Assembly (NCBI RefSeq): GCF_004210375.1
Contig: NC_134827.1
Location: 103,029,285-103,093,284 of the forward strand
Reading direction: 5' to 3'
DNA: 64,000 nucleotides
Origin: Tachypleus tridentatus
Lineage: Eukaryota > Arthropoda > Merostomata > Xiphosura > Limulidae
A program made the translations under genes and the position numbers. Under the pieces are notes generated by a model. It ran no database searches. It saw only the letters and a list, made by a program, of their open reading frames with translations, and was not told the origin of the DNA. How positions within the stretch are numbered: position 1 is the stretch's first letter; each line of letters opens with the position of its first letter. Shown piece by piece: positions 1-64,000 of the stretch.

Positions 1-3000
1 ATTTCAACATTAACAGAGCATAATGAAACCAAACACATAATTCAATGTATTCCTATTTCAACATTAACAGAGCATAATGAAACCAAACACATAATTCAAT
101 GTATTCCTATTTCAACATTAACAGAGCATAATGAAACCAAACACATAATTCAATGTATTCCTATTTCAAGATTAACAGAGCATAATGAAACCAAACACAT
201 AATTCAATGTATTCCTATTTCAAGATTAACAGAGCATAATGAAACCAAACCCATAATTCAATGTATTCCTATTTCAACATTGACAGAGCATAATGAAACC
301 AAACCCATAATTCAAATTATTCCGATTTCAACATTGACAGAGCATAATGAAACCAAACCAATAATTCAATGTATTCCTATTTCAACATTAACAGAGCATA
401 ATGAAACCAAACCCATAATTCAATGTATTCCTATTTCAACATTAACAGAGCATAATGAAACCAAACCAATAATTCAATGTATTCCTATTTCAACATTAAC
501 AGAGCATAATGAAACCAAACCCATAATTCAAATTATTCCGATTTCAACATTAACAGAGCACAATGAAACCAAACCCATAATTCAATGTATTCCTATTTCA
601 ACATTAACAGTGCATAATGAAACCAAACCAATAATTCAATGTATTCCTATATCAACATTAACAGAGCATAATGAAACCAAACCCATAATTCAAATTATTC
701 CGATTTCAACATTAACAGAGCATAATGAAACCAAACCCATAATTCAAATTATTCTGATTTCAACATTAACAGAGCATAATGAAACCAAACCCATAATTCA
801 AATTATTCCGATTTCAACATTAACAGAGCATAATGAAACCAAACCCATAATTCAAATTATTTCGATTTCAACATTAACAGAGCATAATGAAACCAAACCC
901 ATAATTCAAATTATTCTGATTTCAACATTGACAGAGCATAATGAAACCAAACCCATAATTCAATGTATTCCTATTTCAACATTAACAGAGCATAATGAAA
1001 CCAAACCCATAATTCAATGTATTCCTATTTCAACATTAACAGAGCATAATGAAACCAAACCCATAATTCAAATTATTCTGATTTCAACATTGACAGAGCA
1101 TAATGAAACCAAACCCATAATTCAACGTATTCCTATTTCAACATTAACAGAGCAAAATGAAACCAAACCAATAATTCAATGTATTCCTATATCAACATTA
1201 ACAGAGCATAATGAAACCAAACCCATAATTCAAATTATTCCGATTTCAACATTAACAGAGCATAATGAAACCAAACCCATAATTCAAATTATTCCGATTT
1301 CAACATTAACAGAGCATAATGAAACCAAACCCATAATTCAAATTATTCCGATTTCAACATTAACAGAGCATAATGAAACCAAACCCATAATTCAAATTAT
1401 TCCGATTTCAACATTAACAGAGCATAATGAAACCAAACACATAATTCAAATTATTCTGATTTCAACATTGACAGAGCGTAATGAAACCAAACCCATAATT
1501 CAAATTATTCTGATTTCAACATTGACAGAGCATAATGAAACCAAACCCATAATTCAATGTATTCCTATTTCAACATTAACAGAGCATAATGAAACCAAAC
1601 ACATAATTCAATGTATTCCTATTTCAACATTAACAGAGCATAATGAAACCAAACCCATAATTCAAATTATTCTGATTTCAACATTGAAAGAGCATAATGA
1701 AACCAAACCCATAATTCAATGTATTCCTATTTCAACATTGACAGAGCATAATGAAACCAAACCCATAATTCAAATTATTCCGATTTCAACATTAACAGAG
1801 CGTAATGAAACCAAACCCATAATTCAAATTATTCCGATTTCAACATTAACAGAGCATAATGAAACAAAACCCATAATTCAAATTATTCTGATTTCAACAT
1901 TGACAGAGCATAATGAAACCAAACCAATAATTCAATGTATTCCTATATCAATATTAACAGAGCATAATGAAACCAAACCCACAATTCAAATTATTCCGAT
2001 TTCAACATTAACAGAGCATAATGAAACCAAACCCATAATTCAAATTATTCTGATTTCAACATTGACAGAGCATAATGAAACCAAACCCATAATTCAATGT
2101 ATTCCGATTTCAACATTGACAGAGCATAATGAAACCAAACCCATAATTCAATGTATTCCTATTTCAACATTAACAGAGCATAATGAAACCAAACACATAA
2201 TTCAATGTATTCCTATTTCAACATTAACAGAGCATAATGAAACCAAACCCATAATTCAAATTATTCTGATTTCAACATTAACAGAGCATAATGAAACCAA
2301 ACCCATAATTCAAATTATTCCGATTTCAACATTAACACAGCATAATGAAACCAAACCCATCATTCAAATTATTCTGATTTCAACATTGACAGAGCATAAT
2401 GAAACCAAACCCATAATTCAATGTATTCCTATTTCAACATTAACAGAGCATAATGAAACCAAACACATAATTCAATGTATTCCTATTTCAACATTAACAG
2501 AGCATAATGAAACCAAACCCATAATTCAAATTATTCTGATTTCAACATTGAAAGAGCATAATGAAACCAAACCCATAATTCAATGTATTCCTATTTCAAC
2601 ATTGACAGAGCATAATGAAACCAAACCCATAATTCAAATTATTCCGATTTCAACATTGACAGAGCATAATGAAACCAAACCAATAATTCAATGTATTCCT
2701 ATTTCAACATTAACAGAGCATAATGAAACCAAACCCATAATTCAAATTATTCCGATTTCAACATTAACAGAGCATAATGAAACCAAACCCATAATTCAAT
2801 GTATTCCTATATCAACATCAACAGAGCATAATGAAACCAAACCCATAATTCAAATTATTCCGATTTCAACATTAACAGAGCGTAATGAAACCAAACCCAT
2901 AATTCAAATTATTCCGATTTCAACATTAACAGAGCATAATGAAAACAAACCCATAATTCAACGTATTCCTATTTCAACATTAACAGAGCATAATGAAACC

Positions 3001-6000
3001 AAACCCATAATTCAAATTATTCCGATTTCAACATTAACAGAGCATAATGAAAACAAACCCATAATTCAATGTATTCCTATTTCAACATTAACAGAGCATA
3101 ATGAAACCAAACCAATAATTCAATGTATTCCTATATCAACATTAACAGAGCATAATGAAACCAAACCCATAATTCAAATTATTCCGATTTCAACATTAAC
3201 AGAGCATAATGAAACCAAACCCATAATTCAAATTATTCTGATTTCAACATTGACAGAGCATAATGAAACCAAACCCATAATTCAATGTATTCCTATTTCA
3301 ACATTAACAGAGCATAATGAAACCAAACACATAATTCAAATTATTCCGATTTCAACATTAACAGAGCATAATGAAACCAAACCCATAATTCAAATTATTC
3401 TGATTTCAACATTGACAGAGCATAATGAAACCAAACCAATAATTCAATGTATTCCTATATCAACATTAACAGAGCATAATGAAACCAAACCCATAATTCA
3501 AATTATTCCGATTTCAACATTAACAGAGCATAATGAAACCAAACCCATAATTCAAATTATTCTGATTTCAACATTGACAGAGCATAATGAAACCAAACCC
3601 ATAATTCAACGTATTCCTATTTCAACATTAACAGAGCATAATGAAACCAAACCAATAATTCAATGTATTCCTATTTCAACATTAACAGAGCATAATGAAA
3701 CCAAACCCATAATTCAATGTATTCCTATATCAACATTGACAGAGCATAATGAAACCAAACCCATAATTCAAATTATTCTGATTTCAACATTGACAGAGTG
3801 TAATGAAACCAAACCCATAATTCAAATTATTCTGATTTCAACATTGACAGAGCATAATGAAACCAAACCCATAATTCAATGTATTCCTATTTCAACATTA
3901 ACAGAGCATAATGAAACCAAACCCATAATTCAATGTATTCCTATTTCAACATTAACAGAGCATAATGAAACCAAACACATAATTCAATGTATTCTATTTC
4001 AACATTAACAGAGCATAATGAAACCAAACCCATAATTCAAATTATTCTGATTTCAACATTAACAGAGCATAATGAAACCAAACCCATAATTCAATGTATT
4101 CCTATTTCAACATTAACAGAGCATAATGAAACCAAACCCATAATTCAACATATTCCTATTTCAACATTAACAGAGCATAATGAAACCAAACCAATAATTC
4201 AATGTATTCCTATTTCAACATTAACAGAGCATAATGAAACCAAACCCATAATTCAAATTATTCTGATTTCAACATTGACAGAGCATAATGAAACCAAACC
4301 CATAATTCAAATTATTCTGATTTCAACATTGACAGAGCATAATGAAACCAAACCCATAATTCAATGTATTCCTATTTCAACATTAACAGAGCATAATGAA
4401 ACCAAACCCATAATTCAAATTATTCTGATTTCAACATTGACAGAGCATAATGAAACCAAACCCATGATTCAAATTATTCTGATTTCAACATTGACAGAGC
4501 ATAATGAAACCAAACCCATAATTCAATGTATTCCTATTTCAACATTAACAGAGCATAATGAAACCAAACCATAATTCAATGTATTCCTGTTTCAACATTA
4601 ACAGAGCATAATGAAACCAAACCCATAATTCAATGTATTCCTATTTCAACATTAACAGAGCATAATGAAACCAAACCCATAATTCAATGTATTCCTATTT
4701 CAACATTGACAGAGCATAATGAAACCAAACCCATAATTCAAATTATTCCGATTTCAACATTGACAGAGCATAATGAAACCAAACCAATAATTCAATGTAT
4801 TCCTATTTCAACATTAACAGAGCATAATGAAACCAAACCCATAATTCAATGTATTCTATTTCAACATTAACAGAGCATAATGAAACCAAACCAATAATTC
4901 AATGTATTCCTATTTCAACATTAACAGAGCATAATGAAACCAAACCCATAATTCAAATTATTCCGATTTCAACATTAACAGAGCATAATGAAACCAAACC
5001 CATAATTCAATGTATTCCTATTTCAACATTAACAGAGCATAATGAAACCAAACCAATAATTCAATGTATTCCTATATCAACATTAACAGAGCATAATGAA
5101 ACCAAACCCATAATTCAAATTATTCCGATTTCAACATTAACAGAGCATAATGAAACCAAACCCATAATTCAAATTATTCTGATTTCAACATTAACAGAGC
5201 ATAATGAAACCAAACCCATAATTCAAATTATTCCGATTTCAACATTAACAGAGCATAATGAAACCAAACCCATAATTCAAATTATTTCGATTTCAACATT
5301 AACAGAGCATAATGAAACCAAACCCATAATTCAAATTATTCTGATTTCAACATTGACAGAGCATAATGAAACCAAACCCATAATTCAATGTATTCCTATT
5401 TCAACATTAACAGAGCATAATGAAACCAAACCCATAATTCAATGTATTCCTATTTCAACATTAACAGAGCATAATGAAACCAAACCCATAATTCAAATTA
5501 TTCTGATTTCAACATTGACAGAGCATAATGAAACCAAACCCATAATTCAACGTATTCCTATTTCAACATTAACAGAGCAAAATGAAACCAAACCAATAAT
5601 TCAATGTATTCCTATATCAACATTAACAGAGCATAATGAAACCAAACCCATAATTCAAATTATTCCGATTTCAACATTAACAGAGCATAATGAAACCAAA
5701 CCCATAATTCAAATTATTCCGATTTCAACATTAACAGAGCATAATGAAACCAAACCCATAATTCAAATTATTCCGATTTCAACATTAACAGAGCATAATG
5801 AAACCAAACCCATAATTCAAATTATTCCGATTTCAACATTAACAGAGCATAATGAAACCAAACACATAATTCAAATTATTCTGATTTCAACATTGACAGA
5901 GCGTAATGAAACCAAACCCATAATTCAAATTATTCTGATTTCAACATTGACAGAGCATAATGAAACCAAACCCATAATTCAATGTATTCCTATTTCAACA

Positions 6001-9000
6001 TTAACAGAGCATAATGAAACCAAACCACATAATTCAATGTATTCCTATTTCAACATTAACAGAGCATAATGAAACCAAACCCATAATTCAAATTATTCTG
6101 ATTTCAACATTGAAAGAGCATAATGAAACCAAACCCATAATTCAAATTATTCCGATTTCAACATTAACAGAGCATAATGAAACCAAACCCATAATTCAAA
6201 TTATTCCGATTTCAACATTAACAGAGCATAATGAAACCAAACCCATAATTCAAATTATTCCGATTTCAACATTAACAGAGCATAATGAAAACAAACCCAT
6301 AATTCAACGTATTCCTATTTCAACATTAACAGAGCATAATGAAACCAAACCCATAATTTAAATTATTCCGATTTCAACATTAACAGAGCATAATGAAAAC
6401 AAACCCATAATTCAATGTATTCCTATTTCAACATTAACAGAGCATAATGAAACCAAACCAATAATTCAATGTATTCCTATATCAACATTAACAGAGCATA
6501 ATGAAACCAAACCCATAATTCAAATTATTCCGATTTCAACATTAACAGAGCATAATGAAACCAAACCCATAATTCAAATTATTCTGATTTCAACATTGAC
6601 AGAGCATAATGAAACCAAACCCATAATTCAATGTATTCCTATTTCAACATTAACAGAGCATAATGAAACCAAACACATAATTCAAATTATTCCGATTTCA
6701 ACATTAACAGAGCATAATGAAACCAAACCCATAATTCAAATTATTCTGATTTCAACATTGACAGAGAATAATGAAACCAAACCAATAATTCAATGTATTC
6801 CTATATCAACATTAACAGAGCATAATGAAACCAAACCCATAATTCAAATTATTCCGATTTCAACATTAACAGAGCATAATGAAACCAAACCCATAATTCA
6901 AATTATTCTGATTTCAACATTGACAGAGCATAATGAAACCAAACCCATAATTCAATGTATTCCGATTTCAACATTGACAGAGCATAATGAAACCAAACCC
7001 ATAATTCAATGTATTCCTATTTCAACATTAACAGAGCATAATGAAACCAAACACATAATTCAATGTATTCCTATTTCAACATTAACAGAGCATAATGAAA
7101 CCAAACCCATAATTCAAATTATTCTGATTTCAACATTGACAGAGCATAATGAAACCAAACCCATAATTCAACGTATTCCTATTTCAACATTAACAGAGCA
7201 TAATGAAACCAAACCCATAATTCAACGTATTCCTATTTCAACATTAACAGAGCATAATGAAACCAAACCAATAATTCAATGTATTCCTATATCAACATTA
7301 ACAGAGCATAATGAAACCAATCCCATAATTCAATGTATTCCTATTTCAACATTAACAGAGCATAATGAAACCAAACCCATAATTCAATGTATTCCTATTT
7401 CAACATTAACAGAGCATAATGAAACCAAACCCATAATTCAATGTATTCCTATTTCAACATTAACAGAGCATAATGAAACCAAACCCATAATTCAAATTAT
7501 TCCTATTTCAACATTAACAGAGCATAATGAAACCAAACACATAATTCAAATTATTCTGATTTCAACATTGACAGAGCGTAATGAAACCAAACCCATAATT
7601 CAAATTATTCTGATTTCAACATTGACAGAGCATAATGAAACCAAACCCATAATTCAATGTATTCCTATTTCAACATTAACAGAGCATAATGAAACCAAAC
7701 ACATAATTCAATGTATTCCTATTTCAACATTAACAGAGCATAATGAAACCAAACCCATAATTCAAATTATTCTGATTTCAACATTGAAAGAGCATAATGA
7801 AACCAAACCCATAATTCAATGTATTCCTATTTCAACATTGACAGAGCATAATGAAACCAAACCCATAATTCAAATTATTCCGATTTCAACATTGACAGAG
7901 CATAATGAAACCAAACCAATAATTCAATGTATTCCTATTTCAACATTAACAGAGCATAATGAAACCAAACCCATAATTCAAATTATTCCGATTTCAACAT
8001 TAACAGAGCATAATGAAACCAAACCCATAATTCAATGTATTCTATATCAACATTAACAGAGCATAATGAAACCAAACCCATAATTCAAATTATTCCGATT
8101 TCAACATTAACAGAGCATAATGAAACCAAACCCATAATTCAAATTATTCCGATTTCAACATTAACAGAGCATAATGAAACCAAACCCATAATTCAAATTA
8201 TTCCGATTTCAACATTAACAGAGCATAATGAAAACAAACCCATAATTCAACGTATTCCTATTTCAACATTAACAGAGCATAATGAAACCAAACCCATAAT
8301 TCAAATTATTCCGATTTCAACATTAACAGAGCATAATGAAACCAAACCCATAATTCAATGTATTCCTATTTCAACATTAACAGAGCATAATGAAACCAAA
8401 CCAATAATTCAATGTATTCCTATATCAACATTAACAGAGCATAATGAAACCAAACCCATAATTCAAATTATTCCGATTTCAACATTAACAGAGCATAATG
8501 AAACCAAACCCATAATTCAAATTATTCTGATTTCAACATTGACAGAGCATAATGAAACCAAACCCATAATTCAATGTATTCCTATTTCAACATTAACAGA
8601 GCATAATGAAACCAAACACATAATTCAAATTATTCCGATTTCAACATTAACAGAGCATAATGAAACCAAACCCATAATTCAAATTATTCTGATTTCAACA
8701 TTGACAGAGAATAATGAAACCAATAATTCAATGTATTCCTATATCAACATTAACAGAGCATAATGAAACCAAACCCATAATTCAAATTATTCCGATTTCA
8801 ACATTAACAGAGCATAATGAAACCAAACCCATAATTCAAATTATTCTGATTTCAACATTGACAGAGCATAATGAAACCAAACCCATAATTCAATGTATTC
8901 CGATTTCAACATTGACAGAGCATAATGAAACCAAACCCATAATTCAATGTATTCCTATTTCAACATTAACAGAGCATAATGAAACCAAACACATAATTCA

Positions 9001-12000
9001 ATGTATTCCTATTTCAACATTAACAGAGCATAATGAAACCAAACCCATAATTCAAATTATTCTGATTTCAACATTGACAGAGCATAATGAAACCAAACCC
9101 ATAATTCAACGTATTCCTATTTCAACATTAACAGAGCATAATGAAACCAAACCCATAATTCAACGTATTCCTATTTCAACATTAACAGAGCATAATGAAA
9201 CCAAACCAATAATTCAATGTATTCCTATATCAACATTAACAGAGCATAATGAAACCAAACCCATAATTCAATTTATTCCTATTTCAACATTAACAGAGCA
9301 TAATGAAACCAAACCCATAATTCAATGTATTCCTATTTCAACATTAACAGAGCATAATGAAACCAAACCCATAATTCAATGTATTCCTATTTCAACATTA
9401 ACAGAGCATAATGAAACCAAACCCATAATTCAAATTATTCCGATTTCAACATTAACAGAGCACAATGAAACCAAACCCATAATTCAATGTATTCCTATTT
9501 CAACATTAACAGTGCATAATGAAACCAAACCCATAATTCAATGTATTCCTATTTCAACATTAACAGAGCATAATGAAACCAAACCCATAATTCAAATTAT
9601 TCCGATTTCAACATTAACAGAGCATAATGAAACCAAACCCATAATTCAAATTATTCTGATTTCAACATTAACAGAGCAATATGAAACCAAACCCATAATT
9701 CAAATTATTCCGATTTCAACATTAACAGAGCATAATGAAACCAAACCCATAATTCAAATTATTTCGATTTCAACATTAACAGAGCATAATGAAACCAAAC
9801 CCATAATTCAAATTATTCTGATTTCAACATTGACAGAGCATAATGAAACCAAACCCATAATTCAATGTATTCCTATTTCAACATTAACAGAGCATAATGA
9901 AACCAAACCCATAATTCAATGTATTCCTATTTCAACATTAACAGAGCATAATGAAACCAAACCCATAATTCAAATTATTCTGATTTCAACATTAACAGAG
10001 CATAATGAAACCAAACCCATAATTCAAATTATTCTATTTCAACATTAACAGAGCAAAATGAAACCAAACCAATAATTCAATGTATTCCTATTTCAACATT
10101 AACAGAGCATAATGAAACCAAACCCATAATTCAAATTATTCCGATTTCAACATTAACAGGCATAATGAAACCAAACCCATAATTCAAATTATTCCATTTC
10201 AACATTAACAGGCATAATGAAACCAAACCCATAATTCAAATTATTCCGATTTCAACATTAACAGAGCATAATGAAACCAAACCCATAATTCAATGTATTC
10301 CTATTTCAGCATTAACAGAGCATAATGAAACCAAACCCATAATTCAAATTATTCTGATTTCAACATTGAAAGAGCATAATGAAACCAAACCCATAATTCA
10401 ATGTATTCCTATTTCAACATTGACAGAGCATAATGAAACCAAACCCATAATTCAAATTATTCCGATTTCAACATTGACAGAGCATAATGAAACCAAACCA
10501 ATAATTCAATGTATTCCTATTTCAACATTAACAGAGCATAATGAAACCAAACCCATAATTCAAATTATTCCGATTTCAACATTAACAGAGCATAATGAAA
10601 CCAAACCCATAATTCAATGTATTCCTATATCAACATCAACAGAGCATAATGAAACCAAACCCATAATTCAAATTATTCCGATTTCAACATTAACAGAGCG
10701 TAATGAAACCAAACCCATAATTCAAATTATTCCGATTTCAACATTAACAGAGCATAATGAAAACAAACCCATAATTCAACGTATTCCTATTTCAACATTA
10801 ACAGAGCATAATGAAACCAAACCCATAATTCAAATTATTCCGATTTCAACATTAACAGAGCATAATGAAAACAAACCCATAATTCAATGTATTCTATTTC
10901 AACATTAACAGAGCATAATGAAACCAAACCAATAATTCAATGTATTCCTATATCAACATTAACAGAGCATAATGAAACCAAACCCATAATTCAAATTATT
11001 CCGATTTCAACATTAACAGGCATAATGAAACCAAACCCATAATTCAAATTATTCTGATTTCAACATTGACAGAGCATAATGAAACCAAACCCATAATTCA
11101 ATGTATTCCTATTTCAGCATTAACAGGCATAGTGAAACCAAACACATAATTCAAATTATTCCGATTTCAACATTAACAGAGCATAATGAAACCAAACCCA
11201 TAATTCAAATTATTCTGATTTGAACATTGACAGAGCATAATGAAACCAAACCAATAATTCAATGTATTCCTATATCAACATTAACAGAGCATAATGAAAC
11301 CAAACCCATAATTCAAATTAATCCGATTTCAACATTAACAGAGCATAATGAAACCAAACCCATAATTCAAATTATTCTGATTTCAACATTGACAGAGCAT
11401 AATGAAACCAAACCCATGAATTCAATGTATTCAATGTATCGATTTCAACATTGACAGAGCATAATGAAACCAAACCCATAATTCAATGTATTCCTATTTC
11501 AGCATTAACAGAGCATAATGAAACCAAACACATAATTCAATGTATTCCTATTTCAACATTAACAGAGCATAATGAAACCAAACCCATAATTCAAATTATT
11601 CTGATTTCAACATTGACAGAGCATAATGAAACCAAACCCATAATTCAACGTATTCCTATTTCAACATTAACAGGGCATAAGTGAAACCAAACCCATAATT
11701 CAATGTATTCCTATTTCAACATTGACAGAGCATAATGAAACCAAACCCATAATTCAAATTATTCCTATTTCAACATTAACAGGCATAATGAAACCAAACC
11801 ACATAACTCAAATTATTCTGGTTTCAACATTGACAGGAGCGTAATAGAACCAAACCCATAATTCAAATTATTCCGATTTCAGCATTGACAGAGCATAATA
11901 AGAGCCAAACCCATAATTCAATGTATTCCTATTTCAGCATTAACAGGCATAATGAAGACCAAACACATAATTCAATGTATTCCTATTTCAACATTAACAG

Positions 12001-12420
12001 GACATAAGTGAAACCAAACCATAATTCAAATTATTCTGATTTCAACATTGAAGGGCATAATGAGAACCAAACCCATAATTCAATGTGTTCCTATTTCAAC
12101 ATTGACGAAAGTATAATGAAAGGCAAACCCATAATTCAAATTATTCCGATTTCAACATTGACAGAGCATAATGAAACCAAACCAATAATTCAATGTATTC
12201 CTATTTCCAGCATTAACAGGAGGCATAATGAAGAGCCAAACCCATAATTCAGATTATTCCGATTCCAGCATTAGCACAGGGCATAATGAGACCAAACCCA
12301 TAATTCAATGTATGTTCCTATATCAGCATCAACAGGCATAATGAGAACCAAACCCATAATTCAAATTGTTCCGGTTTCAACATTAACAGGCCAGTAATGA
12401 GGAGCCAAGGCATGATTCAA
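1..12420. repeat. 54-bp satellite array, about 230 copies
   Basis: Near-identical 54-bp monomers run head to tail from the first base to the assembly gap and continue beyond the left edge. Each monomer starts ATTTCAACATTAACAGAGC and ends TTCAATGTATTCCT or TTCAAATTATTCCG. Variant positions recur (TGTATT/AATTATT, CCG/CTG, CCC/CAC). One of the six frames has no stop in the consensus and reads as an 18-residue repeat containing TEHNETKPIIQ; from base 1 it stays open to 4008. The frame then shifts at 1-2 base indels (about 3991, 4570, 4855, 6027, 8040, 8722, 10033). No start context, intron or unique flank supports a gene, and 54 being a multiple of three explains the open frame. From about 10150 to the gap the monomers become ragged with many small indels. 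Confidence 0.97.
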
Positions 12421-12920
12421 NNNNNNNNNNNNNNNNNNNNNNNNNNNNNNNNNNNNNNNNNNNNNNNNNNNNNNNNNNNNNNNNNNNNNNNNNNNNNNNN
12501 NNNNNNNNNNNNNNNNNNNNNNNNNNNNNNNNNNNNNNNNNNNNNNNNNNNNNNNNNNNNNNNNNNNNNNNNNNNNNNNNNNNNNNNNNNNNNNNNNNNN
12601 NNNNNNNNNNNNNNNNNNNNNNNNNNNNNNNNNNNNNNNNNNNNNNNNNNNNNNNNNNNNNNNNNNNNNNNNNNNNNNNNNNNNNNNNNNNNNNNNNNNN
12701 NNNNNNNNNNNNNNNNNNNNNNNNNNNNNNNNNNNNNNNNNNNNNNNNNNNNNNNNNNNNNNNNNNNNNNNNNNNNNNNNNNNNNNNNNNNNNNNNNNNN
12801 NNNNNNNNNNNNNNNNNNNNNNNNNNNNNNNNNNNNNNNNNNNNNNNNNNNNNNNNNNNNNNNNNNNNNNNNNNNNNNNNNNNNNNNNNNNNNNNNNNNN
12901 NNNNNNNNNNNNNNNNNNNN
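12421..12920. other. Assembly gap (500 N)
   Basis: Exactly 500 N, a typical arbitrary scaffold gap size, so the true distance is unknown. Satellite lies on the left. On the right, sequence resumes inside an EVI5 exon, so coding sequence is lost in the gap. Confidence 0.99.
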
Positions 12921-12998
12921 AAGGCTTATTCTCTCCATGACAGGGAAGTAGGTTATTGTCAAGGAAGTGCCTTCATTGTTGGGTTATTACTGTTACAG
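12921..12998 (+). CDS. EVI5 exon 1 of window (truncated by gap)
   Basis: 26 codons from [18 protein letters not shown] to LLLLQ, then donor GTGAGT. It carries the YCQ glutamine finger of the TBC catalytic site. The exon's 5' end is in the N gap. Confidence 0.93.
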
Positions 12999-15900
12999 GT
13001 GAGTACATTTGATATTGGTATAAAACAATAGAATCGAGATTGTTATACAATATGATTAATGATATGTTGTAATCATTTGATTGTTGTACAGGCAGTTTTG
13101 TAGAAAATACAAATTAAATGTATTAAATTCACAGTTAAAAGAACAATCTAACAATGTATTTAAACTTATAGAATTTATAGCAGTTACTTGCACATGAACA
13201 TTCACGAGCTTTAGGCCCTCTTACCAGATTCTTCGTTAGACAACATTGAACTGTATAATTCTGGATATATGTACATACCCACGTAATGAGTCTTAAACAG
13301 TATATATTTAGTTGATTGTTTCAGATGTCCGTTTTGTTTATGTTGTCAAAAGTACCGTATTTATTCTGCCACGTTCTTGCTTGCGAGTAAAGTAGTTTGG
13401 TGTTAGTTTTCTCTCACTTTTACATAAAACTGAGTAAAGTAGTTTGGTGTTAGTTTCTCACTTTTACATAAAACTGACGTTGACCGTTTCCAAGTTGAGT
13501 TTGCTATTCTGTCTGAAAAATATACATACACTGCTGGCCAAAATCTTAAGGCTAATGAACATAAAGAAAAAAATATGCATTTTGCGTTGTTAGACTCAAC
13601 CACTTATTTGAGCAGAGCTTTGAAAGATAAAAATAAAAAACGTTTTTTAGCATTTAATAGGGAAAATGTGAACACTATGAAATTAGTCTAAATACTAGAT
13701 GGTCAAAAGTTTAAAACCATACTGAAACGAAGCGTTAATCGGTAAACACGTAACGAAATTTAGTCATTTGTGTTCAAGCATTAGCGTTGTCAACATCTCC
13801 AACGGACATCTCCTGTGTTACATTAGGTAAAAACATGGCAAAGGCTAAAAGGTTGACAGAGTTTGAACGTGGCAGAATTGTTGAGCTGCAAAAGCAAGGT
13901 CACTCTCAACATGCCATCACTGGTGAGATTGGGTGAAGTAAAACTGCTGTTGGAAATTTCTTAAAAGACTCTGAGGGATACGGAACAAGAATTTCAAGTG
14001 GTCGACCAAAGAAAATTTCACCGGCGTCGAGTAGGAGGATTCGACGGGTTATCCGGCAAGACACCAGCCGATCGCCGAACTAAATTAAAGCCCTTACGGA
14101 TGCAGAATGCAGCTCAAGAACAATAAGACGGCATCTACGAGAGAAAAGCTTTAAAAACCGAAAGTCTGCAAAGGCCACGCCTCCTTCCGTACACATGAAA
14201 CAGCTCGGTTAAACTTTGCTGAGAAGCACCAAACATGGGATGTAAAATAGTGGACGAAGGTTTTGTTCTATGAAGAGAAAAAAATTAACCTGAATGATCC
14301 AGATGGCTTCCAATGTTACTGGCATGATAAGGATATCCCACCTGAGACATTTTCTACACGACACAGTGAAGGAGGTTCCATCATGATCTGAGGTGCTTTC
14401 TCCTTTCATGGAACAATGGAATTTCAGGTTATACAAGGGTGTCAAACAGCAGCTGGCTACATTGGCATGTTGGAGTAGAGCATCGTTATTGACTGAAGAC
14501 CCTCGCTTGTGTGAAAATGACTGGATCTTTCAGCAGGACAACGCAGCAATCCAAAATGCCTGCAGGACAAAGGACTTTTTCATGGCGAATAATGTGATTC
14601 TTTTAGACCATACAGCGTGTTCACTCGAACTGAATCCCATTAACAATGTTTGGGGGTGGATGGCAAGGGAAGTCTATAGACATGGACGTCAAATCCAAAC
14701 AGTGCATGATCTTCGTGAAGCCATCTTTACAACTTGGAATAACATTCCAGTCAGCCTTCTACAAACGCTTATATCGACCATGCCAAAAGAATTTTTGAAA
14801 TTATTCACAATGATGGCCGCAACTCACTACTGAGACCTCTTGTTGGGCATTTCCTACCATGTTTAGGACTTCTTTTTGGTATGGTCTTAAACTTTTAACC
14901 AGCTAGTATTTAGGCTAATTTTATAGTGTTAACATGTTCATTATTAAATGCTAATAAAGTTTATTTTTATTTTCCCTTTTCTTATTTTCATCTTTCGAAG
15001 CTCTACTCAAATAAGTGGTTGAGTCTGATAACGCAAAATGCATATTTTTTCTTTATGTTCATCGGCGGTAAGATTTTGGCTAGCAGTGTATCAGACAAAA
15101 TTATCTTAAACTAGGAGACATTTTTAAGATAAAATTTAAAGCAAATTTTAGTTCCGTTGTACTTCATAACAAGGATGTTAAACTGTCATAGTGGGGAACT
15201 CGTGGTATATTGAGTCTGGTCTTGGAAGCCGGGCAGTAGATAAACATGTTGTGGTTTTATTCAGCTTGTTAAAGAGAAACTAAGCATCGAATCCCTTTTT
15301 GTTTTTAAATAATAAAATCTGTTTTAGCGTAAGTTTAATTTAATTTGAATTTTTACCTGGTTGGTTGTTGGTTGCAGCTTGACAGTTAGCTAAACCAACT
15401 GTTGAATAAAACACATATATGAAAGGATGAAGAGAATAAGTACATTTAAGTATCGTTCAAATATAACATTTGTTTAATTTATATTATAACCGTTTGTAAT
15501 ACCTTTTATGTACATTTTTGTTCGGTCATACTGTAGGTTTTTGGTATCTAACAAAGTTCTTATATATGTACCTGAGTAAGTCACAACGTGTTTGCTTCCT
15601 TTGGGTTTGGTTGCCTGGTTAGCATGTACACCTTTGTGTCGTTTGCAAATATAAATACGTTTATTTGTTTTTGCATTTGAGAGATATTTTGATGACATTA
15701 AGAAAGCTTCAGACAATTTTATAGGGTGTCAGTGCTAAGCTGCAACAATGGAGGATTGTGAACTTCAAGTGTGGGTCACTCTATCATCATGGTCTTCTTC
15801 CATGACATTTTTCTCAGACAGAGTCTGCTTGTGATGAGCTAACATCAGATGATGTCGCACCCTGCAGGATTCAAGTCTAGAATGTAATCATTAACACAGT

Positions 15901-18900
15901 TGATCAGAGCTTGTGTTGCCGTGTCTGGAACCTAAAACATTTTGGATGCAAGAGGTTTGGTTTGTTTCGAATTTTGCCCAAAACTACACAAAGGTCATCT
16001 GAGCTAGGCATCCTTAAGTTAGCCGTAAAAAGACAAGAGGGAAGGCATCTTATAATCACCACCCACCACCAATTTTGTTAGCAATGAATAGTGGAATTGA
16101 CTATAACATTATGGTGCTGGAAGGGCTTTACAGCACTAGAAGAATTAAGTAAATATTTAGTCTGGTTTGATGAAAGAGCCAATATGCATTAACAGTCAGT
16201 ATAGATTTGTATTATGACAACTTGTGGAAATCAGTACCAGAAGATGGTAAAAGAAATGTCTCAGAACTAAAACTGCACTATATGTTGCTGTCAAGTTCTG
16301 TGATTGGTCTACAAGTTTGTTACCTCCAGGAGAAGCTAATTCCACCTAGAATTCTGTCAAGAAGAACTTTATCTCTGGAACACTTCACATTATTCCAAGT
16401 AATAGCAACAGAAAAAGGTGTTTTGATTTTGGTGTTGTAGTTGAAATAATAACAATGTCTGAGAACAACAAGGGATCTATTGATCTTTCTCGGTTGTCCC
16501 AGCCTGTAAGCCAAACTAAAACTGTTTAAAAAAAAAATTAAAGCCAACCCTTAATATTCATGTATCTATCAAGCTTTCTTTTAAGCTCAATCAAATTTAC
16601 TGTCTCCACAACATCCAAAAGCGACCCATTCATAGGTCAAACCACACAATTTGAATGATGTAATTGTCTTAGCTGAAGACGGCTTCTACTTTGTTTAAAT
16701 CTATGGTTTGTGTCACCTAGTTATATAATTCTTGCTGTTAAGTACAAAACAATCTTGATGCATCAAATTCCCTTCACATTCTTAAACATTTCAATCAAAT
16801 CCCAGCTAACTCTTCAAGAGAAAACAATGTTCTTACTCTCTCCTCATGTGACAATCCCTTCATTGAGGTATAATTTTACTAACTCTTTCAAACAAGGAGC
16901 CCAAGTCTGAACACAATAATGTACTCCAAATGTGGCCTAACCACTACCCTACACAATGAAATTATAACCTTTTTAGACTTGTATTCAATATTTTTCTAGT
17001 TTCGGAAAGTATCGGGGGCTCGTGAAGTATGTTTATCTCCTGAAGTAGCATTTTCCAAACTTTTATCATCAATGCTACCCTTTAATAAATAAGGTTACTT
17101 GTCCCCTCTTTATTTTTTAAATGAATGAAAGAGTGGGTTACATGATGAAATTTAGTACACAGATATACATCAGTGCTATATGTTGTGGTAATTACTTTCA
17201 ATTCTTGTTAATTAAAAATGTATTAAATCACTGTTGACTCTAATCTGATCACTAAAGTGCTCACTTTAATACTTGTCCCCACCTCTCTGGAGGGATGCCC
17301 AACCTTTCAGGAAATTCTGCCATAATTTAATTCACCAGTATTTTGCACCACTCAGCTTGTTGCTTATGAGAACGTATGTGGCCTTCCTTAAATTCAGTTA
17401 ATATAGAGGTGTACGTGTGAGAAGAAATGTTTATTAAGTTCACTGGTCTGAATAATGAAGCAGGTCTCATTTCAACTATATTAATTTTGTTTAGTAGTGA
17501 CCCAAGACCTGAGTTTCCACAATAAGCAATAGAATAATTACCACAAAAAGTGTGATTTAAAAATCATTGTTAAAACTTAGTTCCTTCAACCAGTTACCAG
17601 TTAAGTAAAATAAATTTAAATGAATGAACTTGTGCATCATATTCCTAGTATGTGTGATTAGGGCTACTGTAGTTTAGTTTATTTACGGCAAACTGTGAAA
17701 AAAATCGGGCACAGTAAAATTGTATCATGATGACGAGAAACCCACTTTAAGTAAAAATGTATCTCAAGATGGCTGGTGTGGGTATTAAAACTTTTATTCA
17801 AATACAGTAGAGAACAACGTTTTGACCTTCTTAGGTCATCTTCAGGTTAACAAAGAGAGTTTGTAACTGAAATACTATCATGTTCAGTTTTTGGTTAATA
17901 AGAACGACTGCATTGTGTTCCAAATATGCTTTACTTTCTTTTCAAACTAATCTTTTCACTTTAAAGAATACAGAGTAGTTAAACTTTATCACTAAAAATA
18001 TGAGTGTGGACAAAGCTTTTATCGTTCATGTTTTTGTGAGTATTAGACAGAAGCAAAACCAGTTTAATAATAATTTAATCTCGCACTAATTGTATAGACA
18101 ATAGATCATAAATACCTTTGTCTTGACTCTAAGACTGTCCAATAATAAAGTATTAAACAGAAAAAAATTATGAAGTGTTAGAATTTGATGTAACAGGTGG
18201 ACGAAATCCACAACTTAAGTAACAGGTGGACGAAATCCACAACTTAAGTAACAGGTGGACGAAATCCACAACTTAAGTACTTGTTATTTCCAGATGCCAG
18301 AAGAAGAAGCTTTCTCTGTCCTGGTGAGGCTTATGGAAGATTACAAGTTGAGAGAAATGTACAAACCATGCATGGCAGAACTAGGCCTATGCATGTATCA
18401 GTTGGAATGTATAGTCCAGGTAATGCGATTGTATGTATAGTAGTTTATGGTATTAAACAAATATCATGAGTATTTACCTTTAGCTCCTTCAGTGGTGTGA
18501 GCTGTATTGGGTTAAAATCTTGCTTGAGAAAACTGAACAACAGTTGCATAACTGTAGAAAAACTGAAAGTAGCCATTTTGTGACTGTGAAATAAGGCTTA
18601 AGGATATGTTTTGATTGTGATAGGATAACTTACTAGTTTTGAGTTATTAAAAAGTGCATTACTAGCAATTTTTAGCAAATTAATCAACTCTCAATCTTAG
18701 TTTGTAAAGCATTTGCCTGGCACCTGAGAATATCAGGTTCATCTTGGAGCGTAGGGAAAAAATAACTGAAATTGCTAGATACGTACTTAGTTTGTGTATG
18801 TGCGTTTGTGGTTACTGTATATCGTTTAGGAACAAGTAAAATAAATGTAGATTTTGTAAAAAACAATATTTTAACTTTGTACAACGTCAGTAGTAAAACT

Positions 18901-21900
18901 TAAATTGTTATTCTGTTTTATATTAAATTAAAAACTTATGTTTTAGAAATTGTAAATACAAAATACTTGTTTTCAGAATAGTGAAAATTGCGTTGATGTT
19001 TGTTTACATAAAACTACTTGATGGGCTTTATTTGCTGTGCCTGTCGAAGAGATTGAATTTCAGATTTTAGCTTTACAAGCTCTCAACTTTATCAACTCTA
19101 GAATTTGGAACTGCAGTAGTAAATAAGAGGAATATGGTTTTAAATATTCCACATGTCAAGAAAATTTGATTTAACATACAGGAGATTCTCCCAGAACTTT
19201 ATATTCATCTTCAGTCCCAAAGTTTCCAGACATCAATGTATGCCTCTTCATGGTTCTTGACTCTGTTTACGTCTTCTTTACCCTTCCAACTGGCTTGTCG
19301 AGTAATGGACCTTCTGTTGTCTGAGGTGAGTTTGTTTTGTTTAATTGTTAGGTTTATTTTTGCTATTTACCTTAGCAGTAAAATGTCATTTGTCACTGGA
19401 TACGTATCTTAACATTACTGATTGAATGACGTTTTGTTTTTTACAGTAACATGACTATCATGTTTTACAGTTAACAGCTTATTTTTGCAATGATTTTGAC
19501 TGAAACATTTCATTAGTTTGAGTTAGTTAATGTTTGAGTTCCCTTTTACAATAGTTTTTATCTTAAGTTCCTTGAATTAATTGTTTTCACTTTACAAAAT
19601 GAATAGTGGAAGATTATGATTAAATAACTTGTTATTTAATTCTGAACATAATTCTTAGAAAAGTTTTCAAAAACCCTAAGACTGTCTTTATAATTTATTT
19701 TTAATAGGGGATAGAGATAATTTTTAGAATAGCAGTAGCAATTCTCCAGTTTTGTAAGGAAGACATTCTACAATTGGACATGGAAGGAATGTTGAAAGTA
19801 AGTTTCAGTTTTTCGCTAGAGTCTGAGAGAGTTTTAGCACGTAACAAATGTTTATCGTTCACATTATTGATACTGAGGGTTTCCTAGAATTACTTTTCTT
19901 TGTTTCGTTTGGTAGGTAAATGGCTAATTTTTTGCTATTTTTTCTGGTCCTTAGGCTCAATTAGTTGGATAGAATTTCAACTAAATAAAAAGTTTCTTGC
20001 TTTAATACATTTTTGACACTTACTCCTCAGATTGTTGACAGTGGAGGTCCTTAAGGATTTTCTGGTTTTTTAATCTAAATTATACCATATTTGGATAGAA
20101 CTTGAACTAAACATTTTTCTTTTAGTTATGAACATTTGTTTTTAAGGGTTATTTTAAAATAGAAGTTTCACAATTACTGCTTTTAATTGAATAGTGAAGA
20201 AAATAAATGTACATTTTATGTATTAACTCAGTTACAACTGTTGAATGAAGGTCTGGTTTCTTTATATCATTTTTAGTAGGTGTTTTTATATGGATTTAAC
20301 AAACTGTTTTCCAGATAAGAAAATTGAAAACTTGGTGATTTATATTTTGCTTTCTTATGCTTGTTCTCTTTACTACAAAACCTTTCTGTGAGAATTAATC
20401 AGGAATTAACACTTCCTTCCTATGTCATCTTCAGGTTAAGAAAGAGTGTTTGAATGTGACCGTTGTTCTCTACATATCAGTAAAAGTGTTTAATACCCTT
20501 ACCAGCTGTTCCGAGATACATTTTTATTTCAAGTGGGTTTCTCGTCGTCAATTAAACAGGAATATGCAATTGGAATTTTTTGTTGTCGTATTTCGTAATA
20601 ATAGTTATTGTAGTCTATTTGCAGTTGTGTTAATTCTTTGATAGAAGACTAATTTCAATATTTATTTGTAGTATTTTCAGAAAGAAATGCCATCTAAGTG
20701 TGAGACAGATCCAGATTATCTTATTAACATGGCTTTACAAGTCAAGTACAACACGAAGAAAATGAAAAGGTGACATTAACATGAATATTTTCTATTTGGA
20801 CATAACACTACTGAATAAATATAGTTATGTGATAATACAAAACTGAATGGTTTTTGTGGTTTTTTTCCCCTCAGATTAGAGAAAGAATATTCAACTTTAA
20901 AGACTAGAGAACAAGAAGAAATGATAGAAATGAGGGTAAGATATCAACTGTTACGTGTAACGTTGCGTTTATAACAAGTCAATGAAAGGGAAGAAAAATC
21001 TTGCTATATATATTAATGATTTAATTTCAGCATGTTCAAAAGACACATGCAATCTGTGTGATGACTATATAACTCACTGTAGAGGTGGATTCTCTTGCAA
21101 ACTGTTTTAAAATAACAAACATCGAGTTGCTTTCAATTGATACCTGTTTTGTTGACAAGTTCTAAGTTTTAAATATATTTGTAGATTACAGTATATAATT
21201 ATATCCAGGGAACAGCTAAATGATAATTTTAAGGGGGGTTGATTCAGTTAAGATTCTTGTAGTAATTATAGTCGTTACTTATCAAACAAGTAATTGAAGA
21301 GAAAGTAAAAAGCTGCACATTCCAAAATCACAGCTCCTACACAGGTCTTTAGTAGGTTTTTACGGTTTAAAGTAATTTAGTATAATCATTTACCTGTAAA
21401 ATGGGTACAATAAAATGTTGAATAGGGGGGCAGCTCATAGTTTTAAACATGTTAAAAAGGTTGTTAAGTAGGTTTAATGTAATTTCAATATCATTCTATT
21501 TGATCATTTTTTGATATTTTTGTAGTTTATTTTTTATGTTTCTGAAAGAAATGAAATACAGTAGAAAAGTTCAGTCAACTAATGTACCTAATGCTTGCAG
21601 TGTAAACTTGTTACAGAGGCTGAGGACAGAAAATAGGATTCTTAGACAAAGAATTGAAAACTTAGAACAGGTAATTAGTTTTGTCCAGTGCTTTGTGTGA
21701 TCTTGTAAGTGCGATTTAGTTTGAAAACGTTATTTTAAGCATGTTTAAACAGTAATGTTGTATTTTATTTACAAACTACCATCTTAACACTATGCTACGG
21801 CTATAGTAATATGTAAAGAATGCCATCATTTATGTTTTAGGGAAAATACCATCCATTTTGTACTTTCTTCAAACTGGTGTTTAGTACAAGATGAACGAAC

Positions 21901-24900
21901 AAAAGTTTATTTATTTTTAACGTAATTTATAAAATAAATGTGTATTTACACTAGAATATAATGACTGTTTTTATTATTTTTGTTAAGTATATCCAAAGAT
22001 AGAAATGTTTACAATGGTTAATGTTCAATTTAATCATGGAAAATGTCAGTTTCTTTATTAAACATTGAATATTTTTGTTACATTTATTGTGAGTAATAAT
22101 TGCTTTGTGAAAAGTATTTATTAAATTTCGCTTCATTAAACAAGGAAAGTGCTTCCCTAGCAAGTAGGCTTATAGAGGGACAAGTTAGTCGAGCCCAGGA
22201 AGCAGAAGATAATTTTGTTATCAAGAGGGAACTCGTTGCTTTGCGGGATAAAGAAAATACCATAAAGCAGCAGCTGGAGCGAGCTTACGGAGAACTGCAA
22301 GAAATGCACAAGGTAGAGCGAATGTCTCAGTTTTCATAACCTGATAGTCAAGTTTGTCTTGAATGATTAGTTAATTCTATTAAAAAAAAAAAGCTCAAAT
22401 TTTTGTAAGAAATAGTTTGAGGCTTTGATGTTTACCTTATACACAAAATAACTATCACAAATATGTAATATTTTAAAACCCTGAAAACATTTCGTAAATC
22501 AGTCACTGCTCTACACGTTCGATAATGTATTGTGTAAAAATTAATGTATAATAATGCAACAAGGAAACTTTTTTTACTCAAAGTAATCATTGTTATGCAA
22601 CCAGTGAAAACTATTTATAAGAATAAAAATTGGTTTTTCTAGGAGTATTACTGTTTTGTCTATGGTTGAGTATTTTTATCGTTTTAAATTTTCTAATATT
22701 TTCTTTTTGGGTCTCTACCAGTTTAGTTCTACTGGCACTCTGGATTTTTTGAAATCAAGGGTAAAATGTTTCTTGGTTTATGTTTTTGTGTGAGAGGCCT
22801 AGAAAACTGTACATGCTTATTGTGGCTAGAGAAGGTAAACTAACTAACTCTTTCGCTATAATATACACAAGTTTGTCTACACATTTGCACACATTAAGTA
22901 TTTGCACTATAATTTTGGATACAGCATGTGTATCTTCACAAAATTTGGTAAATTTTTAGTAAAGATTGCAAGTATTTTGTACACAAAATTCATGTTTTTA
23001 ATGAAATATTTTTACCAGATATTTGTTTGTAAAAATACTCTGTCAATACTAGTTTCAGTGCAAATCGATTTCATGTTATGATTAAAAAAACACTATTATT
23101 TGTTCCAAAAATATCGTTATTTGCATAATAAGACTATATATTTTATTTTCTCTACTCTAACTATGTGTGTTCTATCACTTGGCCTTGTATCCACTCTAAG
23201 AAAATTAGGAAATAAATATAAATTATGCTTTCTTCATCCTAGAATGACTACATATTATAACACACAAATAAAAATAAAAAAGTAGCATAAGTTTCATAAC
23301 ACTATATATTTACACATATATTTATTATTTTTTATTATATTGACTTTCCAGTCATGCCTAGCAAACATTACATAACTTGCATTGACTCTGTGCATGCTCA
23401 TTCATGTTACATATCCAGTAATATAAAACTGACCTTTAGTCTTCCTTGTCTTGACTGTGTGTTAGTGGAATAGCATTTTGTAATATACAGTCACATTTCA
23501 ATTTTTATATATATTATGTATGTAGGTTATTACTATTTGGAAAGAAGTTATTAAACTTATTTTTCTTAAAATATAGAACAATAAGTTGAGATGTAAAACA
23601 AACAATTATCTCTTCTTGCTTTAACCTTTGTACTCAGTTGCTGCTAGACATAAATTGCTAAGCCTTTTAAAATTTTGCATGTGGAGGATACCAAACAAGT
23701 TTTATAGATATATTACAACCATAAAATTTTTGAAGCAATAATCCAAAACACATTAACATGAAATCAAATACACTGCATATTTAAAAAAAAAAAAAAAAGG
23801 GTCCAAGCTATAATGCTGAATTATAAAATGTAGCCTAGGTTTTGGAGGTGACTGCAGAAGTTGGGCCCCCATTGTTGTGGGGATACACAGTGTTTTAGTC
23901 TTAATTTCCAATTTGCTAGTCTCATCTAAGAAAATTAGAAATTAGGAGTTAAATAACCAAAAAAGTCATAGATAACTACATTGATACCATAGAATTCCTC
24001 TAATTTACTAAGCTTAGTAACTAAGGTGTATTTGGATTTTAAAAAAATGTGAAACTTCGAGCAGAATAAAGATACAACCCACCTCCTTTAAATCTTGGAT
24101 CGAAAGAACGTGGTAACCTTTTTACAGATTAAAATGGCTGAGAAAACCCCTCTTGGAACATTCCGAGCTGTTGATTGGTTATTCACCTGTCATGTATTGA
24201 AGTAAGAGTGTATAAGGGATGGTTTTCAAAAATGGAAAGAGATGAATGAGGACATCACGTTTGATTCAGTACATAAGCCATATATCAGCAAAATAAAGAT
24301 GTGGTTCTTATTTTAATTCCAGCTTATCAATATTAGTAATCTGAGTTACTAATTTATACAAAACTACAGACTTAGTATTTTGACATTACAAACATCTACT
24401 TTTGAACAGTGCTGTATTAAACACATCACGTGACTTACTAAAATATTAAAATAATCTACAGTTTTATTTCAGACTTATTTACACAAGTTCATAAAATAGT
24501 AGTTAAATAACATTTTGAACACAAGTCAACAAATGCAATGACATGGCCTTGGACATGTGACATGTAGAAAGAGGGTTTATTTTGTCTTATGAAATTCTGT
24601 ATGTATTACACTATTATGAAATTTATTCTTGATATATCTTCTTCATAGATTTGGTCTCAGTCTCCTTCACTAGATGCATATGCAGAAGACATCATTAAAG
24701 CAATTCAGGAGGAGTTGATGGATGTAAAAGTGAAAGAAGCAGAGAAGGAAAATGTTATACAACAGTTGAAACAGAAGATCCATGAACTAGAAGAGGTAAG
24801 ATATTTTTAAATATCATGATAGTTAGATGTTTATAGAGTTCTCTATTTGTAAAATTACTGTATGATAGATTTAGTTACTTGTTGTTTACTTTAAAATAAG

Positions 24901-27900
24901 GCCAACAAAGAGCTGAGAGAAACAGTGCCTGATAATTCCATGGCAAGCCTCCAGGAAGAGTTAATAGCCAGTAAGCTTCGGGAAGCTGAACTTAATCTGT
25001 TTATGAAGGAGTTACGACAGAAAGTGGTTGATCTCCAGGCAATGTGGGAGGTAAGAAATTGTGTGTAATATGGCATGATACTGAAATACTTTAGTATGTT
25101 TTCTATATGTCATTATCCTTCCGTTTTATTAAGTTATTTTAAAAGCTGTGAGATAGTGTACAATGAAATAAATGACAAACTTTTAATTAAACTTGAAATG
25201 ATGAGATGCAATCATTATTTTATGTGACAAACAACCATAGCACCAGTTGTTTGGTTAGAATGCACTGTTAATTGTAACTTATCTTTTTGAAAACGTTATT
25301 TGTATACAAGGAATAAGTTTCAGTAGTAATGTATATGTTAATTATACTTGTTTTAAACGTTTCTTTTCAAGCTTATACAGATAATATTATGTATAATATA
25401 ACAGTGGAGATAAAGATCTTTTAAAAAATGTATTAAATTTTTCAGAAGCATTTAGCTGACACGAGCTGTTCATCACCAACTGAAAAAACAGAGAAAACTG
25501 TTCTGTATCAGTTACAGGAAGATCTGATGACAGTAAAGTTTCGTGAAGCAGATGCTACAGTAGAACTGAAAGAACTGAGGCAGAAAGTCATGGAATTAGA
25601 AACTCAGGTGTTAAAAATTAAAAATACCTCACAAAAGAAAATTTTACTTCAAGTTAATTTCAGTGTTCAAACATTTTAGTTAATCACATTACCACTGTCG
25701 TCTTATTAATGTTAGATTTGTGATTGAATTATAAGGAATGCAGAAATAATATGAATCATCCTTACATCACATGATTTTAAAAAATTGTTTTTGTTAGTTC
25801 ATATTAACGTCGGGGGAAAATGGGTTTGTCATACTTACTCTCAAAATGTTACTGAACTATTTCATAAATGTATGTTAATATGTTTGGTAGGAGGTTGTAG
25901 ATTATACTTTCAAATATTAGTATTATGTTTTAGTTAATTTCTGAATGAAAAGTTAAATATTAAAAAAAGAAAATCCTAAATATGAATTTTAACATCACGT
26001 TTTGAGACAACATGAAACCTGTTGGGGTCCCTCCTTAGGTGTTCCATGCTCTAAACTAAATTCACTTTTAAAAAACTTTAAACCTGTTATTATTTATACA
26101 GTTATCAAGCTCTTTTTTAAAACCATTTAAATTTACTGCCTCTAACATATGATGGCAACCCACCTCAGAGGCCGACCACTCTGTTACAAAAGTAAAACTG
26201 TATTAGCAGAAAATTATTCATACCATGCCAAAATTTATACTTGTGTCCTCTAGTTCTATTATTCTCACTGTGGAGTGTGAAAAAAGATGATTGATCACAA
26301 TTATCAATTCCCTTCAAAATTTTAAACCTCAGTCAGATTCACCCCAACTCTCTTTTTTTCAAGAAAATACAATTTGAGAGATTTCAGCATTTCCTACGAC
26401 AATAATCTTTCCATCCCAAACACAATTTCGTTAATCCTTTTTAACAGTTTAATGTTTTTCCTAACGTAAGGACACTAAGACTGAACACAGTACTCCAAAT
26501 GTAGCCAAACCTGTGACCTATACAATGAACTTATAACCTCTTTACTTATATTCAATATTTCTGTAGATAAAACCTAAAGTCCTATTTCCCCTAATACTAC
26601 CAACAACTTATTGTGTGGATGGCTTTAGATACTGATCAACTACTACACCAAGACCCTTTATTTCATAAAACAGTTAAGATTATTATATATGTAAAAACGG
26701 CTCGTTTGGATTGAGAAAATATTTTACGTAGAGGAGGGAACAACGTTTCGACTTTCATCAGTCATTGTCAGGTTCACAAAGAAAGAAAGAGGTAACTGAC
26801 TGGAAAATGTTTTCTCAACCCAAACGAGCCATTTTTACATATATATTTCTCTACAAGTGAGTTTTCTCGACATCATTGAGTTAATATTATTCCCATCCAG
26901 ATTATACTTACAATACAAATTATGATAACTTGCATGCAATATCTTGGATTTATTATAATTAAAACCAGTTTGGCTTGGAGGATGGGACAGCCAAGATAGT
27001 CTTACAGGTCCTTTACTGTCCCTAAACATTGTTGTACATTAACATAATGCACATTCACCAAATCAGACAGGCATGTGCCTTATGTTACAAGATTTAAGTT
27101 ATTTAGACTAAACATTTGTGTTTTGTTTATACTTTACAGTAATTCTAGAACCAAAAAAGCGTAATTTATATCTTTCCAAATTGTTTTTTATTCTGGTTAC
27201 AAGGTTGGTCAAATCGACCAAACCCATCTGTTTGATAACTATCTAGAAGTTATAAAGACTTTATATGTGAAATGTGACATTTTTATGATGAGTAAAAGTA
27301 CTTTTAATCTTCAAATCAAATTACTTTGCATGTTGGATAATGAACATTCAAAAGTAAAAAGGTATGAACAAATCTTAAACTCACCAAAAAATTGTGTACA
27401 AAAGCCTTGTAATGTTTACTGATAATCTGCAAAACTTGTTAAGATGTATGTGTTGTATTATGATATGAAAAGTATAACAAGCATGAAATGGTTGGGATTG
27501 GTCTCTTGGATCAAGCATGTAATCAGAGAGTTAAGAGATAGAAAGGGAATAACTTTACTTTGCTTGTGTAAAAGAAGACTGCTTGCTCATTACTTAGATG
27601 CTGTGTAAAATTTCTTATCAAAATCTTTTATCTACAAGGAATTTAACTGTCTTATCTTCTTGAGCACAGAACCAAATGAGCTTGAACCAACTCCCGAAGG
27701 CAAGCAGATGAAATGCAGAAATTGCAGGAAAAATATGACACTGCTTTAGAAAACAATAGTGAACTACAAGGCCAACTGAGAGATGAACAGTATAGAAACT
27801 TGGATTTAATTTCACAGGTTTGTGAGGACATCAACTTTATGTAGAGCAACAATAGACCTAAAGAATATTGCATTTTTAGATATATACATTGTTTAAGATT

Positions 27901-30897
27901 ACCTCAATTAAAACATCTACCATCTTTTATAATTTTTGTCCATTAAAGAATAGCTTGTTATGAGTAACACAAAGTTTATTGTTTAACCTTATCCATTCAC
28001 TGCCAAGATTCTTTCTGGCTGTTGTATTATATTTCATCAATTAATTCCACCAATTGAAAGATTAATTTCAATAATCTTTGAAACAATGAAGTGTTTCTTA
28101 TTATAATCGGTATTGCCATACTTGTTTAAAACAACAATCTTAATAAAACCAGTGGACTTGTGTAACCCAAGCAAAAATACCTATCTTCAATTGTGGGAAA
28201 AGTTTAAATTAATCTATCAATTTAAATTATTTCATGTAATTTAAAAAAAAGTTAATTGTGTTGCACTCTTCATTTCACTGAGAATCAAAGCTCTAAGGAA
28301 TTTTTTACTACTCACCAGAAAAAGTAATTGTTGAGCATTTCAGGCATGCCAGGAGCCATTAAACGATAACATATAGTAAACTTGTATCGTGTTATTTAGT
28401 CCTGCCACATTTTGAAATATGTGTGATAATGTGATAACTTCCTAACAGTTTAGTGTAGAATAGTGTTTATGAAATAAAATTTGACGTCATACTTGGTCTC
28501 CCATTATTTAAAAACATATAATTGAGTTTTCCTAACAGGAGACACATGAACACTTGGACAGACTTCTTGATTTGTAACATATTTGGCTGAAGTGTCAGAT
28601 AAATGTGTGATTCTGGACAGATTAATTCATTTATTACTTTCCTTTATTTAGTACCAGACTAATAAAGGTTTTCCAACTACTGATTTAATTATTTTATCAG
28701 TTTTAATTTACAAATATTAATGTCGTATGCTACGTAAAAATTTCATCTTTAATAAATTTTAGCATACTTTCCTTTTGAGTAAGATATTTCTTGTAACTTT
28801 AAGGATTTTGCTAGTGTTATATAGGTAAATTCACTACATTTGTACCTCCGTTCTTTAGATAAAGGAACAGCAAGTGATGTCTAGGATTGGAAAGGTTGAG
28901 CAAGCCCACATCATCACAGAACTGAAGCAGAAGGTTTCCTTTTTTAGAGATAAAGGTAGAGCATGTTTCAAATACCCTTTCTTAGGTTACATTATCTTAC
29001 TGACTTGGAATTTATCCAAGTATGATATATCATGCAATTTTAACTTGGTAAGAGTTACCGATTGTTTTGTTTCATGTTTTTGCATATTTTGTAAATAGAC
29101 TTAATTTGAAGGAATAGTCTTTAAAAGATATAAAAATATTTCCAAAATATAATGTCCAGAGATTTTTATTAGTAGTGGTAAGTTGTAACTTTAAAGTACC
29201 TTATAACTACCTGGTATATGCAAAGTATTTAAAGTTCGGTTCTACGATATTTACTATATTTGTGAAGAACTTATATAATTCAAGTAAAAATACATTCGAT
29301 CTTTCTGTTAAGCCTGATTATTCATAAATATTTAGATAGCTTCCTATTGCACTGCTCAGTGGTTAATAACTATTGAGTCTGTGTTTCTTTCTTCTGAACT
29401 AGGAGTTACAACTTAATTTAAAAAAAAATACAAAAAATGGCCACAACTCCACAACAGATATTTTGTATTTCTTCAGTATTTCATCTGCCCTTATTATTAT
29501 ATTTAACTGCTGAGATAATCTATGGTATGAACTTGTTGCATCTAATATACAATTGAAACCCATTTCAGTTCTTTCTATTAGCTATCAAAAACCAACAAAT
29601 TTTAACTTTTTACCATACCTTGAGGACCTATTAAAAAAAACAACAACATCTAAATAAACTTGTGATCTTTTATCATTTTGATATTAAAAATAACTATTAA
29701 CTAATCCAGTATAAACATAGTTTTTTTTAACATCTTAAGAACTGATAATATTAATCTTAGGCAACAAAAAATAAACATCTTGCTTACTTACAACAACTAG
29801 AACACATTCTTACGATCGAGTTCTAGGATATAATTGTGTTGCCATGTGGAATTGAAATAACCCTTGTTGACCTTTCAGAATCAGGAGATACTTACAGCTG
29901 GACAGTTATCATCAGGGACAGAAAACGATGAACTCAAAGGTCTACATGATCGACTAGCTGAGCTACAAGCTGAGGTTACCACTTGTAAATATAGTGTAAT
30001 TGTACAACTTGTAGAAAAGCATTGTAACTTCGTGAAAGTTTTGTAAATGGAAATATGTTTGAATACATAATAAGCTGTCTTGGAATTGAGCCCAGTATGA
30101 AGTCTCATGAAGCTTTAACTTGGTAGATTTATCCATTGTAACCAGTTTACGACATTTTAATATTCTAGAGATGTATTTTAATCAATTATCCACAGTGTTC
30201 TAAAGATTAGTGTTAAGTTTGATTAGAAATGAAAAAAATGCTGCAATTTTGGAAACTTAAGAATTCAAGTCTTAATATTGTCAGTTAAGAGTTCTCATTT
30301 GTAATAATCTGTTTATTTGTCCAAACTATAAAATGAAAATTCCAAGCACTTAAAACTGTCGATGTTTATTTTACTCGTACGGTAAATCTTGTCAATGAAT
30401 GCTGTCGATAAGTTCAATCCTTTCTTGTCATGAGACATTTCTTCTTGCTCTGTGAAAGACACAACGATCATAGGTGCTTCATTTTTCTTTCATTCTGACT
30501 AGTTCAAACGTTTTAAGATGGTAGAAAGGACGGTGAGATGGGTTCTGTTGCCTGACATTATTTCATTTCAACAAAATTTTTATAGTAAAATGTACTTTGA
30601 TTAAATTGCTCATGACTCAACGGTGTTTCGTTGTTTTAGGTGATGCAACACGAAACCCAAAACAGAAGACTAACAGCTACAGTGGCTCTTCTTAACTTGC
30701 ATCAACACAACAACAACAACAGAAAAACTAGCATGATGTCAGAAGGGTCTCTCGGCCATATTAATAGTCTCTTAGGGTTGACTAGTAGTAGAAGTAACTA
30801 CACCAAAAATAGCAGAGTGAATGAGCGACTGCTGGAACTGGGAAGGAAGCAGCCTCAACTGTTCAACCAAGATTTGCTCAAGAATAGGAAAACTTAA
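12921..30897 (+). CDS. EVI5-like TBC-domain Rab GTPase-activating protein, 3' 15 exons
   Basis: Fifteen exons encode about 624 residues of an EVI5-family RabGAP; the N-terminus and the arginine-finger half of the TBC domain are lost in the gap. Exons 1-5 give the rest of the TBC domain, with the glutamine-finger motif GYCQG and the family blocks [15 protein letters not shown] and [10 protein letters not shown]. Exons 5-14 form a long coiled coil with the EVI5 repeats of LREAE-type heptads and AQEAEDNF. Exon 15 ends at TAA 30895-30897. All introns are GT-AG and all phases agree, apart from single extra bases in exons 12 and 13. In animals EVI5 works on Rab11-type recycling endosomes, cytokinesis and cell migration (family knowledge). 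The last 85 residues are rich in N and S and I do not recognise them. Introns of about 1 kb at 27818-28858 and 28956-29878 hold nothing identifiable. EVI5L is the main alternative name. Confidence 0.93.
13385..13477. repeat. About 45-bp direct duplication
   Basis: The stretch starting GAGTAAAGTAGTTTGGTG and ending CATAAAACT occurs twice back to back, the second copy 2 bp shorter. It is intronic and just left of the Tc1 element. Confidence 0.85.
13529..15088 (+). mobile_element. Tc1-like DNA transposon, inactivated
   Basis: A 1560-bp element with about 105-bp terminal inverted repeats (13529-13637 and 14980-15088) that start CACTGCTGGCCAAAATCTTA on the left and match imperfectly on the right. 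TA dinucleotides flank both ends (13527-13528, 15089-15090), the target duplication of the Tc1/mariner superfamily. It sits in the first visible EVI5 intron in the same orientation as the gene. The internal transposase is a pseudogene. Confidence 0.93.
13835..14833 (+). pseudogene. Tc1-type transposase pseudogene
   Basis: The reading starts ATG with [19 protein letters not shown], a paired-type helix-turn-helix start, and continues through in-frame stops (for example TGA at 13934-13936) and a frameshift. From 14393 a 146-codon open stretch keeps the DDE core: FQQDNAA holds the second acidic residue, and [13 protein letters not shown] is the last block. In active Tc1 transposases that block reads NPIENVWG; here the catalytic glutamate is Asn, so the enzyme would be dead even without the stops. 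Confidence 0.9.
15955..16136 (-). mobile_element. tRNA-derived SINE, 5'-truncated and diverged
   Basis: The + strand reads GGTTTGGTTTGTTTCGAATT, then the diverged body (AGAGGGAAGGCATCTTATAA, CAATGAATAGTGGAATTGAC). It matches the copies at 46611 and 52261 but lacks the tRNA-like head, so the element is on the - strand and incomplete. Confidence 0.7.
16548..17010 (-). mobile_element. CR1-type LINE 3' fragment
   Basis: Read on the - strand, degraded text corresponds to the end of a CR1-superfamily reverse transcriptase: an RPHLEY-type block (from + ACTCCAAATGTGGCC), then an ERL/SLEE-like stretch and DLIEMFK. The same layout recurs at 26020-26660. It is a dead fragment with many stops. Confidence 0.7.
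17724..17880 (-). repeat. Dispersed repeat carrying a hammerhead-like motif (copy 1)
   Basis: The + strand contains ATGACGAGAAACCCACTT, then GATGGCTGGTGTGGGTATTA, then AACAACGTTTTGACCTTC and the complement of CCTGAAGATGACC. The same modules recur at 20405-20563, 54968-55062 and 60201-60242. The 42-nt motif is 17810-17851 on the - strand; it has CUGAAGA but AAAA where GAAA is expected. Confidence 0.65.
18191..18277. repeat. 29-bp tandem repeat, 3 perfect copies
   Basis: Three identical 29-bp units starting TAACAGGTGGACGAAATCCA end 16 bp before EVI5 exon 2. Each contains the hairpin GTGGA-CGAAA-TCCAC. They fill the region where the branch point and pyrimidine tract would lie. Confidence 0.97.
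18294..18419 (+). CDS. EVI5 exon 2
   Basis: 42 codons starting [17 protein letters not shown]; acceptor TTTCCAG, donor CAG|GTAATG. TBC domain. The Met is internal, not a translation start. Confidence 0.95.
19182..19325 (+). CDS. EVI5 exon 3
   Basis: 48 codons, [10 protein letters not shown] through SSWFLTLFT to MDLLLSE. It carries the SSWFLTLF helix typical of TBC domains. Donor GAG|GTGAGT. Confidence 0.95.
19708..19797 (+). CDS. EVI5 exon 4
   Basis: 30 codons, [15 protein letters not shown] to DMEGMLK, in the C-terminal lobe of the TBC domain. Donor AAA|GTAAGT. Confidence 0.95.
20405..20563 (-). repeat. Dispersed repeat, degraded copy 2 of hammerhead-bearing family
   Basis: Shares with copy 1 the blocks CATCTTCAGGTTAA, GTTGTTCTCTAC, TACCAGCTGT and GTGGGTTTCTCGTCGTCA. 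The ribozyme-like core is broken: the GAAAC arm is missing. Confidence 0.55.
20672..20769 (+). CDS. EVI5 exon 5
   Basis: 98 bp, [13 protein letters not shown] to [12 protein letters not shown]; end of the TBC domain and start of the coiled coil. It ends in phase 2 and joins exon 6 to restore Arg. Confidence 0.94.
20875..20935 (+). CDS. EVI5 exon 6
   Basis: 61 bp, [20 protein letters not shown] after the split codon. Coiled coil, charged heptads. Donor AGG|GTAAG. Confidence 0.93.
21617..21670 (+). CDS. EVI5 exon 7
   Basis: 18 codons, [18 protein letters not shown], a very well conserved EVI5 coiled-coil segment. Donor CAG|GTAATT. Confidence 0.95.
22145..22312 (+). CDS. EVI5 exon 8
   Basis: 56 codons, [20 protein letters not shown] through [12 protein letters not shown] to GELQEMHK. 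Acceptor AAACAAG, donor AAG|GTAGAG. Confidence 0.95.
22313..24648 (+). other. EVI5 intron, AT-rich, no gene
   Basis: No exon or ORF with family resemblance. An A16 run lies at about 23782. Two stretches share TCTAAGAAAATTAG (about 23196 and 23927), suggesting an unclassified repeat. Confidence 0.6.
24649..24795 (+). CDS. EVI5 exon 9
   Basis: 49 codons, [20 protein letters not shown] then [12 protein letters not shown]; coiled coil. Donor GAG|GTAAGA. Confidence 0.94.
24901..25050 (+). CDS. EVI5 exon 10
   Basis: 50 codons, [20 protein letters not shown], then [19 protein letters not shown] to AMWE. The intron before it is only 105 bp. Confidence 0.94.
25446..25607 (+). CDS. EVI5 exon 11
   Basis: 54 codons, [20 protein letters not shown], then [17 protein letters not shown] to LETQ; coiled coil. 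Confidence 0.94.
26020..26660 (-). mobile_element. CR1-type LINE 3' fragment
   Basis: Second, longer copy of the family at 16548-17010. The - strand reads TTTGGAGTACTGTGTTCAGT, which translates to an LEYCVQ-type block, followed by the usual SLE/DL region and the 3' tail. It is broken throughout and intronic to EVI5. Confidence 0.75.
26685..26843. repeat. Fold-back element with hammerhead-like loop
   Basis: Inverted arms of about 40 bp (26685-26724 and 26804-26843; arm core GGCTCGTTTGGATTGAGAAAA) enclose about 79 bp. The enclosed sequence holds a 42-nt hammerhead-like motif. Confidence 0.9.
26736..26777 (-). ncRNA. Hammerhead-ribozyme-like motif (copy 3, degraded core)
   Basis: On the - strand: GUGAAC, CUGACAA (expected CUGANGA), stem II GACU/AGUC, GAAACGUU, then GUUCCC. 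Length and layout match the better copy at 60201-60242. The core mutation suggests it is inactive. Confidence 0.45.
27670..27817 (+). CDS. EVI5 exon 12, with one extra base
   Basis: 148 bp, one more than a multiple of three, between two phase-0 introns. It reads NQMSLNQL up to CTCCCGA (ccc at 27693-27695), where the frame breaks and soon meets TGA. Dropping one C restores [18 protein letters not shown] and the rest to DLISQ, matching the conserved EVI5 pattern of NQ...LRR. Confidence 0.88.
28859..28955 (+). CDS. EVI5 exon 13, with one extra base
   Basis: 97 bp between phase-0 introns. [20 protein letters not shown] then ELKQKVSF is clear; the frame slips at the T6 run 28940-28945. With five T the end reads FLEIK, parallel to the LEIQ-type end of this repeat in EVI5, and the donor AAG|GTAGAG is in phase. 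Confidence 0.85.
29879..29974 (+). CDS. EVI5 exon 14
   Basis: 32 codons, [20 protein letters not shown] to LAELQAE; last coiled-coil segment. Acceptor CTTTCAG. Confidence 0.93.
30640..30897 (+). CDS. EVI5 last exon, C-terminus and stop
   Basis: 85 codons plus [23 protein letters not shown] leads into an Asn/Ser-rich tail ending [11 protein letters not shown]. The tail is not recognisably conserved. Confidence 0.9.
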   Translation: MMQHETQNRRLTATVALLNLHQHNNNNRKTSMMSEGSLGHINSLLGLTSSRSNYTKNSRVNERLLELGRKQPQLFNQDLLKNRKT

Positions 30898-33800
30898 TGC
30901 TGTTTTAGTCAGTTTAGGCTTCCCATGCGAGACACTTGTAGGAAGACGACCTATCTTGTGTGACAAAACTGTTATTCAAAAATGTGAATTAATAACACAG
31001 AAAATTAAAGACCTTTGTTTTTATAATGAAAAAAGACAAAAAATTAGAGAATAGCAATAAATTTAGTCATTTGTATTATCTTTCTTTGTTTACCAAGTTC
31101 TTACTTCATATATGGATTAGTTTTATAATGGAATATCAGAATATTTTCTTCAAGTTGAAGTAACATTTAATTGGTTTCGGTACCAATTCTAGTAGGTTTC
31201 TCTACTGGCCCTTCTCTGTGCCAACTTTGATTTTGTGGTTTTATAATTGCAGGTAGTTTCCACGTTATAAGCTTAAAGTTTTAGTAAATGTTATTTATCT
31301 TTATATTTGATAAACTTACCATCACTATATATCACAAACTATGCGGTAAACATAAAAGTTTTGTTTTTCTCATTAAGACTATGTTGTAATGAGATCACAA
31401 AAGTTGGAAGTTATGATATCAAAATTCTAATATTTGACAATTTCATAATAGATCTTCAGAGCTTGAAGTCTTATTACTCTGTCATAGTTAAAGATGGTGT
31501 GTGTTGGGTTTGATGAAAATAGAAGTGACAAAAAACTTTCAAAACTGAGAATATTTACTACAAACAATAGGAGTATCGAACGATAATAAACGTGTTATGA
31601 TTCCAGTTTTTGATGTTGAAATTAGATAATTATACTGTTTCAAGTTGTTTAAGGCTTTTATATCTCAATGACTTAAAAGTCTGAAATTGTTACATTGTAA
31701 AGGGTGTATTATTTGTATTTCATGATTGTATCTTGGAAAGCCTGAGTTGATTCTTGGTAAGTAGTCCTACCTATTGCTTAAGAATTTATTTACAAATATG
31801 TTGGATGTTTATTCTATCCTTGACTCAACAGTTACCGTATTTGTAGCTACAAAGATTATCAAAATGACATAATTGTTTCAACTTTATGGAGAGAACAATG
31901 CCCTCTAGTAGTGACCAATGTTTAACTTAACTTAACTGGTAACAATTCTCTGAGGGCAAACTATCCAGAGTGATTGAAGAAATTATGTAGGAGAATGACA
32001 CTAACTAGTACATTGTATATATAACTAAATCTCGTCACGTAGTTTGTTAATATGGGAAGTTATTATATTTCTTGGAAGGAAGTTTTAAAATATTCAAGAG
32101 TGTTGAGAGAGGAGATTGTTGGGTGTGGATATTTTCATATTTATTCAATCCTTGGAAGTGTAAAAATAATTTTAAATAAGATAGAGCTCGTGGTTTTTTA
32201 TCTTTCGTAGATATTAATATGATTTAAGCTAAGCCCTGTCCACTTTCAGTTTATAATTGTGTGTGATATTTGAAGCAAGTGTTGTGTCAATACTGCCGCT
32301 AACAGGTATATATGTTTCTTCAACTCTACTTCCCAAGTAGACCACACCCACCCTGATTATATTTTTATATTAAAATGGAAAGTAAACAAGTTCTTCCAGA
32401 GTAAAGGCTGGAATCTTCAGACCCTGTCCAATCCTCTCCACTGTTTTAAATGTTTACAGAGAGTAATATGCCAGCTTTAGTGAAAATAATATTCATAGTA
32501 AATAAGTAGAATGTTATATTTTTAAAGTAGAAAAAAAGAGTATAAATTGTTTAATTACTGCTATCTTGGAATATGAGAAGTGGTCACTTCATCCAGCAAG
32601 TAATATTTTTAATTATTTTAATAATAAGGCCTGGTCCTTTTAAAGTATTTTTATTTAGAATACACTTTCACAGCTGTTTTACAAAGATTTTGAAAGAGTG
32701 GTTTAAGTCACAACACAGCATAAGGCTCACGTAACAAATGGTGAGGATAGGATGAATTATAGTTGTAACCATCAGCTGTTTCTCATAATTATATTAACCC
32801 CACACCTCGCAAATGTACTTCTTAGAACATTATACTCATATCAGTTATAAATCTAACAATTTTCTTACTCATTGGAATATATTCAATGGAATATGGTGTT
32901 CAAATTTGAAGAAACGAACCAGCCCCAGCCTTCTGACACTTGAACGTCAGGGAAAGTTCTCCATAAAATGATAGCTGAGACACAGTTAATTGTTATAAGA
33001 ATATTTATGAATATTTAATAAACACACAAACATGATTACCAAAATATCACAGATGAAATTTACTTTGGGAATAGAATTTTAATTATCTGAGAATAAAGGC
33101 AAAACTATTGCCCAGTTCAATATTGTGAACTTTACTTATAATTATTTGGTCCCTCATTTTACAGTTGTTGGCAAAAATTTAACTTTATTTGATCAATTAT
33201 AATGTCTAATCCAGAACTCTAAGTTCAACAACCACGGTGCTGAATATAAAAATACCCATTTATTCTATTTTATATTAATAAATCTAGAATGTATCTTTGT
33301 AGTAAGTAAGTAAAAGAAAATTCTGGCTATAGCTTGAGAAACAAGGGGGGTAAACTAATTAATTTAGAAGTACACACAGTGCTAACACACACAACTAACT
33401 ACATCGTTACAATAAAATAAGATGGAGAACAGCCACTATAATATGTAAAACTTTCTTCTAAATACAACAAAGCAGATACCAGCAACTTAGCGTGACTGAT
33501 GATTAAATATTGTGGACAAATACACACCCCATATATCCATCCATCTGTTGTTTACTTTCACTCACCTACAGTAAAGAACCGTTCATTGAACTACTTTGTG
33601 TTTTTTATGTGTTTCTAGAGTTAAAATAAATTACTTTTAACTGTACAAGTTATTTAACATATTACTACATAGAATGCCTTTTTTCACTTCCCTTCACATA
33701 CAGGAATAACTTCATTGTAACAAAACAAGTTAGTTATTAATAATTTACAGTAACACATGGGGTACACAATGTAAAATATCACAGTTAGTGAGGGCTACTT

Positions 33801-33933
33801 CTTTAAACATGTACTATATTTAATATGAGTGTATAAAGGATCAGATTGGTCTAGCTAAGGTCATGGTCAACCAATTGCTAACATGAATTGAGGTTGATCT
33901 AAAGGTAAGGTACAAGTTTGTTCTAGTTAAGGT
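30898..33933. other. Convergent intergenic region with both 3' UTRs
   Basis: No coding resemblance on either strand. It separates the EVI5 stop (+) from the TRPM2 stop (-) and should contain both 3' UTRs. For TRPM2 a possible signal on the - strand is AATAAA, the complement of TTTATT at 33184-33189. Confidence 0.7.
31056..31061 (+). promoter_or_regulatory. Candidate EVI5 polyadenylation signal
   Basis: AATAAA 159 bp after the EVI5 stop codon. It is the first canonical hexamer downstream; its use is unproven. Confidence 0.5.
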
Positions 33934-34044
33934 TCACAGAAGTGTCGGCTGGAGTCGCTGAGTGATCTCCTGGAGTAGTGCTGCCTGTCCAGCAGGAACT
34001 TTAATAAAAACATCATCTGTGACAATTCTCCAGCTCAAGCTTGA
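33934..34044 (-). CDS. TRPM2 last exon, end of NUDT9-H
   Basis: 36 codons plus [23 protein letters not shown] and onward to LQPTLL. It matches the SIRWQVVD-type final strand and helix of NUDT9-H. Confidence 0.92.
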   Translation of the reverse strand, partial: SSLSWRIVTDDVFIKVPAGQAALLQEITQRLQPTLL

Positions 34045-37000
34045 CTGTAAGAACAAAGAAACTTTACAGAGAAGCTCCACAAGTTATCAAACAGACAAGA
34101 ATATACGACCTACATAAACAGGGGTATATTGTTAAGAACAGGCCATCGACATGTTAAATCAAGCTATACACTTAAGGAAATGTATATATATACAACTGCA
34201 TGACCAACACACTGGCACCAGTGTGAAAACTGTAACGTACCGTTATTCTACACTGATGTGAAATAACAGAAATGTTAATAAGAATGGGGAATTATGATAA
34301 TCACCTGCAACTTATCAGCAACATTTTCATCTGTATTATAATGAACGTGCCACAGTTCCACTTCTCGCCAGGCGTGGTCAGTATTCCAGGGGTCATCCAT
34401 GTACCCTTTCATAACAATCTCACACTTCACACCCTGCTGGTTACTTGGATCGGATGAAACACTACAGTTCTGTAGGAACTACAAATAAAAGAAACATCTT
34501 GGTGATGAGATATGTTTATATAAAGTTTGCAAGTGTTAAAAACATACCTTATCTATTATCTTAAGCAACATTTTCATTTGATGGAAGTAGTTTATTATAA
34601 TGGAAATAGGAAATACTAAACAGGTAATTAGATGAAGTCAGAGTTTGGTACAGTGGAGAGAACAAAGCTGCAGGTCAATATATATAAATGTTTTAGTTTC
34701 ATTGTGTTTCCGTCTGATACTGAGTGAAACAAAAACTCATTAATACAAATTAAGAATGTAACTCAAGCCATTAATCTGTATCACCTCTGAAATGTTAATG
34801 TACACGACAGTTCTACGAAATTGGAATGATGCATAGAAATGTGTAAATATACTATTACAAATTTCTCTGTTTGACTTGCATTTTATTAATGTATTCTTTC
34901 AGGGCTATAAAATTAGGCCTTAACTCTTTTTCATAACTTGCCTAATTTTGTAATGAATGTTAATTATTATTATTTGAAAATTCTCACGGAACAATCTGTT
35001 CTCACCAGATGTCACTGCATATGTATTCTTAACTATGTACCAAACACTGGACAAAAACATTTCTATACGTGTAGTTTCTTTGATAGATTGTCTACAAGTC
35101 AACGTGTGATACATTTATCCAGTACATTTTGCATAAATAACATAATAATATAATAAAACATAAAACTTTTCTGTTTTATTAATATATGAAGTATGGGCTT
35201 TAAACAAAGTTCATTTCCAAAAAAAGAAAAACCCCGATCTGAAATGGGTAATCAATCAACATCTGAACACTCACTAGGGTTAAATAGAAACGGAATGATA
35301 ACAACACATTTTCAAATACAGAAAACAATCGTATCTACACAAGTGTGGTTTTAACACCACTACATACATAGGTAAAGTAAGTGCTTATTAACCCAGTCCC
35401 TTACCCAACTCAAACAAACAAAAAAGCATGTTGTTGTTTAATTAAACTAAAATACGTGGATGAAGGTAGACTAAAACAACCTTAAATATGTTTACAAATA
35501 TCTCTAGATTGGTATTCAAGATCAATCCAAATATTGCTATTTTCCGTACATCTTGCTTATACATAAAAAATTTAAACTTCTGCGAGTTAAAAGGACTACT
35601 TGTCTAAATGCAATGCTAGAATAAAAATCTGTACCCAGAAACCTTACAAAACAGTAGTGGAAGTACCTTTATGTGACGAATATTAGCACACAGTTATGGT
35701 TATAATCGCAGAACAATAACTGTTCATGGACACTGTATGTGGTAGTTAGAATAAGCAGTTAAGTTTGTAGAAAAATTTGTTCTTTCTTAAAAATTAAATA
35801 CAATTAGAGGTGACAACTCACCTGCTCCAAATCCTCTTTGGTTTTCCATTTATTTGTTCCAGTTTCTTGAACTTTGAAGAGAGCACGAGTAACTTCATAC
35901 TTCTGGTCACCTGGTACAAAACCCTGGGGAACATGGTGAAGATTATTGTTTGCCCACACACTTGTGATCGATACAACCAGAAGATAGAACTATTCTAGCT
36001 GTACACAAACTAATGATGTAAAAAGAATGTCTTAACTTCTGACAGAAACATTATACTTGGCAACTTGCTTTTAAGGCTTTACTAATCGTTAGACTTTTAA
36101 CTTTAAACCAAGACACTCACTCCTGGTAAAGTAATCTGGTCTCTCTTCTCAGTTGTCCTGAGAACAACAAATTCCAATCCTTTACCACCAGGAGTTACAA
36201 CTGTGCTCTTCTGCCACCTACAAGAGTAAACAGAGAATCTCAGTTACAATGTCCCATGAGGTTATATGTACCACAACAGTTACAATACCGATAAAGATTC
36301 ATCTCTTACATTTCTTTCACATCCTATTTCTTCACAACGTCACCTTATTATGACTGTCTGAATTGGTAGAAATTAACTTACGTGAAGAGAAACAAAATTC
36401 CATGTTTGAAACTCTTATGGGGAAACCATGATTAAACATGAGTATATATAACTGATTATAGAAAAACACCTAACATACCTGGTCATGATAAGAATGATGT
36501 AATGATTTGGACCCCAACGTGGTAAAGCACCCTTTCCTCTTAATCCAGTTCGACCACGTGGATTCCTTGAAGGAAAATAGCAGCTTAAAAACTTTTAAGA
36601 AACTCGGTTACTTCCAAGTATATATCTAGTAATAAATAATTGAGCACTGTTAACAAATAAAAGATAACAGTATGTACTTCTTAGAAAATTAAAATAATTT
36701 ATAACACTGAACCTAAGAAACCAAATATTTAAATGCTTTTTTGGGGAAAATCTGTTAAATGCATGATTAATAAAATAATTTTTTTTTGTTTTCCATTGTT
36801 AATAGTATGCTAAACATACAGCTAAAGTGAATTAACTACCAATGCACGTGGAAAAGTATAAATATACTCCTACTGTAAGGTCTTCCCCTCCAACTAGTGT
36901 TGCATGTATGAAAGTATGTATCAGTTGCATGCTCCAACTAATGTTACATGTAAGTATACAAGCGTAATTAGCTGTACAAATGCAGTCAGTAGTCTACCAT

Positions 37001-40000
37001 CCAATACTGAAGTGAAATTTTTGTGTGGTCAGAGTGCTGTTTACAATCTATGGTAGCAGTTGTAAAGATGAGTACCTAGGCCCTTTCTGAATACCACTGT
37101 AGTGTTTCTGTGGTATACATGTTTATGGACCATAGCTATTCAGAACAATTCCTCCAGCAGGAAGCTTTCATTTAATATACTGAGGTTTCTACTGTTGCTC
37201 TGCTTTTTAAACACTCAGCAAATTCAAGTGGTCATGCACAAATGACAACTTCCAGGGTCCTGTTTAAGTGGTCAAAAGGCATAGAAGATCACAGGAAACC
37301 TCAACATATGGTGTAGTTTGAATTTCTGTTTGTACTTCCTCTTGCAAAACTGTCACAACATGTACGGTCAGATCCATACCTCACTCACAGCCACTGTGTA
37401 CAATGAAGTACAGTTTTACCGTGTATGGATGTTCTCTCTACAGTCTTACCGTGGATGAATGTTCTCTCTACAGTCTTACCGTGGATGAATGTTCTCTCTA
37501 CAGTCTTACCGTGGATGAATGTTCTCTCTACGGTCTTACTGTGGATGAATGTTCTCTCTACAGTCTTACTGTGGATGGATGTTTTCTCTACAGTCTTACC
37601 GTGGATGGATGTTTTCTCTACAGTCTTACCGTGGATGAATGTTCTCTCTACGGTCTTACCATGTACGGATGTTTTCTCTACGGTCTTACCGTGGAGGGAT
37701 GTTCTCTCTACGGTCTTACCGTGTACGGATGTTTTCTCTACAGTCTTACCGTGTACGGATGTTTTCTCTACAGTCTTACCGTGTATGGATGTTTTCTCTA
37801 CAGTCTTACCGTGGATGAATGTTCTCTCTACAGTCTTACTGTGGATGGATGTTTTCTCTACAGTCTTACTGTGGATGGATGTTCTCTCTACAGTCTTACC
37901 GTGGATGAATGTTCTCTCTACAGTCTTACCATGGAGGGATGTTCTCTCTACGGTCTTACCGTATACGGATGTTTTCTCTACAGTCTTACCGTGTACGGAT
38001 GTTTTCTCTACAGTCTTACCGTGGATGAATGTTCTCTCTACAGTCTTACTGTGGATGGATGTTTTCTCTACAGTCTTACTGTGGATGGATGTTCTCTCTA
38101 CAGTCTTACCGTGGATGAATGTTCTCTCTACAGTCTTACCGTGGATGGATGTTCTCTCTACAGTCTTACCGTGGATGAATGTTCTCTCTACAGTCTTACC
38201 GTGGATGGATGTTCTCTCTACAGTCTTACCGTGGATGGATGTTCTCTCTACAGTCTTACCGTGGATGGATGTTCTCTCTACAGTCTTACCGTGGATGAAT
38301 GTTCTCTCTACAGTCTTACCGTGGATGCATGTTCTCTCTACAGACTTACCGTGGATGGATGTTTTCTCTACAGTCTTACCGTGGATGAATGTTCTCTCTA
38401 CAGTCTTACCGTGGATGGATGTTCTCTCTACAGTCTTAACGTGGATGGATGTTCTCTCTACAGTCTTACCGTGGATGGGTGTTCTCTTTACAGTCTTACT
38501 TTGGATGGATGTTTTCTCTACAGTCTTACCGTGGATGGGTGTTCTCTTTACAGTCTTACTTTGGATGGATGTTTTCTCTACAGTCTTACCGTGGATGGAT
38601 GTTCTCTCTACAGTCTTACCGTGGATGGATGTTCTCTTTACAGTCTTACCGTGGATGGATGTTTTCTCTACAGTCTTACCGTGGATGGATGTTCTCTCTA
38701 CAGTCTTACCGTGGATGGATGTTCTCTCTACAGTCTTACCCTGGATGGATGTTCTCTCTACAGTCTTACCGTGGATGGATGTTCTCTCTACAGTCGTACC
38801 GTGGATGGATGTTCTCTCTACAGTCTTACCGTGGATGGATGTTCTCTCTACAGTCTTACCGTGGATGGATGTTCTCTCTACAGTCTTACCGTGGGTGGAT
38901 GTTCTCTCTACAGTCTTACCGTGGATGGATGTTCTCTCTACAGTCTTACCGTGGAACATCTTCTCGGTCCAACTTGTATACAAGGGGCATGCCATCTTTT
39001 TCAATTATCCACGATTGTCGATCAATAGTGATACCTGCAGGATTTGTACACACAGAGTTCCACTGGAACGTTGGTAACACAGATCCTTGTTTTTCTCGTA
39101 AACTGCAAATAAAAATCACTTAAACACATAAATTAAACAAAACAAAAACTAGTAAAACTTGTAAGGAAATTAATAGTTAGAACTTGTTTTTCTTTCCAGA
39201 GCCGAAGAAGCCACCCGGATGAAGTAGGTGTAATTCAGATATATTCTTCCTTTAGTATGAAGCTTTAAGTGTGGCAGTTTAAATAATAAACATATGAATG
39301 ATACGAAAGGGTAAAAACTCAACTCAAATATCACATCACCACCACCATGAAGGTGCAAACCCGAACCCAAACCAAAATATCTATCACCACCACCACAACG
39401 AGGGTGCAAACCCAAACCAAAATATCTATCATCACCACTACCACGAGGGTGCAAACCCAAACCAAAACATCTATCACCACCACCACCACGAGGGTGCAAA
39501 CCCAAACCAAAACATCTATCACCACCACCACAACGAGGGTGCAAACCCAAACCAAAACATCTATCACCACCACCACGAGGGTGCAAACCCAAACCAAAAC
39601 ATCTATCACCACCACCACCACCACGAGGGTGTAAACCCAAACCAAAACATCTATCACCACCACCACCACGAGGGTGCAAACCCAAACCAAAATATCTGTC
39701 ACCACCACCAGGGTGGAAATTCAACATGGATATCAACCAACTCCACCAAAGAGGAATGTAAAACAAAGTTTAGATTTTTTTTTCTCTTTGTGATTAAAAT
39801 CTAAAGTAAGGTAGAAAACCTTTTGGTTGTTTATACCAACACCTGAGAATAAAATCCCAACGCAGGTAACACTGATGTAAAGTATATACATTAAGTCTCA
39901 GAAAAAACTTTAAACAGACAGGAACAACTGTTGCAATAATAAATAAATAAACAAAGACAATGCTCATGCCAAATGATGAACTCCATAATCCAATTTTTGT

Positions 40001-43000
40001 TTTCATGAGAAGATGATATTTAAATACTAAGACAAAACAGACTTAAAAAAATAAAAAATAGTGAATGCTAAGATTTCAAACATGCCAAAAGTAACTATGA
40101 AACTAAATGTTTCTCATAATTGTACAATAAATTAATTTTCTGATTTTCTTTTTCCCACTAGAACAACTTCCCGTTACCATAGATTTACTTGATGTAACAT
40201 TTCCCCAAATTTGATGCATTCTTTTATTCTAAAGCTATTTTTAAAGTTTAGAAACTGAAAAAAAATTGGTTTTTTGCTACCAAAAGTTGAAGTTTCATGC
40301 TCAGTTCTCATAATGAAATCTTTCAAATGTTAAACAGGTTAATAACTCGATCTATTATTCTGTTCAAAGTACATTACTCCAACACTTATTGTTAAATACA
40401 AGTTCCTAGACTTACAGTAACAAATCTTCATCCACGTGAGGCTGCAGGGCCACAGGAAAGTCCGACCGAGGTCGACTGTAAGCAACTGGGTCATAGTCTA
40501 TCCACATTACTTCCCATGCCACATACTTGTCAGGGACAGGAAATCGCTGGACTCTGGTCCCGGGTAAGGGGTTTGACGTGCAAGAAAGTGTACAGACCCC
40601 TGACTATATTCTGAGTATTGGGTAAATAAAACATGCTTTAAAAAGGTAACAGGACACTAGTTCTCTGACCATGCATTGAATCAAGCTGCCTAAGTTAATG
40701 AAACTTAGCCACGCATATTAAAAGCAATATCAAGATAGTTTGTTTAGCAGTAAGATCATAATTTAATGCGTTCCCTTTAACCTAAAGATTTCACAAACTC
40801 CAGCTGGAGGAAAGTACCTAATCTATAGTTCAGTCAAAATAAGCAAGACATATTTTGAACATATTAATATTGCATGCTAAAGTGGCTTCTAGTTGTAGAA
40901 ATCAGAGAAAGGGAATATATCCACATTGACCAAGAGTATTTGCAGATTTTGGCTGCAATTATGTAAACTAGAGAGTTTAAACTTTGGGACAGCCATCAAA
41001 TGTTGTTTTCCTTCCATACAAATGCTTACCTTTCTTAGGGCATGAAGAGGGACCTGTACAAATAACCATCCATAATTGTGTAGAAGAACAAAACAATGTT
41101 TTTTGAACTTTGTTAGATCTAGTCATTTTGTGGATTTGTAGAATTCTTTAAATTAGCCACAAACAAAAAAAAACTTTTTAAAATGTGATGGTGGAACAAT
41201 ATAACTTAAACTATCATAAACAAAAACATTAAGATTACAAGTTACTACTCATTTAAACTCTTGAAAACATGGCAGAACATGGAATATAACACTATGTTTT
41301 AAAAGTGGATTCAACTATGTAGCAAAATGTTTACTTTTTCTTGTTCCTGGACAGAAAGTGTTATTTCCCAATTGTTTGTGTCTAAAGTGAATGGAAAAGA
41401 CCTATTTTTCTCTTCAAACTTTGCTTTTGTGACCTTGGAGTGTATAACGAAAACACGATGGGAGACTATATTTGGGGTCTGATATGTGAAAGTGATTTAC
41501 ATTACAGTCGCAAATCTCGAAAAACTACTCACTTCTAAACATTTGTGTGTAACTTTAGTATAAATACACGTAAATCTTGATTCATATGCTGTTTTATTCA
41601 GACCTTACGTAAATGAAAATGTGCAAATTTGTTCGTTATTACATAGAAAATAGGTTAATTTCTAAATTTCATTATCCAGGTCACAAAAGCAAAGTTTGAA
41701 GGGAATAATGGTCATTTTCTGTACTTTTACAACGTAAGCAGTTAAGAAATAACACATACTATCCAGGAACACAACTTGTGTTACATAGTGTTACTGAATG
41801 CTAACTCTCATATAATGTGCCAATTTCATTGGAAATCTTCAACATATGCGTAAAATAATGAAAACAGAAGTGTGTGCACGTGCGTGTAACAGAACTGCAA
41901 GATTATCAAGGTTCTAAGTGGTACATTAATCAATTAACCAACAAAAATATAATATTTAAGTTCAAATAAGAGTGAACAAATACACCTATTAACACAAATA
42001 CTTCCTAAAAGCCAAGATAAATACAGAACAAGCCATGAATACATTCATCGACAACAGGGTTTTACCTAAACCTAACAAAGTCAAAATAAGGCATTTTACA
42101 GTTAAAAAACACCTTACTCCCGCAATGTATGGAATAACAAACCCTCATCTCTTTGATTCATGTGTTTTATGCTTTCCAAGTAAACTTGTGAATAGGTCAA
42201 CATTCTCTCCAACTCTCCCACTCGACCTTTCACCTGACGTAAAACACTCTTTTCATATTCCACGTCTTCCGCTATTGTCGTTAACCTGAAAAAAGTTTAA
42301 ATTCTGACTTCACTTATTACATGATTTTAAAATTCTCGAACCTGTAAGTATGAATATAAAAATACTGATTATACAGTGTTTGTCTTCTGTACTTATAAAA
42401 TAACCTGTTATTACTGTGGTTGTGACCACATTGTAAAAAAATTAAAACTATAAATGAAAATCCACACTAATAATAAATAAGGAGAAATATGCAAAGTTTT
42501 GAATTTTTCCTCAAAGTTACTAATTATACTATTTATGGAAAAAATATCTTTAAAGTATCTTTCGTTATTTTAAAAAGTCTAATTTGAGTTCAGTTAGCGT
42601 GTGTTTGTGTGTGTTTTTCATATAGCAAAGCCACAAAGGGCTATCTGCTCAGCCCACCGAGGGGAATCAAACCCTTGATTTTAGCGTTGTAAATCCAGAG
42701 ACATACCGCTGTACTAGCGGGGGGCATTTATCAGATGTTTCTAGTAGTCAAACATTTTTGATCAGTCAAAGTCCCCTATATCGTTCTGCTGTTAATATTC
42801 TTAGTTAAGAAAACTCTAAGGTTTAATTTATTTCTTCATATACTAGAAATTCTTAAGTGAATATGTATGAAAATAAAATGCATTGAAATATGTTAGATAT
42901 ACACAACTCTAAGTTAATATGCACATGTTATGATTTAGGTGGTTCAATATGAAATATGTTAAATTTAGTTATTATTAAAGGTTAGAGTTTATTGCAGGTT

Positions 43001-46000
43001 TGTTTACATTACTGTGGTGTACAAATCACATAACAATTAAGTATCATAATATCCCGTAACGTATAAGGTGTTCTAGGGCTCTGTCAGTCCACAAATGTGT
43101 ACAAAACATAGTTCGAGTAAGACAGAGTTATAGATATATATATACAGATTTACACTGTGTGATCCTGAGTTTAGCCATAAAGAGCATATTGTAGCAGTTT
43201 TTAAAGTAAAGTTATCACAGGTTTATTGTAATAACAGAGAACAGAAGGAATAATGACACATCAGTTGATTGTTAAAGTGACTGAACCAAAGAACAGAATA
43301 GTCAATAAAACTGTTCCTATATGTAGTATGGAATATTTTTAAATGTTTATTATTACAATAACATTATAAGTATTATTATGATATACAATAATAATTCCGC
43401 ACATGTCTCAATCTAAACAAAATGAGCAAATATGAAGTAATTCACAAATTCTCACATCTTATAGCAAATTAACCACTGGAACAACATATTTCTTGAAATG
43501 AAACATTATAAATGTTAGTCATATGAAACCAGCAATAACTCTTTGTAATAAATACGATTGATATTTGTTCATATATCTAAGCAGACCTTTTCCGATTCAA
43601 AAATATTTTAAACTTTCACTTCTCACAAATATTTATGCAGTATCATTACGATTGGAACGGTAAACGTTCATTCTAAGAATACACGAGTTCTTGCATCTAA
43701 ATCAAATAAAAACAACAATTTACAGGTCATACATTTCCAGTTGTTTTTTCTGCAGGTTATCATCTTTGGTTTTCTCTTCCTGATTGATACTGTACTCCTG
43801 AGCAAGTTGACGCCAGTAGCTGTAGTCTTTCTCCGTAAGTTGTCTGAAAGCCATTTTGTCAACTGCTAAAACACTTTCTGCACCCTACATTATGGAAACC
43901 ATACTTGTACAAAGAAACAATACACAAAAATCATTGTGAGAAATAAAAACCTGAACATTGAATAGATGAAGTGAAGGAAAACTACCACAACTCAACAGTT
44001 AAGTATAAAGATAGTATTCTTGTCAGCTGCTATTTGGTCACGCACTTAAACAGATATCCCAACAGTTCTAAATATTAATATGTGCTATACAAAGAAACAG
44101 AAATAAACAGCAGGTTCTAAAGAGATAACATAAATTTTTACCGTTTACCACAATACATTTTTCTAATAAACAAACCAATATAAACATACTTTAAAAAGCT
44201 GCATAAGCAGATAAAACATTTACAGAATACTTTATATATTTATTAAACAGTAACAATTCTTTAACGTGAGAAAATTTCTCTGTAATTATATTACAATCAT
44301 AGAGTAATAAAATTGGAGCAATCACTGAGGAAGTTCCGAAACATGTGCCACCTCATTATGCTTTCCTGCAAGGCTTGCAAATGAGAAGTCTCCAAGCCCA
44401 TTCGCAAATGATGATTAAATAGCTGATTAAACTCAATGGTGCAGGTAGCCTCAGTCTATTAGCAAAATCAACCACCAACTGATAACGTTGGAATCTCCAG
44501 ATGTCTTCAGTCTCACTCTCAATTTTTGATGCTGTGGCACTAGAAGTTAAAACAGGATAAGAGGAACAGTTAAACTGATGAAATTGTAGTGGCAGAATAT
44601 TAGATAAAGTTTATTATTATTATTATAACCTGGTGAAAAAAGGTGATTTCTTTTCACGTTTTGTTAAAATAATTTTTTCTGTATGCACTAAAAATTATGA
44701 AAAATAACAAAACAGTGACCGCTTGAATGACAGGCCAAATTTTCATCTGTGTTATAGAGATAACACATATATAATGTTTCTTAGTATTTTTTTCTGAATA
44801 CAAATATTCAACACATAAACATATTTAACAGCATGTAATTTCAAATTCAAAAAGTTTGGGAAAACATCGTTCATAAGGTTTTAACTCTACAACCTGTTCC
44901 AAAGAAGGGATGTAATGGAAAAACACGAAGAAAGAGAGTAAAAACTTGCAAATTATTAAGTAATAAAGTGGAATGGAATTTTATCAAGAATGCTAAAATT
45001 AGGAAACGGAACAAAAGGCATATTAACTCAATACATTAAAAACAATACATACCTGAAGATGGCATATAACAAAGTTAACAAGATCAATTTGAGGAGAACA
45101 AAATACTGAATTGAAAATATATATGGCCAAACTCCAGTGTTCGGACAGGTGAAATCAGAATCTAGAAAAACAAGTCGCTAATATCAGCCAGTAAAAATAA
45201 ACAATCAATTTCTTTCTTTTCTACATGCAATATAAATACAGCCAGCTTTTTCATAAGGCTGACAAATTCAATGTTTCCCAGATGTACATACTGTATAGTT
45301 TAAACTAGCAAATAAAAACTTTTATTAGACTCGGACAATAGATGGTGCTTTAAAATCATCACAGGACAGACAAATAAACTGTACAGTAATACACCTACCT
45401 AATAAATAAGTTTGTACTTGTTATGGGTAAATAATTTAAAACGAAACAATACATTTTTACCAGCATTTCTAACAAAACAAGTTTGAAAGTGCACGGCACT
45501 AAAAAAATGTAGGATTCAGTTAATGTTTTATTTTAAATAAAATACAAAATCAATTAACACTTACATATCCCCACATGGCACGAATCTGACACATTTTTAT
45601 ATCTGCCGAGGTAGCATCGTTCTTCGCCTGTAATCATAAGCACGTTAAATTAATTTGTCTTTTATTTTTATAAAATAAATGAAAAATATTAAGCATACGA
45701 TATTTAAAAATATGTTATCTCAAGAACAACTCTTAAATCACATGGAGAAATATATAACCCTTCATTCCTCAATAAGTTACAATGAGACCAAACTTTGTTT
45801 AAAACAATCCAAAAACAGTGCATAAAATTACAAGAATGCCCCAAGCTACTGCATAAAACATTTCAAGAAATACACAACCCTTCTTCCTTCAATAAATTAC
45901 TGTAAGACTGAACTTTAGTTTAAAATAATCCATAAGTGTTACTTAAAGATATAAGAATGCCCCAAATTACTGCACAAAATATTTTAATCGTTACTGAAAA

Positions 46001-49000
46001 TAGATTACGGTTAAAACTTCAAAATTATATTTTTCAATGAGCTTTTAATAACTAAACACTGAACACACATTTTTAAGTATGTATAAGCACATACATTCTT
46101 ATGACAGATCATTGTTGAATTTTCATAAAGCTATTTGAGGCCTAATATTTCAAAACCATTGATGACAGGGAAAACAGCTAGTCAACACCACCCACCAACA
46201 AATCTTGGGACAATCATGTCATATTCAATAGTGGGAGTTGACTGTCACTCTTATAAACAAACACACCCACTGCCCTAAAGTGCAGGGATGGGCCATTCAA
46301 GGAGCTGCATAAAGTACAATTCATATTTCACAGTAATAAACCAAGGAACCACAGATATCCAGGCTGGCACACTACTAACTAAGACATACCAAGCTATTCT
46401 TATGACAGAAAAGAATACAACAACAACATTTTAATAAGAGTCCAAATAACGAAAAACTGCTTTTGGGTTGCCCCAAACTTCATCGTCTTTCTGAGAAGAC
46501 TTGATCAATAACACCATCTATAATATTTACTAAATCTAAGCATTTATGAAATAAATCATACAGAAGTTTGTTCTTAATATTTACTTAAAAGTAAGCATTT
46601 CTACAAAACTGTTTTGTTTGTTTTTGAATTTCACCCAAGGCCATCTGTGCTAGCCATCCCTAATTTAGCAATGTAAGACTAAAGGGAAGGCAGCAAGTCA
46701 TCACCACTCACTGCCAACTCTTGGGCTACTCTTTTACCAATGAATAGTGGGATTGACTGTCAGATTAAAACACCCCCATGGCTAAAAGGGCGAACATGTT
46801 TTGTGTGACAGGGGTTCAAGCCCGCAACCCTCAGGTAATGAGTCAAGTGCTTTAACCACCTGGCCAGGCCATTTCTGCAGAAACAGTTTTTAATGAGGCC
46901 AACACATGCTCAGACTATAAGAGAGTGATAAATAAAAGGATAACAGTTGACTATTACAAAAAATTTGTGAAGTCTGTTACAAAGGTATAAATCAGCCATG
47001 CAGTAGCAGTGGTAGTCAAACATTATAAGTAAAAGCAGTGATTCAAGAATGGATATTGTTTTGTTAAAATCACAAAGTTCATGGCATACTTTTCTAGCTT
47101 TTCCCCATCTTAATTAAAATTTCGACACACCTTCCAAATCAGCAATTGGAGTTAAAAATAAAGAGAACCAGGCACGGTGGAAAGTACGTCGGAAAAGTTC
47201 TGCATTAATTGGGTAGTCCGGGTAAATGACAGCATGTATGACAATTCCACCACTTATAATCACAAGCAGAGTCATTCTCATGAAGTTTAAAAAGTCTACA
47301 ACGACCTGCAAACAAAGACATGCATCAACAGATTACCAGCATATTTAGGTTACTAGCTAGTTTTTAAGTGAGTACAGAAAAAGAACTAAAATCTAATAAA
47401 GAGAACAAAAAAATATTTTTTTTTTAACTTGTAAAAACTCGTCAGCTCATAGGGACGTCATCTCCTTGTAAAGTTGTATTTAAAAAAGTAAAATATGGAT
47501 AGGAACAATTGCAAATTAGATTCATTCAGTAATTTTGTAATACTAAAATTAACAACACAAAATAACATTAAAACGTTGAGAAATTGATAACATGCCACCT
47601 GGCAAAGTATAAACATTCAAGTGTCTTTACAACTGTCCATATCACAGAAATTTACTGAACGATTTTAAAATATTACCACTCATGACCAACAATTTCATGA
47701 CTAAATAATTTTGAAATGTTGTACAGACGTTGATCATAGTTTTAAGATGAAAGTTGAAGCCATATTCCTAAATATTTTGCTGGCTATCAAGTTAGTGTAA
47801 CTTAAGAGTCATTTCAGGAAGAGACATATTTCTGTTTGATCCAATAAAGTATATATATAAAACAAAATCAATTAATTGAAATCAACATAAAAGTTAATAA
47901 CCCAAAATTCTTAATTATATTAATTTGCACATTTAATACAATTCTATGTTCATAAGTGGTTAGTTTAATGTTAGCAGCACTGCTTCCATAACTCCATAAA
48001 CATATACATCACTACAGAACGTACCATGAGCTTAACTCTGTATAAAAGTGGGCCTAAGGTTGGTGATATTGGCAGATAAATGGCTATCAATCGATAGTAG
48101 AAATACAGGAGAGCCACACAAAGAAGGACTTTAGTAGAATAAGTATCTAGCAACATTCCAACATAAAATATACGGCCCACACTATAGAGACATATGAAGG
48201 TTACCATCAGGAGGATTTCAACGCACTTGAAGAACAATGGTATACTGCTAAACTTCTGTAAAAATAATATAAAAAAAATTAATTAATCAATATTTTAGGA
48301 AACTTGTGTTTTAACACAAACTAAAATAAGCATTTTCCACTAACAACAGTAGTGAGGTACTTCTCTAAATTAGTTCTCCATAAATTACTGATGTACGGAT
48401 GCCCCGCTCGTACAAAATGTAACATTATTCAAAGAAAGCTATTAAAAGAAAGCTAATACATAAACATTATTCAAAATAATCATTAGTGGAACATAAAAAA
48501 CAAATTATTGCTACTAATAGTGTATCATAGGTAACTCTTTTAAAAGTAACTTGACATTAAAAACATTGTAAATTTGAATACAGAATTGTTTATAACTCTT
48601 TCTTGCTTCTCGTAATTTATGTACTTTACCTACATCACACTCAGTATAAACTTACTAAATAGTAAATAGTTTGTTTTTAAAATTATATCATTTGATTAGT
48701 TATTTCCATGCTTTCTTAGGTTACAAAAATTTATCATGACCCTCTTTTGAAAAGAAAACTTCCTTTTATTCTATAACCCGACTTTTGATCATAGTTACAT
48801 TTTGTACAAAAGCCAGATAATTCATGTCAAAACCAACTTTATTTAAATTTTTTTAACTACTTCACCAACTGCAGTAGTCACCACTTCCAGCTTTTATTGA
48901 TAAAAACAAAAACAGAAAGGTTTATCAATGATACTGAACCTTACCTTCAGAATGATAACTCCTCTACGCAAGTCAAACTAGGCATGATTTGTTTTCTTAA

Positions 49001-52000
49001 ACATGTCTTTTTGTTGTCGAAATTAATTTACACCTAACAGTTTTTACTTGTGTCTTGTGCAAATACACTAAGCCTAATAATAGTGTCCAATAAATAAACA
49101 TCCAAGTCACTGGAACATTTTACCAACAACTACCCTACTTGCTGAGTCTAAGTAAGTCATGTTACCAACAACTAACCCTACTTGCTGAGTCTAAGTAAGT
49201 CATGTTACCAACAACTAACCCTACTTGCTGAGTCTAAGTAAGTCATGTTACCAACAACTAACCCTACTTGCTGAGTCTAAGTAAGTCATGTTACCAACAA
49301 CTAACCCTAATTGCTGAGTCTAAGTAAGTCATGTTACCAACAACTAACCCTACTTGCTGAGTCTAAGTAAGTCATGTTACCAACAACTATCCCTACTTGC
49401 TGAGTCTAAGTATGTCATGTTACCAACAACTAACCCTACTTGCTGAGTCTAAGTAAGTCATGTTACCAACAACTAACCCTACTTGCTGAGTCTAAGTAAG
49501 TCATGTTACCAACAACTAACCCTACTTGCTGAGTCTAAGTAAGCTTATTAAAGAATAGGTTTGTTGTGTTTCAAACACACATAACTTAACACAAACTTTT
49601 TCAGATATAAAAGAATAAAGAAAAGAAACTCAGATTTGAGGTTTGTTTATTAAAACTTCTAAGCTTTCCACTTGTGTGTTTGTTTATCCTGCAGGAGTTC
49701 CAGCTAGTCACCTTCTCAAGATATATTTTTTAAACCTGACTGTCACTTTCAGTGTTTTACTTTCAAAGATCAAATGTTGTTTGTAAGATTCTGTCCTTGT
49801 TGTCAATATGGTCTTACCACAAGAATGTTAACTCACATGAAACAACAAGCAATTACGAGGTATTCAAACAGAACAAGGGAAATGGAAGATGCCATAGGTG
49901 AATGCAATGTAGTCGTCCACTCTCAATTCCTTTAAGGTTGTAACAAAGACCAGAACCTCCATATAAAACGAGAACTTACTAAAACATAAAATGATGTCAG
50001 AGGTGAAACAAGTTGGTTTCATCTTTAAGTTACTCCTGGTTTTATCGTCATGTTATACAGTTACACATCCCATTAATGTGGGTTTCTCAAACAAACATTT
50101 TAATTCTGAATGTCTCCCTCAACTACAAACCAATATTTTTGTGGTAAATTTAGTATAAGCTTTTAGATCAAAACTACTTTTAGCAACAAGTCCTTCAGAC
50201 TCATTTCTAAGCTACTAGGGGCCATATGTTACTCTCACTGAAGATGATTATATTCATGATAGAAAAACATGCAAGTTCAAGAAGTCTTGACAGAAATTAA
50301 ATATAAACCCTATAACCCGAGCACTTTCAAAAGGTGGACCTTTCTTCTTCAGAGGCAACCTGAGAGTGATTATAGTTATCTACTAAAAACTAGTATGTCA
50401 TGAGATGTTCTGCATTTCTCTTATGGCCATAATCCATAATTTATCCCACAGTTAGGAACTGCTTTGTAATTTTCTAAGCCATTTACAATAACAAGACCTT
50501 ATGATACCTTCAGATACAATACAGACCACAGATGGTTGAGAATATATATCAGAAGACACAGTTCAAAAACAAACTTCAAAGTCTACAGATACAAGAATTT
50601 CCATCTGTTACAAACAATGCAGATGTAATCAACATATGAAAAGCTAGTTCATAGAAATCTCATCCAAACTGTAAAAGTTAAATGTTGAAAAAATAGGAGA
50701 AGATTATACAAACCTAACATATAAAAATAAGAAAGAATGACACAACAATAAAAAGTAATTATTGTAGCTTTGAGAAGGAATCATCTTTAGCTGTGTAGCA
50801 GTTCCTCTAATAAGTTGTAACCTACTCTGGGTATATGGTATGGCAAACAGCACAAGGTAGTTTTAAAAGTGCAAACTTTCCCCAAGTATTAAGTCAGACT
50901 CTGAAGCTTAGGGCTACTACAGACAAACACCACCAACTTCAAAATACTGGTGCATTAACACAGACACTTTGTAAAATGTCTCATCTTTGAACCTCTCTTA
51001 ACTTTCTGCAGTAAGCATTTATATTTACAAGTATTATGTTTTCTGATAACAGACTATAAAACACAACAGATTGTGTGTTTTTAGTTCAGATTTGGATGCT
51101 TTGTTTGTCTTATTGTCCAAAAGATAATCTTCTAGAGTTGAGCAATACCATTCATTATTAAAGTTTACTGCTCAACCCAATAAATATCTTATAAAAGAGA
51201 CACCTCACAACACTGAACATTTTGCTACATACAATGAAAAGGATTACCACAATAAGTCCTATGTAAATTTATGTGAAATTGGCAAAACAAGTTTTAGAGG
51301 TTTTACGGTATCATAATTTTCACAAGTTTTAAAAATAATCTCTTTATTCAAGATTTAACGTGGAGAACACACAAAGTCAGTGAAATTACGAACAGACTGT
51401 TCTTAAGTCACTGAGAAATATTCCACAGAGCTGATGAAGTGATAAAAAATAAGACTTATGATAAAACATAAGGGTGTAAATTTAGAAATTACAAACCACC
51501 AGTTATTTATCAGAATCACAGAACACAGACTATCCACTTTACAATTTCTCTGATCAAAGTATGCTAGCAATTTACTCACGCATGTAATACAAAAATAAGC
51601 TTAAAAATGCAGTACTCTAAAAGTCTGTGATACACTAGTGGGCAACTGATAGAAATAAAAGGTTCAAAAATTTACATACTAAACATTTCTGGTTTAATTT
51701 GACAACAAATTTCTTAGTTACTTATCAATGGTGAAACTTGGATAACAAACAACAATTGTAGTAAGATCAACTTGGAATGTCATTTAAGTCTTTCCTTTAT
51801 TTCAGAAAAGCATATAAAAATTAAAATTTTATAAATACTAAAAGCCAGAAACAGTGAAATTTGAATAAAATTACATCAACAAATATATAATAAAACCCTC
51901 AAGTATAGTCATAGTAAAAGTTGTGTTCTTGCTGTGATGAGAGTATTGTAAAGTTGTGTTCCGAAATACACAAATGGTTGCTGTACATACTGTCGTAAGT

Positions 52001-55000
52001 TTTTCAAATTGTTAGAGTCTTGAATACCCATAGCATGAATTTTTCTTATTGATGTTTGCTTGTGGTACCAATCAATAGGTGGCGCCACAATATTTGGTCG
52101 CATTATATGTACATGCTACCTCCATTACAGTAAGATTACATAAATTCTCTGGACTTACCTCAACATGACAATAGCAGACTATTGGCTGAAATGAAGGATA
52201 CTATGTGGTAGTTAGTGTTCAATATAATAATATTTTTTTATCACAAAAACAATTAGTAGCTTTGTTTTGATTTTGAATTTCGCACAAAGCTACTCAAGTG
52301 CTATCTCGCTAGCCGTGTAAGACTAGAGGGAAGGCAGCTAGTCATCACCACCAACCACCAACTCTTGGGCTACTCTTTTCCCAATGAATAGTGGGATTGA
52401 CCATCACATTATACCACCCAATGGCTGAAAGGGCAAGCATGTTTTGTGTGAGGGGGATTCAAACCAGCAACCCTCGGATTAGAGTTGAGTCTCTTAACAA
52501 CCTGGTTAGGCCAGGCCTCAATTTGTAGATAATTAGTAACTATAACAACTGAACAGCTCAAGGTATCTATGAAAACGAATAATATTAAAAAAAATACATT
52601 TTAGTTATTGAACAAGAACAGGTTGTAATACTCACCCGATGGAGCATGTAAGTTCTTCTAATGGTTTCCAAAACAATAAGTGCTGTCCAAATACAAACAG
52701 CAGAATCTAGATAAAAATTCCCACAAGAGGGCCACAGTACAGCCAAGCTGAACAATCCAAGATAGAACATGTAGAAAATCTAAAATATTATAACAAAACA
52801 ATACACAACTTTATCTTCAGAAGAAATATCTATAGAACATCAATCTAGTTTGAAGATTCCCATTTTAGAACCAAATATATACACGTCTTTTTATCGCTAT
52901 ATTTATTTTTTGAACAGTGTTGATTTCTAATATAGTTAAACTATCTATTAATATTACATGTTTTAGTATTCTATTCAATCTAAAAAGTGGATCAAATGCA
53001 TAATCTATAGATTACAAAAGTACGGAAATATATAAAACTCCATAAGAAACAGGATTGTACATTAAAACTTTTAAACCTACAGAATCTTACTACAAACTGT
53101 AAAAATAAATAAAATGTTATGAAGGAGAGATTTAATTTGTTTTTACATTAAAGTAATGAAGCAGCCAATCAGAAAGAACTGCCAAATAAACATACATTTT
53201 AGACATACGTAACAAAATAAGATTATCTTACGTAGAATCACAAAACGCTCAAACAAATTAATGTAACAATTTTCTTTTAACTAGAAACCTGAAATGTCCA
53301 GAACTTTGTAATTGGAGCACTCCACATCAAATAAACCATCTTCCACAGAGGAGGCGAGGAATGACCAATAAGTCCAGAAGTATCTTTCTTAGAACCCTTT
53401 CTTTTAACCTTTGTGTGTCCTGTACAACTGCTATTACTATTAAAGAAAAACTTTTAAAGTACAGGTTCAGGAACTTCTTATAAAATTAAATAGTTGGTGA
53501 CAGACCAATAAGATTACACTTAACGTAACTGCTTATAAAATTAAACAGTTGGTGAGAGACCAATAAGATTACACTTAACGTAACGACTTATAAACTTAAA
53601 TAGTTGGTGACCAATAAGATTACACTTAACATAATAAATTAACGTTTTATATCCAATCAAAATTGTATTCCTTGATCCGTTTTTTCATTTTAATTTAATT
53701 TTTAAAAACATATATCTTATTGAAACCATGCAAAATTATATACAAAAAATGGACATAAATTCCTTTTTGATTCACTTAGTTATAATTAATTAGTTGAGGT
53801 AATTAACTCTTTTTGTCAATCACCAACCACAGGTTATCCTACATGAAAGATTTTGTACTTAATATAAATCTGTTAAGATAGATGTTAATTTTGAATTACT
53901 CACTCCATAGCTGTTAAAGGTAAATCTTGATCATTTTGTTTAAGAGGGACAACTTCATCACCTTCTCTTTCATCATCAGAGTCCAGATCTTGAATGTATT
54001 ACCAAAATATATCAGATAAAGTCTCGACTGAGAATTGCTAAGTTGTAAATAAATCTATTGGACATTCTAGAATCCTAGTACACATACTTAACATAAAACA
54101 ACATTATTTAAGCATCTTAAAAATTAATGTTCTAAAAGAGACATTATACTCGATGACGATTGATGATGAAAATATCAAAGAACTAGAACAGTCTAGTATC
54201 TTCATCACCTTAACTTGTTGACTGCCAAGTATTTCAGTTGCTACAATACAACTCCAATGCCTCTTCATTTTGTAACTTTTTTCGTGGCGCCATTTTGGAT
54301 CGAAAGTGAAACAATTTATAAATAGGTCAAATGCATGTATGGTGCTGACATCTAGCGATGAAGTTAGGTATTATTGAGAACGAATTAAATCGTCTGTGGC
54401 ACTGTGTTATCGATCGGCTTGGACGAGTTACCTCGTCTACGGCACTGAACAGGTTAAAGAAACCTTTTAGTTTTATTTTATAAAGTTTCAGAAAATGGAA
54501 GTGAGGTTACTTTATTTCTTAAGAAATAAATTAATGCAAGTTTCTGAATTAATGTGGAGTACATTTGATTTCTATTTTTTTTGTGTGTGCAAAGCTACAC
54601 GAGGGCTATCAACACCAGCGATCCCCGAGCTTTTTTTTTTAACCAACAAATATTGGGATAGGGCATTACATTAGAATGCTTCCAAGGAAGGAAAGGTGAC
54701 CATGTTTGGTCTCAGACTTGTGATTCAAGAGCTCCAACCACCTGGCCATGCCAAGTTGTCAATGTGGAGTAATCATGATGGATTTCATGTAGTTTAACTG
54801 GTTTAGATTGAAAATATATTGTACTCAGGCCTTTTTTGGTCTTTGTTGTTTTTATTACATCTTTATATATATATATTCTTTGGTCTAAATAATATTTCTA
54901 ACTGAAAAATTATAGACTTTCAAACTATACTGTAATAACAGGTATAGTCATATTTGTTAACACAGTATGTTAACCTAAAGAAGACCTAAGAAGGTTGAAA

Positions 55001-58000
55001 TGTTCTTATATACTTTACTTTAGTTAGTTTTAATACCCATACCAGCCGTCTTGAGGAAAAGTACGAAAGATTAGGCTTGGGTTGACTTCATTACAGTGTG
55101 TGTAATACTTTTTAATTTCACATTATATTTGGACTACCATTTCTCTGTTGCATAGACAAAAAAACAAATTATTTTAGTCCACTTGTCACCTCCTTGTATC
55201 TAAACATATGCAAAATACGACATCTCAAAACATTTGCAAAATACGACATCTCTCATGAGTATGGAGCATCAAACTACCCACTCCCTTCCCTGTACAATGG
55301 TTTAATTCATGACACCAGAGGTCTTATTTTATGTTCCAACACTGATGTGTCCCCCCATAAAAGTCTGGCACTTATACAAAACAGACCAAAAAGCGTACCT
55401 CAAAATAAGTGTACAGACATACGTCAAGTTTCTACACAATTTTCAACCAATCTGCTTTTTGACAGAACCACTTATTCCCTCTCACTAAGAACAGCCAAAA
55501 ACTGGTAATGACTTTCTCCTCTTCAGAAGCTCATAAACATTTTATATTGTGACCTCAACTAAGAAGAAAATTGCTTCCAGTAAGATTTCAACATATTTAA
55601 GTTTTTCTACCTGATACATCCTTAAAAGCATTCCAAGAGTCTCTTGGGTCCAATTTGAATCTCACCCACATGTACATTGGGAAAATCAGAAAAGCACATA
55701 AAATCACCTGTGAAAACAAACGCTTCATTAATAAAAATATTTTGTAAATTTAATGACATTTTGAGCTACTTCACGTGAACATACAGTTTATTTTACTTAT
55801 TCTGACAAATATCTCACACTTGATAACATGCAAGTTTCTCTGATGCATTTAACATTGAAGGACTCAAAAGGATCCAAGTTCCTTAATTAATTCTTTTACT
55901 TTTCCACTCCAGATGGTCACTTTTAAGCTAAACAAAGTCTTGTAGAGGGAACTCTACATCCAATTTATAGATTACAAACTTTGATTATGTGCTAATCTAG
56001 ATTTTTGCATCTAAAAAAACAGCTGATGATTAGCTGCATTTTGTACCAGTTAAATTCAGTAACAGTTCTCACATATAACAACTGTACAAGAGTCAGGAAC
56101 AATAACTACTTAAAGGTCATTAAGTAATCTACTTAGAAAACTAAAATAACATACGAGTTGTTTTTAACACTTTCATTTAACGTACTGAAGGTATCTCAAA
56201 TATTTTTAACATTTAATGTACTGATGGTATATCAAATATTTTTAACACTTAACGTACTGAAGGTATCTCAAATATTTTTAACATTTAATGTACTGATGGT
56301 ATATCAAATATTTTTAACATTTAATGTGCTGAAGATATATCAAATATTTTTAACATTTAATGTACTGAAGATATATCAAATATTTTTAACATTTAACGTA
56401 CTGAAGATATATCAAATATTTTTAACATTTAACGTACTGAAGATATGTCAAATATTTTTAACATTTAATGTACTGATGGTATATCAAATATTTTTAACAC
56501 TTAACGTACTGAAGGTATCTCAAATATTTTTAACATTTAATGTACTGATGGTATATCAAATATTTTTAACATTTAATGTACTGAAGATATATCAAATATT
56601 TTTAACATTTAATGTACTGATGGTATATCAAATATTTTTAACATTTAATGTACTGAAGATATATCAAATATTTTTAACATTTAACGCACTGAAGATATAT
56701 CAAATATTTTTAACATTTAACGTACTGAAGGTATATCAAATATTTTTAACATTTAATGTACTGAAGGTATCTTAAGTATTTTTAACATTTAATGTACTGA
56801 AGGTATATCAAATATTTTTAACATTTAAAGTACTGAAGGTATATCAAATATTTTTAACATTTAATGTTCTGAAGGTATATCAAATATTTTTAACATTTAA
56901 CGTACTGAAGATATATCAAATATTTTTAACATTTAACATTACTGAAGATATATCAAATATTTTTAACATTTAACGTACTGAAGATATATCAAATATTTTT
57001 AACATTTAACGTACTGAAGATATATCAAATATTTTTAACATTTAACGTACTGAAGATATATCAAATATTTTTAACATTTAATGTACTGAAGGTATCTTAA
57101 GTATTTTTAACATTTAATGTACTGAAGGTATATCAAATATTTTTAACATTTAAAGTACTGAAGGTATATCAAATATTTTTAACATTTAATGTTCTGAAGG
57201 TATATCAAATATTTTTAACATTTAACGTACTGAAGATATATCAAATATTTTTAACATTTAACGTACTGAAGATATATCAAATATTTTTAACATTTAACGT
57301 ACTGAAGATATATCAAATATTTTTAACATTTAACGTACTGAAGATATATCAAATATTTTTAACATTTAACGTACTGAAGATATATCAAATATTTTTAACA
57401 TTTAACGTACTGAAGATATGTCAAATATTTTTAACATTTAATGTACTGATGGTATATCAAATATTTTTAACACTTAACGTACTGAAGGTATCTCAAATAT
57501 TTTTAACATTTAATGTACTGATGGTATATCAAATATTTTTAACATTTAATGTACTGAAGATATATAAAATATTTTTAACATTTAATGTACCGAAGGTATA
57601 TCAAATATTTTTAACATTTAACGTACTGAAGATATATCAAATATTTTTAACATTTAACGTACTGAAGGTATATCAAATATTTTTAACATTTAATGTACTG
57701 AAGGTATCTTAAGTATTTTTAACATTTAATGTACTGAAGGTATATCAAATATTTTTAACATTTAAAGTACTGAAGGTATATCAAATATTTTTAACATTTA
57801 ATGTTCTGAAGGTATATCAAATATTTTTAACATTTAACGTACTGAAGATATATCAAATATTTTTAACATTTAACGTACTGAAGATATATCAAATATTTTT
57901 AACATTTAACGTACTGAAGATATATCAAATATTTTTAACATTTAACGTAATGAAGGTATCTCAAATATTTTTACAGTGTCATTCTTCTCATAGTAATGAA

Positions 58001-61000
58001 ATAAAAATATCATTTAACTACAAATATTTGATATCACATACAAATTATTAAAGAATTATAAGTTTAATACCTTAAGCCAACTTGGAAAAGTCATGACTCC
58101 CCTTGTAAGCTCTCGGATACGGATGTTTCCAAAAAACAGGTTAGTCAGCCACTTCTGACAACATTGATGAGACAGAAATATTCTTATCCTGGCATCTGCA
58201 GCAAGTTCCACCGCAGTCTTGTATTCCCACTCAGGGCTTTCTTCGTTTAGGACATCATACGCTCGACAAGTTGCTTCTTTGTAGCTAGTGTCTAGAACTC
58301 CAGTAGCTTTTTCAGCAAAATTTCTATTCCCCCCCCCCAAAAAAAATAAAATATTAATTGCATTTGATAATCAGAATAAGAACAAAAATAAATCTATTTG
58401 TATTTTTTTTGAATTTTGCACAAAGATACACAAAGGCTATCTACACTAGCTATCTCTAATTTAGCAGTTTAAGACTAGAAAGAAGGCAGCTAGTCATCAT
58501 TACCTACTGCAAACGTTTGGGCTAATCTTTTACCAGCTAACAGTGGAAATGACTCACTTTATAACACCCCCACGGCTGAAAGGGCAAGCATGTTTGATGG
58601 GAGAGGGATTCAAACCTGAAACCCTCAAACTGCGAGTCATGGGCTCTAACCACCTGGCCATGCTGGACCCAAAATAAATCTAACCAATACAGTACTAGTA
58701 AACATGAATTATTTTGTGGGTTCAATTGGAAATTAATAGCAAGCTTTAAGTCCTAAATGTGAAAAAAATCCACTACCTCAATATGCAGGGCTACCAAATT
58801 TTGAGTTTAGGGAATGCAAATTTCCAAAGCTAATGAAGCTACACTCACACGTAGGTGCCCCAAAACTTCAGCTCCATACTGAATTTCTAAACTTCTACTT
58901 GTTATTATAGATTTTTTCATTAAAAACATTATGTATCTATTATCACTGAAATGTCTGAAAGATCAGTAGCTTTATTTACCAATGATGACAGGCTAATTCA
59001 TCAATGCAACTAAGACACCCACACACAGATTTATGAATTGCATTGTCCAACTATTTATTTTCATATCTATAGTACTTTATAATCTATATAATTTTCTATC
59101 TCTGGGATGAGAACAGTTATTTTTGTTCAATGGCAATTTATGTTGACACAAGATGCTTTGTTTGGTCAGAATGACTTTGACAAGTGGTCACCTGGTAATT
59201 CAAGGAGATTCACCTATGCATGAAGGAAAACTATGAGGTAATTTGAGTATCAGAAATTGTGTGTGGTTGACTCTATTTCATTGTAACCGAATACCCTGCT
59301 CAGAGATTTTACGTCATTGTGTATCATAAAACGAGTCATGTTATTCTCAATACTGCAGGAATAGCTGTCTATTGAAATCACACTTATTGGATCCATAACT
59401 TTCACATCTGAAATGAATATTATGTGGTAAATTGTATTATATTTAGTTTACTGTAGACAGATTATTATAATGAGCACATTTGTTTACATTTACAACTGGT
59501 AATATTTAAAAAAATTGTTAGTCCTAGTATATCATAAAAAAGTTGTACATGCCCGGTTAAAAAATTGTAATCCAACTTCATAAATCAAATAGTGAAAATA
59601 CAGTAATGAGTTAGAAACTTTATAAAAACTGTTTTTTTTTCTCAACCCACAATACTGAACTATTGAATCAGTTGATAAACATTAACGTTACCAAGACATT
59701 CCAGAATGTTCGAAATTTTTTTCCCTCCAATGGACATCTTACCCCGTTTCCTTATATTTTCCAATAATATAATTCAGAAAATACTCAGAACCATAAACAG
59801 ATCAAATATGAACACAATTTTAAGCAAACAAGTACAAATGGTTGAGTATATGTTATATTAAAATGATTTTAGCTACACAATTATTACGATCATGTGACAA
59901 TCACAGCTAAGAGAAAGTGAAAGTAGCAGTGTATCCACACTATATTTTGACCTTTTGATACTAAAAACTGTAAGAAAAAAGATATATAAAAGCTTTACAA
60001 TACATAATAATTATAGATTCAACTCATACAAGTGTGTCCAAATCAAGGATTTAGTATTTACAAAGTAGAAATATCTCTTGCACTTAATTGCACTGGAAAA
60101 CAAAAATATAGATCAACATGGGGCACCAGAATTCACATATAAAAATAATTATATATGTAACAAACAGCTGGTATGAGTAGAGAAAGCACCATGTAGAGGA
60201 GTGAACAACGTTTCAACCTTCTTCGGTCATCATCAGGTTCACAAAGGTTTACATATAAAAAGATTTGCAACACATTTTACCCCAGCCAAGTAAGTCAAGA
60301 GTGTGGCAGTTGTATCATGATAAGTGAAAATGAACAAATACGAATATGAAAGGTGTAAGCTGTCCACATGCCCCAGATAACAGTACATAACAATAAAAAA
60401 GGATCTCCACCTAGAAACAAAGTAAACAAGCTATAGACTTATCAAGATAGTTGTACACTAGGTATGGCCGAAAACCTATCTCATACCTTAAACAGCTGGA
60501 ATATGAAATGAGTATTCATGCTATTCCACAAGATGACACTTTGGTCAAGTCACCTGATGCAATGACTCTGAACTTCTGTGTAATAATCAGCAGTGACGTC
60601 AATGCTGAGAAAGAATTATCATAAACTAACCAAACATAGTGCCATACTTTAGATGTACACCCATGACTGCATGTAGCGACACAGACAATAGAGATACGGT
60701 GAGGTTCTAAATTCATTTCAGTTCATACTCAAACCTTATTCGTGTGTGTGTACTGCTATGTAGTCAATCATTCTGGGACAAACCTGAGACCAACCTTCTG
60801 CACTCTTGGTTTAAATTAGTTCACAATCAGTATTTAGTTTCGTACTTACTTTTGTTGTCTTCTCATCTCTATTCTCAGTCCAGACTCACTGACGTAGTTT
60901 CCAAGCCTCTCAAACATCAACGAAACAACCAGACCAAGGTGAATTGGCTGATCTGAATGTCTCCACAAGATGTCAGCCAGTTTTGATTTATTCGTACAAA

Positions 61001-62710
61001 CTGCCCACATGGTCAGTATGGTCAGAGCTTTACGTTCAGCACTTGCATGGTCCATAATATACATGCCCATTGCATTTAGGGACAAGCTTTGGGAATCAAC
61101 GTAGTTGGAAAAGCCAGTCAACGTTGAAATCAGCCAATTAAGTTCAGTTTCTATAAAGTGTTTACCAATCTTGAATGTCTAGAAATGGATCAGAAGGTAA
61201 CATAAAAAATTTGCTACTAGCAAATGTAATTAAATTGTAACTTCACAAAATATATCATTCCTTAAACCAGATGGGTACAGCTGTTAAAAATTTCATATTA
61301 TAGAATTTCCTACTATATGTTTACTTTCATATACTACAAAATATCATATTATGCTGATACAAAGTAATGTTGTATTTTTTATCACAAAACAGCAACAACA
61401 GTACATATAAGTGGAATAATGAGTTACAAAATCTTTCTGCTAAACTTTGCATATCTTATTTTTTCAAACATTTTTCTTAAACATTAAAACCTTTCCTAGA
61501 AAACTACAACATAAGATAGATATTCAGTTTTAGAGTACTTAAATCTAAAAAACAAAGTTCAAAAGTTTGTTATCTTGACAAATAAAAATCATGCCTTCAC
61601 AAGTTTCTGGTTACAATATCACTGAAATATACAAATAAAACTATAAATAACCACTAGAGAATACTTACTAGACCGTGGCCCAGGATACCTTCCCAGCACA
61701 CAGAATGAAAAAATTCCTGGTGCTGAACCCGTACGAAAAGATATTTGAGTCGACGAGGTGTCAAAAATTTGTGAACTTGGAAACCTTGACTCAGAAACAG
61801 ATCTACAAAGTCCTCTCTATCTGGCCGTAACAAAGCTTGCTCAAAAATATCTTTGGTTATCTGAAGAAGAAGACAAAAAGAAAAAAAATGAATTTTAAAC
61901 CTGAAATGGCAAATCATGTCTTGAGATAGCCAACAAGCCAGATAAAAGATCCCTCCCCCCCCAAGAGTTTAGAGATAGCTAACTCTAATGGTGAGCTATT
62001 GAACAGTTTGAGGGCAGTTAGAAAGCAGAAAATAATGCCACAATGTCCTTGGTAGCTCAAATAAACAACTGCGTTGTTTTTAAAATGCCTCAAGTCTTCA
62101 ACCACTTGACCCCCTGAGCTCAATGCATCAAATCATCAGTGAAAAGAAACAAGTGCTTATTATAATGTTTAAGTTGCTATTAAGGTACAACAGAGTATTT
62201 GAGTCATCATGCCAATAACACAAATTAAGAATAACAGCAGAGATGTAAACATGCTGTAAAAAGTAACAGAAGTTAAACCTATTGATGGTTTTCTTATTCA
62301 GTTTCTTTCTCTTCCCATAGAGGAAACTTAAAGGTTTTTCAATACAACGTTATCAGCTAAATAAAATATATTCTCTCTCTCTGTCTGTCAGTGCATCTGT
62401 GTGTTCAACTTATTTCATAGGAAAAGATAAATCATCTTCCAACAGCCGAGTGACGATTCAATGGCAAAGATTTTACAAATGTCTGAATAAAAGAATGATT
62501 CATACATATTAGCATTAAATGTTTTGTTTATTTTGAAGATATACAGAACTTCATCCACTCTAAATAACCTTATGAGTGTTACCTTGAGTTTGTTAGAAGG
62601 ATCTTTCCCGAACACTTCAATCAGAGCTACATGTGGATTGTTCCAGTCCAACGTTAGAAACAGATCTTTCTGTATCTGCTCGTGCCAGTTGTTTTTCTCT
62701 GGTTTTTGGG
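33934..62710 (-). CDS. TRPM2-like cation channel with C-terminal NUDT9-H domain, 3' 23 exons
   Basis: Twenty-three exons on the - strand encode about 1105 residues; the N-terminal MHR1/2 part lies beyond the right edge. Order: MHR3/4 ([32 protein letters not shown]), pre-S1 ([20 protein letters not shown]), S1, a cytosolic loop, S2-S4 with the S4-S5 signature TLGPLLYR, S5 and pore helix, S6, TRP helix ([10 protein letters not shown]), coiled coil, then NUDT9-H ([44 protein letters not shown]) to TGA 33934-33936. TRPM2 is a plasma-membrane Ca2+-permeable channel opened by ADP-ribose and Ca2+; only TRPM2 carries NUDT9-H (family knowledge). All splice phases close, given one extra base in the 44352-44539 exon. 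Oddities are a degenerate Nudix box, an altered pore motif and introns full of minisatellites. Whether it still binds ADP-ribose at the Nudix domain is unknown. Confidence 0.94.
34305..34469 (-). CDS. TRPM2 exon, NUDT9-H
   Basis: 55 codons, starting [19 protein letters not shown]. It contains [14 protein letters not shown], the most conserved NUDT9/TRPM2 block after the Nudix box. Confidence 0.95.
35822..35923 (-). CDS. TRPM2 exon, degenerate Nudix box
   Basis: 34 codons, [20 protein letters not shown] then [14 protein letters not shown]. It follows ...TLPG of the previous exon, so the Nudix loop-helix begins PG|GFVPGD. The REUXEE catalytic residues are not present. Confidence 0.93.
36121..36217 (-). 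CDS. TRPM2 exon, NUDT9-H
   Basis: 97 bp: [20 protein letters not shown] then [12 protein letters not shown]. It corresponds to the strand leading into the Nudix box. Phase 2 in, phase 0 out. Confidence 0.94.
36479..36565 (-). CDS. TRPM2 exon, NUDT9-H GRTGLRG block
   Basis: 87 bp: [20 protein letters not shown] then HYIILIMT. This is the diagnostic NUDT9-H block. Its upstream intron holds the 30-bp minisatellite. Confidence 0.96.
37411..38955. repeat. 30-bp minisatellite, 51 units, built from a splice donor
   Basis: 51 consecutive 30-bp units with no indel; substitutions fall at a few positions. On the - strand each unit contains CCACG|GTAAGA followed by CTGTAGAGAGAAC, identical to the junction of exon 38950-39102 with its intron. 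On the + strand each unit contains TTCTCTCTACAG, which resembles an acceptor. The array lies wholly in the intron and touches the real donor. Because the unit is 30 bp, several frames are open across it; these are not genes. Confidence 0.98.
38950..39102 (-). CDS. TRPM2 exon, start of NUDT9-H core
   Basis: 153 bp: [20 protein letters not shown] through [19 protein letters not shown] to EDVPR. Donor CCACG|GTAAGA is the first of the repeated donor sequences of the adjoining minisatellite. Phase 2 out. Confidence 0.94.
39333..39716. repeat. 36-45 bp minisatellite with CAC-rich core, about 9 units
   Basis: Units alternate a variable CAC run with GAGGGTGCAAACCCAAACC and ACATCTAT. The length differences come from the number of CAC triplets. 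Intronic to TRPM2. Confidence 0.93.
40416..40603 (-). CDS. TRPM2 exon, linker to NUDT9-H
   Basis: 188 bp. [20 protein letters not shown], then [13 protein letters not shown] and [16 protein letters not shown] is the start of NUDT9-H in TRPM2. The acceptor at TATAG gives a phase-0 start beginning SGVCTLS; the few first residues are the least certain. Confidence 0.9.
41341..41775. repeat. Fold-back (MITE-like) element, imperfect arms of about 100 bp
   Basis: Left arm 41341-41437 (TTGTTCCTGGACAGAAAGTG ... CTTCAAACTTTGCTTTTGTG) is the imperfect reverse complement of 41681-41775. About 240 bp of spacer lies between. No coding capacity seen. Confidence 0.8.
42186..42285 (-). CDS. TRPM2 exon, coiled coil
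   Basis: 100 bp: [20 protein letters not shown] then [13 protein letters not shown], a heptad-rich helix matching the C-terminal coiled coil that tetramerises TRPM channels. Donor GTTTAC is weak; phases fit both neighbours. Confidence 0.82.
42600..42725 (-). mobile_element. tRNA-derived SINE, second family
   Basis: On the - strand the head reads CGCTAGTACAGCGGTATGTC (A-box-like) and GGGTTTGATTCCCC (B-box), followed by a short body ending in CACACACA-like tail. Distinct from the other SINE family here. Confidence 0.8.
43724..43884 (-). CDS. TRPM2 exon, post-TRP-helix region
   Basis: 161 bp: [20 protein letters not shown] then [12 protein letters not shown] and QKKQLEMYD. Charged helical region between the TRP helices and the coiled coil. 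Phase 2 out, matching the next exon. Confidence 0.86.
44352..44539 (-). CDS. TRPM2 exon, TRP helix, with one extra base
   Basis: 188 bp where 187 is needed by the neighbouring phases. [14 protein letters not shown] is the TRP helix, then [18 protein letters not shown] and CKPCRK. The frame then breaks with TAA. Removing one base (+ strand c at 44361) gives CKPCRKHNE and donor GAG|GTGGCA in phase; a CRKHE-type motif is conserved in TRPM1/3. Confidence 0.88.
45053..45161 (-). CDS. TRPM2 exon, S6
   Basis: 109 bp: [20 protein letters not shown] then [15 protein letters not shown]. It gives the outer pore cysteine region and transmembrane helix S6. Confidence 0.93.
45565..45627 (-). CDS. TRPM2 exon, outer pore loop
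   Basis: 63 bp: [20 protein letters not shown]. Two Cys bracket the loop. Phase 1 in and out, consistent with both neighbours. Short, but with good acceptor ATTACAG and donor GTAAGT. Confidence 0.85.
46165..46296 (-). mobile_element. SINE fragment
   Basis: Degenerate central part of the main SINE family: AACAGCTAGTCAACACCACC, then CAATAGTGGGAGTTGACTGT. Head and tail are missing. Confidence 0.65.
46611..46870 (-). mobile_element. tRNA-derived SINE, near full length
   Basis: The + strand runs from GTTTTGTTTGTTTTTGAATT (tail) to ACCACCTGGCCAGGCC (head). On the - strand the head has GGTGGTTAAAGCACTTGAC and GCGGGCTTGAACCCC, the tRNA-like A and B boxes. Best-preserved copy in the window. Confidence 0.88.
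47131..47305 (-). CDS. TRPM2 exon, S5 and pore helix
   Basis: 175 bp: [20 protein letters not shown] then [22 protein letters not shown] after joining. S5 and the pore helix are in place, but the selectivity-filter start differs from the TRPM family. Confidence 0.94.
48025..48255 (-). CDS. TRPM2 exon, S3-S4 and S4-S5 linker
   Basis: 77 codons: [20 protein letters not shown], then [19 protein letters not shown] and [12 protein letters not shown] is the S4-S5 signature of TRPM channels. Confidence 0.95.
48256..52158 (-). other. TRPM2 intron, 3.9 kb
   Basis: Apart from the 43-bp tandem array, I see no exon, transposon domain or RNA gene. Long AT-rich stretches with short chance ORFs. Confidence 0.6.
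49121..49543. repeat. 43-bp tandem repeat, about 10 units
   Basis: Units start TACCAACAACTAACCCTACT and end AAGTAAGTCATGT. First unit is 42 bp (one base deleted), the others nearly identical, which implies recent expansion. Intronic to TRPM2. Confidence 0.97.
52159..52185 (-). CDS. TRPM2 candidate 27-bp microexon
   Basis: PIVCYCHVE, nine codons in phase 0. Acceptor TTTCATTTCAG and donor GAG|GTAAGTCC are both strong, and the piece sits between exons that are both phase 0. It fills the S2-S3 loop. Phase would also close without it, so transcript evidence is needed. Confidence 0.6.
52261..52517 (-). mobile_element. tRNA-derived SINE
   Basis: Same family as 46611. Body AGAGGGAAGGCAGCTAGTCA and CAACTCTTGGGCTACTC are intact; a short deletion lies after GCTAGCCGTG. 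Confidence 0.86.
52636..52779 (-). CDS. TRPM2 exon, S1 end to S2
   Basis: 48 codons: [20 protein letters not shown], then [19 protein letters not shown]. Hydrophobic segments match S1 and S2. Confidence 0.94.
53289..53430 (-). CDS. TRPM2 exon, pre-S1 loop
   Basis: 142 bp: [20 protein letters not shown], then [20 protein letters not shown]. The SAPITKFW stretch matches the TAPVVVF/APIVKFW block before S1. Of two acceptors, AATAG (this one) closes the phase; TACAG 11 bp downstream does not. Confidence 0.9.
53476..53632. repeat. 56-bp tandem repeat, 3 units
   Basis: Units begin CTTATAAAATTAAATAGTTG and include CCAATAAGATTACACTTAAC. The third unit is slightly shorter. Between two TRPM2 exons. 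Confidence 0.92.
53904..53988 (-). CDS. TRPM2 exon, acidic loop
   Basis: 85 bp: [20 protein letters not shown] then DLPLTAM. Acidic cytosolic loop before S1, as in other TRPMs. Phases close with neighbours only with the AATAG acceptor of the next exon. Confidence 0.87.
54571..54752 (-). mobile_element. SINE, degraded
   Basis: Tail-side GTGCAAAGCTACACGAGGGC and head-side CCAACCACCTGGCCATGCCA remain, with internal deletion. Confidence 0.65.
54968..55062 (+). repeat. Dispersed repeat, copy 4 of hammerhead-bearing family
   Basis: The + strand reads GTTAACCTAAAGAAGACC, AAGGTTGAAATGTT and then TTAATACCCATACCAGCCGT. This is the same module order as copy 1, in opposite orientation. The core has CUAAAGA instead of CUGANGA, so it is probably dead. 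Confidence 0.55.
55611..55707 (-). CDS. TRPM2 exon, membrane-proximal segment
   Basis: 97 bp: [20 protein letters not shown] then [12 protein letters not shown]. Hydrophobic pre-S1 helix of TRPM channels. Confidence 0.92.
56161..57973. repeat. 36-bp minisatellite, about 50 units
   Basis: Units contain ATATCAAATATTTTTAACAT and TTAACGTACTGAAG. The 36-bp unit leaves one frame open in places ([12 protein letters not shown]), which is not a gene. Marker variants (ATCTTAAGT at about 56769, 57091, 57709) show blocks of units were copied together. Intronic to TRPM2. Confidence 0.97.
58071..58323 (-). CDS. TRPM2 exon, MHR4/pre-S1
   Basis: 253 bp: [35 protein letters not shown], then [20 protein letters not shown] and FPSWLK. 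The acceptor AATAG is preceded by G10 after a T8 tract on the - strand. Confidence 0.94.
58399..58670 (-). mobile_element. tRNA-derived SINE
   Basis: Same family as 46611: AGAAGGCAGCTAGTCATCAT, CACGGCTGAAAGGGCAAGCA, ending ACCACCTGGCCATGCTGG. Moderately diverged. Confidence 0.83.
58671..60849 (-). other. TRPM2 intron, 2.2 kb
   Basis: Apart from the hammerhead-like motif near 60201 I see no gene, only AT-rich sequence. Confidence 0.6.
60201..60242 (-). ncRNA. Hammerhead-ribozyme-like motif, best copy
   Basis: Read on the - strand the 42 nt contain in order: GUGAAC, CUGAUGA, a U, stem II GACC/GGUU with loop GAAGAA, GAA, ACGU, U, GUUCAC. Stem I (GUGAAC/GUUCAC) is a perfect 6 bp. ACGU is self-complementary, so stem III could form between two copies. 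The U between CUGAUGA and stem II departs from the canonical core. It lies in a repeat inside a TRPM2 intron, on the sense strand of the gene. Confidence 0.6.
60850..61169 (-). CDS. TRPM2 exon, MHR4
   Basis: 320 bp: [20 protein letters not shown], then [20 protein letters not shown] and [11 protein letters not shown] to EMRRQQ. It matches the D-L-L-WAV-NR-ELA block of TRPMs. Phase 2 out. Confidence 0.94.
61669..61860 (-). CDS. TRPM2 exon, MHR3
   Basis: 64 codons: [20 protein letters not shown], then [20 protein letters not shown] to ILGHGL. This is the ankyrin-like DRVDFVKLLLENG..HKFLT motif of TRPMs. Confidence 0.96.
62583..62710 (-). CDS. TRPM2 first exon in window
   Basis: 128 bp: [20 protein letters not shown] then [31 protein letters not shown]-type motif of TRPM homology region 3. 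It enters with two bases of a split codon, so at least one more exon lies upstream. Confidence 0.92.
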
Positions 62711-64000
62711 CTAAAAATATACTTTTCCACTTTATAGATATCAAAAAATAAAACTAATACACACACACACAAAGAAAAACTGAGTCAATAAAAGGATAAT
62801 TAGTGCCATCACTTCATCTACAGTTTGTTTAGAAATACTTTTCTCAAGCTTACTACAAGGACTTGACTTTTATTTTTATTCGAGCAACAACCACAGAAAC
62901 CTTGCTAACATTTTTTGTACTATTAAACTTAAGTAGAAAAGCCAACTATTGTATTTAATAGAACTAAACAGTTTTGAGTGAATTCAACTTGCAAAAACAA
63001 TTCATTTATACATGAGAGATGGTAATACAACTGTCACTGTCACATAAAAACTCAGACAGTTTGATGGTAACTACACAGCCTAAGTCTTTTAAATAATAAA
63101 GAAATATCCCTCTTTTATGATTTTCAGCAAGTTAAAGAACGTGCCTACCACAGAATATTTAATTCACAATGTGAGATATTCTATAACATTTTTTAATAAA
63201 ATTAAAATAATTATTGTTACTACAAGAAGCAGCAATAGTTTGTTGGTTTTCAGGGTGGACTTCTTTTACCAAATTATAAGGTTTGGATCCTAACCAAAGT
63301 CTTGTTCTAAGCACTCCATGATTTTTAAATGTATTTTTTGACAGTACAACACAGGAGCACTTGAGCTCATATTTAAGATTACTTGGATTTTGGTGAATCT
63401 TAGTATTACTGCATTATTTTATCCTTTTTCATAGGTTTTCCTGATGTGGAAGAGGCAAAAGCACTATCAACTGCCAAGCAATGAAATTACATAATTTTCT
63501 GACGACTACTTATCTCTTTAAAAGAAGACTGCTCTTAACAACCAACAAGTTGCTGCCAAGCTTTTATTAGTTACACAAGATACTTTTATTAGTTACACAA
63601 GATACTTTTATTAGTTACACAAGATACTTTTATTAGTTACACAAGATACTTTTATTGATTTTATTAGTTATACTTGATATGTAATATTTTATGTGTTTTG
63701 TATAGGAATGATCTATTACAGTTCCAGACTAAACTTCCTGTCAAAATTATGGATTTAAAATTAATAGAGTTTGTTAAAATTATAAGGTATCAGTTGAAAT
63801 TTCCACTTACATGAATCTTAATTCTTTATCGATGGGGTCAGTGGATGGTTTATCTTAAACAGTTTAAAGTTGACAACAGCATAAGCTTACTTCTAATTAA
63901 CTGTATCGTTTTATTGCTCTCTGAACCATGTCTAATAAATAATCCAACCACACAAGTTATAAATAACTCAGAAAATGCTTAACTCATGGAGAACATTACT
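62711..64000 (-). other. TRPM2 upstream intron, no exon seen
   Basis: I looked for MHR1/2-type exons on the - strand and found none. It contains a CACACACACA tract at 62760 and a 22-bp tandem repeat. The 5' exons must be further right. Confidence 0.55.
63561..63648. repeat. 22-bp tandem repeat, 4 units
   Basis: Four perfect units of CTTTTATTAGTTACACAAGA plus TA, followed by a partial fifth. Confidence 0.95.

Follow-up and report, generated by a model that had tools for sequence, protein, structure and literature searches.

A donor-containing 30-bp minisatellite at a 5' splice site of a TRPM2-like gene

Results

A TRPM2-like gene with a C-terminal NUDT9-H domain

The window (the whole 64,000-nt stretch of DNA that was analysed) carries on its minus strand a TRPM2-like gene, whose NUDT9-H domain lies in exons e to k (40603-33934; Table 1). 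Joined together, these exons encode 303 residues in a single open frame, and the six intervening introns have their AG and GT; the exons match Nematostella TRPM2 (6co7, 1.6e-26) and human NUDT9 (1q33, 7e-26). The segment after S6, upstream of exons e to k, matches TRPM channels (best for the query 2.1e-07), and the S5 segment matches them weakly (10.5 bits). With exons e to k and the post-S6 and S5 segments as the model, the gene has a TRPM core and a C-terminal NUDT9-H domain, the combination expected of TRPM2. No Pfam family was found for the pieces of exons e to k or of the TRPM core that were searched. Upstream of exon e, the gene model (exons b to d) is uncertain, its frames joining badly.

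The acceptor of intron f-g at 36565, named in an earlier note on this DNA, was confirmed. Because the homology runs across the f-g junction, the donor at 38949 should be the one that makes this protein, which supports the first donor of the array described below as the coding donor.

The NUDT9-H domain scores 96.5 bits against Nematostella TRPM2, 66.5 bits against the human and 54.1 bits against the zebrafish protein. Given the higher score against Nematostella, the gene looks like one of an invertebrate lineage. In the Nudix box (exon i, 35822-35923), RALFKVQE stands where Nematostella has AEFGEE, and this sequence is common to both copies of the gene on contig C3 and to the paralogs on contig C10 (L046 and L052). 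Invertebrate TRPM2 Nudix boxes are stated to be canonical in one account (PMC6461439). From its sequence, the host seems to belong to an invertebrate lineage in which the catalytic Nudix box was lost.

Table 1. Features of the TRPM2-like gene and of its donor-containing array. Positions are those of the window unless a contig is given; a slash marks the exon-intron boundary.
Feature	Position	Strand	Remarks
Exon e	40416..40603	-	NUDT9-H start; one-base length change relative to the second copy shifts the frame of its first part
Exon f	38950..39102	-	153 nt; NUDT9-H coding, ends ..EDVPR; PDB matches
Genuine 5' splice site of exon f	38944..38952	-	Array unit 1, ACG/GTAAGA; frame and NUDT9/TRPM2 homology across f-g
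Donor-containing 30-bp minisatellite	37409..38955	-	51 complete units and a 16-nt partial; unit CCACG/GTAAGACTGTAGAGAGAACATCCAT; TRF, unit table
Unit 6 donor nonamer	38794..38802	-	ACG/GTACGA; weakened donor, in-unit stop lost
Unit 18 donor nonamer	38434..38442	-	ACG/TTAAGA; GT lost
Partial unit 52	37409..37424	-	GTAAA; distal array end; unit table
Intron f-g	36566..38949	-	2384 nt, about 65% array (7261 nt in second copy)
Exon g	36479..36565	-	87 nt, 29 residues with its neighbours; skipping keeps frame
Exon h	36121..36217	-	NUDT9-H
Exon i	35822..35923	-	Nudix-box region, non-canonical (RALFKVQE)
Exon j	34305..34478	-	NUDT9-H
Exon k	33934..34044	-	Last coding exon, with stop
47-bp array	L009:4310-6214 = C3:102930309-102932213		40.5 copies; second copy, same intron

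An array of 51 units starts at the genuine donor of exon f

TRF reported one array at this place in the window, with a period of 30, 51.6 copies, 93% matches and 0% indels. Counted from the donor along the minus strand, the array consists of 51 complete units in exact 30-bp steps, followed by 16 nt of unit 52. Both readings confirm the claim of the earlier note that 51 units run without an indel from a genuine TRPM2 donor. Exon f (39102-38950) ends in TTCCACG, its intron begins with GTAAGACTG at 38949, and unit 1 starts at this donor. The flanking exon has its genuine donor in the GT of the first unit, as in the human ABCA7 repeat, and the units include the exon-intron boundary, as in the amphioxus mirages. 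Each unit combines 6 exonic nt (TCCACG) with 24 intronic nt; the unit had rightly been described as the end of the exon plus the start of its intron, with an exonic part that was put at 5 nt.

Copies of the splice signal are found in most units. GT is present in 50 of the 51, GTAAG in 49 and the full CCACG/GTAAGA in 32. One of the two losses of GTAAG, in unit 18 (TTAAG, 38439), had been seen before, and the other, in unit 6 (GTACG, 38799), had been missed. The unit table supports the view that the units are copies of the real donor. On the sense strand, GTAAG occurs 32 times per kb within the array; its density falls to 0.67 per kb outside the array, and the remainder of intron f-g has none. 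The commonest donor nonamer is that of the real donor (37 of 51 units) and gives a predicted U1 duplex of -8.2 kcal/mol; the predicted values are -4.5 kcal/mol for the 8 units with A at position -1 and -9.0 kcal/mol for the single GTAAGT unit.

The 51 units fall into 20 types. Their mean number of differences from the consensus is 0.46 in units 1-13, 2.26 in units 30-48 and 0.67 in the last three (Spearman rho 0.44, p = 0.001, for divergence along the 51 units). We read this unevenness as ordinary uneven turnover of a minisatellite. No acceptor-like sites were found within the array by a simple pyrimidine-tract rule. Eight units folded as RNA are no more stable than shuffled sequences (z = -1.12), 28 of 200 shuffles folding at least as well. 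Among the first ten matches listed for the unit in the window, each one beyond the array was 9 nt long and had an E of 9.5. A 22-nt unit pattern had 0 matches each in the prokaryote and virus contig collections, as expected there, and searches of the window with Rfam at gathering scores and for tRNAs at bacterial settings both returned 0.

Several other repeats were observed in the window. A 45-bp array (39364-39710) lies 262 nt upstream of exon f, which is thus flanked by minisatellites on both sides. A 36-bp array (56174-57973) has 50 copies, with 18 in the mirrored region described below. At the start of the window, 12.4 kb of a 54-bp satellite (1-12389, 229 copies) ends shortly before a scaffold gap. 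A SINE-like repeat with a shared core occurs on the minus strand at 46677-46699, 52321-52343 and 58473-58495, with an exact match at 52321. The core may be of the horseshoe-crab type; our literature search found no SINE-like sequences of this type.

Spare donors would lead straight into a stop codon

Modelled retention of 1, 2 or 8 units gives VPR followed by an immediate in-frame stop (CGG TAA), as the earlier note had predicted. A stop upstream of exon junctions is expected to lead to nonsense-mediated decay (NMD), and five exon junctions lie downstream of this one, so that a truncated channel, the product envisaged in that note, is less likely than NMD. Skipping of exon g would delete 29 residues in frame. 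Among the 15 possible single changes at +1 to +5 of unit 1, 8 still leave a stop, and 7 would insert ten codons in frame if splicing moved to donor 2.

A second copy in the same assembly carries 17 units

An exact 20-nt piece of the unit has 34 copies in the genome (2.17 Gb, 205 contigs), 24 of them in this array and 10 (C3:102929307-102929747) in a second array. The second array (C3:102929302-102929814) has 17.1 units, the first of which lies at the same donor in a second exon f. It is not indel-free, since one inserted base shifts the register between units 14 and 15, and its variant map differs from that of the 51-unit array. It lies in an inverted near-duplicate of nearly the whole window (window 13432-64000 versus C3:102894392-102960258), whose main aligned blocks are 95.9-99.2% identical. 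The inverted copies are collinear from window position 13432 to the end of the 10 kb beyond the window. The aligned blocks around exons f to k are 96.6-96.8% identical, and exons f to k themselves differ at 3 of 724 nt. The mirrored duplication was followed over roughly 60 kb; further probes, placed at 103.2 and 103.4 Mb, landed in repetitive sequence. A 500-N scaffold gap is present at window 12421-12920 and was the only N run seen across the 216 kb covered. The assembly thus has two copies, about 96-99% identical, that differ in the length of the array (51 versus 17 units), in agreement with the earlier suggestion that it varies.

Exon e differs by one base in length between the two copies. 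The NUDT9 homology extends further upstream in the frame of the second copy (106 versus 96.5 bits to 6co7). In the window copy, the frame ahead of the array exon may therefore have changed, or a base may be in error.

Other minisatellites were also compared between the window and the second copy. The 29-bp array has 3.1 versus 19.1 copies, the 36-bp array 50 versus 18, the 45-bp array 7.7 versus 6 and the 43-bp array 10 versus 9; a 55-bp minisatellite has 3.0 copies in both. A 47-bp array of 40.5 copies in intron f-g of the second copy is absent from the window copy. Inverted pairs about 210-270 kb apart occur elsewhere in the genome: the C10 paralog pair is 98.5% identical over 3168 bp, an array pair on C1 is 98.0% identical over 294 bp, and a possible inverted pair on C13 has equal protein-search scores. 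Several inverted pairs at similar distances fit retained haplotypes better than independent palindromes. The second copy is probably the other haplotype, in which case the 51 and 17 units would be allelic.

Four paralogous copies have plain donors

The 21 matches of a protein search comprise the two C3 copies, the C10 pair and two C2 genes, together with weak matches on C13. Exon f of the C10 pair has 84.9% nucleotide identity to that of the window and likewise ends in TTCCACG. A plain donor (CCACG/GTAGGT) follows it, and the f-g intron is about 443 nt long. In both C2 genes (139.27 Mb and 50.12 Mb) the donor is a plain GTGAGT. Both GTAAGACTG and TAGAGAGAAC are absent from the fetched stretches of these four paralogous copies (the C10 pair and the two C2 genes), and TRF found no repeat in the two paralog stretches on which it was run, L038 and L051. 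With no array in the four copies and TTCCACG kept in the C10 pair, the end of the exon has the look of old coding sequence, and the array that of a younger growth from a seed across the boundary.

Variants show no sign of selection on the spare donors

Had the spare donors been selected for one of the roles raised in the earlier note, GTAAG might be expected to be conserved. Among 18 distinct variants, 2 fall in GTAAG versus 3.0 expected (p = 0.75), so that there is no excess conservation. The change from G to A at position -1, which weakens the predicted U1 duplex, is carried by 8 of the 51 units and is also found in the 17-unit copy. Comparison of the units thus lends no support to a selected role of the spare donors. 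Both GTAAG variants are singletons, in contrast to the other variants, which are mostly amplified (11 of 16; p = 0.14); this difference could hint at weak selection.

Donor motifs in other arrays

Three exact copies of AGGTAAGT at 10-40 bp spacing were found at 2182 places, versus 1015 for the reversed pattern, the places overlapping within arrays. Donor-like motifs inside minisatellites are frequent in the genome. A genome-wide class of donor-anchored arrays was not supported. The scoring of array starts covered contig C1, which gave 17 clusters among the matches listed. The 5' side of 15 was taken, and 12 were scored: at L068 and L070 the start of the array lay beyond the stretch taken, and L059 mirrors L058, so these three were dropped. 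Among these listed clusters, 5 of 12 start at most 10 nt upstream of the donor-equivalent position, versus 3.5 expected (P = 0.26). At L057, L060, L065 and L066 (C1: 3.24, 110.28, 143.03 and 143.10 Mb), AG/GTAAGT arrays begin 0-10 nt from the first donor motif, and by eye a short ATG-started open frame ends at that motif in L065 and L066. These four may be further donor-anchored arrays.

Discussion

The array, its anchoring at the donor of exon f and its two lengths are plain in the sequence. We consider it quite likely that the array is a young, length-variable minisatellite that is near neutral and tolerated, and not an evolved regulator. A seed of roughly 30 bp, with 6 nt from the end of exon f and 24 nt from the start of the intron, would have been duplicated in tandem. 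Growth and shrinkage by ordinary minisatellite turnover would then have produced 51 units here and 17 units in the mirrored copy. Each unit would contain a copy of the donor only because the seed lay on the donor, as the array-free paralogs examined and the TTCCACG kept in the C10 pair suggest. A random 30-bp seed covers one of the nine modelled donors about 3.8% of the time. At this rate, and given that the gene has several minisatellites, it is no great surprise to meet one such case.

During splicing, the exon-adjacent donor would be used mostly, exon f being defined from its acceptor and the upstream exon sequence, and probably only the nearest copies would fall within the range of exon definition. 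An mRNA made by occasional use of copy 2 or 3 would have TAA directly behind the exon and be removed by NMD. By analogy with ABCA7, longer arrays may raise the skipping of exon g and so delete the 29-residue block. What counts against a tolerated minisatellite is that, in competition experiments, duplicated donors are often used at the intron-proximal copy, so that the array would be expected to be misused heavily.

The immediate in-frame stop in the modelled spare-donor products and the in-frame skipping of the 87-nt exon g would also suit a selected splicing rheostat, in which array length or the level of splicing factors sets the ratio of full NUDT9-H channel to destroyed or g-less mRNA. 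Skipping of the next exon is reported to grow with VNTR length in ABCA7 (PMC5954066), and the array holds 84 YCAY motifs in 1530 nt (55 per kb; the same strand of the window has 15.9 per kb). However, such selection agrees poorly with the ordinary conservation of GTAAG, with the weakened -1 A donors found in both arrays, with the absence of the array from the four paralogous copies examined and with a threefold difference in length between near-identical copies, and we regard it as distinctly unlikely. A heritable effect of array length, in which longer arrays delay or misdirect the definition of intron f-g and cause graded loss through TAA or skipping of exon g, is unlikely. If true, it would yield channels without the 29-residue block and tune ADP-ribose sensing between alleles.

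Other roles suggested for such an array concern U1 and the donor itself. As a U1 landing strip, it would protect against premature polyadenylation or slow the splicing of intron f-g. The pairing predicted for most units fits this proposal, as does the count of AATAAA, which is 0 in intron f-g versus 18 on that strand in 49000-33800. However, what is left of intron f-g without the array is shorter than 1 kb and contains one ATTAAA but no AATAAA against which protection would be needed, the RNA fold of the array is unremarkable, and the paralogous copies examined do without it, which leaves this role very unlikely. U1 is abundant relative to the sites of one gene, and a U1 sponge, also raised in the earlier note, is implausible on general grounds. 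The same note raised a buffer against donor loss, in which unit 2 would take over if unit 1 mutates. This would work for the 7 of 15 changes that also remove the TAA and fail for the 8 that leave a stop; moreover, selection for a rare back-up is expected to be very weak and the paralogous copies examined have none, so that we find a buffer barely credible. Finally, the copy number or the array itself could be wrong, since the scaffold gap and the inverted near-duplicate flanks mean that haplotype separation and repeat length are not guaranteed. An assembly artefact is nevertheless highly improbable, as the array stands at the same donor in both assembly copies, its variant map is not the same in the two, and the gap is the sole N run in the stretch examined. 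A tolerated minisatellite remains our preferred explanation.

Part of the question posed by the earlier note is answered by known precedents, and the array is of the kind already represented by the amphioxus mirages and the ABCA7 VNTR. Amphioxus mirages are described as minisatellite-like duplications of exon-intron boundaries that copy splice signals and are unstable in length (PMC3087553). The cases given are Adh3, troponin C and the globins BflGb6 and BflGb9, and PGBD5 has similar boundary repeats. Adh3 data and globin RT-PCR are reported to suggest regular splicing (PMC3087553; related PMC3902484). As described, the mirages share with our array the tandem repeat across the boundary, the copied splice signals and the unstable length. 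In contrast, our array lies on the donor side with 6 exonic nt per unit, in another gene and probably another animal group, and it has 51 units where the amphioxus copy numbers stated are 6 and 3 (BflGb6, at the acceptor).

The intron-18 VNTR of ABCA7, a human Alzheimer's gene, has a 25-bp unit in about 12 to 427 copies and includes the donor of exon 18 (PMC5954066). According to that account, retention of one unit gives a premature termination codon, rises when NMD is blocked and is independent of length, and in-frame skipping of exon 19 rises with VNTR length (PMC5954066). Both repeats adjoin an exon, have a first GT that is the donor of that exon and are followed by an exon that can be skipped in frame. 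They differ in that one-unit retention shifts the frame with the 25-bp unit of ABCA7 and meets an immediate in-frame TAA with the 30-bp unit here; the effects were measured in ABCA7 and are predicted from the sequence in our case.

More distant parallels are found in human segmental duplications, whose minisatellites (average 30-bp units) are reported to alter exon-intron structure, some of them activating cryptic splice sites (PMC2812944). Those repeats are described as lengthening exons or introns of paralogs with 4 units on average, whereas here 51 units extend from a donor inside an existing intron. Decoy or pseudo-5' splice sites that trap U1, for example with HMGA1a and ER-alpha (PMC6002489), resemble the array in placing an extra U1-binding, donor-like site near the real donor; by its title, that study concerns a single regulated site, unlike the many tandem copies here.

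Taking ABCA7 and amphioxus together, the likeliest behaviour of the array is use of the first donor, leaky use of the nearest copies with loss to NMD, and possibly a length-dependent loss of exon g. The value of the array lies in being a natural test object for donor choice, and not in a new mechanism: the spliceosome would have to choose the first among about 50 near-identical donors. The nine bases of the junction are identical in most units, the pitch is fixed at 30 bp and the immediate stop marks mistakes, while the 17-unit version and the array-free paralogs in the same genome aid such a test. The array adds to the mirage and ABCA7 repeats a case in another gene and probably another animal lineage.
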